From Verrucomicrobiota bacterium (GTDB taxonomy: Bacteria; Verrucomicrobiota; Verrucomicrobiia; Limisphaerales; J093): a DNA stretch of 52,954 nucleotides. Location: NCBI GenBank assembly GCA_029556615.1, contig JAKQDD010000078.1, positions 1-52,954 of the forward strand, in the 5' to 3' direction. A program made the translations under genes and the position numbers. The stretch's first letter is position 1, and every line of letters starts with the position of its first letter. The notes below the pieces were generated by a model, which saw only the letters and a list, made by a program, of their open reading frames with translations, searched no databases and was not told where the DNA came from. Below are positions 1 to 52,954 of this stretch, one piece after another.

Positions 1-37
1 GTTTGATCTGGCTGAAGCGGCAGCTCAAGGACCTTGA

Positions 38-175
38 GTGACCTTCTTGGCCAATGCCTCGGCGACGACCCGCTGGAACTACCACCCGCAGCGCGGCTGG
101 CTTGCCTCCAAGGACTACCCGGACGCGGCGACCGGAAACCCACCGGCGCAGGAAGTGTGCTCCAATTGCCCGTGA
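38..175 (+). pseudogene. RHS-repeat protein remnant
   Basis: Reading frame 2 from base 38 to the TGA at 173-175 encodes a short stretch with ATTRWNYHPQRGW followed by LASKDYPDAATG. This is the pattern of RHS/YD repeats in large verrucomicrobial RHS proteins (aromatic-rich, R-G-W-L, K-x-Y-x-D). The frame is closed by stops on both sides (35-37 and 173-175), so only about 45 codons survive. A full RHS protein has hundreds to thousands of residues, so this is a decayed fragment or the tail of a broken gene extending left of the window. Family assignment rests on pattern only. Confidence 0.5.
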
Positions 176-189
176 CCTGGTTGCCTCAA

Positions 190-474
190 TATGATGTGGC
201 ACCGGAGACCTCCATCACCAGCGCGGCCGGCACGGCCACGGTTTACTTCACCAACACCATTCCGGGAACGGCCTACAGCTTGGAGTACTGCACGAACCTC
301 ACCACGGGGAACTGGCAGCCGGTTGGGACACAGCCCGCCCCCGATGACAGCGCTTCCCAGACGGACAGTGAGGCCGGCGGGGAGCAGCGCTACTACCGCG
401 TCTTCTACCGGCCGTACTTAAGCCATGAGTATTCTCTGGGGGGAGGTCGGAGCGGAGCGGTGACGGAGGAATAG
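190..474 (+). pseudogene. C-terminal fragment of a secreted protein with a beta-sandwich tail
   Basis: Frame 1 up to the TAG at 472-474 contains PGTAYSLEYCTNL, then GNWQPVG, then a stretch ending RYYRVFY. This 'YxLEYxTNLxxxxWxxVG...YYRV' pattern is the tail found at the end of many secreted verrucomicrobial proteins; a similar tail ends the 40771-41622 gene. The upstream part of the open frame (34-190) looks non-coding and conflicts with the RHS fragment in frame 2. I read the segment as a remnant rather than a working gene. From 475 to 606 I see nothing recognisable. Confidence 0.4.
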
Positions 475-606
475 CCGATCGCAGATCGTGATCTCCGTGG
501 TGGCGCGTTAGCTTCTGGGCCCGCCCTGAACTTGCCCTCGTCAGGCCCTTTTCGCCGCCAAGAATGTCTGGCCGCGCTGTGATCGCAGCAATGCCCGCGG
601 TCACGA

Positions 607-1989
607 TCAGGGCGCGGTTTTCCTCGTGCGAAACCGCGACTCGAACTTGAGGGGGCGGTCTTTGGTCCAGGGATGGTAGCTGTTGCAGAAGTCGATGCGG
701 TCGCCGAGGGGGGGGTGGCTGGCGAGCCAGATGCGGTAGACCCAGCCGGGGCGGGGGTTGCCGAGGTTCTCCTGCTGGAGCTTGACGAAGGCGGTGGCGG
801 CGGCGACGGGGTTGCGGGTGATCTCGATTCCGAAGCGGTCGCATTGCCGTTCGAGGTGGCGGCTGAACGCATTGAGGGGGGGGGTCAGCACGAAGGTGGT
901 CGCCTGGAGAAAGAGCAGGAGGAGCGGGAGGGAGGCGATGTCATGGAGCTCCGTGAACCGGAATCGGTTGCCGTAGCGGGCGAGGATGGGGGGCGCGATC
1001 CGGTGGGCGGCATACAGGGTCAGGAGGATCACGCAGGAGTAGACGATCAGCAACTGCCAGACGTGGTTGAGGACGTAATGGCCCATCTCATGGCCCATGA
1101 CGAAGAGGGTTTCCTCCCGGTCGAGCGCGGCGATGAGAGTATCCCACAGGACGATGCGCTTGGTGTCGCGGAAGCCGGTGACGTAGGCATTCAGGGCTTT
1201 GGTATCGACGCTCTTGTTGACTTCGAACACGCGGCTTCCCTCGATCCCGGCCCGGTCCGCGAGGCTCAGGATCTCACGCTCGAGGGCCTTGTCCTTCATG
1301 GGACCGAAATCATTGAACAAGGGGGCGATCCAGAGGGGGGTGACGAAGATCATCAGGATGAGGAGCGGCAGGGCGAGGAGGCCGCTGATCAGCCACCACG
1401 ACCGGGGGGCGCGGCGGAGCAGGAGGTAGGGCAGCCAGAGCACGAGGGGTCCGACGAGGATCGTGATCAGGAGCCCCTTGGCGGCGTCGCCGAACCACTT
1501 GCCGAGCGTCTGATTCGAAAGCCCGTAGGCGTGTTCGCGGAGGTAGCCCGAGTAGAAGTCCAACGGCAATTGCACCAGCGCGAGGAAGAGTGAGAACAAG
1601 GCGAAGTAGACGGCGATGACGAAGAACCAGCGTCGGCCGACGCGCCGGGCGCCGTCGCGGAACCGGCCGGAGAGACCCGTGGCCAGGAGGACAATGGGGA
1701 TGAGAAACCCGAGGAGGGTGTTGACGCCCCAGAGGATCATGTTGCCCCGGTAATAGCGGAGCGCCTTGGGCGAGGCCTCGGGGACGGGCACCGGGGCGGT
1801 GGCGGTCGGCGGCGTCGGTGACGAGAGGCCCGACGAGGCGGGCGGCAGGTCAGTATCAGCCGCCTGAGGCGCAGGGGTGCACCAGAGACAGCCCAAGAGC
1901 AACAGGAGAATGAGCGAGGCGCGCCTCAGACCCAACTTGGCCTGTTGACCACGTGTTCCACAAGTCGAGGACTCTGGCGCGTGTTTCAC
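607..1989 (-). CDS. M48 family membrane metalloprotease (Ste24/CAAX protease-like)
   Basis: A 460-residue product. Zinc-protease motif HEMGH lies at residues 300-304 (bases 1078-1092), with a downstream ExxxD (E-R-Q-C-D) that supplies the third zinc ligand, as in M48 peptidases. Hydrophobic segments before the catalytic site (about four, residues 80-215) and two after it match the Ste24/CAAX prenyl protease 1 layout. The region between them carries the family's conserved 'VNKSVDTKALNAYVTG' strand. It should cleave membrane-associated proteins at the inner membrane; the substrate is unknown. The first 25 codons overlap a dispersed repeat (1912-1975). An in-frame TTG just before GLRRAS would give a cleaner signal sequence (LILLLLLGCLW), so the true start may lie inside. 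It diverges from the DUF3160 gene. Confidence 0.88.
   Translation of the reverse strand: MKHAPESSTCGTRGQQAKLGLRRASLILLLLLGCLWCTPAPQAADTDLPPASSGLSSPTPPTATAPVPVPEASPKALRYYRGNMILWGVNTLLGFLIPIVLLATGLSGRFRDGARRVGRRWFFVIAVYFALFSLFLALVQLPLDFYSGYLREHAYGLSNQTLGKWFGDAAKGLLITILVGPLVLWLPYLLLRRAPRSWWLISGLLALPLLILMIFVTPLWIAPLFNDFGPMKDKALEREILSLADRAGIEGSRVFEVNKSVDTKALNAYVTGFRDTKRIVLWDTLIAALDREETLFVMGHEMGHYVLNHVWQLLIVYSCVILLTLYAAHRIAPPILARYGNRFRFTELHDIASLPLLLLFLQATTFVLTPPLNAFSRHLERQCDRFGIEITRNPVAAATAFVKLQQENLGNPRPGWVYRIWLASHPPLGDRIDFCNSYHPWTKDRPLKFESRFRTRKTAP
1912..1975 (-). repeat. dispersed repeat family 2, partial copy in the start of the M48 gene
   Basis: Read on the minus strand this contains GAGTCCTCGACTTGTGGA, then a short spacer, then AGG-CAAGTT and GAGGCGCG. 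It matches the left part of the fuller copy at 40586-40750. The middle of the element is missing here. It encodes the first residues of the annotated M48 protein, which have no M48 similarity. Confidence 0.65.
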
Positions 1990-2041
1990 GGTGCCGAACC
2001 CTGCCGGCTCGAAGGGGGCATGTCAACCCGGGGGGTTGCAG

Positions 2042-2251
2042 CCAAATCCGCGCTTCAGCGTCCCTTGCGGCTCGAGCTCCCGGGCTGGACCAGGCGCCTT
2101 GCGCCGCCCAGTCCGGGGTTTTCGCGGATTTGGAAGCCCGCCCCCAGGGCGGGCCTCCCCGGAGCCGACACCACACACGCCGATCAGGGCCAAGACCTAC
2201 CAGGAGCCGATGGCCCACGTTCGAGCCGCAGGCGTTAGGGGAGGATCCGGG
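2042..2251 (+). repeat. intergenic repeat element A (inverted relative to element B)
   Basis: About 210 bp that matches the reverse complement of 9044-9297 almost throughout (visually well above 80% identity, with one insertion in B). It opens with CCAAATCCGCG (2042-2052) and has the inverted copy CGCGGATTTGG at 2123-2133. A perfect hairpin GCCCGCCC-CCA-GGGCGGGC lies at 2136-2154. It ends near GTTAGGGGAGGATCC. It fills the divergent intergenic region between the M48 gene and the DUF3160 gene. No open frame of its own is evident; it could be a non-autonomous mobile element or an exported structured repeat. Confidence 0.8.
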
Positions 2252-2302
2252 TTGCGGTCGCCTCGCGAAGGGAGTACAGATTGGGTAGTTGGACCCCAAG
2301 AG

Positions 2303-4933
2303 ATGAAGACTTCGATTGTCTGGGTGGTTTTGGCCGGCTTTGTGGCCGGCGCCACGGCGGCGCAGTGGCCTGAGCTTTCCATTGCGGCACCCGGGGGTGG
2401 CCCCCGGGTCGGCCTGGTCCGTGAGGGCGTGACTCCGGTCGCCGGCACCCGGTACCGGCTGCTGCTCGAGTCGAGCGCGGATCTTCGAGAGTGGACCCTC
2501 GAGCGGGAACTCGAAGGCATTGCGGCGGGCGCGGACTGGCCGGTGCCGGACCCGGGGGCGGGCCGTCGGTTCTTCCGCCTTCGGACGTTAACCGTGGGTG
2601 CCGAGGTCACACCGGACGGCGCCGAGGTGTTCGGCTATCGGCGGGTGTTTGAAGAGGAGCTGCGGCGGGCGGGCTGGATGACGCCGGAGGATTTCGCTGC
2701 GGCGCTGCCGCCGACGGCGTATCGGGGGTCGCTGGATTTCGATCCGCGCCAGGCGCTCTACTGGGACGCCTTCAATGCGGACCCGGCGGCGGTGAACGCG
2801 GGTTTGCCGCCGGACTCGCCGGATCGTCGCCTGCACGATTTCCGGTTGAACGGGGCCGAGCTCGGGGTGTTCCTGGCCAACGGGTTCGTGGTGAGCGAGC
2901 GGCTCGGTTCGCCGACCTTCGCCGACGCCTTCTACCGGATCTTCGCGGATGACCTGCCGGTTTACGTGTCCGCGGACGCCATCCTGCACGCGTGGCATTT
3001 CTCCTTCCAACGTCTGCTCGAGGAATCGGAGGAAACCCAGATGGCGCCGATTCTCTCGTCGGTTTTGTCCGGGATGCGCATGAAGTTGGCCCAGTTACCG
3101 TCCGCGGTTCGGCAGGGAGTCCTGGCCGACAGCGTTGCGGACGCGGATTATTATCTGGCTGTCGCGCAATCGCTGCTGGCGGGCGAGCCGGCGGCGACGG
3201 TCTGGGGCGGCGACGCTGCGGTTGCCCAGACGCTGAGCGCCATCGCAGCGCAGCAGTATGTTCCATTGTTCCCGATGTTCGGCGGGCTTCGAGCCGTGGA
3301 CTTCTCGCAGTTCAAGATCCGGGGGCATTACGAGCGGAGCGTCGGCCTGGGCCGATACTTCCAGGCCTTCATGTGGACCGCCCGGACCGAGCTCCGGATC
3401 CTGGGAACGCCAGGGTTGGCAGATCCGCATTCGGTGCGCGAGCTGGGAACGGCGATCGTGCTGGCGAGGCTGCTCGAGCAATCGGGGCAGGAGGCGCAGT
3501 GGGAGCGGCTCGACGATCTGATCCGGTTCTTTGTGGGGCGGCCGGACTCGATGACGCTGCCGCAGCTGCAGGGCCTGCTGGATGCGGCGGGCATGGGCAG
3601 CCTGAGCACGATCACCTCTCTGGAGCAGCTCGAGCGGCTGCAGGAGCAGTTGTTTGCGGGGACGCTGGGGGAGCAGCTGTACGCGGGCGACGTGCTGGCC
3701 TCGCCCTTCGGTCCCGGGCAGGCGCAGCTGCCGCGGGTGTTTCTGTTCACGGGGCAGCGGTTTGTGCCGGACGGCTGGGCACTGGCGCAAGTGACGTTTG
3801 ATCGGGTGCTGTGGTTTGAGGACCTGCCGGGGCTGACGTGGTATACGAAGGTCCTGCGGCGGTATCCGAGCGCGCTGGATGTGGCTTACAGTGTGCTGGG
3901 GAACGGGCCGATGGGCGATCTCATTGCGGAGAGGATGATGGACGGGATTGGAGGCATGCCGTTCCGGGACGGCCTGCCCTATGCGCACAACCTGACCGCG
4001 GTGGCGGCGACGTTTGATCGCCTCGAGCCGGCGGCGTGGGAGGACAGCCTTTACACACGATGGCTGGCGGCGTTGCGGGCGCTTTCGATCCCGATGACGG
4101 ACGCGAGGTTTCCGCAGGCAATGCAGACGCGGCCGTGGGCCCGGCGCGTGCTGAACGGGCAACTGGCCTCCTATACCGAGCTCAAGCACGACACGGTACT
4201 CTATGCCAAGCAGCCGTATGCCTCGATCATCATCTGTGAGTACCCGGCGGGCTTTGTCGAGCCGGCGCCGGAGTTCTGGCGGCGGATGCGGGAGATGGCG
4301 GAGGCGGCGGCCGCGGGGCTCGAGCGTCTGCCGACGGCTGGGACGATCCAGGTCACGCCGGTGACCGATCCTTGGGAGCCGCCGTGGGGCCCCATCGAGG
4401 TTGATCTGGCCGTGCGGCACCAGGCGCGCCTGGCGTTCTGCCGCGGTTTTGCGGATCGGATGGGGACCCTCGAGAACCTCGCCGCCAAGGAACTCCGGCA
4501 GGAGCCGTTCACGCAGGGTGACATCCAGTTCCTCCGCGGCCTGATGAACCGTCAGGACCACGGCTACTTCGGCGCGACGTACGACGGGTGGTATCCGGAG
4601 CTTTACTACGCGGACTATGGGCAGCAGACCGGGAACACGTCCGAGAATGGCTCGAACCAGGCGGATCCGCTGGTGACCGACATCTTCACGGCGCCGCCCG
4701 ATCTGGTCGACCCCCAGGGGGGCGTGCTGCACGAAGCCACCGGGAACGTCGATTTGTTACTGATTACGGTGGACAACGGCCTGGACCGCATGGTGTATGC
4801 GGGGCCGGTGCTGAGCCATTACGAGTTCGTGGTGCCCGGGCCCGCGCTCAGCCGGATGACCGACAGCCAATGGCAGGGCTCGGTCTGGCCGGCGCGGCCG
4901 GGATGGACCGATTCGTACCTGGTGCCGAAGTGA
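2303..4933 (+). CDS. secreted DUF3160 domain protein
   Basis: An 876-residue product starting at ATG 2303, chosen because it begins with a clear signal peptide (MKTSIVWVVLAGFVAGATAA). The frame stays open back to 1991 only through repeat element A. Residues 25-95 form a small beta-rich domain of the type common in verrucomicrobial exported proteins. The remainder is the DUF3160 region, with the family's typical 'F-x-N-x-F-V-V' stretch and 'VYVSADAILHAWH' near residue 220, and a C-terminal half with 'HDTVLYAKQ'. The molecular function of DUF3160 is not established. It should be exported across the inner membrane. The next gene starts 55 bases downstream, so the two may be co-transcribed. Confidence 0.85.
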   Translation: MKTSIVWVVLAGFVAGATAAQWPELSIAAPGGGPRVGLVREGVTPVAGTRYRLLLESSADLREWTLERELEGIAAGADWPVPDPGAGRRFFRLRTLTVGAEVTPDGAEVFGYRRVFEEELRRAGWMTPEDFAAALPPTAYRGSLDFDPRQALYWDAFNADPAAVNAGLPPDSPDRRLHDFRLNGAELGVFLANGFVVSERLGSPTFADAFYRIFADDLPVYVSADAILHAWHFSFQRLLEESEETQMAPILSSVLSGMRMKLAQLPSAVRQGVLADSVADADYYLAVAQSLLAGEPAATVWGGDAAVAQTLSAIAAQQYVPLFPMFGGLRAVDFSQFKIRGHYERSVGLGRYFQAFMWTARTELRILGTPGLADPHSVRELGTAIVLARLLEQSGQEAQWERLDDLIRFFVGRPDSMTLPQLQGLLDAAGMGSLSTITSLEQLERLQEQLFAGTLGEQLYAGDVLASPFGPGQAQLPRVFLFTGQRFVPDGWALAQVTFDRVLWFEDLPGLTWYTKVLRRYPSALDVAYSVLGNGPMGDLIAERMMDGIGGMPFRDGLPYAHNLTAVAATFDRLEPAAWEDSLYTRWLAALRALSIPMTDARFPQAMQTRPWARRVLNGQLASYTELKHDTVLYAKQPYASIIICEYPAGFVEPAPEFWRRMREMAEAAAAGLERLPTAGTIQVTPVTDPWEPPWGPIEVDLAVRHQARLAFCRGFADRMGTLENLAAKELRQEPFTQGDIQFLRGLMNRQDHGYFGATYDGWYPELYYADYGQQTGNTSENGSNQADPLVTDIFTAPPDLVDPQGGVLHEATGNVDLLLITVDNGLDRMVYAGPVLSHYEFVVPGPALSRMTDSQWQGSVWPARPGWTDSYLVPK

Positions 4934-4988
4934 CGCCGATTGCCGATTCTCGTTGTTTTTCTCCCGGGACTGAGGTAACCGGAGCGTC

Positions 4989-5546
4989 ATGAATCCCCGA
5001 TGCCTTGGCGCATGTGCCGGCCTGTTGTTGGGAGTGCCACTGGCATTCCCGGCACCTGCTGATGCCGCGGGTCAACCCGACCTTTCGTGGTACCGAGCCA
5101 CTCTGGTGCAGGGCTACGAGAAGCACGGACGCAAGGACGCGAAGTGGGACACGGAGGCACGGGCCGCGTTCGAGAGCTACGTGCCGATCAAGGCCGGTGT
5201 GGCGACCGCCAGCGACGCCATCGATCGGACTTTGGCGCCGCACCTCAAGGCTGCGGTGGACGCCGGGTGCGACGACCCGTACGTCCAGTACCTGCACCTC
5301 CGATTTGTGGGCTCTGGCGCGACCCGGACGGTGCAGGAGACGGCCGAGGTCTACCGCGGGCTGGTTCCGCGCATGCAGGCGAGCGGGTATGCCGCGATGT
5401 GCCGGTTCTACGTCACGTTGCGCGGGTCTCAGGCGCTGGCGGCGCTGCGCACTGAGCCGGGGAAAGTGGCCGAAATGCGGGGGCAGGCCATCGGCTATCT
5501 GAATGGTCGAGTCGGCGAAGGCCCATGCCAAGGAGTGAGAGCCTGA
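4989..5546 (+). CDS. small secreted protein of unknown function, possibly C-terminally truncated
   Basis: A 185-residue product with a signal peptide (residues 1-26, ending PADAAG). It continues with an alpha-helical-looking domain containing 'WYRATLVQGYEKHGRKD' and 'GCDDPYVQYLHLRF'. I do not recognise a characterised family; the pattern resembles lineage-specific exported proteins of Verrucomicrobiota. The last 15 residues (GYLNGRVGEGPCQGVRA) look unlike the rest, and the stop lies shortly before a dispersed-repeat copy (5612-5650). The gene may therefore have been shortened by a rearrangement. It follows the DUF3160 gene on the same strand. Confidence 0.6.
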   Translation: MNPRCLGACAGLLLGVPLAFPAPADAAGQPDLSWYRATLVQGYEKHGRKDAKWDTEARAAFESYVPIKAGVATASDAIDRTLAPHLKAAVDAGCDDPYVQYLHLRFVGSGATRTVQETAEVYRGLVPRMQASGYAAMCRFYVTLRGSQALAALRTEPGKVAEMRGQAIGYLNGRVGEGPCQGVRA

Positions 5547-5611
5547 TCCGGAAGCGGGGCGTGGGGACCGCCGGGCGGACGCGGGCAGGGGCAGTTGACG
5601 CAAAGCAGGAG

Positions 5612-5650
5612 AGCAGGGTCTTCATGAGTCTGAGGACTCGACTGGGTCTG
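5612..5650 (+). repeat. dispersed repeat family 2, right-end copy overlapping the uvrC stop
   Basis: AGCAGGGTCTTCATG, two variable bases, then TGAGGACTCGACTGGGTCTG. It is nearly identical to 40711-40750. The uvrC stop codon (5622-5624 on the minus strand) and its last codons (ending PVESSDS) lie inside this copy. Confidence 0.7.
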
Positions 5651-7316
5651 GGGTGCGCCTCGCCAGGAAGGCCTTGAGTTTCGCCGCGGTTTCCCCGCCA
5701 AAGCCCGGCACGGCGGCGATCTCGTCGACGGTGGCGCGGCGGAGACGCTGGACGGAGCCGAATCGCTTGAGGAGAGCGGCCTTGCGCTGGTCGCCGATGC
5801 CGGGGAACTCATCGAGCAGGCTTTCCGAGATCTTCCGGAGTCGGAGCTGGGCGTTGTAGCTGTTGGCCACGCGATGGGATTCGTCGCGGACGCGCTGGAG
5901 GAGCTTGACCGCGGGGTGGTCGAGACCGAGGCGGAGCGGTTCCTTTGCGCCGGGGCGGTGTATCTCCTCGAACTCCTTTGCGAGGCCGATGACCGGGATC
6001 GTGGCTAGTCCCAGCTTTGCGAGTTCCGCGCACGCGGCGTGCAACTGGCCTTTACCGCCGTCGATGAGGATCAAGTCCGGCAGGCGGGGACGGGACCCGG
6101 GGGGCAAGGTGCGGAGCGTGTCGGGCGGTGTTGCCGCCGGGCTGGCAGGCCGCTTGCGAAGCCGGGCGCGGACGGTGGTGGCGGTTTCCTGGACAAGGCG
6201 TTGGAGCTCGGCGGGGATGGCCTGGCCGCCGGCGGGCTCGGATCCGGCCGCGGCCTGGATGGGCGTGGCGTGTCCGGCCCGGGTATCGCGGAGAAGTCGG
6301 GTGTAACGCCGGCGGATCGTCTCGGCCATGCAGGCGAAGTCGTCCTGGCCCTGGACGCCCTGGATCCGATACCGGCGATAGTTGGCGCGGTCGGGACGGC
6401 CTCGCCAGAAGCTGACGAGGGAGGCGACCTTGAAGGAGCCGCTGATATTCGAGATGTCGAAGCCCTCGATGCGGTCGGGCGGGGCGGGCAGGCCGAGCGC
6501 CGCCGCCAGTTCACGGAGCTCGGCATCGGGGTTGATGGCGACGGGCAGGGTGTAGGGGATCCGCTCGAACTTCGCCGTCTTGGCCGTCGTGCGCCGGATG
6601 TCGGCGATCAGGTCGCGGAGCTGGGCGGCTTTCTCGAAGTTGAGTGCCGCGGCTGCCTGCTGCATCTGGCCTTCGAGTTCGCCCGCCATCTCCTCGCACT
6701 GGCCGTCGAGGAAATCGCAGGCGGCGGCGACCTGCATGCGGTACTGGTCCGGCGTGACGTTGCCGATGCAGGGGGCGGTGCAGACGCGCAGATGGGCGTA
6801 GAGACAATGGCGGTAGTCGGCTTCGGCGGGCGTCAGGGTTCGGCAGCCGCGGAGGTTGAACCTGTGGCGGACGAGAGCCAGGGTGCGGTGGACGGCGCCC
6901 GAACTGGCAAAGGGGCCGAAGTACCGTGAGCCATCAGTCTGTTGGACGCGCGTGAGGGCGAACCGCGGGATCGGATCGTTCAGGTTCACCTTGACGAGTA
7001 GGAACTGCTTGTCATCGCGGAAGCTGATGTTGTAACGCGGGTGGAACTCCTTGATCAGGCGTCCTTCGAGCAGGAGGGCCTCGGGTTCGCTCCTGACCAG
7101 GTGGACATCGAAGTCGTGGATGGCGTCGACGAGCGCGTTGAACTTGAGGTCCCAGCCGCGTCGCCGGGAGGGGTGGAAGTACTGACTGACGCGATGGCGC
7201 AAGTCCCGGGCTTTGCCGACGTAGATGACGGTACCGAACCTGTCCTTCATCAGGTAGATGCCGGGCCGGTGAGGGACCGAGGCAAGCTTCGTGCGGATGT
7301 GATCGCTGATCGGCAT
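5622..7316 (-). CDS. uvrC: UvrABC nucleotide excision repair, endonuclease subunit UvrC
   Basis: A 564-residue product from ATG 7314-7316 (MPISDHI); the open frame upstream has no family similarity. Domains in order: GIY-YIG nuclease (GIYLMKD...VIYVGKARDLRHRV, residues about 15-95), which makes the 3' incision; UVR motif (ALNFEKAAQLRDLI, about 200-235), which contacts UvrB; RNase H-like endonuclease with FDISNISG, LIDGGKGQ and the ESHRVAN histidine motif, which makes the 5' incision; and a C-terminal double helix-hairpin-helix (FPGIGDQRKAALL, VPGFGGETAAKL). Length is slightly below the usual ~600. The extreme C-terminus is formed by a dispersed repeat. It diverges from the selenoprotein gene with a 95-base gap. 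Confidence 0.95.
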   Translation of the reverse strand: MPISDHIRTKLASVPHRPGIYLMKDRFGTVIYVGKARDLRHRVSQYFHPSRRRGWDLKFNALVDAIHDFDVHLVRSEPEALLLEGRLIKEFHPRYNISFRDDKQFLLVKVNLNDPIPRFALTRVQQTDGSRYFGPFASSGAVHRTLALVRHRFNLRGCRTLTPAEADYRHCLYAHLRVCTAPCIGNVTPDQYRMQVAAACDFLDGQCEEMAGELEGQMQQAAAALNFEKAAQLRDLIADIRRTTAKTAKFERIPYTLPVAINPDAELRELAAALGLPAPPDRIEGFDISNISGSFKVASLVSFWRGRPDRANYRRYRIQGVQGQDDFACMAETIRRRYTRLLRDTRAGHATPIQAAAGSEPAGGQAIPAELQRLVQETATTVRARLRKRPASPAATPPDTLRTLPPGSRPRLPDLILIDGGKGQLHAACAELAKLGLATIPVIGLAKEFEEIHRPGAKEPLRLGLDHPAVKLLQRVRDESHRVANSYNAQLRLRKISESLLDEFPGIGDQRKAALLKRFGSVQRLRRATVDEIAAVPGFGGETAAKLKAFLARRTPDPVESSDS

Positions 7317-7375
7317 GCAGCCAGGATCAAAGCCCGGGTCGGGGCCATGTTCAAGCCGCAACCCAGGGGACCTGC

Positions 7376-7404
7376 TTGACGCCACGAGGTGGGGATTCTA
7401 TAGA
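7376..7404 (+). promoter_or_regulatory. putative sigma-70-type promoter of the selenoprotein gene
   Basis: TTGACG at 7376-7381, a 17-base spacer, and TATAGA at 7399-7404. The -10 lies in an 8-base palindrome (TCTATAGA, 7397-7404), so it reads as a -10-like box on both strands. Transcription would start at about 7410-7412, which would make the selenoprotein mRNA leaderless or almost so. The purine run GAGAGAG (7403-7409) would be a ribosome-binding site only if transcription starts further upstream. Confidence 0.4.
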
Positions 7405-7411
7405 GAGAGCC

Positions 7412-7663
7412 ATGAAGCCGGAGATCGTCATCGAGTATTGCGCGGTCTGAAACTACAAACCCCGAGCCGTCGGTCTGGCGGAGAAACTCGAGAGGTTGAG
7501 GCAAGCCGTTGCGGCCATCCGTCTGGTCCCGTCGACGGGAGGTGTCTTCGAGGTGAGCGTGGGGGGGCAACTTGTCTACTCGAAGAAGGCAACGGGCGAG
7601 TTCCCGGATCCGGAGGCGGTGCTGCGGACGATCGAGAAGCAGTTGGGGTCAGCTTCGAGGTGA
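7412..7663 (+). CDS. SelW/Rdx-family selenoprotein with in-frame TGA (Sec13)
   Basis: An ATG at 7412 opens a frame interrupted by a single TGA at 7448-7450 and then runs to TGA 7661-7663, giving 83 residues with selenocysteine at position 13. The sequence is a textbook SelT/SelW/SelH (Rdx) thioredoxin-like protein. It begins MKPEIVIEYCAV, then the TGA, then NYKPRAVGLA, so the redox motif is CxxU (C10, U13). Downstream are the family's GGVFEV and LVYSKKATGEFP. Such proteins are small cytoplasmic thiol/selenol oxidoreductases. A hairpin starting 11 bases after the TGA (CCGA-GCCG-TCGG, 7462-7473, G first in the loop) is placed where a bacterial SECIS should be. Read as Cys the alignment is unbroken, so TGA as a true stop is unlikely. 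Expression requires selA, selB, selC and selD elsewhere. Confidence 0.88.
7451..7482 (+). promoter_or_regulatory. candidate bacterial SECIS element
   Basis: Immediately after the TGA at 7448-7450, the bases CCGA (7462-7465) and TCGG (7470-7473) can pair around the loop GCCG. This places the apical loop about 16-19 bases downstream of the Sec codon, the spacing expected for SelB-binding bacterial SECIS hairpins, and the loop starts with the usually conserved G. The stem is short, and the call depends on the selenoprotein assignment. Confidence 0.45.
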
Positions 7664-7716
7664 TGCCGGGCGGGTGTGTGGGGTGCGGGCAGAACGCTGG
7701 TGCGGTGTGGTACCGT

Positions 7717-8937
7717 TCACGCATGCGCCGGCGCGAACAGCCGGACCGCTTGGGACCGTCCCCTGACGGGTGTCTCCTCGACCACCCGCAGCGGCACTGT
7801 GTCCGCAAGGAGACGGGCAGTTTCCCCCGAGAGGAGGATGTCTTCGTCATAGCGGCGGGTCAGGTTTTCGATGCGTGCGGCGACGTTGACCGTGTCGCCG
7901 ACGGCGGTGAACTCTCGGCGGGCATCGGTGCCGATGACTCCCACGATGGCCGTGCCGGTGTGAACACCGACGCCCATGCGCAGGGGCGGTTGATTGCGGG
8001 CGGTGCGGGCGGTATTCAGTTCGGCCAGGGCTGCCTGCATGGCCAGGGCGCAGCGCAGGGCTCGTAGCGGATGGTCCGCCTGGGCGATGGGCGCGCCGAA
8101 GTAGGCCATCAGACCGTCGCCAAGGAACTTGTCCAGGGTGCCATGGTTTTCGAACACGGCGGCGACCATGCGGGCGTGGAACTCATTGAGGAGCGCGACA
8201 GTCTCGGCAGGGGCGAGGTGCTCGCTGAGGGCGGTGAATTGGCGGAGGTCGGCGAAGAGGACGGTGACTTCGCACTGCTGTCCCGTGGCTAATCCGAGGC
8301 CGGCCTCCTGAATATGGGCGGTGACCTGCGGGGAGAAGTAGCGGCCGAGGCGTTCGCGCTGGAGAATGGCGTCGGCCAGTGCATGCGCCATCCCGATGCG
8401 GCGGGCCAGGGCAAAGCAGGTCAGCGTTGCTGCCACCCCGAGCACCGCCACGCCGGCGACCTTCCCGATGGGCTTGTCGCCCGCTTCAAACTGCAGCCAC
8501 AGCTGCAGGCCTGCGGCCACGCAACCGGCCACGATGACCTGTCGGGCCTTCAGCATGAAGGCCGAGAGCATCACGAGGACCACGAAGAAACTCAGGGTGA
8601 AGTTGGCGAGCGACCGGAGGTCGGTCGAGAATCGAAACGCCAGGCGCTGAACCAGGAAGACAGCCGGCATGTCGAGGAAGGGCACCGCAAGGGCGCTGAG
8701 TCGGGCCACCCGCCCGGACCGACGTGCGGCGGCTAACAGCGCCCCGCTGATCCCCCAGTACCCCACCAGCACCCAAGGAAACGACCGTTGATCAGGCGGG
8801 TCGTAACCATGAAGGGCCAGCCGGAGGACCAGAAACAGGGAGACGCCCGCAAAACGGATCGCATTGAGAAACCGGACATTCCGCTGGCGCTCGACCTCGA
8901 GCAGGCGCTCGAAGACCTCCGACTTGGTGGCGGACAT
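7717..8937 (-). CDS. membrane-anchored class III adenylate/guanylate cyclase
   Basis: A 406-residue product. Residues about 20-190 contain roughly five or six hydrophobic helices, a membrane domain without a recognisable ligand fold. The class III cyclase homology domain follows (about 215-395). It has the first metal aspartate in VLFADLRQFT, the second in LDKFLGDGLMAYFG, and the transition-state Asn/Arg pair in FTAVGDTVNVAARIE, so it should be active. The substrate-specifying residues favour neither ATP nor GTP clearly by eye. It should make cAMP or cGMP at the inner membrane. It ends 53 bases from the selenoprotein gene (convergent) and diverges from the giant surface-protein gene. Confidence 0.9.
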   Translation of the reverse strand: MSATKSEVFERLLEVERQRNVRFLNAIRFAGVSLFLVLRLALHGYDPPDQRSFPWVLVGYWGISGALLAAARRSGRVARLSALAVPFLDMPAVFLVQRLAFRFSTDLRSLANFTLSFFVVLVMLSAFMLKARQVIVAGCVAAGLQLWLQFEAGDKPIGKVAGVAVLGVAATLTCFALARRIGMAHALADAILQRERLGRYFSPQVTAHIQEAGLGLATGQQCEVTVLFADLRQFTALSEHLAPAETVALLNEFHARMVAAVFENHGTLDKFLGDGLMAYFGAPIAQADHPLRALRCALAMQAALAELNTARTARNQPPLRMGVGVHTGTAIVGVIGTDARREFTAVGDTVNVAARIENLTRRYDEDILLSGETARLLADTVPLRVVEETPVRGRSQAVRLFAPAHA

Positions 8938-9043
8938 GGGTCAGATCCTTCCGGTCAGAGACAGATAACGTGCATGCTGTCGGTCCCGAGGATGCATTCA
9001 GCGTCGTCGGCTGGCTGGCGGATGTCAAGGGCGACCGAGCCGC

Positions 9044-9297
9044 CCCGGATCCTCGCCTAACGCCTGCGGCGCGAACGTGGGCCATCGGCTCGTGGTGGGT
9101 TTTCGCCTTGAAGGCGCGTGGGGTGTCGGCTCCGGGGTGGCCCGCCCGCTGGCGGGCGGGCGCTATACGGTTTGGAGGGAATGGGCCCGCCCCGGGGACG
9201 GGCTTTCAAATCCGCGAAAACCCCGGACTGGGCGGCTCAAGGCGTCTGGTCAAGCCCAGGAAGTTGAGCCGCAAGGGACGCTTACGCGCGGATTTGG
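9044..9297 (-). repeat. intergenic repeat element B (inverted copy of element A)
   Basis: Read on the minus strand this aligns with 2042-2251 from CCAAATCCGCG to GTTAGGCGAGGATCC. It carries the same internal CGCGGATTTG inverted repeat and an enlarged GC hairpin (GCCCGCCCGCC-AGC-GGGCGGGC type) with about 40 extra bases next to it. It lies in the divergent region between the cyclase gene and the giant gene. Together the two elements bracket 2252-9043 as a large inverted repeat. Bases 8938-9043 hold nothing I can identify. Confidence 0.8.
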
Positions 9298-9510
9298 GAG
9301 CCGCCGTGCGGGTCGGCCCTTTCCGGGGTGTGCCGAGGTCTGTTACGGCCATGACGATTGGACACGGATCGCGTTTCAGCTGACCTCGCTACCCCAAACG
9401 GGGTATGGCACACGGAGTGTTAGCCTGTATAAGTCGGCGGACTTTCAGTTGACGTGGCGGGCGGGGTGCCGTTGCACCGCGGTCGGCCCTGGCGCAGCGG
9501 ATAGAAGGGA
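9298..9510 (+). promoter_or_regulatory. leader region of the giant surface-protein gene
   Basis: This stretch has no credible gene. It contains a perfect hairpin TACCCC-AAAC-GGGGTA (about 9390-9405) directly followed by TGGCAC (9406-9411), which resembles the -24 half of a sigma-54 promoter. The expected -12 GC is GT here (9419-9420), so the match is incomplete. TATAAG occurs at about 9430. A weak purine-rich ribosome-binding stretch (AGAAGGGA, 9503-9510) abuts the start codon. Confidence 0.3.
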
Positions 9511-12500
9511 ATGCAGCGTCTGGAGACAGCGCAGTTCGTGCTTGAGGTCCTCGAGCCTCGGGTGTTGCTTTCCGCAGGGGTCCCGGGTGCGGGCATCATG
9601 ACCCCACCCCATGAAAGCCCGTTTGCAGGTTCTCAAGGGGTCGAGCAGTCCGCCGAGGATTACGCCGTCGGGTCCGGGATGGACGCTTCCCTGCACTACG
9701 AGCCCGCATCGAGCTCCGGTGGACTCTTTGGGGGCCTTGAAGGCGCCGCGGGACAGGCGTTGGATCTGGCAGAGGAGGGTGTGTCGGAGGAGGCGGAGTC
9801 AGGGATCGAGCTGGAGTCGGCGGCTGAATCGCTGACCCCGGATTCCGGTGCGGTCCCGGGTGTTGATCCGGTTTCATCCGGGGGGGGCGTGGACTTTGTC
9901 GAGGAGCGAAGCGCGGCCGGGGAGGGCGGCGGCATGACCCTCGATCCGGGGTCTCGGACAGCGCCAGCGGGGGATGCTGGGGTCACTCTCACCTCGACCC
10001 CGGCGGCCGACGGAGTGTTGTGGGCTCAGCAATTGACGGAAACGCTGAAGGCCGCCAATGCGCCTCCGGCCGAGTCGCTTGCGGTCTCGCCATGGGATGA
10101 TGCGGGCGTGATGACGGCTGTTCGCCGGCTCATTCCCGAGATGAGCTCCTCGGGCTCGATCGAGTTGACGGGGCAGATGGAGCTGACTGTTTATGTCTCG
10201 GGTTCAATTCAGGTTTGGGATTTGAACCCTGAAGGGCTTGCGGAGGCTGGCATACGCTCACTGACGGTCCGGGGGGCGGACGAAACGGACGACACGCTCC
10301 TGGCGGATCTGGGCCGGGGTGTACTTCCGCTGGCGGTGACCTTCATTGGAGGGGATGGCGGCTACGACACACTGGTTTTGAACGGTGTGTCGGACGGTCG
10401 GTACACCCCGGGCCGGGTTTTTGGCGATGGCACCTTTGAGTCGGGTGGGAGCCGGATCGAGTTCACCGGGCTCGAGCCGGTGCTGGTGGATGGAGCGACG
10501 GTGACGGGAACGGTCCCCAGCGGGCTGACGACTGGAGCGTCGAGCCTGACCTTCGTGACGCCGGGCGGGGCGGACGTGATCACGATCGACAGCCCGGCTC
10601 CGGGGAAGAACCGGATCTCCGGCACCAGCGGCGGGGTCCTCTTCGAGTCGATCACCTTCACCCATATCCAGACGGTGGTGATCAACACCGGCGCGAATGA
10701 CGCCGCCGGATCCGATGCCGACACCCTCACGATCGCAGGCGATCTGGTGGCCGCGGGGCTGCGGAATTTCACGATCACCACGGGCTCCGGCGATGACACG
10801 CTGGTGGCCGGCGGGGTCTTCTTGCCGGTCGCGGGAGGGGTGTTCCGTTTCGACGGCGGCACCGGTTCGGACACGCTGCAGGGACCGGGTGTGGCCAGCA
10901 CGTGGAACCTGACCGGCACCGGGGCCGGCAGTCTGGGTGGTGCGGGCGGTCTCGGGTTCATGGGTGTCGAGAAGTTGGTCGGGGGCGTGGGCGACGACAC
11001 GTATGTCTTTGCCAACAACGCCTCGTTCGGCGGCACCCTCGATGGGGGGGCGGGTCGGAACGGGTTGGACTACTCCGCCTACACGGCGGCCCCGGTGACC
11101 GTGGATCTCGGGGCGGGGACGGCGACCGGCACAGCGGGGATTAGCAACCTTGGTGATGTGACCGGCGGCGCCGGCAAGGACATCCTGACTGGCGACGCCA
11201 AGGTCAATAGCCTACGCGGCGGGGCGGGCGACGACACCCTGACTGGCGGTCCTGGCGACGACGCGCTCGATGGCGGACCCGGGTCGGACACGTTTGCATT
11301 CGCTGAGGGGTGGGGGCGGGATACCCTGACGGAAACAGCCGGCGGCACCGGCACTGACGTCCTTGATTTCTCGGCCGTGACGGCAGATCTCGTGGTCAGG
11401 GTCCACGCGGACGGCACAGTGTCGGTCACGGATTTCACCAATGACCTGACCAACGCCGCGGGGATCGAGTCGATGGTCGGGGGCGCCGGCGACAACCGGA
11501 TGGTCTTCGAGAATGGAGGTGCGTTCGCCGGCACCCTGGATGCCGGATCCGGAGGAAACAACACGATCGACCTTTCCGACTACAAGACGCCGGTGTTGGT
11601 TGACCTTGCTGCCGGCACGGTCACTGTGGGGGGGTATATCAACGGCTCGACCATGGTGGGGTTGACGGCGGGCATGCCCGTTCGCTATCTCAACCAGGGT
11701 GCCGGGGTCAATCAGGCCACCGTTTCCCTGAACACGGCTCTCACCACGTTGAACGGCGGTTCCGGTGTTCAGAAGGCCTCCGCCTCCTTCGCCATCACGG
11801 GAGCCACGCTGCTCGCAACGCTCAACAACGGGCAAGGCGTCCGGAGCAGAGGGTACCTGGCGGCGACGACTTCCGTCAGTGCCAATTGGCCGGCGATGGG
11901 TCTCCAAGCCGGCTACGATCTGCACATCACGCTGACGGACCAGCAAACCGTCTATGTGGATCTGGGCAATCCGAGCACGTTAGGCGACATCCTGAACGCC
12001 ATTCGGGCCGCCAACACCCGTTTGACTGCGGCCGTCAACGCTGCCGGGACGGGCGTCGATATCAGCGATTCGGCGGGGGGTGCCCACGATATCACGGTCG
12101 CCGATCTGGGCGCATCCACCGCAGCCGCGACCCTGGGGATTGCCGGCGCCGGAGCAGGCCGCGTCTTGCACGGGAGGTCGATCACCAGCGATCTGCTCGT
12201 GATCCTGACCGATTGGTCCTCGGTGGCGGTGGACATCGGGAATGCGACTACGGTTCAACAGGTGCTTGACGCGATCCACAACGCGGATCCCCGGCTGACC
12301 GCCTCGATCAACGAGGCTGGAGACGGGATCAGGATCACGGACTCGGCGGGCGGCGAAGAGAACCTGGCCATCGAGAACCTGAACGGTTCCACCACCGCCG
12401 CGGATCTCGGTCTGACCGTCCGTTCCACGGGCCATGTTTTGAACGGACGGCCGCTCGTCAACGACCTTCGCATCACGGCCCGCGACGGTACAGTCGTCGA

Positions 12501-15500
12501 CGTCAACCTTCGGAACGCGGACACCCTGGGCGAGGTGCTCGAGGCGATCAACCTGGCCGACTCCCGCCTTGATGCAACGCTGAATGAGGCTTCGGACGGC
12601 GTCGACCTCAGCGATTCGACGGGAGGTTCGGGCAATCTGACCGTCGCGAATCTGAACGGTTCCAGGGCGGCGGCGGATCTGGGCATTGCCAAGACCGGCG
12701 CCGGCGATCGCCTGCAGGGGGAATCCCTGCTCGACGATCTGGTGGTGACCCTGAGGAATGGCGCGGTCGTGTCGGTCAATCTGGGCAATCCCGTGACGGT
12801 CGGCGATCTGCTGACGGCCATCCACGCCGCGAACGTTCATTTGACGGCTGCCATCAATGCCGCCGGGAACGGGATCAACGTGAGTGATTCAACGAGTGGC
12901 AGCGGCAATCTCGCGGTTGCCAACCTGAACGGCTGCACCGCCGCAACGGATCTCGGCATTGTCGGCACGGGAACGGGGGCGACGATCTTGGGAACCGCGA
13001 TCGTCAACGCGATCGTTGCCACCACGATCAGCCAGGTCCAGAACGCAGTCGGCGGCTCCGGCGACGACCGGTTCACGGGGAGCACCGGCAAGAACACCCT
13101 GACCGGCGGAGAGGGATCCGACACCTACAAGTTCCAGACCGGCTGGGGCACGGACGTGATCATCGACTTCGGGGTCGAGGGAACCGACACGCTCGACTTC
13201 TCCGGCGTCGCGGCCGTCCTGAACGTCACGATTCAGGCAGACGGCAAGGTCTCGATCCGTGACGCTGCCGGGACGAACACGGTGGTCGATGCCGAGATCA
13301 TCGAGACCCTCCTCGGGGGTGTTGGCAACGATGTCTTATCGTTCGAGGACGGGGCGACATGGGCGGGAACCCTGGACGGCGGCGGCGGAGTCAACACGCT
13401 GGACTTCTCGGCGTATGCGACGGCGGTCAGCGTTGACCTGGCGGCCGGCATGGCCACAGCCTCCGACCTTGAAACCGCGATTGCGAGTTTCCGCGATGTC
13501 ATCGGCGGTTCCGGGAATGACAGGCTCACCGGCGACGCCAAAGCCAACCGTCTCGAGGGTGGCGACGGCGATGACACGCTCAAAGGCGGAGGGGGGATCG
13601 ACACCCTCGTTGGCGGGGCGGGTGACGACGTCTATGTCATGGACGGGGGGTTCGATGCGATCAGTGAGGCTGCGGGTGGAGGGTTTGACACCCTCGATTA
13701 TTCAGGTTCCACGGGAGCGGTGTCCGTGAGCCTTGTCGGTTATGGCCACATTGAGAACATCCTGGGTGGTCCGGGCGCGGACACGCTGACCGGCACTTCG
13801 GAGAACAACACGTTCTATTTCGTCAATGGGTGGGGCAGTGACACGATTTCCGATCCGGAGGGGATCGACACGCTGGATTTCTCGGCGGTGACCCAGGCGA
13901 TGAGCTTTGATTTCGCGGGTGGCGCCGTGACCGTCACGCAGGGTGCGAACCGCGTCGAGGCAGCCGCAGGAACGAGCGTCGAGATCCTCGTCGGCGGCAG
14001 CAGCGACGACACGTTTGTTTTCCACAACGGCTGGGGGCACACCACCATCGCCAGCGCCGGCACCATCGATGAGGACATCCTCGATTTCTCAGCGGTCTCG
14101 GCAAACCTGACCTTTACCTTCTATCAGGACGGCAGCGTATCGGTCAGGGATGACTCGGGGGCGAACACGCTCGGCGCGTCGGCGGGCGTCGAGAACATCG
14201 TGGGCGGCTCGGGCACCAACACGTTCGTTTTCGAGGACCAAGGCGGCCTCGACGGGTACATCGAAGGCGGTCCCGGCGCCAACATCCTCGATTACTCGAC
14301 TTATACCACGGCCGTTTATCTGGATCTCTCGGCCATGGACGTCGAGTACACGGGCTTGGTGAACGGCAATCCGGAGACCAGCCTCGGGGTGGGATATGCG
14401 ACCGGAGTCAAAGGCGTCAACGATATCACGGGCATCATCGGCGGCGCCTCGTCGGGCGACGTCCTGATTGGCCCTCGAGACGACAATCTCTGGACCCTGG
14501 ACGGCGCGAATGCCGGGACGCTCAACGCCTCCTTTACGTTCTCGGGGATCGAGCACCTGACCGGCTCCGCTGATGATGACGACAGCTTCACGGTGACCGG
14601 GACGGGGAGTCTGAGCGGCACGCTGAGCGGCAATCCCTATGGTTTGGTGAGCTGGACGACGCCTTTGGAATCGCCCATGAACCCTGACGGCGTGGCGGAA
14701 GGGACGGACACGCTCACCTTTTCGGGCGGGAGTTACACGACGGTGACCTTCGTTGCGACGTCGGTGGACACGGGGATCCTCGCCCGCGACAGCAACCGGC
14801 TCCGGTTTGCCGGGTTCGAGTCGGTCGTGGATGACTCGACGGCGGTGAACCGCGTGTTTACGTATGCGGCGGACACCACGGTCAGGGTGAGCCTGGGGGG
14901 GGTGGTGGCGGAGGACCAGGTATGGACTCTCGATGTGGATGGAACCACCTACACGTACACGGCAGGGGGCCATGACTACCTGAAGGACGTCGCCGCCGGC
15001 CTGGCCGCGCAGATCGCAGCGGGCGGCTACGTCACGACAGTCCAGGATACCTCCGTCCTGATCACGAGACTGGGCGGCAGCATCCCCTCCGTGGTCCCGG
15101 GAATTCCCGTGATCGGCTCCTCTCCGTTGATCGTCGGCTCCGCATCCGTGGAGTCTCCGACAATCCAGGGCATTGCCCTCAGGATCAGCAAGGACGCCCG
15201 GCTGCACATTGCCGCCGAGGGCGGAGAATTCACCCCCTACGCGTTCGCTCACCCTTCCGGGTCTGTCTACGTCAACACCGGGATGGGGAACGATACCATC
15301 ACCGTCGAGCAATCCTCGATGTCAGCCGCGCTCGTGATCGACGGAAAAGGCGGCACCGCGGACAGCATTGTGTACGACGTGCAAGCAGGGGAAGAGTCGC
15401 AGAGCATCGCCTTCGGGACCGGCAGCGCGACCCTCAATGGGAGGACGGTCACCTGGGTCCGCGTCGAGAAGGCGAAGAACCTCGTCGTGCGGGCCACGGA

Positions 15501-18500
15501 TGGCGATGACCAGATTCAGCTCTCCGGGGGAGGACTGGGTTATGTCGTTTCCAGCACCAACGCCACGTTTGAGAATGTCACGTTCAACAGCACACTGGAC
15601 TCGCTGACGATCGATGCCGGTCTCGGGGATGACACGATCTTGACGGCCAGCCTGACCTCGTTCGCGCCCGGGTTGATCCTGACGGGCGGCGAAGGCGTCG
15701 ATGCCCTCGATCTCGGGAACGGGCATTTCAGCGTGCTGACCCTGGGCACAGGGAGCTTCGATGAGGGAAGTGCCGGGAACGACGCTGTGATCGGTGATTT
15801 CACCGTTGGCGACTTCACCTTCAACGCCCGCCCGTCGATTGCCAATCGCGTGCATGTGTTCCGGGACGTTAGCGGCAAGATCACGATCGTGGATGCCACG
15901 GATGTCGGGACAACCATCACGTCGATCAACGCGCCCACGGGGTGCTTGACGATCAACACCGGGTACAATGCGCCGGGAACCACGGAGTACATCCATGTCG
16001 GGGAAGACCCTGACGGCAACGTGAGGGCGTGGTTGGGCGTGCTGAATGGCGATCTGGTCCTCGACGGCGGCAAGCTCAACAAGAACCTGGACGGCGAGGA
16101 TTCGGTCACGGTTTACAGCGACCTTGTCCTTCCCGGTCGCGGGCTGGACATCACCGCGAACACCATCGACATCGAAGACAACATCACGGTTTCAACCAGT
16201 AACGCCTCGGGCGACGCCGGGAACATCGACCTCAACGGGTTCCACATCACCGTTGGCACGGGGGCGAAGCTCCTCGCCGATGGCGTGGCCGGCGATGTGG
16301 CTCGTTCCGGCGACATCACCCTCGAGGCGGTGGACGAGAGTGCCTTGGTGACGCCGCTGGTGGACGTCGATGTGTCCGATGTGGATGTGACCCTTGCGAC
16401 GGGTGCGGTCATCAGCGGCCGTGATGTCACGATCCTCGCGAGCGCCGACAACCGGCGGCTCTACGCCGACGACTGGACCCTGCAGAAAGGCGACCTCACG
16501 ACCGCCGCCGGGGCGGGCAACATGATCGGGAACCTCTTCGAGGGCCTGACGCAGATCGGCGGCGCGATCTCGGTGGTGAAAGGCAACGCCGCGATCGACA
16601 TCGCCGCCGGGTCGCAGATCTCGGCCCGGGATTTCAAAGCCGACGCGAGTGTTTACGCCGATGTCAAGGCGGTTCCCTCGTATTCGTTTGCGATCACCCC
16701 GTCCATCGGGGTCGCCGTGACCAACGCGACGGTGAGTTTCGGAGGGGCCATCACCACGACCGGGAATGCCGAGTTCAGGACGCACACCGATCATACGATC
16801 AACGTGGTGGCTGATCCGTCGGCCATGAAGGGCTATTCCGCAGCCCTGGCGATCAGCGTCATCGTGTCGAATGCCAATACGGTCATTGCGGACACCGCGG
16901 TGCTGCATGTCGGCGGTGATCTGTACGTGACGGCCGACGATGTGGACCGGAACCGGACGATGGCGCGTGCCGGGGCGGGCAAGGACGGCAAGCTCGCCCT
17001 GGCGGTGGCCGTCACCGTCGAGGACGGCGACACGAACGCGTTCCTTGACGGCGAGGCTCACGTCGCGGGCAGCATTTCAGTCGTGGCGGACCAGTTGGGA
17101 ATCGATGTGCCGATCGGCAAGCTGTTCGGTTTGATACCGTCCCAGGCGATTGGCAATTCCGCCTCGGCGGGTGTGGGCAGCTCCTCGAAGGGTGATTTCC
17201 TGGATGACGCGCAAGCTGCGGCGACGTCGTCCGTGGTCAACCCGATCCTCTCCGCCCTCTCGAAGTTCGTTTCCAAGGCCCAGACCTCGACGGCCGGCAA
17301 GGCGGACGCCGCGCCGGCGGATCTCGACTCGAAATTCGATCTCGCGGGCGGGTTGGCTGTCCTTGTCGACATCAACCGCGCCAAGGCCAGAATCGGCGAC
17401 GGCGGGGCTGATGGGGATGCCTTGAACGGCGATGTGGACGCCGGCGGTTCGATCGAGGTGCGCAGCAAGGTGTCCACCTCGCCTTTTGTGAGCGCCAATG
17501 CTTCCGCCTCGAACAACCCGGATACCAAACCGGAACAGAACACGAGCGTGATCAGCGGCGCCCTGGGGATATCGGTGGGCGTCATGAAGAACGATGCGGA
17601 GGCGTACATCAACGACAACGCCGTGGTGGATGCCGCGGGGGCACTGACCGTGCAGGCACAGGCGCGGAGCGATGTTGGCTGGTCCTGGGGCAAGAACCTG
17701 TATGACGCGGTTCATGAGGAGGCAACCTATACCACTGAGAACGACAACCCCGTCGTCGACATCAGCCCCGGGGACACCGTCGAATTCCGGACGAACCGAA
17801 CGTCGGGCGGGGACGTGGGGACGTGGTACGAGTACCTCGGCAGCACCGTGCTGCATGGCGTCAACCTTACCACCGAAGACTTCACCAACGAAGATCGATG
17901 GGGGGCGATCAATCCCACGGCTCGGAAGGCTCGGAATTTCGTCACCCTGCTCTCGAACTATCTGACCGGTGATTTCGGTGTGGGCTACTTCATTCTCAAC
18001 GACGGGTGCCAGGCGACGGCGTCCGGGGAGAAACTCGCTCTCGCCGGGGCGGTGGACCTGCTGCTACTGACAGAGGCGGCGGACGCGAGGATCAGGAGCG
18101 GCGCCCGGATCAACCAGGACAGCGAGACGAGCACGGAACAGAATGTGGCGGTTCAGGCGATCAGCCATGGCATGGCCACGCACATTGGCGGGAACATCAA
18201 CTTCCCCTCCGTGGGGGCGGACTCGGGGGGGTTCAAAGACTTTGCGAAGGCGATCGAGAGCAGCGTGCTCACGGACAAGGGGTGGCATTCGAAATTCGGC
18301 ATGAGCTCGAAGACAGACAAAGGGGCCGTGGGCTTCACGATCATGGGGTTCATTGGCATGAACACCGCCCTGGCGACCGTCGAAGACGGGGTGGTGCTTC
18401 ATGCCGACAGCCTCCGGGTCGATGCGGGGACGCAGGTGCTCAGCACGGGGGTGGCGGCATCCGGCGGCGACGCCGGCAACGTGGCGATCAACGGCGTCGT

Positions 18501-21500
18501 CACCTTCGACGTGACGATCAACAAGACCATCGCCCAGGTCGAGAACGGGGCGGTGATCGACGTCGGCTCGGCTTTGGTCCCCGGTGGGGACGGCTCGCTC
18601 GTCGTCTCCGCCCATGACACCTCGGACGTGATCACCCTGGATGGCAGCGTCGCGACGTCCGAGAGCATCGGCATTGGCGCCACCGTGGGCGTCACGGTCG
18701 TCGTCCGCGACACGCAGGCTCTCATCGGGGACCTTGTCGATGCCGATTCGTCGCCGGCGACCGGATCGATTCAGTCGGGCGGGAGCGTTCGTATCACGGC
18801 GGAAAACGGCGGCTTCATCGCCAGTCTGGCCATCGCGGGCGCGAAGGCCTCGAGCAATCCCCCCAAGGCCAATTCGGATGCCAGCACCTCGTCGAATCCG
18901 GGCAAAGGGGAGACCCAGAGTTCAGCGTCCAGCGGGACCCAGCAAAGCAACAGCAAGACGTCCGGCTGGACGAGCAAATTGGGCGGCTTGCTCAAAGGGG
19001 CGGCCAGCAGGATCAAGACCGATTGGGTGGGACCCACCCAGGACTCGGTGGACCAGACGTCGAAGTCGTCCAAGTCCGGCATTGGCATCTCGGGGTCGGT
19101 TGCCGTCAACGTGCTGAACGACGACACGCGGGCGTACATTCTCAACAGCGGCCCCGTGATCGTCGGGGACCGCTCGAATCATGTAGTGGACGGCCTTTTC
19201 GTGGAGGCGGCGAACACGACCAGCGTTGGCGCTCTGGCTGGTGCCGGAGCGTACGCCAAGGGAAGCGAGGGGAAGAGTTCGGTGGGCGTTGCCGGGGGCT
19301 TCGCCATCAACGTCGAGTTTGGGAAGACGGAGGCCTTCATCGATGGGGCGGAGAGCCTCGACCTCGAGATGCTGGACATCGGGGCCGAGCGCAGCGGTTG
19401 GACGGTCTCCCTCGCGGCGGGACTCGCGGCGGCGGCGGGAAGCAAGTCTTATGCGGTCGGCGGTTCGGTGGGGGTGAACGTCATCACGTGCGATGCGACG
19501 GCGGCTCTCAGGAACATGGGCGGCGTTGTGGACGTGGGTGGCGACGTCGCGCTGACCGCGTTTGACGACACCAACATCATTGCCATTGGCGGGTCGGCGG
19601 GCTTTGGCGGCAAGGCGGGTGTGGGGGTTGCGATTGGTTTCTCCTATGTCGAGAACCAGACTCGCTCGACCGTTTCCGGTCTGGATGACTTCACCTACAA
19701 GGGCGACCTGACCTTGGCGGCCACCTCCGACGACCTGATCATCACGGTGACCGGGTCGGTGGGGATCGCCACCGGGTCTGGCGGTTCCGGCGGCTATGCC
19801 GGGGCGGGCACCGTTTCCGTCAACATCGTGAACAACACGACGGAGGCGATGCTCACCGGGACGACCCTCCAGACCGGATCGACCGGCGACGTCGCCGTGA
19901 GCGCCACCGATGAGACGGCGGTTTATTGTTTCGCCGGCGCGTTCGCGGCCGGGAAGAAGGCGGGTCTGGGGGCGGCCATCGCCGTGAACACGCTCCTCAA
20001 CGTGACACGGGCGGCGGTCGATGATTCGACGATCCACACGACCGGCGCTTTTCGTGGAATAGCCTCCGAGGGAGGCATCGTGGTGACGTTGGCCGTTGCC
20101 GGCGCCGGGTCGGAGAAGCTGGCCTTTGCCGGGTCGGTGGCGGTGAACGTCCTTTTCAACACGGTGGACGCCCACGTCCAGAACAGCGCCGTGACGACGG
20201 TCAGGGACTTCTACCTCGCTGCCGAGGATCTGGAGATCAGCGGAGCTCTGGGAGGGGGTGTGGCCATTTCGACGGGTGGATCGGCGGTTGGCGCCGCGAT
20301 CGGCGTGAACCTGATTCTCAACACCGTGACTGCGACCATCGAGCGGTCGAGCGTGTCGGCTTCGGCGGTCCAGGTCGGGGCGACTGCCGAGCAGGTCCTG
20401 GTGAGTGTGACCCTGGGCGGCGCGGGAGGCGAGAAGTTCGCCCTCGGCGGTTCGGTGTCGATCAACATCATCATGAACACGGTGGCGGCGGAAGTCACCG
20501 GCAGCGAGATCGATGCGACGCGCGATGTGGTCTTAAGCGCCAGCGACGACACAACGGCGGTGGTGGTTGCCGGCGGGTTTGCGGTGTCGCTGTCCAGCGG
20601 GGCCGTTGGCGTGGCGGCTTCCACGATCACCATTGAGAATGACATCCACGCCACGATCGACGATTCGAGCGTCACGTCGACGGCGGGCCGCGTGACGCTT
20701 TCGGCGGGGATCGCCCAACCGGACACCCCGGCCGATCCCTCCGGAATCGCCTTTGGAACCTCGGGGATCACCCTGCCGGAGACGAACAGTTCGTCGGTCG
20801 TCAACGTGACGTTCGGCGGGGCGGGCGGCAGCACTTTTGCCGCCGGGGTCGGCATCTCGGTCAACATTATCAAGAACACGATTGAGGCCGCCATCCTCAA
20901 TGGTTCCACGGTGGCGGCCGATGACGGGGTGGTGCTTTCGGCCGCTGACGCCTCCGTCATTGACGCCCTGGCCTTTGGCGGGGCCGGATCCCCGAGCGGC
21001 GGTGCCGGCGGCGGCGCGATATCGGCGAACGTCATCACCAATACGATTGTCACGGCGATCACCGATTCGATCGTGCGGGCGGGCGTCACGGACGCCGGGG
21101 TTGTGACGAATGCCATGGCTCCGGTGACGTTGAGTTCGCTCTCCTCCTCGATCATTCGCGCGCTGGCGATCGGCGTCTCAGGCGGCAGCAGCGTGGCTGT
21201 TGCCGTTTCCGCGCTTGGCAACGCCATTGCGAACGATGTGACGGCGAGCATCTCCGGCGGGTCCACGGTGACTGCCGGTGGCGACGTATCGGTCTCGGCG
21301 ATCGATCAAGCGCCGAGCGTGCTGCCGGACTGGATGCTTTCGGCCGAGAAGGAAGCGGAGCTGGACACGGCGCTCGAGGGCACGCCGGTCGATTTGAACG
21401 CGGGCATTTTGGCGATCATGGTGAGCGTGGGCGGTTCCGGCACGGTGGCGGTGAGCGCGGCGGTCGCAGGCAATGTGATTGCGAACACCGTCCTGGCCAC

Positions 21501-24500
21501 GATTGACAGTTCGGTGGCCCATGCCGGCGGGGATGTGGTTGTTCTTGCCCTGTCGGATTCCGGCATCATCGCGATCACGGTGGGCGTGGGCGCTGCGGGC
21601 ACGGTTGCCGTCCAGGCGACCGGCTTTGGGAATGTGATCACGAACCGGATCGAGGCGGTCATCGGCGGCGCCTCGGACGTCACCGCGGGGGGCCTTGTCG
21701 CCCTCTCGGCCATCGAGTCCTCCTCGATCAACTCGGTGGCGGTCAGCGTGGCGGCTTCGGGGAGCGTGGCGGTCTCGGCCATCGTGGGCGTCAATGTCAT
21801 CAACGAGACGATCGCCGCGGGCATCGGCGACTCCGCGGTGTCCAGCGGAACGACGCTGAGCCTTGGTGCCGAGGCGAAGTCGACCGTCTTCGCTTTGGCC
21901 ACGGGCGTTGGGGCCTCGGGCGTCGTGACGGTCCAGGCGCTGATAGCGGCCAACGTGATTGTTGACGCCACCTCGGCGACCGTCGCGAACTCGAGGGTGG
22001 ATGCCGGAGGCGCGGTCTCGCTCACGGCCCGGAACGCGTCGAGCATCGATGCGCTCGTCGTCTCGATTGCGGCGAGCGGGACGGCGGCGATCACCGTGCC
22101 GCTCGTGGTCAACGTCATTGCGAACACGACGGAGGCGGTCGTGTTGGATTCGACGCTGACGAGCGGCGGGAGCCTGACGCTGGCGACCGAGTCCTGCAAT
22201 GTGATCCGGGCCCTGTCGGTTGGGGTTTCCGCTGCGGGCACTGTGGCGGTCACGCTCTCCGGTTTGGGCAATGGGATCAGCAACACCCTCACGTCGCTCA
22301 TCGTGGGCTCGACGGTCGTCGCCGCCGGCACCGTGAGCCTGTCGGCCGAGGACATTGCTCCGAGCGCGATCCCCGAGTGGCTGCTCACCGAGGACCAGAA
22401 GGCCGAGGTCAGCGCGGCCCTTGAAGACTCGCCCATCGACCTCGACACCAACATCCTGGCGATCATGGTAAGTGTTTCGGGTTCGGGCACGGTGGCCGTG
22501 AGCGGCGCGCTTTCGGGCAACGTGATTGTCAACGCCATCAGGGCGGACATCGTGGATTCCGACGTCAGGTCGACTGGCGGGGCGGTGGTTCTCGATGCCG
22601 CGGCGGAGTCCGGGATCATCGCCCTGACGGTGGGGGTCGGCGGGTCGGGTGCGGTGGCGGTGAATGCCAGCCTTTTCGGCAATGTCATCACGAACACCGT
22701 CGAGGCCATGATCAAGACGTCCGCCGCGGGGGAAACCTCGATCGTTCACGCGGGGACCTTCGTGGATCTTGCCGCGGTCGACGCGTCGTTCATCCGGTCG
22801 CTGGCGGTGAGTGTGGCGGGCTCGGGCGGCGTATCCGTCTCCGCCATCATCGGGGCCAACGTGATCACCGGCAGCGTCGTGGCCGGCATCGCCGACTCGA
22901 CGGTGACGTGCGGGACCGCGGTGAGTCTCGATGCCGAGACGCGATCGACCGTTTACGCCTTTGCCACCGGCGTCGGCGCCTCGGGAGTCGTGGCGGTGCA
23001 GGCGCTCATCGCCGCCAACGTGATCGTGGGCAACACGTCGGCGACGATTGTGAACTCGACGATGGACGCGGGCGGGGCGGTGTCGTTGACGGCCGGCAAC
23101 ACCTCGACGATCGATGCCTTCGTGGTGGGGATCGCTGCGAGTGGCGCTGCCGCGGTCGAGGTCCCCATCGTGGTGAACGACATCACCGCCACGACCGTGG
23201 CGTCGATTACCGAATCGAGTCTCACGACGGATTCGAGCCTCACCCTGGCGGCCGAGTCGTGCAATGTGATCCGTGCCATCTCGGTGGGGGTGTCCGCCTC
23301 GGGCGCGGTGGCGGTGACGGTTGCGGGTCTTGGGAACGTGATTGTCAACAAGGTCACGGCGCTGATCAGCGGTTCCACGATCCACGCCGCCGGGGGCGTG
23401 AGCCTCTCGGCGGATGACGTTGCCCCGAGCGCGATCCCGGCGTGGATCCTCCCCGAGGAGAGCAGGCAGGAAATCAACGCTGCGGTCGAGGACTCTCCGT
23501 TCGATCTCGACACGAACATCCTGGCCATCCTGGCGAGCGTGGCCGGTTCGGGCGCTGTCGCGGTGAGCGGCGTCGTCTCAGGCAACGTGATCGTGAACAC
23601 CCTCAGGGCGGACATTGTGGATTCCGAGGTCACCAGCGGCGGGGACGTGGCCCTTGGGGTGTCGACCGACTCGGGGATCATCGCGTTGAGCGTGGGTGTG
23701 GGCGCGGCGGCGTTCGTGGCGATCAATGCCACCGGCTTCGGCAACGTGATCAACGGGATGCTCGCCGCGACGATCGACCAGGCGTCCACGGTCAGCGCCG
23801 CGGGGGCGGTCGGTGTTCGTGCTGCCGATCAATCCTGCATCCGTTCCGCCGCCCTGAGCATCGTGGGATCCGGCGGCGTGGCCGTCTCGGTGATCATCGG
23901 CGCCAACGTCATTACCGACAGCGTGACGGCCCTGATCTCCGGGTCCACGGTGACGGCCGGGGGCGCGCTCGAGGTCGAAGCCGGGACCGTGTCTTCGATC
24001 TACAGCTTCGCGGGCGGGGTGGCTTTCTCGACCGTGGCGGGAGCGGCCACGCTGGCGGCCAACGTGGTGGCCAATACGACCGAGGCCCTCGTTCAGAGTG
24101 CGACGGTGACGGCCGGCAGCGCCGCCATTCATGCCGCCGACGCGGCGACGATCCAATGCCTGGCCGGCGAGGTGGCGATTGGGGCCGGAGGCGGGCTTGG
24201 TGCGGGAGCGGCCTACAACCTGATCGCCAACACCGTCCGTGCGCGGGTGCGGCAGAGTTCGATCGATGCCTCGGCCGGGAGCGTCACGGTTGGAGCCGAG
24301 GGGACAGGGACGATCGAGGCCATTGCGGCGGGCGGTGCGGGCGGGATGGTGGCTGGCATTGCCGGGACGCTTGCCATCCAAACGATCGGCAACACCGTGG
24401 AAGCCCTGGTGGACAGGAGCACGATCGCGGCGAGCGACTCGGTCCTGGTCCTGGCCCGCTGGGATGGCAACATCACGGCCGACGGGGGGACGGGTGCAGT

Positions 24501-27500
24501 CGGCGGGTACGCGGGCGTCGGGGGCACGATTGTTCTCAATACCCTGGCCAACGAGGTCTCGGCGGAGATCCGCAGCTCGTCGGTGACCGCCGGTGGCGTT
24601 GGCGCGGGCGTCACGGTCCCGGGCTGGAGCCGGGCGGCCAACCTGGCGGGCTGGCAGGATGACCGTCTGGCTGAGGCGACGGAGGTCTTCCACGGGGTGG
24701 CGGTGGTGGCCGATGGCGAGGAGAGGATCGATTCGGCCTTTGCCACCGGCAGCATTGGGGCGGTCGGCCTTGCCGTGAACAAGGCCGTGAACCTCGTGAC
24801 CGACACCACCGAGGCGGGGATCTCCGATTCCTCGGTCACGGAGGCGACGGCGGGCACGGTCGGGATCGCGGTCCGGGCTCATCAATCCACCAACGTCACG
24901 AATGAAGGCGGGGTTGCCAGCGGCAACGGCCTGGGCGTGGTGGGCGGTTTCGACACCACGCTGATTGACAACACCACGCGCGCCTTCATCGACAGTCCGG
25001 CCGCGGTGCGATCGGTCCAGGCCGGCGCCGGGGGCGTCGAGGTGAGCGCCTGGAGCCAGGAGCTGGTGTCGTCGAAGACCGGCAGCGCGGGCATCAGCGC
25101 GGTCGCGGGCGCGGCCGGCGCGGTTTCGGCGGTGGACATCCGCGGGGAAACCACGGCGACGATCCATGAAACCGACGTGGTCAGCGGGGCCGGTGTGAAG
25201 GTGCTGGCCACGGGCATTTCGGACGTCACCACCATGGCCGGGGCGCTTTCCGTGGGCGTGATCGCGGGGGTGGGCGGCGCGATTGATTACGTGACCATTG
25301 CCCGCGAGACGGAGGCCGCGATGGTGGGGGTTCGGAGCGAGGCGGCGGGCGACACGCAGATTGTGGCCACCAGCCATGCCCGGATCAACGGGACCAGCGG
25401 CACCGGCGGCGGGGGGGGGATCGCCGCGGTGGTGGGCGCGGCCTCGATGCACCTTATCGAGACGCTCACGCGGGCTTACCTGGGGGTTGGGGACTCGACG
25501 TGCCGCGTGAACTCGATCACGCACCCGGGGCAGGACGTGGTGGTCAGAGCGTTGGATCACGCTGAAATCAGCGGCAGCGCCGGCTCGGTGGCCGGCTCGA
25601 TCATTGCCGGTGTGGGCGGGTCGATCGACGTCGGCGTCATCCGCAATTCGGCGCAGGCGGAGATCGGCGAGGGCGTGGTGGTCGGGGCTGGCGGCGATGT
25701 GACGGTGGAAGCCGAGGCCACGCGGCATGTCAGCTCCTACGCGAAGGGCTATGCCATTGGCCTGGTGGTCGGGATCGGCGGATCGATCTCCGTCATCGGC
25801 TTGGGTGGTGGGTTAAGCGAGGACGCGCACGAAAAGGCCGACAAGGGCAGCGACACGATCAACGATCTCCTGGATCTCTCGGGGGGCATCGACGGCCTGG
25901 CGGACAATGAGACCAACGAGCGGATTGAGGACGCCCTGGAGGAACATTCGTTGACCGTTGACGCCACGATCACCACGACTCCCCCGACGGACGGTTTGGT
26001 CCAGGCGGCCGTGGGCAAGCAGGCACAGGTCGCGGCCGGCGGCAATGTCCGGATCGCCGCCAAAGCTGCGCCGTCCGCGACGTCCACGGTGGGCCAGGTG
26101 ACCGGGGGCATTGTCGCGGTGGGCGGGGCTTTGGCGCTGCTCGACGTCGCCGCCCGTGTGCGGGCTTTGATTGACGACGAGACCGACGTGTCCGCCGCCG
26201 GCGGCGTCACCGTGGTGGCGGAGTCGCGTCCGACCTTCACGATCGACGTGCAGACTGGGGCTTACTCGGCTGGCGTGGGCGTGGGATCCGCGAAGGCGGT
26301 GATCGGTTTGGACCTGAGCACGGCGGCCTTGGTGGGCGAGTCGGCGGCGGTGGACGCCGGCGGGTCGTTCGAGGTGGCGGCGCTGACGGTTCTGGACGAC
26401 GCGACCGCGGTGACGGACGGGACGGTGGGGTCGCTGCTGGCCAAGGGCGAAGTCGAGGTGAACGGCCTTGGGGATCTCGAGACGCTGGCGACAATCGGCA
26501 TGAGAGCGCAGGTCGCGGCCGGGGGCGACGCCGCGGTTCGCGCCCGGTCGGAGATCAGCGGTGTCGAGGTGACTGCGACCGGGGGTGGCGGGGGCCTGGC
26601 GGGTGTTGGCGGGGCATGGGCCGAGTTCGAGTTCAACACGCTGAACACCCAGGTGGTGTTGGATGGCTTTGGATCGTTGGTCGCCGAGGGGGACGTGGAC
26701 CTGAGCGCCACGGCGGCCCTTGATCTATCGGCGCTGGTGAGCCAGGACCTGGGCTGTGTTTCCGCCGGGGCGACCGTCCAGGCCGAGGTGCAGGCGATCA
26801 TGCTGACCACCGTCGACATCGACAACGGGATGACGGTGTCCGGCCGGACGGTCACCCTCACCGCGTGGGCGGACAAGATCCGGGGGCATGCCAGCTCGGA
26901 CTGCGACGTGAAGGGGCTGGATGCGACGGCGGGGTCGCGGACGGTGGTCTGGTACATTGTCACGTCGACGGTCTATCTCACCTGGCATTCCCACGTGGTG
27001 GGCCGTGACGCGGTGGACATTCTCGCGCAGGCGAGCAACCTGGATGCGGTGACCTCGTCGACCATCGACTGCGGCGCGCTGGCTCCGCGGGTGGACATCG
27101 AGGCCTACGACCATGTGGACGTGAACACGCTCGTCTATCTGTTCGGCGGCGCCGAGGTGCAGACGGCGGCGTTGGCGATGGTGACCAACCCCGTGAACGG
27201 GACCCAGGTCTTTGATTACGATGCCGGCTCGGTGCATGCCAGCGGCCTGTTCCCGGATGTCGACTATGACCTGCAGGCAGACCTGGAGCGGGACTCGCGC
27301 ATCGAGTTTTACGGTGATGCAGTCTATAAGCCGGTCCTCTCCCTGTTCGTGGATGCGGCGGGAACCATCGAGGCCGGGGGCGGTCTCGTGGCGTCGAAGG
27401 ATGAGGACCGCCACGAGATTGTTGTAGACGGCCTCACGTACTCGGGAGGCAGCCAGCCCAGGGCGATGTTGGTCGCGGTGGGGGGAACGATTGTCGGCAC

Positions 27501-30500
27501 CGGGCGGTTCCTGAGCGGCATGGCCCGTGGTTGCCAGATGGTGAATGAGTCCGACTACGCCTTGCGTCTCGGCGCGATTGTCGCCAACGACGAGGTGTTT
27601 CCGCGGGCGTGGTACGTGATGGTGGCTGCCGATAACACCGGCGGATTTGCCTACACGGAAGAGGAGATGACGTCGAGCGGCGCATTCCAGTTGCGGATCG
27701 AGTCCGTGGGCAGCGTGCGGCTGCTGCAAGGCTCCGTCATGATGCCGCACGGCGTCGTCGACATCACGACGGCGGGCGACATCGAGGTTGCGGATGGTGT
27801 GATCCTCCAGGCGTGGTTTGCCTCCCTGATCGCCGGGGGCAACATCGGCAGCTCGAACCTGCCGATGATCGTCGTTGCCAAGAACGAGGGGCTCTTCGGG
27901 ATCGACGCGGTCGCCGGCCAGAACGCCTGGCTTGGAGTGTCCTCGCTCTTCTCGGACCCGGCGGCCACCGGGCCGTTGTTCACTCTGGGCGACCTCGTTG
28001 CCGGGGGCGATCTGAACCTGACCTACAGTGGCGCATCGCGCCAGACGGAGTCGGGGGGGTGGGAAGCGATCAGCACCACGATGCAGCTTTCCGGCATGTT
28101 GCAGGCGGGCGGTGATTTCAACCTGGCGCATCAAGGCGGCGGTTCGTTGAAGGTGTACCAGCCGATCACGGCGGGTGACAGCGTGACGCTGGAAGTCTGG
28201 GATGACGGAGGGGTTTACCTGCACACGACCATCACGGCGTTGAACACCGTGTCTGTCCATGCAGCCTGGGGAATCGGTGCTGGCCCGGACCAGCGAATCA
28301 CGGCGCACGACATCGACCTGCGCGGCACAACGGTGGGCGGCGTGGACTGGGCCACGCTCAAGATCGATCTCACCGGCGGCAGCCTGAGGGCGGTGGCCGA
28401 AGTCGACATCGGGATCCGGGAGGTCAATGGCCCGATGACGGTGGCCTACGTCTATTGCGGCGCGGGGGGCGTCCGACTCGAAGTGGCCGATACCGCGCGC
28501 GACGATGACGACATCCTCCTCGGTGCCGGGGCGACCATGAACGTCGCCACATGGGCGACCCTGACGGCGGGCGATCACGTGGTTCTGGATCCGACCGCGC
28601 GGATCAGTGCGGGGCACCTGATCCTGAACCTGGACACGGCCGCGGTGGACCCGGACCCGGGTGTCGGAGTCGAGTGGACCTTCCGGGAGGAGCATTTCCT
28701 CCCGCAGCCAGAGGTCGGCATACTCGACATCAAAGTCCGGACCGGCGCGGACGAGGATCAACTGACTGTGGCTTCGTCCAGTCCGGATCATGCCGTGTGG
28801 ATCGACAGCGGGGCCGGAAACGACGCGCTGTCGATGGGCACCGGTGGCTCGACGGTTGACCTGTGGGGCGCGGTCGCCTTCGACGGCGGCGAAGGACAGG
28901 ACACCCTCACGCTGGATGCGAGCGCGAGCACCTCAGGGCGGCTGTTCCAATTGGGCATGCCGTTCTCCACGGCATTGAACCTGCAAGCGCCAGCGATTGC
29001 TCAGGATGGCGCCGAACATGGCGTCTGGTACGAACAGGTCGAGGTCCTCGATATCACCCTTGGCCGCTACGGGGACATCCTTCAACTCGACGCGACCGGC
29101 CCGGAAGTCCAACAAGCGCGCATCGACGGGGGGGAGGGCAGCGATCAGTTTGAAGTCGGCACCGGTCCGTTGTTGTTGTCGGGAATTCATGGGCAGGTCA
29201 GCTTGATCGCCGGCAGCTTTGCCGGGGACTTGGATTGTCTGGTCCTCGTCGAGAACAACTATGTGGATGGTGTCAGCTACCCCGACGAGCGGTTGACAGC
29301 GGACGTCTTCGTCGGCGAGGGCCTCGAGGGGATCGCGTACAGCGAATTCGAGTCGCTGCAACTCTCGCTGGGTCCGTGGGACAAGGGTCTGACCGTGACC
29401 GGGCTGACGACTCCGACGGGGATCGACCTCGGCGGCGGAGACAACCGGTTGACGCTGGGCACCGCCGAGACGCCGTTGGCAACGGCTTTTGCGACGGGTC
29501 TGACGGTCGAGTGCGGGACGGGCGCCAACCAGATCGAGTTGTTGGACAGCGCCAATCCCGTGGCGTCCACCTGGGGCTTGCAGGATCACCGGATTCAGTT
29601 TGCGCCGCAGGTCGAGATCACCGGCACCTTCGCCGGGATCGTCCTGCATCTGGGCCAGGACGAAGCCGTCGTGTGGTCGGATATCACCGGGTCCGTCGAG
29701 GTCACGCTCCTGGGGGGAGCCGGCACGGACCGGTTGTTTGCGCGCAAAGTGCCATCGGGGCACATTCTCTTCCGGGGCGCCGAGGGGGCGGACACTCTCG
29801 TCGTTGACGCCACGGCCGAAGTGGCCGGGCAGTCCTGGGTTCTGGATGGTCCGCCGCTGGCGGTGCCCGGCGTCCTGGCCACCGACGGGCGCCTCGGGCT
29901 GCCGAGCTCCACGAGCGGCATCATCTACGATGTCGAGCAGGTAACGATCGACGGGGGCAGCGGCGATGATCTCTGCCGGATCACGGCCACGGCGGTGGCG
30001 GTGACGACGGTCCAGGTCAGCACAGGTGCGGGGAATGACACGGTACTCCTTGCCGCCGAGACGGGGGGTGTTCCTGAGCTGATCCTCAGCACCGGCGAGG
30101 GCGTGGACACGATCGAGGTTACCGCCACCGCGCCGGGCACTCCGCAGGTCCGAATCCGCAGCGGCGCGGGCGCGGACGTGATCCGGATCGGCACGGCCTC
30201 GACTCAGCTCGGAGCCATCCACGGCACGGTGGACCTCAACCAGACGGTGGCGGAGGATCTGCTCGGCGTTTACTCGGGAAGCCTGGCGGGCTCGGTGACC
30301 GCGGGCCGGCTCAACCGGACCTCGGTGACCGGCCTGGGTCTCGGGGGGAGCCTGGTGTTCGATCGGTTGGGCGAGCTCGGGGTGTTCCTGGGTGCTGCGG
30401 ATGAACACCTGGTGGTCACCGGGCTGCCGGAGCTGGTGGACACCGAGGTGGTCATCGCCATGGGCGCCGGGGACGACACGCTGACGCTGGGCGGTGCCGA

Positions 30501-33500
30501 TGGCCTGCTCGGGGCGGACCTGGGGCGGTTGGCGGGGTTCACGCTGGGGATCACCGGGGAGGATGGGACGGATGCACTCATTCTGGACGACCACGAATCA
30601 AGTGTCGGGCGGGATGCCGTGCTGATCACCGACGCGAACGTGCAGAACCTGGGTGTTGAACAGGTCACGACGTTGGCGTTCGAGTCACTCGAAGTCCGGC
30701 TCAATGATCGGGGCAACGAAGCCACGATTTGGACGATGGGTCGGCCCGTCACGATCCAGGCGGGCGCCGGCGCTGACACGTTCAACGTCGCCAGCATGAC
30801 GGCGGGGCCGGAGTGGCCGCTGGTGATTCATGCTGGCGGCGGGGCCGACGTCCTCAATCTGGGCGACTCCGGCTACGGCGACATCATCGCTGCCTGGATC
30901 ACGTTCTACGGCGGTCCCGGCAACGAGAGCGTCACGGTGTACGACTTCGCCGCTGGCGGGCACTTCGAGGCCTATGGTGAGGATGGCAGCGATTCCTTCC
31001 TGGTGGACCACATGGCGGGTGGCCAGGTGCTCTTCGACGGCGGCGGTGGGGCTGACGTGCTCCAGGTGGGGTGGACGGCCGAGTATCACAGCATCGACGG
31101 GCACCTCAGGTTCCGCGGACAGGCGGGCGACGATCGAGCCGGCGTGTTCCAGCTGAAGTCGACCGGTTCGCTTTGGTTCGAGGGCGGGGAGGATAATGAC
31201 GGACTGGACCTCGGCCGCACGGTTGGCGAGCTATCACGATTGGATCACCTCGAGGGGCCGGTGATCTTCGAGGGGGGAGCGGGCGAGGATCGGTTCACCG
31301 TCGATGGCGGGTCCGGGGGATCCGGCAGTAGCATCGTCACGTTGGCCCAGGGCATCCCCGCCGGCGGCAGCGGGGCGATGGCCTGGGCGAGTTGGACGGA
31401 GACCGCCGGCGGCCTGTTTTGGGCGGCGGAACACGGAGCGATCACCCTGGGTGGATCGAGCAATCTGATTCAACTCCAGGCCACGGCCCCGGAGTGCCAG
31501 ACGCTGGCCATCACCGCGTACGGAGACAGCGAGTTCCAGATCGAGGCGCAGGCGGCTACCGCACTGCCGACCACGCTGAATGATCTCCATGGCGAAATCG
31601 CGATCGTCGATCCGGAATCCAACGACTGGCTGCGGATCGACAACCGAGCGTTGGCTGAGCCGCTCCGGGCGAATCTGACGAGCGCGCGCCTTGAGATTCT
31701 CGATGTCACTGGATTTGTCCAGGCGGGCATCGCCTACACCGGGTTCGAGGGCATGGACGTCCTTCTGGGAGACGCCGCCGACGAGTTGATTGTCGGCTCG
31801 CTCCGGGCTTACGCGGACCCTGTGGAGTTCACGCTGGGCGGGGGTGACGACCTGCTGGGCCTGGGTCTGGAAGGCAGCGCCTCGCGTCTCGCGGCCATCG
31901 GCTCCGCGGTGATCGTCTTTGCCGGAAGCGGCCACGATACGGTGGCGTTCCACGACGCGGACAATGGCAGTACCCGCACCGTGACGTTCTCGGGAACGAC
32001 GATCAGCGGATTGCTCCCGGCGGGGCTCGAGGTGCAGATGGGATTCGTCGAGCAAATCAACGCCTATCTGGGTGCGGCCAGGGACTACCTGACGATCACC
32101 GTGCCCGGTTGGGATCTGCGGGTCGACACCGGCGGCGGCGATGACCAGATCACGGTCAATGGGCTGGAACCCGGGCGGACCGTGCAGCTTCTTGGCGGCG
32201 TCGGCAACGAGACCCTGTGGGCGGGCGATGGGAACACCGTGTTTCCTTCCGGGACAGTCGAGTTCCGGGGTGGGTCGGGGAATGACACGGCCTATGTCTA
32301 CCGGTCGGTGGCCGGGGCGCTGTTCGCCTTCTACGGCGAAGGCGGCGATGACACGCTGGTTCCGGGGTTGGCGCCCACGTGGGCGCCCACCCAGCGCCTC
32401 CTGGGATGGCTGGACGGCGCGGTCTGCTTCTACGGCGGGGAGGGGTACGACACCCTGCCGCTGGACCATACGATCCCCGGGGATGTGGTGGCGCGGTTCG
32501 ATCGGTCGATGACGCCGAACGGCGATGAACTGGCCCATTTCCTCCTCACCGATGACGTCGGTGAGGTGAACCCGGCCCAGGACATGGAGCAGGGGCTCTG
32601 GTACGACGCTGAGGATGTCGACTTTTTCATGGGCAACACCTACACGTCGACGGATCAAACCGATGTCACGATCGACGCCACGGGGGCCAGCACTCAGTTA
32701 TTGCAGGTTGCCCGGTACGGCGGCGTGCCGCAACGGTTTCATGTCGGGACCGATGTCACCCGGCCGCTGTCGGACATCCATGGACAACTCAAGCTCTCGG
32801 GCGGGAGTGCGCTGCTCGAGCTCAGCGAGGCAGGCGTTAGCGACGGTGCCGATGCCCTGACGGTCTCCTGGACCGGGGCACCGGTGTATGGGGGGGCTTT
32901 GACCAGCCGATGGCTTGATGGGCTGGCTTACTTCGGTTTTGGGGACATCTCGATCACGCCGACGGATGCCGCCGACATCATCACGATCCAATCATTGGCC
33001 AGCACCTCGTTCGATGTCACGCTGCTGAGTGTCCAACCCCAGGATCTGGTGGTGTTGGGCCAGACCATCGGTTCGTCGCACTCCGTGACCGTCAACGGCG
33101 TGAAGCCGATCTACGCGGTGCCGAGCGCGGCCTCCGGTGGCAGCATGACCGCGGTCGAAGGGACGACGCTGGCCGAGGCGGTCGCCGTTCGCGACGTGCT
33201 CGCCGACCGCAGCCTGGCGGGTCTGACCACGGATCATGGCAGTCTTTTGGACAGCGGCGGTACTTATACATGGCAGTACGTGGTGACCGGACCCTTGCTG
33301 CAGACGATCGCGTTCACGGCGACGGACTCGGCGGGCTATCAGGTTGCGAAGCTTTTTGACCTGGTGGTGACGAATGCCGCGCCGGTGGCCAACGACGATG
33401 TCTACTCGTCGCGGGAACAGAAGACGCTAAACGGCAATGTCCTCGACAATGACACGAACCTGAACGACCAGCCCACCGCGACGCTGGTCGGCACGACGGG

Positions 33501-36500
33501 ACACGGCGCGGTGAGCCTCGAGACCGACGGCTCGTTCGCTTACACGCCAGTGGCGGGTTTCATCGGCGACGACACGTTCACCTATCGGGTGAGCGACAGC
33601 CTGGTCGAGTCGAATGTGGCCACCGTGACGATCCACGTGACTGTCAACACGGTGGCCGTGGCCGTGGACGACGTGATCGAGCGGCGCCTGTTCCTGTCGA
33701 TCAGCCCTGCGGACCTCCTGGGCAACGATACGGATGCCGACGGCGATGCGCTGTCGGTCGTGATCCTCACGCAGCCCTCGTTGGGGGCCTTGATCGAGAA
33801 CGCGGACGGCACGTTCCGTTACGAGCCGGGATTGTTCCTGGAGCAGTACAATACCCAGTTCACGTACGCCGCGTTTGACGGCCTGGCCACGTCGGCGCCG
33901 GCCACGGTCACTCTCGTGCCGACCTGGGATGAGCGGCCCGTGGCCAATGAGGATTGGATCGGGACGCTCACGGACACCGCGCGCCTTATCAGCCCGGCCG
34001 ACTTGCTGGGCAACGACACGGATGCCGACGGCGACGCGCTCGGGGTGATCATCAAGATCCAGCCGGAGCACGGCACGTTGACACCGGATGGCAACGGGTC
34101 ATGGGTCTACAGCCCCGAGGCGGGATTTGTCGGTCTGGACCTGTTCGGCTATGCCGCCACCGACGGCATGAAGCAGTCGGTCACGAACGACTCGCCGTGG
34201 TGGGAATCGGGCGTCACCGGCGTTTGGATCCGGGTCGCCGATTTGCTGCCGGCGCATACGCTGGCCGTCAACGCCGTCATGTCCGCGCCGCAGGGGGCTT
34301 TGGCGGGGATGAGCTGGGCCTACGCCTACCCCTCGCTCCAGGATGCTCTTGACAGGGCCGAGGCGCTCCATGGGGACGGGGTCGCGGACAACGACATCGG
34401 GGCGATCTGGATCGCCGGCGGCACGTACTCGCCTTCGGTGCCCCGCGATCCCGCTGAACCTCGGTCGGTCAGCTTCTCCCTGATCTCGCAGGTCACCCTC
34501 GTGGGAGGTTTCGAGGGCATTGAAGCCGCCCTCGACGAGCGGCCGGTCGACGAGTTTTCGGGTGCGCTGCTGTACGAGACGGTCTTGAGCGGCGACTTCC
34601 AGGACGACGACGACGAGTTCAACGATGCATGGACGGTGGTTTACGCCTCGGGGGTCGAGAACGCCGGCTTGGACACGCTAACCATCACCGAGGCTTACGG
34701 GTGGGATAGGGAGTCGTTCGAGCACATTGACCGTTGGCTGGGAGGCGGGGTGCACACGGAGGCGTCCACGCTCACCCTGCGCAACGTGCAGGTGGTTGGG
34801 ATCTTCACTGCCGGCGGTGGGAGTGGCATTTACCAGGAGGATGGCGTTCTCCGGCTCGAGGGAGTGCGGGTGGTAGGCAACAGCAGTTGGGGCGCCGGGG
34901 GCGGCCTGCGGCAGGAGGGCGGGGTGCTTTACATCGCGGACTCTGTGTTCCAGTCCAATACCGCGAATTGGGCCAGCGAAGGTCCGTTGGGCGGCGGTGG
35001 CCTCTATTTGTCGGGAGGGACCGCGACGCTGGTCAACGTGCGCATTGGCGGCAGCGCCGGTTTTGATGGAGACGGCGAAGGGAACTACAGCCCCGAGGGT
35101 GGCGGCGGCGTCGCCGTGGTCGGGCCAGCCGAGGTCCGCATGACCAACGTTGTGATCATGGGGAACCAATCGCCGGTTGCGGGCGGGCTCTACGTGACCG
35201 GCGGGGACGCCACCGTCACAATGATCAATGGCGTGGTTGCGGGCAACTTGGGCGGCGGCGTGATCAACGCCGGGGGCACAGTGACCCTCCGCAATTCGAC
35301 CCTTGCCTACAACGAATGGGCTGGTGGCGTGATTTCCGATTCCGATGCCGGGGCGACGACCACGCTGACGAACACCCTCGTTACGGGCCATTGGCAAGGC
35401 TGGGAGGGGACAGAGGATGTCGTGGGCGCCTTGATGCCGGGCAGCGCGGCCAACGTCGTCAGCGTTGCCGCCGCCGACACCGGATTGGCCGACGGCGTTG
35501 ACGGCAATTGGGTCGGCACGGCCGACGCAGCCCTCGAGGTGGACCTGGACCACGCCTTGCACTTGATGTCGACCAGTTTCGCCGTGGGCCAGGGGGACCC
35601 GTCGATGCTGCCGGCCGACGCGGATGATCTCGATGGCGACGGGAACACGATCGAACCGCTCCCCCTCGATGCTGAGGGTGCCCCGCGCACCATCGCCGGC
35701 CGACTGAGCCCGGGAGCTTACCAGACCCCCAACCTCATCCCGGTGGCGGTCCCGGGCGGACCCTATCACATCGATTTCGGCCAGGATCTCGATCTGGATG
35801 GGAGCGGGGCGTACGATCCGGACAACAGCAGAGGATGGGACTTCTGGGGCGAGGAACAGACGGGGATCGTCAGCTATGAATGGGACCTGGGGAACGGCGC
35901 ATACACGTTCGGGAGTTGGCTGCCGATGGCCAGCCTCCCCTGGAGTGAGTTGGAAGGTTACCCCGTGGGCACCCCCATCCCCGTGGCGCTGCGGGTCATG
36001 GACGCCCTTGGAGCGCAGAGCGCGTGGGCCAGCACGACCCTGACGATCGAACCTTGTCTCGTGATCTCCGGTACCGAGGTGTGGGTCGGCATCGCCGGGG
36101 GCCGAACCGTGGTTCGGGTCGACGGGGCCGTGGTTCTCGATCGGTCGCTCGACGATTTCTCCTGGGGACTGGCGATTGACGGTGGGGCGGGCGACCAGAA
36201 CCTGACGATTGATTTCGGCGAGGGCAATCCGCTGCCGCCGGGCGGGATCCAGTTCTACGGCGGCGACGGCCACGACACGCTCACGATCCTCCACGGCACC
36301 TTCACCCAGGTGACCAAAACGTTCACCGGCGCCGGCGCGGGCACTCTTCAGTTGGACGGCTACCCGCTGATTACGTATGCTGGGCTCGAACCGGTGGATC
36401 TGAGCGGGATTTCCTTTGCGGACCTGACGCTTGACATGTCTGCGGTCGTGGACCGGGCGGTTCTCGAGGATCTGGGCGTGGCGGACGACGGGGTCAGTCG

Positions 36501-39500
36501 AATCCGCAGCACCGATCCTGCGCCCACGTTCGAGGAGGTTTGGTTCTCATCACCCAGCCATTCGTTGCGGATCAACGCCAACGGCGGCGACACGGTGAGC
36601 TGCCTCGGATTCGACAGCCTGTTCAGCACGCCGAACCTCGTTTTCGCCGGCGTTGGTGGGGGGAACCGGTTTGTTCTTGGGGGCGCGGAGCGCCTGCCGG
36701 ATGGTGCGGCCTTGACGCTGGCGGGGGATGCCGAATGGGCGTTGGAAGGCTTCACGGAGGCGATTGGTTCAGTGTCTGATGCCGGGGGTGGCACGCGGGT
36801 GTCATTGGGTGCCGGGCACTTGGTCACTGGCGGCAACGATGGCAGCAGCACGTACGCCGGGACGATCGCCGGCCCCGGCAATGTGACCAAGATTGGCACA
36901 GGCACCTGGACACTGACCGGGGCCAGCGTAATCTCCGGGACCATCGAGATTGCCGAGGGCACGCTCCTGGTGAACGGCTTGCTGAACGCCAGCCTGGTCA
37001 GGGTGCAGAGCGGAGGGATGTTAGCAGGTGGCGGGACCGCTGGCCCAATCGCGGTGGAACCCGGAGGCGTCCTCAGCCCGGGCAGCAGCCCGGGTGTGTT
37101 GGCGTCATCCGGCAACCTCGTCCAGAACGGCATCCTGACGATCGAAGCGTCCGCCGCAAGCGGCGGCCCCGGAGTGGGGTGTGACCAGGTGCGGATCGTT
37201 GGCGGCGGTTCGCTGACGCTTGGCGTCACGTCGGTCCTGGCGCTCGCCTACACCGGCGGCGCGGGGTCTTTCAATCCGGTGTTCGGCCAGGTGTTCACAC
37301 TCATTGACAACGACGGCGCCGCGTCGGGCGACACGCTTGGCACGTTCAGCAACTATGCCGCCGAAGGCAGCGCGGTGATCCTTGATGGCAAGACCCTGAG
37401 GCTTTTCTACCACGGTGGCGACGGCAATGACGTGGTCCTGGTCGCAGCCGATGGCATTCCGGGTGTCTTGTACGTGAACGATCAGTGGACGTCGCCGGGC
37501 ATGGTGGACGGCGACCTCGAGCAGGCCGGCCTCCAGACGGCCTATGGCGGTGTCGATGCCTTCGCGTCGATCAGCGGAGCGCTGGCCGCCCATCCGGCGT
37601 ATGGCGGGGCCATCGTTGTCAATGGCGGCACCTACGCCTCCGCGCTGTTGGCCGGCGGCGGAGCGGTGGAACTGCAGTTGGTCCAGGATCTCAGCAATGG
37701 CGAGCACGATGTTTTCCTGCAGCAGTTGAGCGGTGACGCGGGCTCACCGGGGGACCGGATCGCGACGCGGCACTGGAACGTCGCAAACGGCAACCTGATC
37801 GTCGATCAAGGTTCGTTTGCGGGCGTGATCTCCGGAGCGGGTGCGGTCACGAAGCAGGGGACGGGCACGATCCTGCTGAGCGGCATGAACACCTACACTG
37901 GCGCCACCGCGATACCCACGGGCCTCCTTGTGTTGGGCAGCGCGGATGCGTTGGGCAACACCTTGGGGGCCAGCATCACGGGTGACGGCCGGCTGGATCT
38001 AAATGGGCAAACAACCGGCAGGCCGATCCTCCTCGACGGCGGGGGTCACAGCACCGACCCGGCCACGGGCGCGGGCGGTCTTTTCAACAGCAACCTCGCC
38101 ATCCCTGCGACGGTCAACGGCAGCCTGACGCTCGGAACGATCAGCCCGCACATTGGTGGCGCGGGCAACATCACCATCAACGGATCGATTGCCGGCGTGG
38201 TCGGGACGCCTTTCCTCGCCAAGATCAACCAGGGGACGCTGACCATCGCCAGCACGAACGGTACGGCGGCGAACTGGTCGCGGTTGCTGGTATGGGGCGG
38301 CACGGTGCGTTTGGGGGCCGCCAAGAGTCTGCCGTCTGCGATCCGCGTCGGCCTCGATTACCAGGGCATGCTCGATCTGCAGGGCAACGACCAGTCGGTG
38401 AGCTCGGTGCACATTGATGGGCCCAGCGCCATTGTGGGGACCGGGACACTCGTCATGGGACCGAACGGGATGACGATCGAGTCGGACGGCCTCGTCACCC
38501 TCAGCGCCAACCTGGGCGGGTCAGGGGGGATCACGAAGGCCAGCGGCGCCGGGACAGTGATCCTGAGCGGATCGGGCGCTTGCACGGGCGTGACGGCCGT
38601 CGGGGCTGGCACGCTGCAGGTCGACGGCTCGCTGGCGGCCAACGTATGGGTGCAATCGGGCGGGACGCTGGCGGGAACCGGCGTGATCGACGGTGAGGTC
38701 AGCATCGCTCCAGGCGCGCATCTCGCTCCGGGCACGAGCCCCGGCCGGCTGACCATTGATAATCGCGTGACACTGGGCGCCAGCCCCGCGGCTTGCGAGA
38801 TCGAGCTCAACGGATCCAGTCCAGGCGCGGACCACGATCAGTTGATCTTCACGGGATCGCGGGGATCGCTCGTTCTGGGTGGCGCGGAGTTGCGACTGAC
38901 GCTCGGTGCGGGATACACCCCTGCCGTCGGCAGCACCTTCGTGATCATCGAGCTGACCGATGCGGCCTCCACAGTGTCGGGCACCTTCGCGGGCAAGCCG
39001 GAAGGCGCGTTCTTCATCGTGGACGACGTTCTTTTCCAGGTCCACTACAGTGGCGGTGACGGCAATGACGTGGTTTTGAGCGTTGAACGCAGCGCCGTCA
39101 TGGCGCGACAGGTGTTTTACAACAACTCGGCATTTGACGATTATGATGGTGAAGCCAACGAAGGCGATGACGCGGCGATCGCGACGGACAAGAGGGCGTT
39201 GCTGCCGGGGCAGACCGCCACGTTCGCCCATTACACAAGCTACAGTCTCGGCCTGAACGGCCTCATGATCGATATGGTGGGCCTGGGCACAGGGTTCTCA
39301 GTATCGGACCTCGAATTCAGGGTGGGGAACAGCGCCGCCGTGAGCGCATGGGTTGCAGCACCCGCGCCGGCGGCCATGACCGTGCGGGAGGGGGCAGGTG
39401 TGGACGGATCGGACCGGGTGACCGTAATCTGGGCGGACGAGGCGATCCTGGGCCAGTGGCTGCAGGTCCGGGTCCTGGCGAACGAGAACACAGGGTTGAG

Positions 39501-39903
39501 TTCGCAGGATGAGTTCTACTTTGGGAATGCCCCTGGAGAATCGGGGAACAGCGGGGCGAATGCGCAGGTGGATGTGAGCGACGAGTCTGGGGCACGGGCC
39601 CACCCGCGGACGTTTCTGGAGCCGGCGGGTATCGACGATCGATACGACTACAACCGGGATCAACGGGTGAACGTGACGGATGAGAATCTGACGCGGATCC
39701 ATCACACGAATTTCCTGACGGCGCTGAAGCTGATCAACGCCCCGAGTGCGGGTTCGGGATCGGTGCTGGCATCGGTGAGGCAGGGGTTGCCGGCGCTCAC
39801 GCCGATCTTGCCCAGTGTGCTGAAGATGCAACGGCTGTCGATGATCGAGCGCGTGGCGCTTCCGCGTTTGGCGGTGACGGTGCTCCCGGCGGAGCTGCTA
39901 TGA
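9511..39903 (+). CDS. 10,130-residue LEPR-XLL multi-repeat surface protein with dockerin-like C-terminus
   Basis: One uninterrupted frame; an in-frame TAG at 9502-9504 fixes the start at ATG 9511. Order of regions (residues): LEPR-XLL motif (14-20), thought to mark surface export in these phyla; RTX-like Gly/Asp repeats (445-610 and 1180-1450); four hook-IN-like repeats (800-1155); a very long Ala/Val/Ser-rich beta-repeat region with the core 'NVIxNTxxAxI' (about 2200-5800); a second Gly-Gly-Asp-rich block (6400-7850); three cadherin-like/VCBS domains with 'LGNDTDADGD' (7950-8250); a Pmp-like parallel beta-helix (8250-8690); a PKD-like domain (8740-8850); autotransporter-type strand repeats (9100-9755); a predockerin domain (9865-10010); and a dockerin-like pair (10011-10077). 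Many Asp-rich loops suggest calcium binding. It is probably an extracellular adhesin or matrix protein of about 1 MDa, and probably held on the surface by the proteins encoded immediately downstream. No enzyme domain was seen. Confidence 0.92.
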   Translation: MQRLETAQFVLEVLEPRVLLSAGVPGAGIMTPPHESPFAGSQGVEQSAEDYAVGSGMDASLHYEPASSSGGLFGGLEGAAGQALDLAEEGVSEEAESGIELESAAESLTPDSGAVPGVDPVSSGGGVDFVEERSAAGEGGGMTLDPGSRTAPAGDAGVTLTSTPAADGVLWAQQLTETLKAANAPPAESLAVSPWDDAGVMTAVRRLIPEMSSSGSIELTGQMELTVYVSGSIQVWDLNPEGLAEAGIRSLTVRGADETDDTLLADLGRGVLPLAVTFIGGDGGYDTLVLNGVSDGRYTPGRVFGDGTFESGGSRIEFTGLEPVLVDGATVTGTVPSGLTTGASSLTFVTPGGADVITIDSPAPGKNRISGTSGGVLFESITFTHIQTVVINTGANDAAGSDADTLTIAGDLVAAGLRNFTITTGSGDDTLVAGGVFLPVAGGVFRFDGGTGSDTLQGPGVASTWNLTGTGAGSLGGAGGLGFMGVEKLVGGVGDDTYVFANNASFGGTLDGGAGRNGLDYSAYTAAPVTVDLGAGTATGTAGISNLGDVTGGAGKDILTGDAKVNSLRGGAGDDTLTGGPGDDALDGGPGSDTFAFAEGWGRDTLTETAGGTGTDVLDFSAVTADLVVRVHADGTVSVTDFTNDLTNAAGIESMVGGAGDNRMVFENGGAFAGTLDAGSGGNNTIDLSDYKTPVLVDLAAGTVTVGGYINGSTMVGLTAGMPVRYLNQGAGVNQATVSLNTALTTLNGGSGVQKASASFAITGATLLATLNNGQGVRSRGYLAATTSVSANWPAMGLQAGYDLHITLTDQQTVYVDLGNPSTLGDILNAIRAANTRLTAAVNAAGTGVDISDSAGGAHDITVADLGASTAAATLGIAGAGAGRVLHGRSITSDLLVILTDWSSVAVDIGNATTVQQVLDAIHNADPRLTASINEAGDGIRITDSAGGEENLAIENLNGSTTAADLGLTVRSTGHVLNGRPLVNDLRITARDGTVVDVNLRNADTLGEVLEAINLADSRLDATLNEASDGVDLSDSTGGSGNLTVANLNGSRAAADLGIAKTGAGDRLQGESLLDDLVVTLRNGAVVSVNLGNPVTVGDLLTAIHAANVHLTAAINAAGNGINVSDSTSGSGNLAVANLNGCTAATDLGIVGTGTGATILGTAIVNAIVATTISQVQNAVGGSGDDRFTGSTGKNTLTGGEGSDTYKFQTGWGTDVIIDFGVEGTDTLDFSGVAAVLNVTIQADGKVSIRDAAGTNTVVDAEIIETLLGGVGNDVLSFEDGATWAGTLDGGGGVNTLDFSAYATAVSVDLAAGMATASDLETAIASFRDVIGGSGNDRLTGDAKANRLEGGDGDDTLKGGGGIDTLVGGAGDDVYVMDGGFDAISEAAGGGFDTLDYSGSTGAVSVSLVGYGHIENILGGPGADTLTGTSENNTFYFVNGWGSDTISDPEGIDTLDFSAVTQAMSFDFAGGAVTVTQGANRVEAAAGTSVEILVGGSSDDTFVFHNGWGHTTIASAGTIDEDILDFSAVSANLTFTFYQDGSVSVRDDSGANTLGASAGVENIVGGSGTNTFVFEDQGGLDGYIEGGPGANILDYSTYTTAVYLDLSAMDVEYTGLVNGNPETSLGVGYATGVKGVNDITGIIGGASSGDVLIGPRDDNLWTLDGANAGTLNASFTFSGIEHLTGSADDDDSFTVTGTGSLSGTLSGNPYGLVSWTTPLESPMNPDGVAEGTDTLTFSGGSYTTVTFVATSVDTGILARDSNRLRFAGFESVVDDSTAVNRVFTYAADTTVRVSLGGVVAEDQVWTLDVDGTTYTYTAGGHDYLKDVAAGLAAQIAAGGYVTTVQDTSVLITRLGGSIPSVVPGIPVIGSSPLIVGSASVESPTIQGIALRISKDARLHIAAEGGEFTPYAFAHPSGSVYVNTGMGNDTITVEQSSMSAALVIDGKGGTADSIVYDVQAGEESQSIAFGTGSATLNGRTVTWVRVEKAKNLVVRATDGDDQIQLSGGGLGYVVSSTNATFENVTFNSTLDSLTIDAGLGDDTILTASLTSFAPGLILTGGEGVDALDLGNGHFSVLTLGTGSFDEGSAGNDAVIGDFTVGDFTFNARPSIANRVHVFRDVSGKITIVDATDVGTTITSINAPTGCLTINTGYNAPGTTEYIHVGEDPDGNVRAWLGVLNGDLVLDGGKLNKNLDGEDSVTVYSDLVLPGRGLDITANTIDIEDNITVSTSNASGDAGNIDLNGFHITVGTGAKLLADGVAGDVARSGDITLEAVDESALVTPLVDVDVSDVDVTLATGAVISGRDVTILASADNRRLYADDWTLQKGDLTTAAGAGNMIGNLFEGLTQIGGAISVVKGNAAIDIAAGSQISARDFKADASVYADVKAVPSYSFAITPSIGVAVTNATVSFGGAITTTGNAEFRTHTDHTINVVADPSAMKGYSAALAISVIVSNANTVIADTAVLHVGGDLYVTADDVDRNRTMARAGAGKDGKLALAVAVTVEDGDTNAFLDGEAHVAGSISVVADQLGIDVPIGKLFGLIPSQAIGNSASAGVGSSSKGDFLDDAQAAATSSVVNPILSALSKFVSKAQTSTAGKADAAPADLDSKFDLAGGLAVLVDINRAKARIGDGGADGDALNGDVDAGGSIEVRSKVSTSPFVSANASASNNPDTKPEQNTSVISGALGISVGVMKNDAEAYINDNAVVDAAGALTVQAQARSDVGWSWGKNLYDAVHEEATYTTENDNPVVDISPGDTVEFRTNRTSGGDVGTWYEYLGSTVLHGVNLTTEDFTNEDRWGAINPTARKARNFVTLLSNYLTGDFGVGYFILNDGCQATASGEKLALAGAVDLLLLTEAADARIRSGARINQDSETSTEQNVAVQAISHGMATHIGGNINFPSVGADSGGFKDFAKAIESSVLTDKGWHSKFGMSSKTDKGAVGFTIMGFIGMNTALATVEDGVVLHADSLRVDAGTQVLSTGVAASGGDAGNVAINGVVTFDVTINKTIAQVENGAVIDVGSALVPGGDGSLVVSAHDTSDVITLDGSVATSESIGIGATVGVTVVVRDTQALIGDLVDADSSPATGSIQSGGSVRITAENGGFIASLAIAGAKASSNPPKANSDASTSSNPGKGETQSSASSGTQQSNSKTSGWTSKLGGLLKGAASRIKTDWVGPTQDSVDQTSKSSKSGIGISGSVAVNVLNDDTRAYILNSGPVIVGDRSNHVVDGLFVEAANTTSVGALAGAGAYAKGSEGKSSVGVAGGFAINVEFGKTEAFIDGAESLDLEMLDIGAERSGWTVSLAAGLAAAAGSKSYAVGGSVGVNVITCDATAALRNMGGVVDVGGDVALTAFDDTNIIAIGGSAGFGGKAGVGVAIGFSYVENQTRSTVSGLDDFTYKGDLTLAATSDDLIITVTGSVGIATGSGGSGGYAGAGTVSVNIVNNTTEAMLTGTTLQTGSTGDVAVSATDETAVYCFAGAFAAGKKAGLGAAIAVNTLLNVTRAAVDDSTIHTTGAFRGIASEGGIVVTLAVAGAGSEKLAFAGSVAVNVLFNTVDAHVQNSAVTTVRDFYLAAEDLEISGALGGGVAISTGGSAVGAAIGVNLILNTVTATIERSSVSASAVQVGATAEQVLVSVTLGGAGGEKFALGGSVSINIIMNTVAAEVTGSEIDATRDVVLSASDDTTAVVVAGGFAVSLSSGAVGVAASTITIENDIHATIDDSSVTSTAGRVTLSAGIAQPDTPADPSGIAFGTSGITLPETNSSSVVNVTFGGAGGSTFAAGVGISVNIIKNTIEAAILNGSTVAADDGVVLSAADASVIDALAFGGAGSPSGGAGGGAISANVITNTIVTAITDSIVRAGVTDAGVVTNAMAPVTLSSLSSSIIRALAIGVSGGSSVAVAVSALGNAIANDVTASISGGSTVTAGGDVSVSAIDQAPSVLPDWMLSAEKEAELDTALEGTPVDLNAGILAIMVSVGGSGTVAVSAAVAGNVIANTVLATIDSSVAHAGGDVVVLALSDSGIIAITVGVGAAGTVAVQATGFGNVITNRIEAVIGGASDVTAGGLVALSAIESSSINSVAVSVAASGSVAVSAIVGVNVINETIAAGIGDSAVSSGTTLSLGAEAKSTVFALATGVGASGVVTVQALIAANVIVDATSATVANSRVDAGGAVSLTARNASSIDALVVSIAASGTAAITVPLVVNVIANTTEAVVLDSTLTSGGSLTLATESCNVIRALSVGVSAAGTVAVTLSGLGNGISNTLTSLIVGSTVVAAGTVSLSAEDIAPSAIPEWLLTEDQKAEVSAALEDSPIDLDTNILAIMVSVSGSGTVAVSGALSGNVIVNAIRADIVDSDVRSTGGAVVLDAAAESGIIALTVGVGGSGAVAVNASLFGNVITNTVEAMIKTSAAGETSIVHAGTFVDLAAVDASFIRSLAVSVAGSGGVSVSAIIGANVITGSVVAGIADSTVTCGTAVSLDAETRSTVYAFATGVGASGVVAVQALIAANVIVGNTSATIVNSTMDAGGAVSLTAGNTSTIDAFVVGIAASGAAAVEVPIVVNDITATTVASITESSLTTDSSLTLAAESCNVIRAISVGVSASGAVAVTVAGLGNVIVNKVTALISGSTIHAAGGVSLSADDVAPSAIPAWILPEESRQEINAAVEDSPFDLDTNILAILASVAGSGAVAVSGVVSGNVIVNTLRADIVDSEVTSGGDVALGVSTDSGIIALSVGVGAAAFVAINATGFGNVINGMLAATIDQASTVSAAGAVGVRAADQSCIRSAALSIVGSGGVAVSVIIGANVITDSVTALISGSTVTAGGALEVEAGTVSSIYSFAGGVAFSTVAGAATLAANVVANTTEALVQSATVTAGSAAIHAADAATIQCLAGEVAIGAGGGLGAGAAYNLIANTVRARVRQSSIDASAGSVTVGAEGTGTIEAIAAGGAGGMVAGIAGTLAIQTIGNTVEALVDRSTIAASDSVLVLARWDGNITADGGTGAVGGYAGVGGTIVLNTLANEVSAEIRSSSVTAGGVGAGVTVPGWSRAANLAGWQDDRLAEATEVFHGVAVVADGEERIDSAFATGSIGAVGLAVNKAVNLVTDTTEAGISDSSVTEATAGTVGIAVRAHQSTNVTNEGGVASGNGLGVVGGFDTTLIDNTTRAFIDSPAAVRSVQAGAGGVEVSAWSQELVSSKTGSAGISAVAGAAGAVSAVDIRGETTATIHETDVVSGAGVKVLATGISDVTTMAGALSVGVIAGVGGAIDYVTIARETEAAMVGVRSEAAGDTQIVATSHARINGTSGTGGGGGIAAVVGAASMHLIETLTRAYLGVGDSTCRVNSITHPGQDVVVRALDHAEISGSAGSVAGSIIAGVGGSIDVGVIRNSAQAEIGEGVVVGAGGDVTVEAEATRHVSSYAKGYAIGLVVGIGGSISVIGLGGGLSEDAHEKADKGSDTINDLLDLSGGIDGLADNETNERIEDALEEHSLTVDATITTTPPTDGLVQAAVGKQAQVAAGGNVRIAAKAAPSATSTVGQVTGGIVAVGGALALLDVAARVRALIDDETDVSAAGGVTVVAESRPTFTIDVQTGAYSAGVGVGSAKAVIGLDLSTAALVGESAAVDAGGSFEVAALTVLDDATAVTDGTVGSLLAKGEVEVNGLGDLETLATIGMRAQVAAGGDAAVRARSEISGVEVTATGGGGGLAGVGGAWAEFEFNTLNTQVVLDGFGSLVAEGDVDLSATAALDLSALVSQDLGCVSAGATVQAEVQAIMLTTVDIDNGMTVSGRTVTLTAWADKIRGHASSDCDVKGLDATAGSRTVVWYIVTSTVYLTWHSHVVGRDAVDILAQASNLDAVTSSTIDCGALAPRVDIEAYDHVDVNTLVYLFGGAEVQTAALAMVTNPVNGTQVFDYDAGSVHASGLFPDVDYDLQADLERDSRIEFYGDAVYKPVLSLFVDAAGTIEAGGGLVASKDEDRHEIVVDGLTYSGGSQPRAMLVAVGGTIVGTGRFLSGMARGCQMVNESDYALRLGAIVANDEVFPRAWYVMVAADNTGGFAYTEEEMTSSGAFQLRIESVGSVRLLQGSVMMPHGVVDITTAGDIEVADGVILQAWFASLIAGGNIGSSNLPMIVVAKNEGLFGIDAVAGQNAWLGVSSLFSDPAATGPLFTLGDLVAGGDLNLTYSGASRQTESGGWEAISTTMQLSGMLQAGGDFNLAHQGGGSLKVYQPITAGDSVTLEVWDDGGVYLHTTITALNTVSVHAAWGIGAGPDQRITAHDIDLRGTTVGGVDWATLKIDLTGGSLRAVAEVDIGIREVNGPMTVAYVYCGAGGVRLEVADTARDDDDILLGAGATMNVATWATLTAGDHVVLDPTARISAGHLILNLDTAAVDPDPGVGVEWTFREEHFLPQPEVGILDIKVRTGADEDQLTVASSSPDHAVWIDSGAGNDALSMGTGGSTVDLWGAVAFDGGEGQDTLTLDASASTSGRLFQLGMPFSTALNLQAPAIAQDGAEHGVWYEQVEVLDITLGRYGDILQLDATGPEVQQARIDGGEGSDQFEVGTGPLLLSGIHGQVSLIAGSFAGDLDCLVLVENNYVDGVSYPDERLTADVFVGEGLEGIAYSEFESLQLSLGPWDKGLTVTGLTTPTGIDLGGGDNRLTLGTAETPLATAFATGLTVECGTGANQIELLDSANPVASTWGLQDHRIQFAPQVEITGTFAGIVLHLGQDEAVVWSDITGSVEVTLLGGAGTDRLFARKVPSGHILFRGAEGADTLVVDATAEVAGQSWVLDGPPLAVPGVLATDGRLGLPSSTSGIIYDVEQVTIDGGSGDDLCRITATAVAVTTVQVSTGAGNDTVLLAAETGGVPELILSTGEGVDTIEVTATAPGTPQVRIRSGAGADVIRIGTASTQLGAIHGTVDLNQTVAEDLLGVYSGSLAGSVTAGRLNRTSVTGLGLGGSLVFDRLGELGVFLGAADEHLVVTGLPELVDTEVVIAMGAGDDTLTLGGADGLLGADLGRLAGFTLGITGEDGTDALILDDHESSVGRDAVLITDANVQNLGVEQVTTLAFESLEVRLNDRGNEATIWTMGRPVTIQAGAGADTFNVASMTAGPEWPLVIHAGGGADVLNLGDSGYGDIIAAWITFYGGPGNESVTVYDFAAGGHFEAYGEDGSDSFLVDHMAGGQVLFDGGGGADVLQVGWTAEYHSIDGHLRFRGQAGDDRAGVFQLKSTGSLWFEGGEDNDGLDLGRTVGELSRLDHLEGPVIFEGGAGEDRFTVDGGSGGSGSSIVTLAQGIPAGGSGAMAWASWTETAGGLFWAAEHGAITLGGSSNLIQLQATAPECQTLAITAYGDSEFQIEAQAATALPTTLNDLHGEIAIVDPESNDWLRIDNRALAEPLRANLTSARLEILDVTGFVQAGIAYTGFEGMDVLLGDAADELIVGSLRAYADPVEFTLGGGDDLLGLGLEGSASRLAAIGSAVIVFAGSGHDTVAFHDADNGSTRTVTFSGTTISGLLPAGLEVQMGFVEQINAYLGAARDYLTITVPGWDLRVDTGGGDDQITVNGLEPGRTVQLLGGVGNETLWAGDGNTVFPSGTVEFRGGSGNDTAYVYRSVAGALFAFYGEGGDDTLVPGLAPTWAPTQRLLGWLDGAVCFYGGEGYDTLPLDHTIPGDVVARFDRSMTPNGDELAHFLLTDDVGEVNPAQDMEQGLWYDAEDVDFFMGNTYTSTDQTDVTIDATGASTQLLQVARYGGVPQRFHVGTDVTRPLSDIHGQLKLSGGSALLELSEAGVSDGADALTVSWTGAPVYGGALTSRWLDGLAYFGFGDISITPTDAADIITIQSLASTSFDVTLLSVQPQDLVVLGQTIGSSHSVTVNGVKPIYAVPSAASGGSMTAVEGTTLAEAVAVRDVLADRSLAGLTTDHGSLLDSGGTYTWQYVVTGPLLQTIAFTATDSAGYQVAKLFDLVVTNAAPVANDDVYSSREQKTLNGNVLDNDTNLNDQPTATLVGTTGHGAVSLETDGSFAYTPVAGFIGDDTFTYRVSDSLVESNVATVTIHVTVNTVAVAVDDVIERRLFLSISPADLLGNDTDADGDALSVVILTQPSLGALIENADGTFRYEPGLFLEQYNTQFTYAAFDGLATSAPATVTLVPTWDERPVANEDWIGTLTDTARLISPADLLGNDTDADGDALGVIIKIQPEHGTLTPDGNGSWVYSPEAGFVGLDLFGYAATDGMKQSVTNDSPWWESGVTGVWIRVADLLPAHTLAVNAVMSAPQGALAGMSWAYAYPSLQDALDRAEALHGDGVADNDIGAIWIAGGTYSPSVPRDPAEPRSVSFSLISQVTLVGGFEGIEAALDERPVDEFSGALLYETVLSGDFQDDDDEFNDAWTVVYASGVENAGLDTLTITEAYGWDRESFEHIDRWLGGGVHTEASTLTLRNVQVVGIFTAGGGSGIYQEDGVLRLEGVRVVGNSSWGAGGGLRQEGGVLYIADSVFQSNTANWASEGPLGGGGLYLSGGTATLVNVRIGGSAGFDGDGEGNYSPEGGGGVAVVGPAEVRMTNVVIMGNQSPVAGGLYVTGGDATVTMINGVVAGNLGGGVINAGGTVTLRNSTLAYNEWAGGVISDSDAGATTTLTNTLVTGHWQGWEGTEDVVGALMPGSAANVVSVAAADTGLADGVDGNWVGTADAALEVDLDHALHLMSTSFAVGQGDPSMLPADADDLDGDGNTIEPLPLDAEGAPRTIAGRLSPGAYQTPNLIPVAVPGGPYHIDFGQDLDLDGSGAYDPDNSRGWDFWGEEQTGIVSYEWDLGNGAYTFGSWLPMASLPWSELEGYPVGTPIPVALRVMDALGAQSAWASTTLTIEPCLVISGTEVWVGIAGGRTVVRVDGAVVLDRSLDDFSWGLAIDGGAGDQNLTIDFGEGNPLPPGGIQFYGGDGHDTLTILHGTFTQVTKTFTGAGAGTLQLDGYPLITYAGLEPVDLSGISFADLTLDMSAVVDRAVLEDLGVADDGVSRIRSTDPAPTFEEVWFSSPSHSLRINANGGDTVSCLGFDSLFSTPNLVFAGVGGGNRFVLGGAERLPDGAALTLAGDAEWALEGFTEAIGSVSDAGGGTRVSLGAGHLVTGGNDGSSTYAGTIAGPGNVTKIGTGTWTLTGASVISGTIEIAEGTLLVNGLLNASLVRVQSGGMLAGGGTAGPIAVEPGGVLSPGSSPGVLASSGNLVQNGILTIEASAASGGPGVGCDQVRIVGGGSLTLGVTSVLALAYTGGAGSFNPVFGQVFTLIDNDGAASGDTLGTFSNYAAEGSAVILDGKTLRLFYHGGDGNDVVLVAADGIPGVLYVNDQWTSPGMVDGDLEQAGLQTAYGGVDAFASISGALAAHPAYGGAIVVNGGTYASALLAGGGAVELQLVQDLSNGEHDVFLQQLSGDAGSPGDRIATRHWNVANGNLIVDQGSFAGVISGAGAVTKQGTGTILLSGMNTYTGATAIPTGLLVLGSADALGNTLGASITGDGRLDLNGQTTGRPILLDGGGHSTDPATGAGGLFNSNLAIPATVNGSLTLGTISPHIGGAGNITINGSIAGVVGTPFLAKINQGTLTIASTNGTAANWSRLLVWGGTVRLGAAKSLPSAIRVGLDYQGMLDLQGNDQSVSSVHIDGPSAIVGTGTLVMGPNGMTIESDGLVTLSANLGGSGGITKASGAGTVILSGSGACTGVTAVGAGTLQVDGSLAANVWVQSGGTLAGTGVIDGEVSIAPGAHLAPGTSPGRLTIDNRVTLGASPAACEIELNGSSPGADHDQLIFTGSRGSLVLGGAELRLTLGAGYTPAVGSTFVIIELTDAASTVSGTFAGKPEGAFFIVDDVLFQVHYSGGDGNDVVLSVERSAVMARQVFYNNSAFDDYDGEANEGDDAAIATDKRALLPGQTATFAHYTSYSLGLNGLMIDMVGLGTGFSVSDLEFRVGNSAAVSAWVAAPAPAAMTVREGAGVDGSDRVTVIWADEAILGQWLQVRVLANENTGLSSQDEFYFGNAPGESGNSGANAQVDVSDESGARAHPRTFLEPAGIDDRYDYNRDQRVNVTDENLTRIHHTNFLTALKLINAPSAGSGSVLASVRQGLPALTPILPSVLKMQRLSMIERVALPRLAVTVLPAELL
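9550..9570 (+). other. LEPR-XLL motif of the giant protein
   Basis: Residues 14-20 are LEPRVLL, followed by S-A, within the N-terminal peptide MQRLETAQFVLEVLEPRVLL. This is the hallmark of the LEPR-XLL N-terminal region found on very large surface proteins in Planctomycetota, Verrucomicrobiota and some Gammaproteobacteria. There is no classical signal peptide. Confidence 0.9.
10840..14300 (+). repeat. RTX-like calcium-binding repeat blocks in the giant gene
   Basis: Blocks of GGxGxDxLxG nonapeptides, for example GGAGDDTLTGGPGDDALDGG (about 11218-11278), GGSGDDRFTG and GGEGSDTYKF (13051-13130), and GGDGDDTLKGGGG (13560-13590). They are separated by spacers carrying 'LDFSAVTADLVV' and 'TLDGGxGxNTLDYS'. 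Such repeats bind calcium and fold outside the cell. Confidence 0.85.
11905..12990 (+). repeat. four tandem ~91-residue hook-IN-like repeats
   Basis: Four copies start near 11917, 12190, 12460 and 12733 (period about 270-273 bases). Each carries a strand of the type 'DLVVTLRNGAVVSVNLGN', a helix 'VGDLLTAIHAAN', and 'LTAAINAAGNGINVSDST'. They finish with 'GSGNLAVANLNG' and 'AATDLGI'. The pattern matches the flagellin/FliD hook-IN motif, here outside a flagellar protein. Confidence 0.65.
19080..25760 (+). repeat. long Ala/Val-rich beta-repeat array
   Basis: Roughly 65-residue units in which a Gly-rich turn ('VGxxGxVAV') precedes 'xxxNVIxNTxxAxI' and 'SxVxAGGxVxLSAxxxSxIxAL'. The composition and regular alternation suggest a continuous beta-solenoid. 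A Ser/Lys/Thr-rich low-complexity linker lies just before it (about 18850-19060), and a charged helical insertion (DNETNERIEDALEEHS) follows it at about 25905-25950. Confidence 0.7.
21150..23990 (+). repeat. ~1.05 kb higher-order repeat inside the array
   Basis: The landmark 'APSxxPxWxL' followed by an acidic stretch and 'NILAIxxSVxGSGxVAVSG' occurs at 21310, 22357 and 23421, spacings of 1047 and 1064 bases. The intervening units align one-to-one between copies, so a whole five- to six-unit block was duplicated at least twice and then diverged. Confidence 0.75.
28700..33060 (+). repeat. four large Gly/Asp-rich superunits with an IHG landmark
   Basis: The landmark L-x-x-[IL]-H-G recurs near 29180, 30210, 31580 and 32770. 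Each follows a strand pattern 'GxWYxxExVDIxLGxxxDxxQLDATGPExQ' and a 'GGxGxDxFxVGT' loop. Units are about 350-450 residues and imperfect. They form a second calcium-loop-like region distinct from the N-terminal RTX blocks. Confidence 0.6.
33370..34250 (+). other. three cadherin-like/VCBS-type domains of the giant protein
   Basis: Three consecutive ~90-residue domains begin with 'APVANDDVYS', 'VAVAVDDVI' and 'RPVANEDWI'. Two share 'SPADLLGNDTDADGDALSV', and all end with a 'GxxxFxYxxxDG' strand. This is the usual bacterial cadherin-like repeat, which binds calcium between domains and acts as a rigid spacer in large adhesins. Confidence 0.75.
34260..36050 (+). other. Pmp-like beta-helix followed by a PKD-like domain
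   Basis: The region 34260-35570 reads 'DNDIGAIWIAGGTYSPS', 'LVGGFEG' and then Asn/Gly-rich rungs ('GNSSWGAGGGLRQEGG', 'LTNTLVTGHW'). This is a polymorphic-outer-membrane-type right-handed beta-helix. From 35735 'VPGGPYHIDFGQDLDLDGS' and 'YEWDLGNG' mark a PKD-like fold. Confidence 0.6.
36830..38770 (+). repeat. autotransporter-associated beta-strand repeats of the giant protein
   Basis: Three stretches carry the G-x-G-x-x-x-K-x-G-x-G-T-x-x-L-x-G core: 'GPGNVTKIGTGTWTLTG' (about 36868), 'GAGAVTKQGTGTILLSG' (about 37840) and 'GSGGITKASGAGTVILSG' (about 38518). Each is followed by 'LVNGxLxAxVxVQSGGxLAGxG' and 'LxPGxSPGxL'. This matches the autotransporter strand repeat, but there is no C-terminal autotransporter barrel. 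Confidence 0.75.
39541..39740 (+). other. dockerin-like domain at the C-terminus of the giant protein
   Basis: Two EF-hand-like segments: a weaker one with 'AQVDVSDESGARAHP', and a canonical loop DYNRDQRVNVTDE, in which D1, N3, D5 and D12 match the dockerin calcium loop. They are joined by 'FLEPAGIDDRY' and followed by 'LTRIHHTNFLTALKLI'. The preceding domain (39107-39540, 'FYNNSAFDDYD' and 'LPGQTATFAHYTSYS') is the one that commonly precedes dockerins in large surface proteins of Planctomycetota and Verrucomicrobiota. Confidence 0.75.
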
Positions 39904-40586
39904 AAGCGAAGAGGAAAGGCAATCATCTTCTGAGGCCTCTGAGAGCCTGGTCCAGGCTGGCGCTGGCCCTGGCGGGCCTGCTGTGGGTGGCAGGCACGGC
40001 GTGGGCCGCGGCGTGGGTGGACATGCCGGAGATCACGGTGAACCGGAACGACGCGGACCCCATGTTCGTGGTGTACATGAACATCACGGAGGAGCCGGTC
40101 GAGGTGATGGGGATTGCCTTCAATCTCCAGGTTGAAGACGGCGGGTCGGCGGCTGGAGGCGCCGTCGAAGGGCCCGCGATCAAGGCGGTGGACATTCTGA
40201 CGGGCACGGTGTTCGAGGGGAACTCGAACGGGCTGAGCGGGACCGGGTCGATCGTGCCGCAGGTGTACGAGGAGGGAACGATCACGGTCGAGGGGACGAT
40301 CACGCTGGCACCCGGGCTGTGGAAGGTCGCAACGGTGACGCTGGACACGACGGGGTTCAGTTCGGGCACCTACCGATTGACCCTCGACACGCGAAACGGG
40401 CCGACGCGGTACACGACCCTCGAGGGAGATTATCTGCCGGCGCTCCACGACGGCAGCGTGACGATCGTGCCGGAGCCGGCTTTTTGGGGATGGGCCAGCG
40501 GAGGGGGCTTGCTCCTGCTTGCGGGGGTCCGACGGATCCGGCGTCGGATCCGGCGTCCTGACGGGTCGGCGACGGGATCCCCCTAG
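39900..40586 (+). CDS. PEP-CTERM protein with cohesin-like ectodomain
   Basis: A 228-residue product. The ATG (39900-39902) overlaps the stop of the giant gene in an ATGA, so translation is probably coupled. It has a signal peptide (basic start, then 'LALALAGLLWVAGTAWA') and one beta-sandwich domain of about 150 residues. That domain opens with 'VDMPEITVNRND' and contains 'GIAFNLQVEDGG', 'VDILTGTVFEGN' and 'VATVTLDTTGFSSGTYRLTLD', the strand order and Gly-x-x-F pattern of cohesins. The C-terminus is a sorting signal: VPEP, a hydrophobic segment, then RRIRRRIRR. Exosortase should process it and hold it at the cell surface or in the exopolysaccharide. The cohesin reading is inference; the PEP-CTERM tail is seen directly. 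Confidence 0.85.
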   Translation: MKAKRKGNHLLRPLRAWSRLALALAGLLWVAGTAWAAAWVDMPEITVNRNDADPMFVVYMNITEEPVEVMGIAFNLQVEDGGSAAGGAVEGPAIKAVDILTGTVFEGNSNGLSGTGSIVPQVYEEGTITVEGTITLAPGLWKVATVTLDTTGFSSGTYRLTLDTRNGPTRYTTLEGDYLPALHDGSVTIVPEPAFWGWASGGGLLLLAGVRRIRRRIRRPDGSATGSP

Positions 40587-40750
40587 AGTCCTCGACTTGT
40601 GGAGTATGGGGTCATCAGGTCAAGTTCTGTCCGGTCCGGTTCCAAGCCTCCCCTCTTTCCGTCGAGGACTCTTCATTAGCGAGGCGCGCAGGAGGGGTGG
40701 GCAAGCACAGCAGGGTCTTCATGTGCCTGAGGACTCGACTGGGTCTGAGG
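40586..40750 (+). repeat. dispersed repeat family 2, fullest copy
   Basis: It starts with GAGTCCTCGACTTGTGGA, overlapping the stop of the PEP-CTERM gene. It continues through AGGTCAAGTTCTGTCC, GCCTCCCCTC, TCGAGGACTC and TAGCGAGGCGCG, and ends with TGAGGACTCGACTGGGTCTG. GAGTCCTCGA at the left pairs with TCGAGGACTC in the middle, so the left half can fold. Related copies lie at 1912-1975, 5612-5650 and 43755-43872. Confidence 0.75.
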
Positions 40751-40770
40751 CGGCGCTTCGCTGGCGCGTG

Positions 40771-41622
40771 ATGCGAGATCCCCGGGCCAACAGGTCATTC
40801 GATAGCCGTGTGTTGCGGGCGATCGCACGAGGCGCGGTCCTTGTCCTGTTGATCTCGGGTGTTGTCGGCATGGCCCCGAAGGGCGGGGCTGCGGTTACGA
40901 TTGACATGCCCGAGGTCCTCCTTGCGCCAAATCAGGCCGGGCAGACCTTCGAGGTGCACGCCGTGAACCATGGGGACCCCGTGCCGGTGACCGGGATTGG
41001 ATTCAACGTCCAGGTGGCGGATGGTGGGGTTCCCGCCGGAGGTCGCATCCAGGGTCCCGCGATTACGTCCGTGGATGTGGTGACCGGGACGGTCTTCGCC
41101 TCGAACAACAACGGGCCCAGCGGCGCGGGGTCGATGGTCCCGCAAGTGTATGAGCGGGGGACCCTGACGTCCTCGGGGTCGGTGAACCTCCCGAGTGGCA
41201 TTTCGAAAGTGGCGACCGTCGTCCTCGACACCACAGGCTTCGATTCCGGGACCTTCACCCTGACCCTGAACACGGTGAACGATCGCACTCATTATACGAC
41301 GCTGAGCGGGAATCTGCGTCCATTGTTGATCGATGGCGCGGTGACGATTGCCTCGCCGCCCCGGGTGATGCGGATTATCGCGTGCGCGCCCTCGAGGCTG
41401 GCATTGACCTTCACGACGATCGCGGGGGTCCGTTACCGCGTGCAGCGGGCTGACACCCTGGGGGCGGCAGCCTGGGCCAACGTCCCCCACGCGCTCGCGG
41501 CGGACGAACCGCTCGTGATCGAGCCGCAGATCGGGCTGGGCGCGCCTCAGACTGTCTATGTCGAGTGCTCAGCCGGCGCGGCTGGTTTCTATCGCATCCG
41601 GATGGACCCCCCTGGGCCTTGA
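40771..41622 (+). CDS. secreted cohesin-like protein without PEP-CTERM (paralogue of 39900-40586)
   Basis: A 283-residue product from ATG 40771, chosen because it places a signal peptide (basic start, 'GAVLVLLISGVVGMAPKGGAA') directly before the mature domain; the open frame upstream is repeat DNA. Residues about 40-185 are clearly homologous to the upstream PEP-CTERM protein, with 'IDMPEVLLAPNQAG', 'GIGFNVQVADGG', 'GSMVPQVYERGT' and 'VATVVLDTTGFDSGTF' at about half identity by eye. The C-terminus has instead a ~80-residue beta-rich tail ('VRYRVQRADTLG' to 'AGFYRIRMD'), the type often seen at the end of verrucomicrobial exported proteins, so anchoring must differ. It may be a soluble partner or an alternative receptor for the giant protein. 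Confidence 0.7.
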   Translation: MRDPRANRSFDSRVLRAIARGAVLVLLISGVVGMAPKGGAAVTIDMPEVLLAPNQAGQTFEVHAVNHGDPVPVTGIGFNVQVADGGVPAGGRIQGPAITSVDVVTGTVFASNNNGPSGAGSMVPQVYERGTLTSSGSVNLPSGISKVATVVLDTTGFDSGTFTLTLNTVNDRTHYTTLSGNLRPLLIDGAVTIASPPRVMRIIACAPSRLALTFTTIAGVRYRVQRADTLGAAAWANVPHALAADEPLVIEPQIGLGAPQTVYVECSAGAAGFYRIRMDPPGP

Positions 41623-41955
41623 TGAGAGTCCATCGGCGAAAGCTCTGCGAGGTGCTTGCTCGGAACAGCCAGCGGTTTCGGAAGGTGATTCGGCCATGGT
41701 GACCAAACGACGTTGACCTCAAGCGTTTAGATCCCACGCAGGCATTTTCGGATTCAACGAGGCGGATTCAAGAAGGAGCCGGGGAGATTGAAGAGAAACT
41801 GTTGGGGCCAGCCCAAATCCCTTGCCTGTCCTCACTTAGCATCGTAGAATCTGTTAAGTCGGGCAGCGGATCGTCGGTTTGGTCATCGGTGAACAGATGT
41901 TCGGCGACCCCAGGTTTTATCCTGTCTATCCGGGAGAGAACTACTGGACGTTCCG
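41623..41955. other. intergenic region, no gene recognised
   Basis: About 330 bases, visibly less GC-rich than their surroundings, between the surface-protein locus and the peptide-synthetase cluster. Short open frames on both strands (for example 41768-42025 on the minus strand) show no recognisable motif. It probably holds the promoter for the transferase gene; no clear -35/-10 pair or terminator was found. Confidence 0.4.
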
Positions 41956-42822
41956 GTGAATGCAGGCAAGCGACGAGTTCAAAGGGCAGGGCATCGGCCG
42001 ACGGCAACGACGACGGCGGACGCACACCCGGTGGGTGGTCGACTGTTTGACGACCGCCTGGTCTATAAGATGTGCCGGGGCATCGATGAGCACCCAGTCA
42101 CGTTGGCCGACCTCTCCGCCGCCATCCATGTTTGGGGATTGCCGGTTCGTTCCCCTGCCGCGGAAGAGTGGCTCGGTCACGGGGTGCTATCCGCAGAAGA
42201 ACAAGAGTGGGCTTCCCGCCTTACCGTCGCGGATCGTCGGTTGTTCATCACCACGCGCGGGGTCTTGCGCCTGCTTCTGGGGCGGTACCTGGAGCGAAAT
42301 CCGAGGCACATTGGTTTGCGCAAGGATGCCTCGGGTAAACCCTTCCTCTCCTTTCCAGCTGACAGCGGCCTGCAGTTCAGCGTCTCTCATTCCGGGGACT
42401 TTGGGCTATTGGGATTTGCCCTGAACCGTCGGATTGGGGTGGATGTCGAGCGCCATCTCCCGGATTTCCCGTGGAGTCAGGTGGCGCAAAGCTGGTTCGC
42501 GCCTGAGGAGACAGCCCTGCTGAGTACGGCAGCCCCGGCCCGGCGCATGGCGTTGTTCTATTCGATCTGGACGTTGAAAGAAGCGTATGCCAAGGCACTG
42601 GGACAGGGCCTTGCCCTCCCGGGGCAGTCGTTTGCGGTGTGTCCCTTCGGGGAGGGACCTCGCGGTCTCCTCGCTTGTCGGTCGAACGAAAGCCGAGGCA
42701 GTGAGTGGATCATGCAGACTCCGTTCTGCGATCGAACCGGATACTCGGCGGCCGTGGCGTGGGAAGCCGGGTCCATCGAGCTCACCGTCCGGTGCTTTTC
42801 CCTCAAGCCGGACGGGGTGTGA
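41956..42822 (+). CDS. 4'-phosphopantetheinyl transferase, Sfp type
   Basis: A 288-residue product that transfers the phosphopantetheine arm of CoA to the serine of carrier domains, activating the NRPS of this cluster. Motifs in order: 'IHVW' near residue 50; 'LGRYLERNP'; 'GKPFLSF'; the CoA-binding histidine in 'FSVSHSGDFGL'; the magnesium ligands in RIGVDVERH; and WTLKEAYAKALGQGL with the catalytic Glu/Lys. This order and the length of the conserved part (~235 residues) fit the Sfp/HetI subfamily. The first 38 residues are basic and unlike the family, so ATG 42070 (MCRGIDEHP) is a plausible alternative start. It is the first gene of the plus-strand cluster. Confidence 0.92.
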   Translation: MNAGKRRVQRAGHRPTATTTADAHPVGGRLFDDRLVYKMCRGIDEHPVTLADLSAAIHVWGLPVRSPAAEEWLGHGVLSAEEQEWASRLTVADRRLFITTRGVLRLLLGRYLERNPRHIGLRKDASGKPFLSFPADSGLQFSVSHSGDFGLLGFALNRRIGVDVERHLPDFPWSQVAQSWFAPEETALLSTAAPARRMALFYSIWTLKEAYAKALGQGLALPGQSFAVCPFGEGPRGLLACRSNESRGSEWIMQTPFCDRTGYSAAVAWEAGSIELTVRCFSLKPDGV

Positions 42823-42824
42823 CG

Positions 42825-43723
42825 ATGGAGACTCCCAATCTTGACGACGGCGCTGACCAGCCCGCGAAGCCGGACTTGGGAGGCACAGATCCGGAGCCTC
42901 AGGCCGGAACCGCGGCACATCGTGTGCCTCGTCGGCCGCAGACCGAGCGTCAAAGTGCCTCTGGTCGATCCCGTCGATGTGCGGGAGGGGCAGCCAACCA
43001 CGTTTCCCAGCCTGGGTCTGCTGATCCTGGGCACGTCGCTTGCGGGACGTCTCTGGGCGACAGCGGGCTCAAGGCGACCGTGGTGGACTTGGCCAGGGGG
43101 TGTCTGAAACTCCCCGGCCCGCGCACGCGTGGCGATGTGCCCACCAGGGCCTGCGACTTCTGCGGGATCCCCGCGGGGGCGGCCCCGGTCCTTTCGAAGC
43201 CGCATCAATCTGGACCGCGACCTGCGGGCGACCTGCTGCGGCGCAACCTGACCATGTGGCGCGAGATCGGGCGACGGAGCGGACGGGTAACCGGCGGCCT
43301 GGTGTTGACGCACCTCGGCATCACCCCGGGGATCATGGCAATCAACTTCGCGCGACGGAGAGCGATGCTGCACCATTACGGACCGTGCCTTGTCGCTTTC
43401 AACTGCGGACTGCTGGCGCCGTTGCCGGGTAGCGCGGCGTTCCGCTACCTGAGCAGCCAAAGGAGGCGCAGGCGCGCGCCCAGACTCTGGGATTGAGGGT
43501 GAATACCCGGTACCTCCAGAGGATTGCTCCCAAGTATCGACGAGATGACCTTTTCAACGCGGAGGACCTTGTGCAGGACTACATCCGCGGGTGTTGTCCC
43601 GACATTCCCGTCGATTTGGCCTATGACTACTTGCGGCGCACACGGGAATTGGTCGAACAACATCGGATCACTTGCGAAGGAGTGCGGGCTCCGGATTCAC
43701 TGATTCTCGTCTCAGACCGGTGA
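42825..43723 (+). pseudogene. broken B12-binding/radical SAM gene
   Basis: Meaningful protein sequence jumps between frames. Frame 1 gives 'HIVCLV', 'FPSLGLLILGTSLAGRL', the opening of a cobalamin-binding domain. A CTCT at 43051-43054 looks like a 2-base duplication: removing one CT continues seamlessly as GDSGLKATVVDLARG in frame 0. Frame 0 then carries 'ACDFCGIPAG' and 'VAFNCGLLAPLPGSAAFRYL' (the PLPGS typical of these enzymes) to the TGA at 43494-43496. Frame 2 continues at 43493 as 'RYLQRIAPKYRRDDLFNAEDLVQDYIRG' to 43723. A complete CxxxCxxC is not present and the total is about 300 codons against the usual 500-600, so internal deletion is likely as well as two frameshifts. A sequencing error could explain only one of these. 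Confidence 0.6.
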
Positions 43724-43754
43724 AGCATGCAGTCCAAAGGAACCGTGGGGGAGC

Positions 43755-43872
43755 AGCGGGGCACCCTGCCTCCGCGCCTCGCTACTTTGGAGTCCTCGAA
43801 GCGAGGGGGGAGGGGCTGCAACGGGAGAGACCGGAACTTGACCTAATCCATCGACTTTCACAAGTCGAGGAT
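43755..43872 (-). repeat. dispersed repeat family 2, copy upstream of the oxoamine synthase gene
   Basis: Read on the minus strand it contains TCCTCGACTTGTG, AGGTCAAGTTC, then TTCGAGGACTC and TAGCGAGGCGCG in the same order and near-identical spacing as 40586-40700. It lies between the broken radical SAM gene and the oxoamine synthase gene. Confidence 0.7.
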
Positions 43873-43959
43873 TCGCATTGACTTGAAGATTGCCGCACCA
43901 CAGGATGGCGAGTAGCCGAAGGGGATGGGACCACCGACTGCAGACCTGTACTTCGCTTC

Positions 43960-43967
43960 GGAGGTGA
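43960..43967 (+). promoter_or_regulatory. ribosome-binding site fixing the oxoamine synthase start
   Basis: GGAGGTGA lies five bases before ATG 43973. It is a near-perfect Shine-Dalgarno sequence, and the in-frame ATG at 43925 has a much poorer context. Confidence 0.7.
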
Positions 43968-43972
43968 CGGCA

Positions 43973-45136
43973 ATGTCGCGCGCCGGCACGCTCAGGAATT
44001 ATCACGAGGTCGAACGGGGGATGGCGTCGGGCCCGCAGGTCCGCGTGAATGGCAAATCCTGCCTGACGTTCTGCTGTCAAGACTACTTGGGACTCTCGCG
44101 GCATCCGGCCATGCTGGAAGCTATGCGAGAAGCGGTGGATCGCTATGGATGCGGCATGGCAGGATCGCGCTTCATCGGGGGCACGAGCCCGCTCCACCAC
44201 CAAGCGGAGCGTGCCCTCGCCGCCCTCCATGACGGCGAAGCCGCGGTCCTCTACGCGAACGGGTACATGGCGAATCTCGGCAGCATCGCCGCGCTTGCCA
44301 AACCCGGGGACGTCATCTTCTCCGACGAACTCAACCATGCCAGCATCATCGACGGTTGTCGCCTCAGCCGGTCGGAGATCGTGGTCTGGCGGCATAATGA
44401 CGTCGAAGACCTACGGCTGCGGCTGCAACAGTATCCCAGTGCGGGCAACCGCTTCGTCATCTGCGAATCACTCTACAGCATGGAGGGGCATTTCGCGCCG
44501 GTGCGGGAAGTCTTGAGTGCTTGCGCCGAGTTTGGGTGTTTTGCTTATGTGGACGAGATTCATGCCGTGGGCGTCTACGGTCCGAAAGGCGACGGCTATG
44601 CGGCGCAACTGGGATTGAGCTCGCAGGTTGACCTGCTGATGGCAGGGGCAGGGAAGGCCTTAGGAAGCCTGGGCGGGTATGTGGTCACGCGGAGCGATCC
44701 GGCGGCCCTGTTGAAGTCCCGATCGCGAGCCTTCATCTTCACGACCGCGCTTCCCCCGGCGATCGTCAGCACGGTCATCACGGCCACCGAGTTGGTGGTC
44801 GACGCTGGCCTGCTGCGTCGGCGGATCTTGGAGAATGCCCGCACCCTACGATCTTGGCTACGGGAAGCGGACTTTGACTGCATGACCAGCGAGTCCCACA
44901 TCGTGCCCATTCTCACCGGGTCGTCGGAAACCACCGGGCGGGTCACGCAGCATCTGCTGGCGGATGGTCTCTATGCGCAAGGGGTGACCTACCCGTCCGT
45001 CCCGAGAGACCGGGGTCGCCTGCGGATTGCCGTCACGGCGGATCACACGCTCGACGACCTTGACCGCTTGGTAAGCGGCCTCAAGAAGGTGCGTAACCAA
45101 GTCGCCTCGTTCCCGCGCCATCGCTCGACCGAATGA
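43973..45136 (+). CDS. PLP-dependent alpha-oxoamine synthase (BioF/KBL/SPT-like)
   Basis: A 387-residue product. The family condenses an amino acid with an acyl thioester, with decarboxylation, to give an alpha-amino ketone. Motifs: 'NYLG'-equivalent 'DYLGLSRHP'; 'GSRFIGGTSPLHHQAERALA'; 'LYANGYMANLG'; the PLP-stacking histidine in 'LNHASIIDG'; 'ESLYSMEGHFAP'; DEIHAVGVYG (usually DEAH); and the Schiff-base lysine in GAGKALGSLGGYV. Length is that of a single-domain BioF-type enzyme. Its place inside an NRPS cluster, away from any other bio gene, argues for a role in the peptide product, for example offloading or priming with an amino-ketone, rather than biotin synthesis. The strong Shine-Dalgarno sets the start, and the stop overlaps the next gene by ATGA. 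Confidence 0.87.
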   Translation: MSRAGTLRNYHEVERGMASGPQVRVNGKSCLTFCCQDYLGLSRHPAMLEAMREAVDRYGCGMAGSRFIGGTSPLHHQAERALAALHDGEAAVLYANGYMANLGSIAALAKPGDVIFSDELNHASIIDGCRLSRSEIVVWRHNDVEDLRLRLQQYPSAGNRFVICESLYSMEGHFAPVREVLSACAEFGCFAYVDEIHAVGVYGPKGDGYAAQLGLSSQVDLLMAGAGKALGSLGGYVVTRSDPAALLKSRSRAFIFTTALPPAIVSTVITATELVVDAGLLRRRILENARTLRSWLREADFDCMTSESHIVPILTGSSETTGRVTQHLLADGLYAQGVTYPSVPRDRGRLRIAVTADHTLDDLDRLVSGLKKVRNQVASFPRHRSTE

Positions 45137-46092
45137 AGCGGCGTTCGACTGACCTGGCAGCGACGTCTTCTGCTGACTGGCGCGACGGCGCAAAGCGCCG
45201 CCGCGCGCGCGGACCGGATCTCCGAGTGGCGGATCCGGCGGCGACGAAGCCCCCTCGGCCGGCGCAGAGCCCCGACGGTCTGATGGACCGTGTCTTGGCC
45301 CTGGGAACGGTCAAAGGTCGGTTTGCGATCAAGTACTTGCCGGTGAGCTTGCCGCTGAAATCACGCCGAACGGACTACGTGTTTGACGGTTTTCAGGTGG
45401 CCTCGAACCCCCGGCTCCTGCGTGAGGTCTGTCGCCGGCTTGCGGCACTGATTCCCAGAGAGGCTCGGTTTCTGGCGGGCGTTGCGTTGGCAGGAATCCC
45501 CTGGGTCACCCTCCTCTCGCAGATCACCGGGAGGCCCGCGCTCTTTGTCAGGATGCAGGCCAAGCATCATGGAACACGGCGGGTGATTGAAGGGAATCAG
45601 GACTTTGTCGGTCAGGCGGTGTGCCTCGTTGATGAAATCCTGGTGACCGGAAAGACGCTCGCCTGCGCGCGAGAACAGCTCCGCCAGCAGGGCGCCGTGC
45701 CCCAGTGGGCCGTTTTCCTGGCGGTGAGCGAAACCGAAGGCTTGCGGGCGGTGCGGCGGATGGGCATGAAGGCCCGCTACCTGTTCGACTGGAGGGACGG
45801 CCGAATGAGACAGGAAACGCTGCAGGTGTGTCGCTGCCTCAAACGGCGGCTGAGGCAGGCTCGGAGAAACCCTCGACCCCCCATGCCTGCGGCCAAGGAA
45901 ACCAGTCCCGCCTTTCTGCTCGGGATGTGTAGAGAGATCGAGGCACACTACCTCACCTGGCCCGTCGACAAGCTGCACCGATGGATTGGCTACATTCAAG
46001 GCGTGCTCGTGGCCACGGGTTACTCGACGGTGAAAGCTGAGCGAGGCATGATTCGGTTGGTCAGGCGGAAGACTCATGCCCGTCCGGACTAA
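45133..46092 (+). CDS. orotate phosphoribosyltransferase-like enzyme of the peptide cluster
   Basis: A 319-residue product overlapping the oxoamine synthase stop by four bases. Residues about 60-225 are a type I phosphoribosyltransferase. 'FVRMQAKHHGTRRVIEG' matches the mobile catalytic loop of orotate phosphoribosyltransferases, and VCLVDEILVTGKTL is the PRPP-binding loop with its two acidic residues. About 50 N-terminal residues, basic and Pro-rich, and about 90 C-terminal residues ('MCREIEAHYLTWPVDKLH', 'GYIQGVLVATGYSTVKAE') are additions not found in PyrE, which is about 200 residues. Translational coupling with a cluster gene argues against a housekeeping pyrimidine role. It may attach a ribosyl phosphate to the product or an intermediate, which is inference. 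The acceptor is unknown. Confidence 0.78.
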   Translation: MKRRSTDLAATSSADWRDGAKRRRARGPDLRVADPAATKPPRPAQSPDGLMDRVLALGTVKGRFAIKYLPVSLPLKSRRTDYVFDGFQVASNPRLLREVCRRLAALIPREARFLAGVALAGIPWVTLLSQITGRPALFVRMQAKHHGTRRVIEGNQDFVGQAVCLVDEILVTGKTLACAREQLRQQGAVPQWAVFLAVSETEGLRAVRRMGMKARYLFDWRDGRMRQETLQVCRCLKRRLRQARRNPRPPMPAAKETSPAFLLGMCREIEAHYLTWPVDKLHRWIGYIQGVLVATGYSTVKAERGMIRLVRRKTHARPD

Positions 46093-46139
46093 AGCGGCGC
46101 CATGCTTCGGTCGCCCCCTCGATCCCCGATGTTCGAGCC

Positions 46140-47186
46140 ATGACCGCCAAGCCACGCAAGCTGCGGGTCGCCGTGATCGGCTGCGGGGCTGTTGCCCAGT
46201 ACCGGCATCTGCCAGAATACCGGGCGCGGGATGATGTCGAGCTCGTGGCGGTGGTGGATCGCAACGCGCGCCGCGCCCAGGCGGTGGCCGGTCGTTTCGG
46301 CGTTCCCCACCACTTCGATCGGTATCGCCATGCCCTGGACCTCCACCTTGATGCTGTCAGCATCTGCACCCCAACCGCCTATCACGCGGTGCACTCCGTT
46401 GCCTTCCTGAGGGCCGGGGCCAGTGTGTTGTGCGAAAAGCCGATGGCCGCCTCCAGCCGGGAAGCCAACACCATGATCGCGGTGGCTGCCGGCGAGCAAC
46501 GCCAACTCATGATCGCCCACAATCAGCGCCTTCACCTCCCGCATATCGAGGGCCGGAAGATACTCCAGCGGGGCTGGCTGGGCCGGCCGATAGGTTTCTC
46601 CACGACCTTTGCCCATGCGGGGCCGGAAACTTGGAGCGTGGATGGCCGGCATTGCCATTTCTTCCGGAAGCGCCAAGCGGTCTGGGGCAGCCTGGCTGAC
46701 CTGGGCATCCACAAGATAGACCTCATGCGTTGGCTGCTGGAAGACGACTTCGTCGAAGTAGCGGCCATGTTTGACACCGTGCAGAAGCCGAGCTGCGAGG
46801 TGGAGGACATCGCCTTCTGCGTGATGCGAACCCGCCGCGGAGTGCTGGGCCAGATGTTCTCGGCTTGGATACACAAGCCCGGCTGTAACGACTCGACGGT
46901 GGTCTATTGTGACCAGGGTATTCTCCGGCTCGAGGACGACGCAGAGTTCAGTGTGATCGCCGTGCGGGACCGCGACGGGTGCGGCGACGTTCCGATCCGT
47001 GGCCTTCGGAGAGGCGACCGGGCCGGTCCGCAGAACAGCGGCGTTGTCGATGGCTTCCTCGATGCCCTCCAGCGCGACCAACCGGTCCCCATCCCCGCGA
47101 CGGAGGTGCTGGGTTCGCTGGCGGCGGTCGAGGCCTGCATCGAGTCGGCTAGGACCGGCAAGGCCGTTAGGGTGGCGAAGGGGTGA
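46140..47186 (+). CDS. Gfo/Idh/MocA-family NAD(P)-dependent oxidoreductase
   Basis: A 348-residue product. The N-terminal Rossmann fold shows 'RVAVIGCGAVAQYRHLP' and 'VELVAVVDRNARRAQ'; 'CTPTAYHAVHSVAFL' and CEKPMA (catalytic-site lysine in the conserved EKP) follow. The C-terminal alpha/beta domain has 'WGSLADLGIHKIDLMRWLL', including the conserved D-x-G-x-H. Such enzymes oxidise or reduce sugars, inositols or related polyols, and in biosynthetic clusters commonly make modified sugars. With a neighbouring glycosyltransferase and a phosphoribosyltransferase-like enzyme, a sugar-modifying role is reasonable. It begins 47 bases after the preceding gene on the same strand. Confidence 0.9.
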   Translation: MTAKPRKLRVAVIGCGAVAQYRHLPEYRARDDVELVAVVDRNARRAQAVAGRFGVPHHFDRYRHALDLHLDAVSICTPTAYHAVHSVAFLRAGASVLCEKPMAASSREANTMIAVAAGEQRQLMIAHNQRLHLPHIEGRKILQRGWLGRPIGFSTTFAHAGPETWSVDGRHCHFFRKRQAVWGSLADLGIHKIDLMRWLLEDDFVEVAAMFDTVQKPSCEVEDIAFCVMRTRRGVLGQMFSAWIHKPGCNDSTVVYCDQGILRLEDDAEFSVIAVRDRDGCGDVPIRGLRRGDRAGPQNSGVVDGFLDALQRDQPVPIPATEVLGSLAAVEACIESARTGKAVRVAKG

Positions 47187-47216
47187 GGTGGCAGGAGGAG
47201 AAAACCGGAAGGGCCC

Positions 47217-48383
47217 ATGGACCTCAGCGGCGGAACCCTGCGTCAGCGCAACCGGGAGGCAGCGCTCGAGGCCTGGCGGCGCGGCGAGACCTCCCTTGAG
47301 TCACGGCCCGTTGCGCTGTTCATCGAGCTGACACAAAGGTGCAATTTGGCATGTGCCATGTGTCGATCCACGCAAAGCCGCCCAACCGCGTCGGATATGA
47401 GCGAAGCGGTTTTGAGGTACATCGAGGCCGAGCTCCTGCCGAGCGCGTCCCTGGTCGATTTGCGCGGGTGGGGCGAAAGCACGCTCCGCCGTGATTTTTC
47501 GGGACTCGTGGAGCGATTCGGGGTGCCTGGGGTGCAGTTGCGCTTGGTGACCAACGGTGCGTGCAACGACTCCCAAGTCTGGCGCCGGCTCATGGAGCGG
47601 CGGGCCATCGTCGCGGTTTCCCTGGACGCGGCGGACGACGTGACCCTCCGCCGGCTTAGGGGGATTTCCTTGGAGCGGGTTTTGGACACGCTGCGGGAAC
47701 TAGTCCGGTGGCGGGATCGCTGCGGAGTGCCGGATCGTCACGTTGCCATCACGGCGGTAGTGGGGGCGCCGAACCTGGAGCAGATGCCTCAGTTGGTCCG
47801 CTTGGCGGCTCAGATCGGCATCCGTCGGGTCATTTGCTTCGCTTTGATTGCCTTGCCCGCCGACCCATGGCATTTGTCGCACCGACCGCTTCACGAGATC
47901 ACGGCGCTTCTGGACCAGGCACGCCTGGAGGCGTTGGATTGCGGAGTCGAACTTAGGCTGGGCAGTGCGTTGCACGAATCACTCACCCTCGATGCCCATC
48001 TCCTGCCGCGGTGTCTCCACCCTTGGATGTACTGCTACGTCGACTACCTGGGTCGTGTGGGCTTTTGCGATCACCTCGTCGGCCGGGTGGATTACACCGT
48101 GGGCCGCTTGGGCGAGCGCTCGGTGTCGGAGCTATGGAACGGTGCCACGATGGTCGCACTGCGCAGCCAACATGTATCCCGTCAGGGCGACGGCGGCCTG
48201 TTCTACCCTTGCGCCTGGTGCTATCGGAACCGCTACCCCGATTTCGAAGAGGTGCTGGATGAAACCTGGCAGGAGCGGAGCGTATCCACCTGCGTGGTTG
48301 ACCGTCTTTACGGTCTCCACCCGGAGCGAACGTCTTCTCGTCCGTTCGTCGCCCCCATGCCCTCACCTGCGGGCGACGCGTAG
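47217..48383 (+). CDS. radical SAM enzyme with SPASM-type C-terminus
   Basis: A 388-residue product. The iron-sulphur/SAM motif CNLACAMC (CxxxCxxC) is near residue 42, in the typical context 'IELTQRCNLACAMCR'. 'LRGWGEST' and 'LRLVTNGA' follow. The C-terminal 120 residues hold a Cys set (RCLHPWMYCYVD, VGFCDH, YPCAWCYRN) fitting a SPASM domain that binds auxiliary clusters. SPASM enzymes modify peptides, amino acids or sugars by radical chemistry; which one applies here cannot be read from the sequence. A ribosome-binding stretch GGAAGGG precedes the ATG. The 3' end overlaps the 3' end of the minus-strand glycosyltransferase gene by 76 bases (48308-48383). Confidence 0.9.
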   Translation: MDLSGGTLRQRNREAALEAWRRGETSLESRPVALFIELTQRCNLACAMCRSTQSRPTASDMSEAVLRYIEAELLPSASLVDLRGWGESTLRRDFSGLVERFGVPGVQLRLVTNGACNDSQVWRRLMERRAIVAVSLDAADDVTLRRLRGISLERVLDTLRELVRWRDRCGVPDRHVAITAVVGAPNLEQMPQLVRLAAQIGIRRVICFALIALPADPWHLSHRPLHEITALLDQARLEALDCGVELRLGSALHESLTLDAHLLPRCLHPWMYCYVDYLGRVGFCDHLVGRVDYTVGRLGERSVSELWNGATMVALRSQHVSRQGDGGLFYPCAWCYRNRYPDFEEVLDETWQERSVSTCVVDRLYGLHPERTSSRPFVAPMPSPAGDA

Positions 48384-49366
48384 CCGGCCAGCAGGTGCAG
48401 TAAGCAGAGGCGCTCGTAAACCCGCACCAGCCGTTCCGCCAGCGGCGGCCACCTTTGTGGCTCATAGCGCTTGGCTTGCTCCAACAAGCGGGCCGTCGCT
48501 TCGGCCAGGGGGCCCGGCGGTGGGCCATCGGCAAAGACCGTGTGCCGCAGGCCCTCGATGAACTCGGCCTCGGCTTGCGGAACGCACCGGTGAAAGAGCG
48601 GAAGCCAGCGCCCGAGCTTCTGGATGCGGCCCTCACAGTAGTCCCGGGTGCACGCAACCTGAGCCAGGTGGTAGGCCCCGAGATCGGCCCTATACGCGAA
48701 CCGCACTCCGGCCCCTGCCATGCGAAAGCCCAACTCGAGGTCCTCGAAGGCTGCCTCGCGAAAACGCTCGTCGAAAAGCCCGGTAGCCAACAGGGCTGAC
48801 CGGGACACTGATAGATTCGCCGTGTAGCAGTGATAGGGCGAGAGGCCTGTTTGGGAGATCTCGAAATAAGCGAACTGCGGCCCGCCGTGTTCAAGCCAGT
48901 ACATGAACGGGGTGATCGTGCCCCGCGGGTGCCAGGTAACGAATCCCACCACCGCGAGGTTTCCCCCGACGTCGGCAAGGTGATGCTCGCAATGACCGCG
49001 GAGCGTCCCGGGCCAGGGCAGCACATCGTCGTCGACAAAAAGAATGACCTCTCCCAGCGCGGCCCTCACTCCGGCGTTCCGTGCCGCCGCCGGCCCAGGT
49101 GCCGGCGACCTGACGACCCGCAGTTTCGGGCTATTCACCCTCTGCAGGACGGCGCCGGTTTCGCATGTGTCGTCATCCCGGGCCACGATGACCTCGGCCA
49201 CGTCTCGCGTTTCGCTGGCCTGGCGCAGCACTTCACCTAAGGTCTCCTGCAGGAGGGTCGCTCGCCCGCGGGTTGGAATCACCACGCTCAACGGTCGCCT
49301 GCGCGCCTGGCCGCGCCGCCGAGCAGATCGATGGTCGATGCGCCTCATTCGAATTCGTCGCCCCAC
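48308..49366 (-). CDS. family 2 glycosyltransferase
   Basis: A 352-residue product of GT-A fold. It shows 'LSVVIPTRGRATLLQETL' near residue 27, then 'VVRSPAPGPAAARNAGV', and the metal-binding LFVDDDV (DxD) near residue 115, as in inverting GT2 enzymes. 'EDLELGFRMAGAG' in the second half carries the usual ED general-base motif. Start is GTG 49364-49366; ATG at 49346-49348 (MRRIDH) is an alternative. There is no membrane segment. It is the last gene of a probable MbtH - FGE-like - glycosyltransferase operon. It probably glycosylates the cluster product or a precursor; donor and acceptor are unknown. The 3' end overlaps the convergent radical SAM gene. Confidence 0.9.
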   Translation of the reverse strand: MGRRIRMRRIDHRSARRRGQARRRPLSVVIPTRGRATLLQETLGEVLRQASETRDVAEVIVARDDDTCETGAVLQRVNSPKLRVVRSPAPGPAAARNAGVRAALGEVILFVDDDVLPWPGTLRGHCEHHLADVGGNLAVVGFVTWHPRGTITPFMYWLEHGGPQFAYFEISQTGLSPYHCYTANLSVSRSALLATGLFDERFREAAFEDLELGFRMAGAGVRFAYRADLGAYHLAQVACTRDYCEGRIQKLGRWLPLFHRCVPQAEAEFIEGLRHTVFADGPPPGPLAEATARLLEQAKRYEPQRWPPLAERLVRVYERLCLLHLLAGYASPAGEGMGATNGREDVRSGWRP

Positions 49367-49483
49367 TCTCCCGATTCATTCCAGCCAATGTCGACGGGTA
49401 TTTCGAGCATTGCGTCTGATATTGACCAAGGAAACGTGCTGGTTCCAGGCGCAGAGGAGAAGTCGGGAAAGCCCGGCCGGCAA

Positions 49484-50293
49484 CTACTCTTCGCCGACGA
49501 CGCGAAACCCGTAAGGATAGTCGCTTACCGCTGGGTCAACGGAGTAGCGGAAGGCCGAACGGCAGTACTCGCCAAACGAACGCCAACCCCCGCCACGAAT
49601 GACCCGGCCAACACCCGTCGGCGGCCCCTTCGGGTCGTGGATCTCACCCGGTCGATAGTACTCCTCGGCATACCAGTCGGCGCACCACTCCCACACGTTG
49701 CCGTGCATATCATAGAGTCCGAACGCGTTGGGCGTATAGGCACCGACTCGGCTGGTTCTTTCGAGATAGGGACCGCGGGCCTCCTCACCGTAGGGATACT
49801 GCCCGTCGAAGTTCGCCTGCGTGGATGAGAGTGTCGAGCCGAAGTGGAAAGGGGTCGTCGTGCCGGCGCGGCAGGCATACTCCCATTCCGCCTCGGTCGG
49901 CAACCGGAAGCGCAGTCCTTCAACGTGAGTCAACCATTGGCAAAACGCCGCGGCATCGTTCCAGCTGACGTTGACCACGGGTTCGTCGTCCGTTTGATCA
50001 AACCCGACGTTGCGCCAGGTGTACCGTGGGTCCTGCACCGAATCGCCGTTGACCCAGGCAAAACCACCCCCGCCATCCCGCTCCGCTTCGGTGCGATATC
50101 GCATCGCGTCGACAAAGGCGCGGAACTGACCCACGGTGACCGGGTGCAGTGCCATCCAGAACGGCCGGCTAAGGCGGACCAGGTGTTGGGGGCCTTCGTG
50201 ATCCCAGCGCCGGTCCTCGGTTGGCGGGGAGCCCATCATGAACTCGCCGTTGGGGAGTTGGGCGAGCTTCATCCGGGTTTGGGCGGTCAGCAT
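49484..50293 (-). CDS. SUMF1/FGE-sulfatase-domain protein, first copper cysteine absent
   Basis: A 269-residue product from ATG 50291-50293, chosen because an upstream start would overlap the MbtH gene by about 80 bases. The whole length is the formylglycine-generating-enzyme fold: 'GEFMMGSP', 'HPVTVGQFRAFVDA', 'PVVNVSWNDAAAFCQWL', 'RLPTEAEWEYACRAG', 'FGLYDMHGNVWEWCADWY' and 'RVIRGGGWRSFGEYCRSAFR'. Genuine FGE has two catalytic cysteines in the last motif (RGGSxLCxxxYC). Here the first is Ser and only the second remains, so sulfatase activation is doubtful. Relatives with the same fold catalyse C-H or C-S oxidation, or serve in biosynthetic clusters as hydroxylase- or epoxidase-like enzymes. 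A role in tailoring the peptide is inferred from context. Confidence 0.85.
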   Translation of the reverse strand: MLTAQTRMKLAQLPNGEFMMGSPPTEDRRWDHEGPQHLVRLSRPFWMALHPVTVGQFRAFVDAMRYRTEAERDGGGGFAWVNGDSVQDPRYTWRNVGFDQTDDEPVVNVSWNDAAAFCQWLTHVEGLRFRLPTEAEWEYACRAGTTTPFHFGSTLSSTQANFDGQYPYGEEARGPYLERTSRVGAYTPNAFGLYDMHGNVWEWCADWYAEEYYRPGEIHDPKGPPTGVGRVIRGGGWRSFGEYCRSAFRYSVDPAVSDYPYGFRVVGEE

Positions 50294-50316
50294 GCTCGGC
50301 AAGGTCCCGACTCGTT

Positions 50317-50553
50317 TCAGGCGTGAGGAGTGTCTGGGGTGGGACGAGGGCTTTGGGGTGAAGTCCGTCGAAGACTCAGCGGGCGCATGTCCTTCCACAC
50401 CGCTTTAATGAATGACAGGCAGTCATCCTTCGGACCAGTCTTGCCGGCATCGACCCAGCCCAAGGGGAGCGGTTGATCCGCCGGCCAGAGGGAGTATTGC
50501 TCCTCATGATTGCAGACGACCCGGTAGGTTTGGATTTCTTCGGAGGCTGCCAT
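50317..50553 (-). CDS. MbtH-like protein, NRPS adenylation partner
   Basis: A 78-residue product from ATG 50551-50553. It carries the whole MbtH signature in order: [27 protein letters not shown] and [10 protein letters not shown]. MbtH-like proteins bind adenylation domains and are often needed for their solubility and activity. The gene is divergent from the NRPS (290 bases apart), an unusual arrangement because MbtH genes normally sit in the same operon. It is followed 23 bases downstream by the FGE-like gene. The C-terminal tail of about 15 residues beyond the last conserved Arg is Pro/Ser-rich. Confidence 0.93.
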
Positions 50554-50842
50554 AGGGCGGTCGCGAGGACGCGGGCAAAGGCTAATCGGTCCTTGGCGGC
50601 ATCGACAAGGCGAAAGTAGGGGCCATTGGTCCAAAGCTTGGGGACGAGAGTACGGACGGACGGGGATTCGCTTGACGGAGCCACGGAGGCGCGGCAGCCT
50701 CGCGGCGGTTGCCAAGAAGTGGCGACGGGGGGTGTCGCCTTTCGGCTGGTGGCTTGGCAATCCAACCGTGTTGGTTTCGGGGGGTGCGATGCCACGACGT
50801 GGAAGCCTCATGAGCCGGCTCGAAGGCTGCTGAAAGGCGGAA
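50554..50842. other. divergent intergenic region of the NRPS and MbtH genes
   Basis: It must hold the promoters of both the minus-strand MbtH operon and the plus-strand NRPS. No convincing -35/-10 pair, operator palindrome or riboswitch is visible. Short open frames on either strand show no recognised motif. A ribosome-binding sequence AAAGG (50833-50837) precedes the GTG at 50843. Confidence 0.4.
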
Positions 50843-52954
50843 GTGGAGAATCTGGATGACATCTCATCGCCCGTCGCTCCAGCCGCGCCCGGTCGAGGTT
50901 CAGCGCTCGCGAGGCGGGTGGCGGAGTTGTTGGACCTTGGTGGGTTACATCGGGCGGTAGAAGCGCAGACGGCCAGGACCCCGGAGGCGGTGGCGGTGGT
51001 GGGCGCTTCGGCACAGCTGACGTATGGGGAACTGAACCGGCGGGCCAACCGATTGGCTCACCACCTGGTGGCGCGAGGGGTTGGGCTGGAGACGTTGGTG
51101 GGGGTCTACCTCGAGCGGTCGTTGGACATGGTGGTCGGGTTGCTCGGCATTCTGAAGGCCGGCGGAGCGTACGTGCCATTGGATCCGTCGTACCCCTCGG
51201 AGCGGCTCGCCTGGATGCTCGCGGACAGCCGGGCGCGGCTGGTGCTCACGCGGCAACGCCAGCCGGAGTGGCTGCGGGGATCGGATCCAGAGGTGATCGC
51301 CGTTCAGGCCGATGCCGACGAGATTGCCCAGGAAGCGGACGGCAACCTCGAAGTCGAGGTGAGTCCCAATCACCTCGCCTACGTGATCTACACTTCGGGT
51401 TCAACGGGTCGACCCAAGGGGGTGCTCGGGCTGCACCGGGGTGTGCTCAGCCGGTTGGCCGGGGAGTTTCTCCCTTTTGCCGAAGGAGAAGTCTGCTGCC
51501 TGAAGACGCCCCTGAACTTCGTCGATTCCCTCTGGGAGGTTTTCGCTCCGTTGGCCTGGGGCTTGCGGACCGTGCTCGTCGAGGAGCGCGAACTCAAGGA
51601 GCCCCGGCGGTTGATCCGCACGCTGGCTCACCATCGAGTTACGCGCCTGATGTTGGTTCCGTCGCTCCTGCAGGCCATCCTCGAGGCGAGCGATGATTTG
51701 CCGCGCCAACTCCCCGACTTGAAGTACTGGTACTGCGGCGGCGAGTTGCTCACGGAGAGGCTGTGCGATCGCTTCCATGCGGCCATGCCGGCGGCAACCC
51801 TGATTAATGGTTATGGCCTGTCAGAGGTCTGGGACGTAACCTGGTACGACACGGGGCGTGGCAAGTGCCCGTCGAGGGTCCCGGTTGGGCGTCCCCTGCG
51901 GCATGTGGAGGTACTCTTGTTGGATGCGCGCGGGCAGCCGGTTCCCCAAGGCGCGGCCGGTGAGGTCTACATCGGGGGTGCCGGGCTGGCGCGAGGCTAC
52001 CTCAATCGTCCTGACTTGACCGCAGATAGGTTCGTGCCCCATCCCTTCAGCCCGCAACCTGGCGCCCGCCTGTATCGGAGCGGGGACTTGGCTCGCTGGC
52101 GACCCGATGGCGATCTTGAGTTTATCGGACGACAGGACCATCAAGTGAAGGTTCGGGGTTACCGGATCGAGCCGGCTGAAATCCAATTGGCACTTGAGGC
52201 TCATCCAAGGGTCAGGCAGGCGGCAGTCCGGGCTGACGAAGACCAGCAAGGGCAACCACGGTTGGTGGCCTACGTGGCCGGTCACAAACTCGTCCGCGCC
52301 TCGGCCACCCGGGCGTCGCCGATGCCGGGTGCCGATACAACAGCGGGTCCGGTTCTCTCGGAAGGAGAGTTGCGGCAGTTCCTCCGGCAGAGACTGCCGG
52401 CCCACTTGGTGCCGGATTTGTTCGTGGTGATGGACGAGCTGCCGTTGACGCCAAACGGAAAAGTGGATGGCTTGTCTCTGGTGGCGGCCTCGCGGGCGAA
52501 GTCAGATCCGACCGCCGGTGCCGACCGGGTGCGGACGGAGACGGGGACTTGGCTCTTGGAGACTTGCCGGCGGCTTTTCGCCCCTGTCCCCGTTGGGTTT
52601 CGTGACCAGTTTGCGGCGCTGGGCATGCATTCGTTGTTGGCGATGCGGCTTGCCTCTCAGATCAGCCGGCGATTCCAAGTCGAGGTGCCAGCAGCCCGCA
52701 TTCTCTCGATTGAGACGGTTGAGGCTCTGGCTCAGGAAATTGTCGCCGCAACGCAGTCCCCGCCGAACACGGCCTGCAGTGGGCCCAAACCGATCGTTCG
52801 GCAAGGACCGCTGCCTGCTTCCTACGCGCAGCGGCGGCTGTGGTTTTTGGAGCGGCTGGTGCCAGGCAGCGCGCTGTACAATTTGACGGTGGCGGTGGAT
52901 TGGAGTGGGGCGTTGGCGGCGGAGGTCTTGGAGGAGGCTTGGGGGGCGTGCGTG
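50843..52954 (+). CDS. nonribosomal peptide synthetase, N-terminal part (A-T-C..., runs off the window)
   Basis: 704 codons are present from GTG 50843 ([10 protein letters not shown]); an in-frame TGA at 50831-50833 limits the start. The first domain is adenylation, with no condensation domain ahead, so this is an initiation module. Motifs: [26 protein letters not shown] near residue 180; [18 protein letters not shown]; the '[16 protein letters not shown]' hinge; and the catalytic lysine in [10 protein letters not shown]. The carrier domain has LGMHSLL with Ser597 (codon 52631-52633) as phosphopantetheine site. A condensation domain begins at about residue 655 ([13 protein letters not shown]). 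The selectivity stretch FVDSLWEVF has Val at position 235 (GrsA numbering) and Asp at 236, not the Asp235 of alpha-amino-acid domains. Confidence 0.95.

Follow-up and report, generated by a model that had tools for sequence, protein, structure and literature searches.

Does the very large protein encoded in the window, a 52,954-nucleotide stretch of DNA from a Verrucomicrobiota bacterium, dock through its C-terminus onto the product of the gene that follows it? The giant reading frame (Table 1) runs for 10,130 codons from its ATG. Its product contains 29 + 6 LktA_tand_53 repeat stretches, along with Big_9/cadherin-like domains, RTX repeats, and autotransporter-type repeats, and is likely a surface protein or adhesin. 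The match of its N-terminus to NF012209 falls just under the cut-off of 17 (16.3 bits, E 0.0054).

Table 1. Coordinates of the features in the window.
Feature	Position	Strand	Basis
Giant protein of 10,130 aa, likely at the surface	9511..39903	+	ORF, repeat/domain matches
LEPR-XLL-type N-terminal motif, residues 9-22	9535..9576	+	NCBIfam NF012209
Big_9/cadherin-like domains, residues 7955-8226	33373..34188	+	Pfam PF17963, PF17892
X-module, predicted Ig-like fold, predicted packing on dockerin	39106..39537	+	alignment, AF2 model
Dockerin with two repeats of loop and helix, residues 10,011-10,077	39541..39741	+	family profile, AF2 model helices
Calcium-type loop 1, degenerate at position 3	39547..39582	+	Asp at 12 in 90/90 sequences
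Calcium-type loop 2, D-x-N-x-D...D	39646..39681	+	Asp at 1 and 12 in 90/90 sequences
ATGA overlap, giant stop/anchor-gene start	39900..39903	+	ATG at -4 in 5/31 pairs
Candidate anchored receptor: protein of predicted cohesin fold plus PEP-CTERM-type tail	39900..40586	+	sequence, predicted structure
Predicted cohesin-fold ectodomain 1	40008..40472	+	
PEP-CTERM-type tail, made up of VPEP, a hydrophobic helix at model residues 161-182 and a basic cluster	40467..40586	+	sequence, modelled helix
Second cohesin-type protein without anchor	40771..41622	+	ATG start; TTG start possible at 40519
Putative cohesin-type ectodomain 2	40891..41355	+	profile E 6.9e-57
C-terminal ~90-residue stretch, end FYRI	41356..41619	+	translations

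The giant ends in an X-module followed by a two-repeat dockerin with symmetric half-sites; the original prediction had a dockerin-like domain at this end. The X-module is conserved across 90 aligned sequences and resembles PDB entries only weakly. An AF2 model of the two modules together (pLDDT 96.5, pTM 0.92) places the dockerin helices at 157-165 and 190-198. In a Pfam search at E <= 1, the window's own dockerin had no match; 7 of 14 aligned relatives matched Dockerin_1 at this threshold (best 1.2e-5). The family profile retrieved 14 PDB sequences at E <= 10 (best E 0.0031), all of them cellulosomal enzymes or scaffoldins whose alignments fall at profile positions 142-202, the dockerin portion.

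The giant's TGA (39901-39903) overlaps the ATG of the next gene, confirming the proposed ATGA junction. That gene encodes a 228-aa protein with an N-terminal hydrophobic stretch, an ectodomain of ~155 residues, and a tail of VPEP, hydrophobic residues, and RRIRRR. The PEP-CTERM motif is visible in the sequence but scores below the NCBIfam cut-offs; the protein is likely membrane-anchored. Structure prediction gives its ectodomain a cohesin fold, rather than the unrelated fold that would have spoken against a cohesin-like receptor. A related ectodomain recurs in the product of the second gene (46% for the proteins as a whole, 55% for the ectodomain), which lacks the PEP tail, as had been claimed, and carries an extra stretch at its end. 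By eye, this FYRI-ending stretch resembles the ends of some X-dockerin proteins and of other cohesin proteins that lack an anchor.

Among relatives, the order of X-dockerin gene and cohesin-type gene is kept, where a lack of conserved order would have spoken against the original prediction, and the two partners diverge together. The X-dockerin partners are not always giants, with open frames from 307 aa up among the pairs. The layout, for which the original prediction knew of no described counterpart, is not unique; it recurs, and one version has many dockerins and few cohesins. Translational coupling, proposed to keep the two products in proportion, is only possible: an ATG at -4 occurs in 5 of the 31 gene pairs, among them all three pairs of this genome. 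"Self-contained" is too strong a term, because elsewhere this genome has a 14,210-aa ORF with Pfam dockerins, as well as three Pfam cohesins.

Co-divergence of the partners and the symmetric dockerin half-sites provide indirect evidence of contact between them. The earlier reading, in which the anchored cohesin-like protein would tether the giant's dockerin, is supported, and the likely anchored protein is probably the docking site for this module. We propose that the giant's C-terminal dockerin would plug into the likely membrane-anchored protein of predicted cohesin fold encoded by the overlapping gene. In the cellulosome, the dockerin-cohesin plug holds cellulases; in this reading, a plug of the same type would instead hold likely adhesins.

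We propose that the giant protein is tethered to its own cell by its C-terminal X-dockerin, plugged into the predicted cohesin of a PEP-CTERM-type protein encoded by the overlapping next gene, and we consider this probable. The window is the entire contig G000:C118 of its genome of origin (G000), a 7.2 Mb bin with completeness 94.68 and contamination 7.45%. Domain scans of the 10,130-residue giant identified 29 + 6 LktA-type 53-residue repeat stretches, Big_9/cadherin-like domains, and RTX and autotransporter-type repeats; no glycoside hydrolase domain was found in it at E <= 1e-3. Its LEPR-XLL motif (NF012209) scores 16.3 bits against a cut-off of 17, and the giant is therefore not filed as a member of that family. 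The arrangement that defines a cellulosome, dockerin-bearing plant-wall hydrolases on a multi-cohesin scaffoldin, is not what we find, the cohesin proteins of the window carrying one cohesin each. The gene pair is followed by genes for a phosphopantetheinyl transferase, a BioF/5-aminolevulinate-synthase-like enzyme, a phosphoribosyltransferase-like protein, a GFO/IDH oxidoreductase, and a radical SAM protein.

Positions of the features discussed, in the window or in the locus named
Feature	Position	Strand	Remark
Giant gene	9511-39903	+	10,130 aa
X-module	39106-39537	+	in giant
Dockerin	39541-39741	+	in giant
Anchored cohesin gene	39900-40586	+	228 aa
Ectodomain 1	40008-40472	+	in anchored protein
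PEP-CTERM-type tail	40467-40586	+	in anchored protein
Second cohesin gene	40771-41622	+	unanchored
Ectodomain 2	40891-41355	+	in unanchored protein
Stretch ending FYRI	41356-41619	+	~90 residues
Genes after the pair	41956-48383		five products
Locus L024 (G016:C345), second cohesin	5485-6178		split across two frames
Locus L052, cohesin and X-dockerin	5524-6642		single chain
Locus L117, cohesin and X-dockerin	2463-3572		single chain
Locus L073, cohesin and X-dockerin	4612-7335		single chain

The original prediction of a cohesin-like ectodomain holds at the level of the model, whose predicted structure is the cohesin beta-sandwich (structure prediction and Foldseek), with the Archaeoglobus cohesin 2xdh at Foldseek rank 2. 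None of 30 ectodomains matches Pfam Cohesin (PF00963) at E <= 1, and we accordingly speak of a cohesin fold and not of a PF00963 member. Pfam and NCBIfam scans of both cohesin-type genes named no cohesin family and a PDB sequence search with the cohesin profile found no cohesin, so the fold was addressed by structure prediction; strand numbers in the model were assigned by eye. At rank 35, Foldseek also matched the model with a fibrillar adhesin domain of Gram-negative origin (9ifr, E 2.9e-4). Six matches to the anchored protein (in genomes G019, G007, G056, G005, G017, and G003) were discarded as non-cohesin, as they covered C-terminal query parts only, residues 126-227 at most. Neither the viral contigs, searched with P0005, nor the first genome-contig scan with the anchored protein gave a confirmed relative. 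The FYRI-ending stretch of the second cohesin protein is seen again, by eye, where other unanchored cohesin proteins end, and in some X-dockerin proteins it follows the dockerin; it is possibly another attachment or sorting domain.

The giant's end likewise proves dockerin-like, with two loop-helix repeats and conserved Asp residues, loop 2 being canonical and loop 1 degenerate. A dockerin family profile searched against the PDB reached a best E of 0.0031, and all 14 matches were cellulosomal and aligned on the dockerin part; the window dockerin alone had no Pfam match. In the predicted model of X-module plus dockerin (pTM 0.92), an Ig-like X-module, itself without a confident PDB match, packs on the dockerin. 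Across 31 genomes, with one X-dockerin each, the two half-sites (the recognition positions of the two repeats) are identical at 0.571 of ten variable positions within a protein and at 0.271 between proteins; the highest of 20,000 permutations reached 0.384. Codons at identical half-site residues agree at 0.50, close to the 0.46 elsewhere in the gene, and the symmetry thus looks like selection on the protein and not like recent duplication. Judged by sequence, the dockerin has the internal two-fold symmetry that a dual binding mode would show, which passages of one source describe for clostridial cellulosome dockerins with dual binding (PMC5429695).

The next gene had been read as encoding a PEP-CTERM protein translationally coupled to the giant; the first point stands in part, and coupling is possible. 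Motif, hydrophobic stretch, and basic end are present in the window copy, but its NCBIfam score (TIGR02595-type) falls below the cut-off, which 5 of 10 family proteins scanned exceed. By eye, 20 of 31 X-dockerin-paired cohesin proteins end in a PEP-type motif, a hydrophobic stretch, and basic residues, locus L023 among them with VPEH; a pattern match gave 21/31 by falsely counting the first cohesin of L112. In L021 the PEP-type tail sits between two cohesins. Anchorless ends, as in the window's second gene, occur in L020, L041, L038, L154, and the first cohesin of L112. By eye, a dockerin-like repeat closes L114 and L094; the proteins of L117 and L052 are larger, and L024b is broken. Exosortase was present in all 16 genomes tried, and G000 has three PF09721 matches. 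The ATGA overlap exists in the window, and an ATG at -4 relative to the upstream stop is possible, on putative starts, in only 5 of 31 pairs: all three of G000, G047:C432, and G043.

Gene order in relatives is conserved, as expected. With the anchored protein as sole query, in a search that predates any use of X-dockerins and hence any knowledge of linkage, the ectodomain was found on six contigs in 4 of 58 genomes, own genome counted (G000:C118, G000:C219, G047:C432, G047:C422, G026:C8, and G016:C345, the last with two copies), and every copy comes after an X-dockerin gene. An order survey of 293 genomes, scoring at most 12 cohesin and 10 X-dockerin candidates per genome, gave 29 matches for the cohesin, spread over 17 genomes, and 40 for the X-dockerin, over 21. 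Twenty-six of the 29 cohesin matches lie no more than 3 kb downstream of an X-dockerin and share its strand (two of the 26 are pieces of one broken gene), in a survey that leans to linked copies because each of the 30 rows in the cohesin profile, A3, derives from a locus holding an X-dockerin. Conversely, 21 of the 40 X-dockerin matches have a cohesin match within 3 kb downstream and 19 have none there; the 19 include some at contig ends and one in G053 with a divergent cohesin after it (hhalign E 1.5e-5, probability 80). The X-dockerin of G009:C191 precedes a folC-like ORF (named by eye). Those of L037 (G001) and L042 (G009) precede a PEP-CTERM protein of another kind, perhaps a different socket; the one in L037 fails to align with the cohesin profile.

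Both modules occur together in 15 of the 293 genomes, the cohesin only in two (G170, G233), the X-dockerin only in six (G001, G009, G053, G241, G247, G262), and neither in 270 (Fisher p 1.3e-18, kinship between genomes ignored); 386 other genomes drawn from the phylum contained no match to either. Among 79 named X-dockerin loci, a cohesin lies downstream in 17 and in the same chain in one (L073). Five genomes with at least 8 X-dockerins supply 59 of these loci, 40 of them from one Pirellulales MAG, and a cohesin so placed is found for only 2 of the 59 compared with 16 of the remaining 20, the exceptions being L047 (514 nt available), L074, L098, and L120. Not every partner is a giant: the paired X-dockerin proteins have open frames between 307 (G043) and 10,132 aa. 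Synteny extends further in G053:C65 and G000:C255 (loci L038 and L041), where, by eye, additional genes after the cohesin are shared, encoding proteins with LLPFQxRL. Three single chains carry both a cohesin and an X-dockerin and could link head to tail; one of them, L073, by eye also has a peptidase part and a further dockerin-like repeat.

The partners also diverge together. Across 30 pairs (three of G000 and 27 in relatives, leaving out the second cohesin locus of G016, whose pieces were scored separately, and L073, whose cohesins sit in the X-dockerin's own chain), cohesin distance correlates with dockerin distance (r 0.65, permutation p 2e-4), and still at 0.59 with the X-module held constant. 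The correlation of cohesin with X-module is 0.40, falling to 0.22 (p 0.036) with the dockerin held constant. Using ranks, or removing outliers, near relatives, or second loci, leaves the cohesin-dockerin value at 0.46-0.64, all p <= 0.002. Column covariation with the dockerin recognition positions is 0.143 for strands 3, 5, 6, and 8 against 0.048 for the other sheet (p 0.0002), and 0.110 against 0.043 with 23 pairs (p 0.0037), in a test where columns within one strand are interdependent and strand numbers were set by eye; taken by itself, strand 8 reached a low 0.02 in an earlier column run. Passages on solved complexes place the dockerin-interacting plateau on this 8-3-6-5 sheet (PMC5429695, PMC5141474).

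Copy numbers point to two versions of the pairing. A cohesin match is present in 27 of 31 genomes that were picked because they contain an X-dockerin. G000 holds three X-dockerins, each followed by a cohesin, and four cohesin matches, whereas G058 (Pirellulales label) holds 70 X-dockerin and 3 cohesin matches, and G059 (Nealsonbacteria label) 58 and 7, the 7 including pieces; the Planctomycete-labelled G061, G060, and G062 have 13/1, 8/2, and 8/2. Half-site identity is 0.90 and 0.89 within a set of 40 G058 X-dockerins (X-module 0.63) and 0.86 and 0.87 for six from G059 (0.56), as against 0.28 and 0.32 between genomes (0.58). Among G000's own loci the mean identity is 0.10 for half-site 1 and 0.52 for the X-module, with 0.50 for half-site 2 from one comparison, and G047's two loci give 0.20 and 0.40 (X-module 0.65). 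Conserved half-sites in G058 and G059 and divergent ones in G000 and G047 are the trace expected of shared and private sockets, respectively. The split has exceptions in DAOVQV (0.58/0.68, X-module 0.72), JAFGHE (0.64/0.80, X-module 0.65), and the two pairs of G016, which are alike (0.70, 0.80, X-module 0.72) and may therefore cross-bind. At one G058 locus, two PEP-CTERM cohesins come after the X-dockerin. Within the order, it is common for an X-dockerin to have an adjacent cohesin of its own (21 of 40 matches), and many X-dockerins would share few cohesins in some Planctomycete genomes. G000 also encodes a putative second cohesin-dockerin set, comprising two Pfam dockerins in a 14,210-aa ORF on C78 (two places) and three Pfam cohesins in ~2,100-aa ORFs on C108, C14, and C125.

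That second set, the hub-like copy numbers of G058 and G059, and the alike half-sites of G016 would suit a promiscuous network, in which other cohesins of the genome are additional or the main partners of the dockerin, the adjacent cohesin takes other dockerins, and the pair is not a dedicated tether. We regard this as unlikely, since each of the three G000 X-dockerins has its own adjacent cohesin and their half-site 1 is strongly divergent relative to the X-module. Joint export might instead explain the linkage, with some other partner for the cohesin-fold protein (a glycan, another surface protein, or the X-module) and the dockerin-like end serving as a calcium-stabilised cap. Cohesin-like beta-sandwiches resemble carbohydrate-binding folds, and the lack of a Pfam Cohesin score and the degenerate loop 1 fit such a role; co-divergence of cohesin and dockerin that exceeds what the X-module in that chain shows, stronger on the known binding sheet, and the protein-level symmetry of the half-sites make it quite improbable. 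A helper role of the PEP-CTERM cohesin in export or assembly, in which it is made with the giant's end and holds that C-terminus during secretion without being the final anchor, seems to us very improbable: the start positions of the G000 pairs agree with this, but the overlap is rare elsewhere, and the few cohesin matches kept by genomes with 70 or 58 X-dockerin matches fit a receptor better than a co-translational helper.

For the tether to an anchored cohesin, we envisage an X-module that would stiffen and present the dockerin, as the model and published structures of cellulosomal X-dockerin dyads suggest, and near-equivalent half-sites that would permit two alternative binding orientations. 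Exosortase would process the anchored cohesin, which would be retained at the cell envelope, leaving the repeat-rich, cadherin-like rest of the giant free to act outside. The unanchored second cohesin might act as a cap or relay for released fibres, or use its own C-terminal stretch for attachment; this is the weakest step of the scheme.

Cellulosome anchoring is similar in having an X-module beside the dockerin and an anchored cohesin as receptor, and the binding sheet and dockerin symmetry are as in passages on solved complexes (PMC5141474, PMC5429695, PMC11557425), the binding here being proposed. Examples of cellulosomal anchoring are the sortase-anchored scaffoldin of Ruminococcus and the SLH anchors of Acetivibrio. 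Here, by contrast, the client is a repeat protein in which no glycoside hydrolase domain was found, the anchor is a PEP-CTERM-type tail, the partners are adjacent genes, and the cohesin lies outside Pfam Cohesin. A role outside cellulose degradation is shared with the Archaeoglobus cohesin (2xdh) and with the peptidase "planctosome" with a lamin-tail anchor, proposed for freshwater Planctomycetes in passages of PMC6461901; unlike that peptidase model, the present system is a recurrent gene pair with an exosortase-type tail and measured co-divergence. Giant ORFs of Omnitrophota, proposed as adhesins, also carry dockerin domains, but nine in one ORF, and the relevant passages describe no paired anchored cohesin (PMC10066038). 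PEP-CTERM/exosortase surface proteins share the PEP motif, hydrophobic helix, basic end, and exosortase matches in the genome, and differ in that the ectodomain here is a predicted cohesin fold beside an X-dockerin gene. In the literature searched, with subscription papers largely outside its scope, PEP-CTERM was not found together with dockerin or with cohesin, and exosortase and dockerin appeared together only in one paper, on methanotrophic archaea.

Collectively, the gene pair recurs and is likely to dock exoproteins, including some giants, onto anchors of exosortase type. We also lean towards a separate surface display system of Verrucomicrobiota and Planctomycetota, in which exosortase-anchored cohesins of a new sequence family would receive, as sockets, the X-dockerin plugs of exoproteins, the largest of them giants. 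It would exist in a dedicated version, with one cohesin-dockerin code per exoprotein and several per genome, and a hub version, with few sockets, up to 70 plugs, and one shared code; in some species, chains with both modules would link head to tail into fibres. The function of cohesins and dockerins outside cellulosomes was called not known in a 2017 passage (PMC5244752), and these small, adjacent, apparently cognate modules make it directly testable. If true, the proposal would show how large exoproteins are retained on the cell surface in bacteria of these phyla, and would add many plug-socket pairs to those known.
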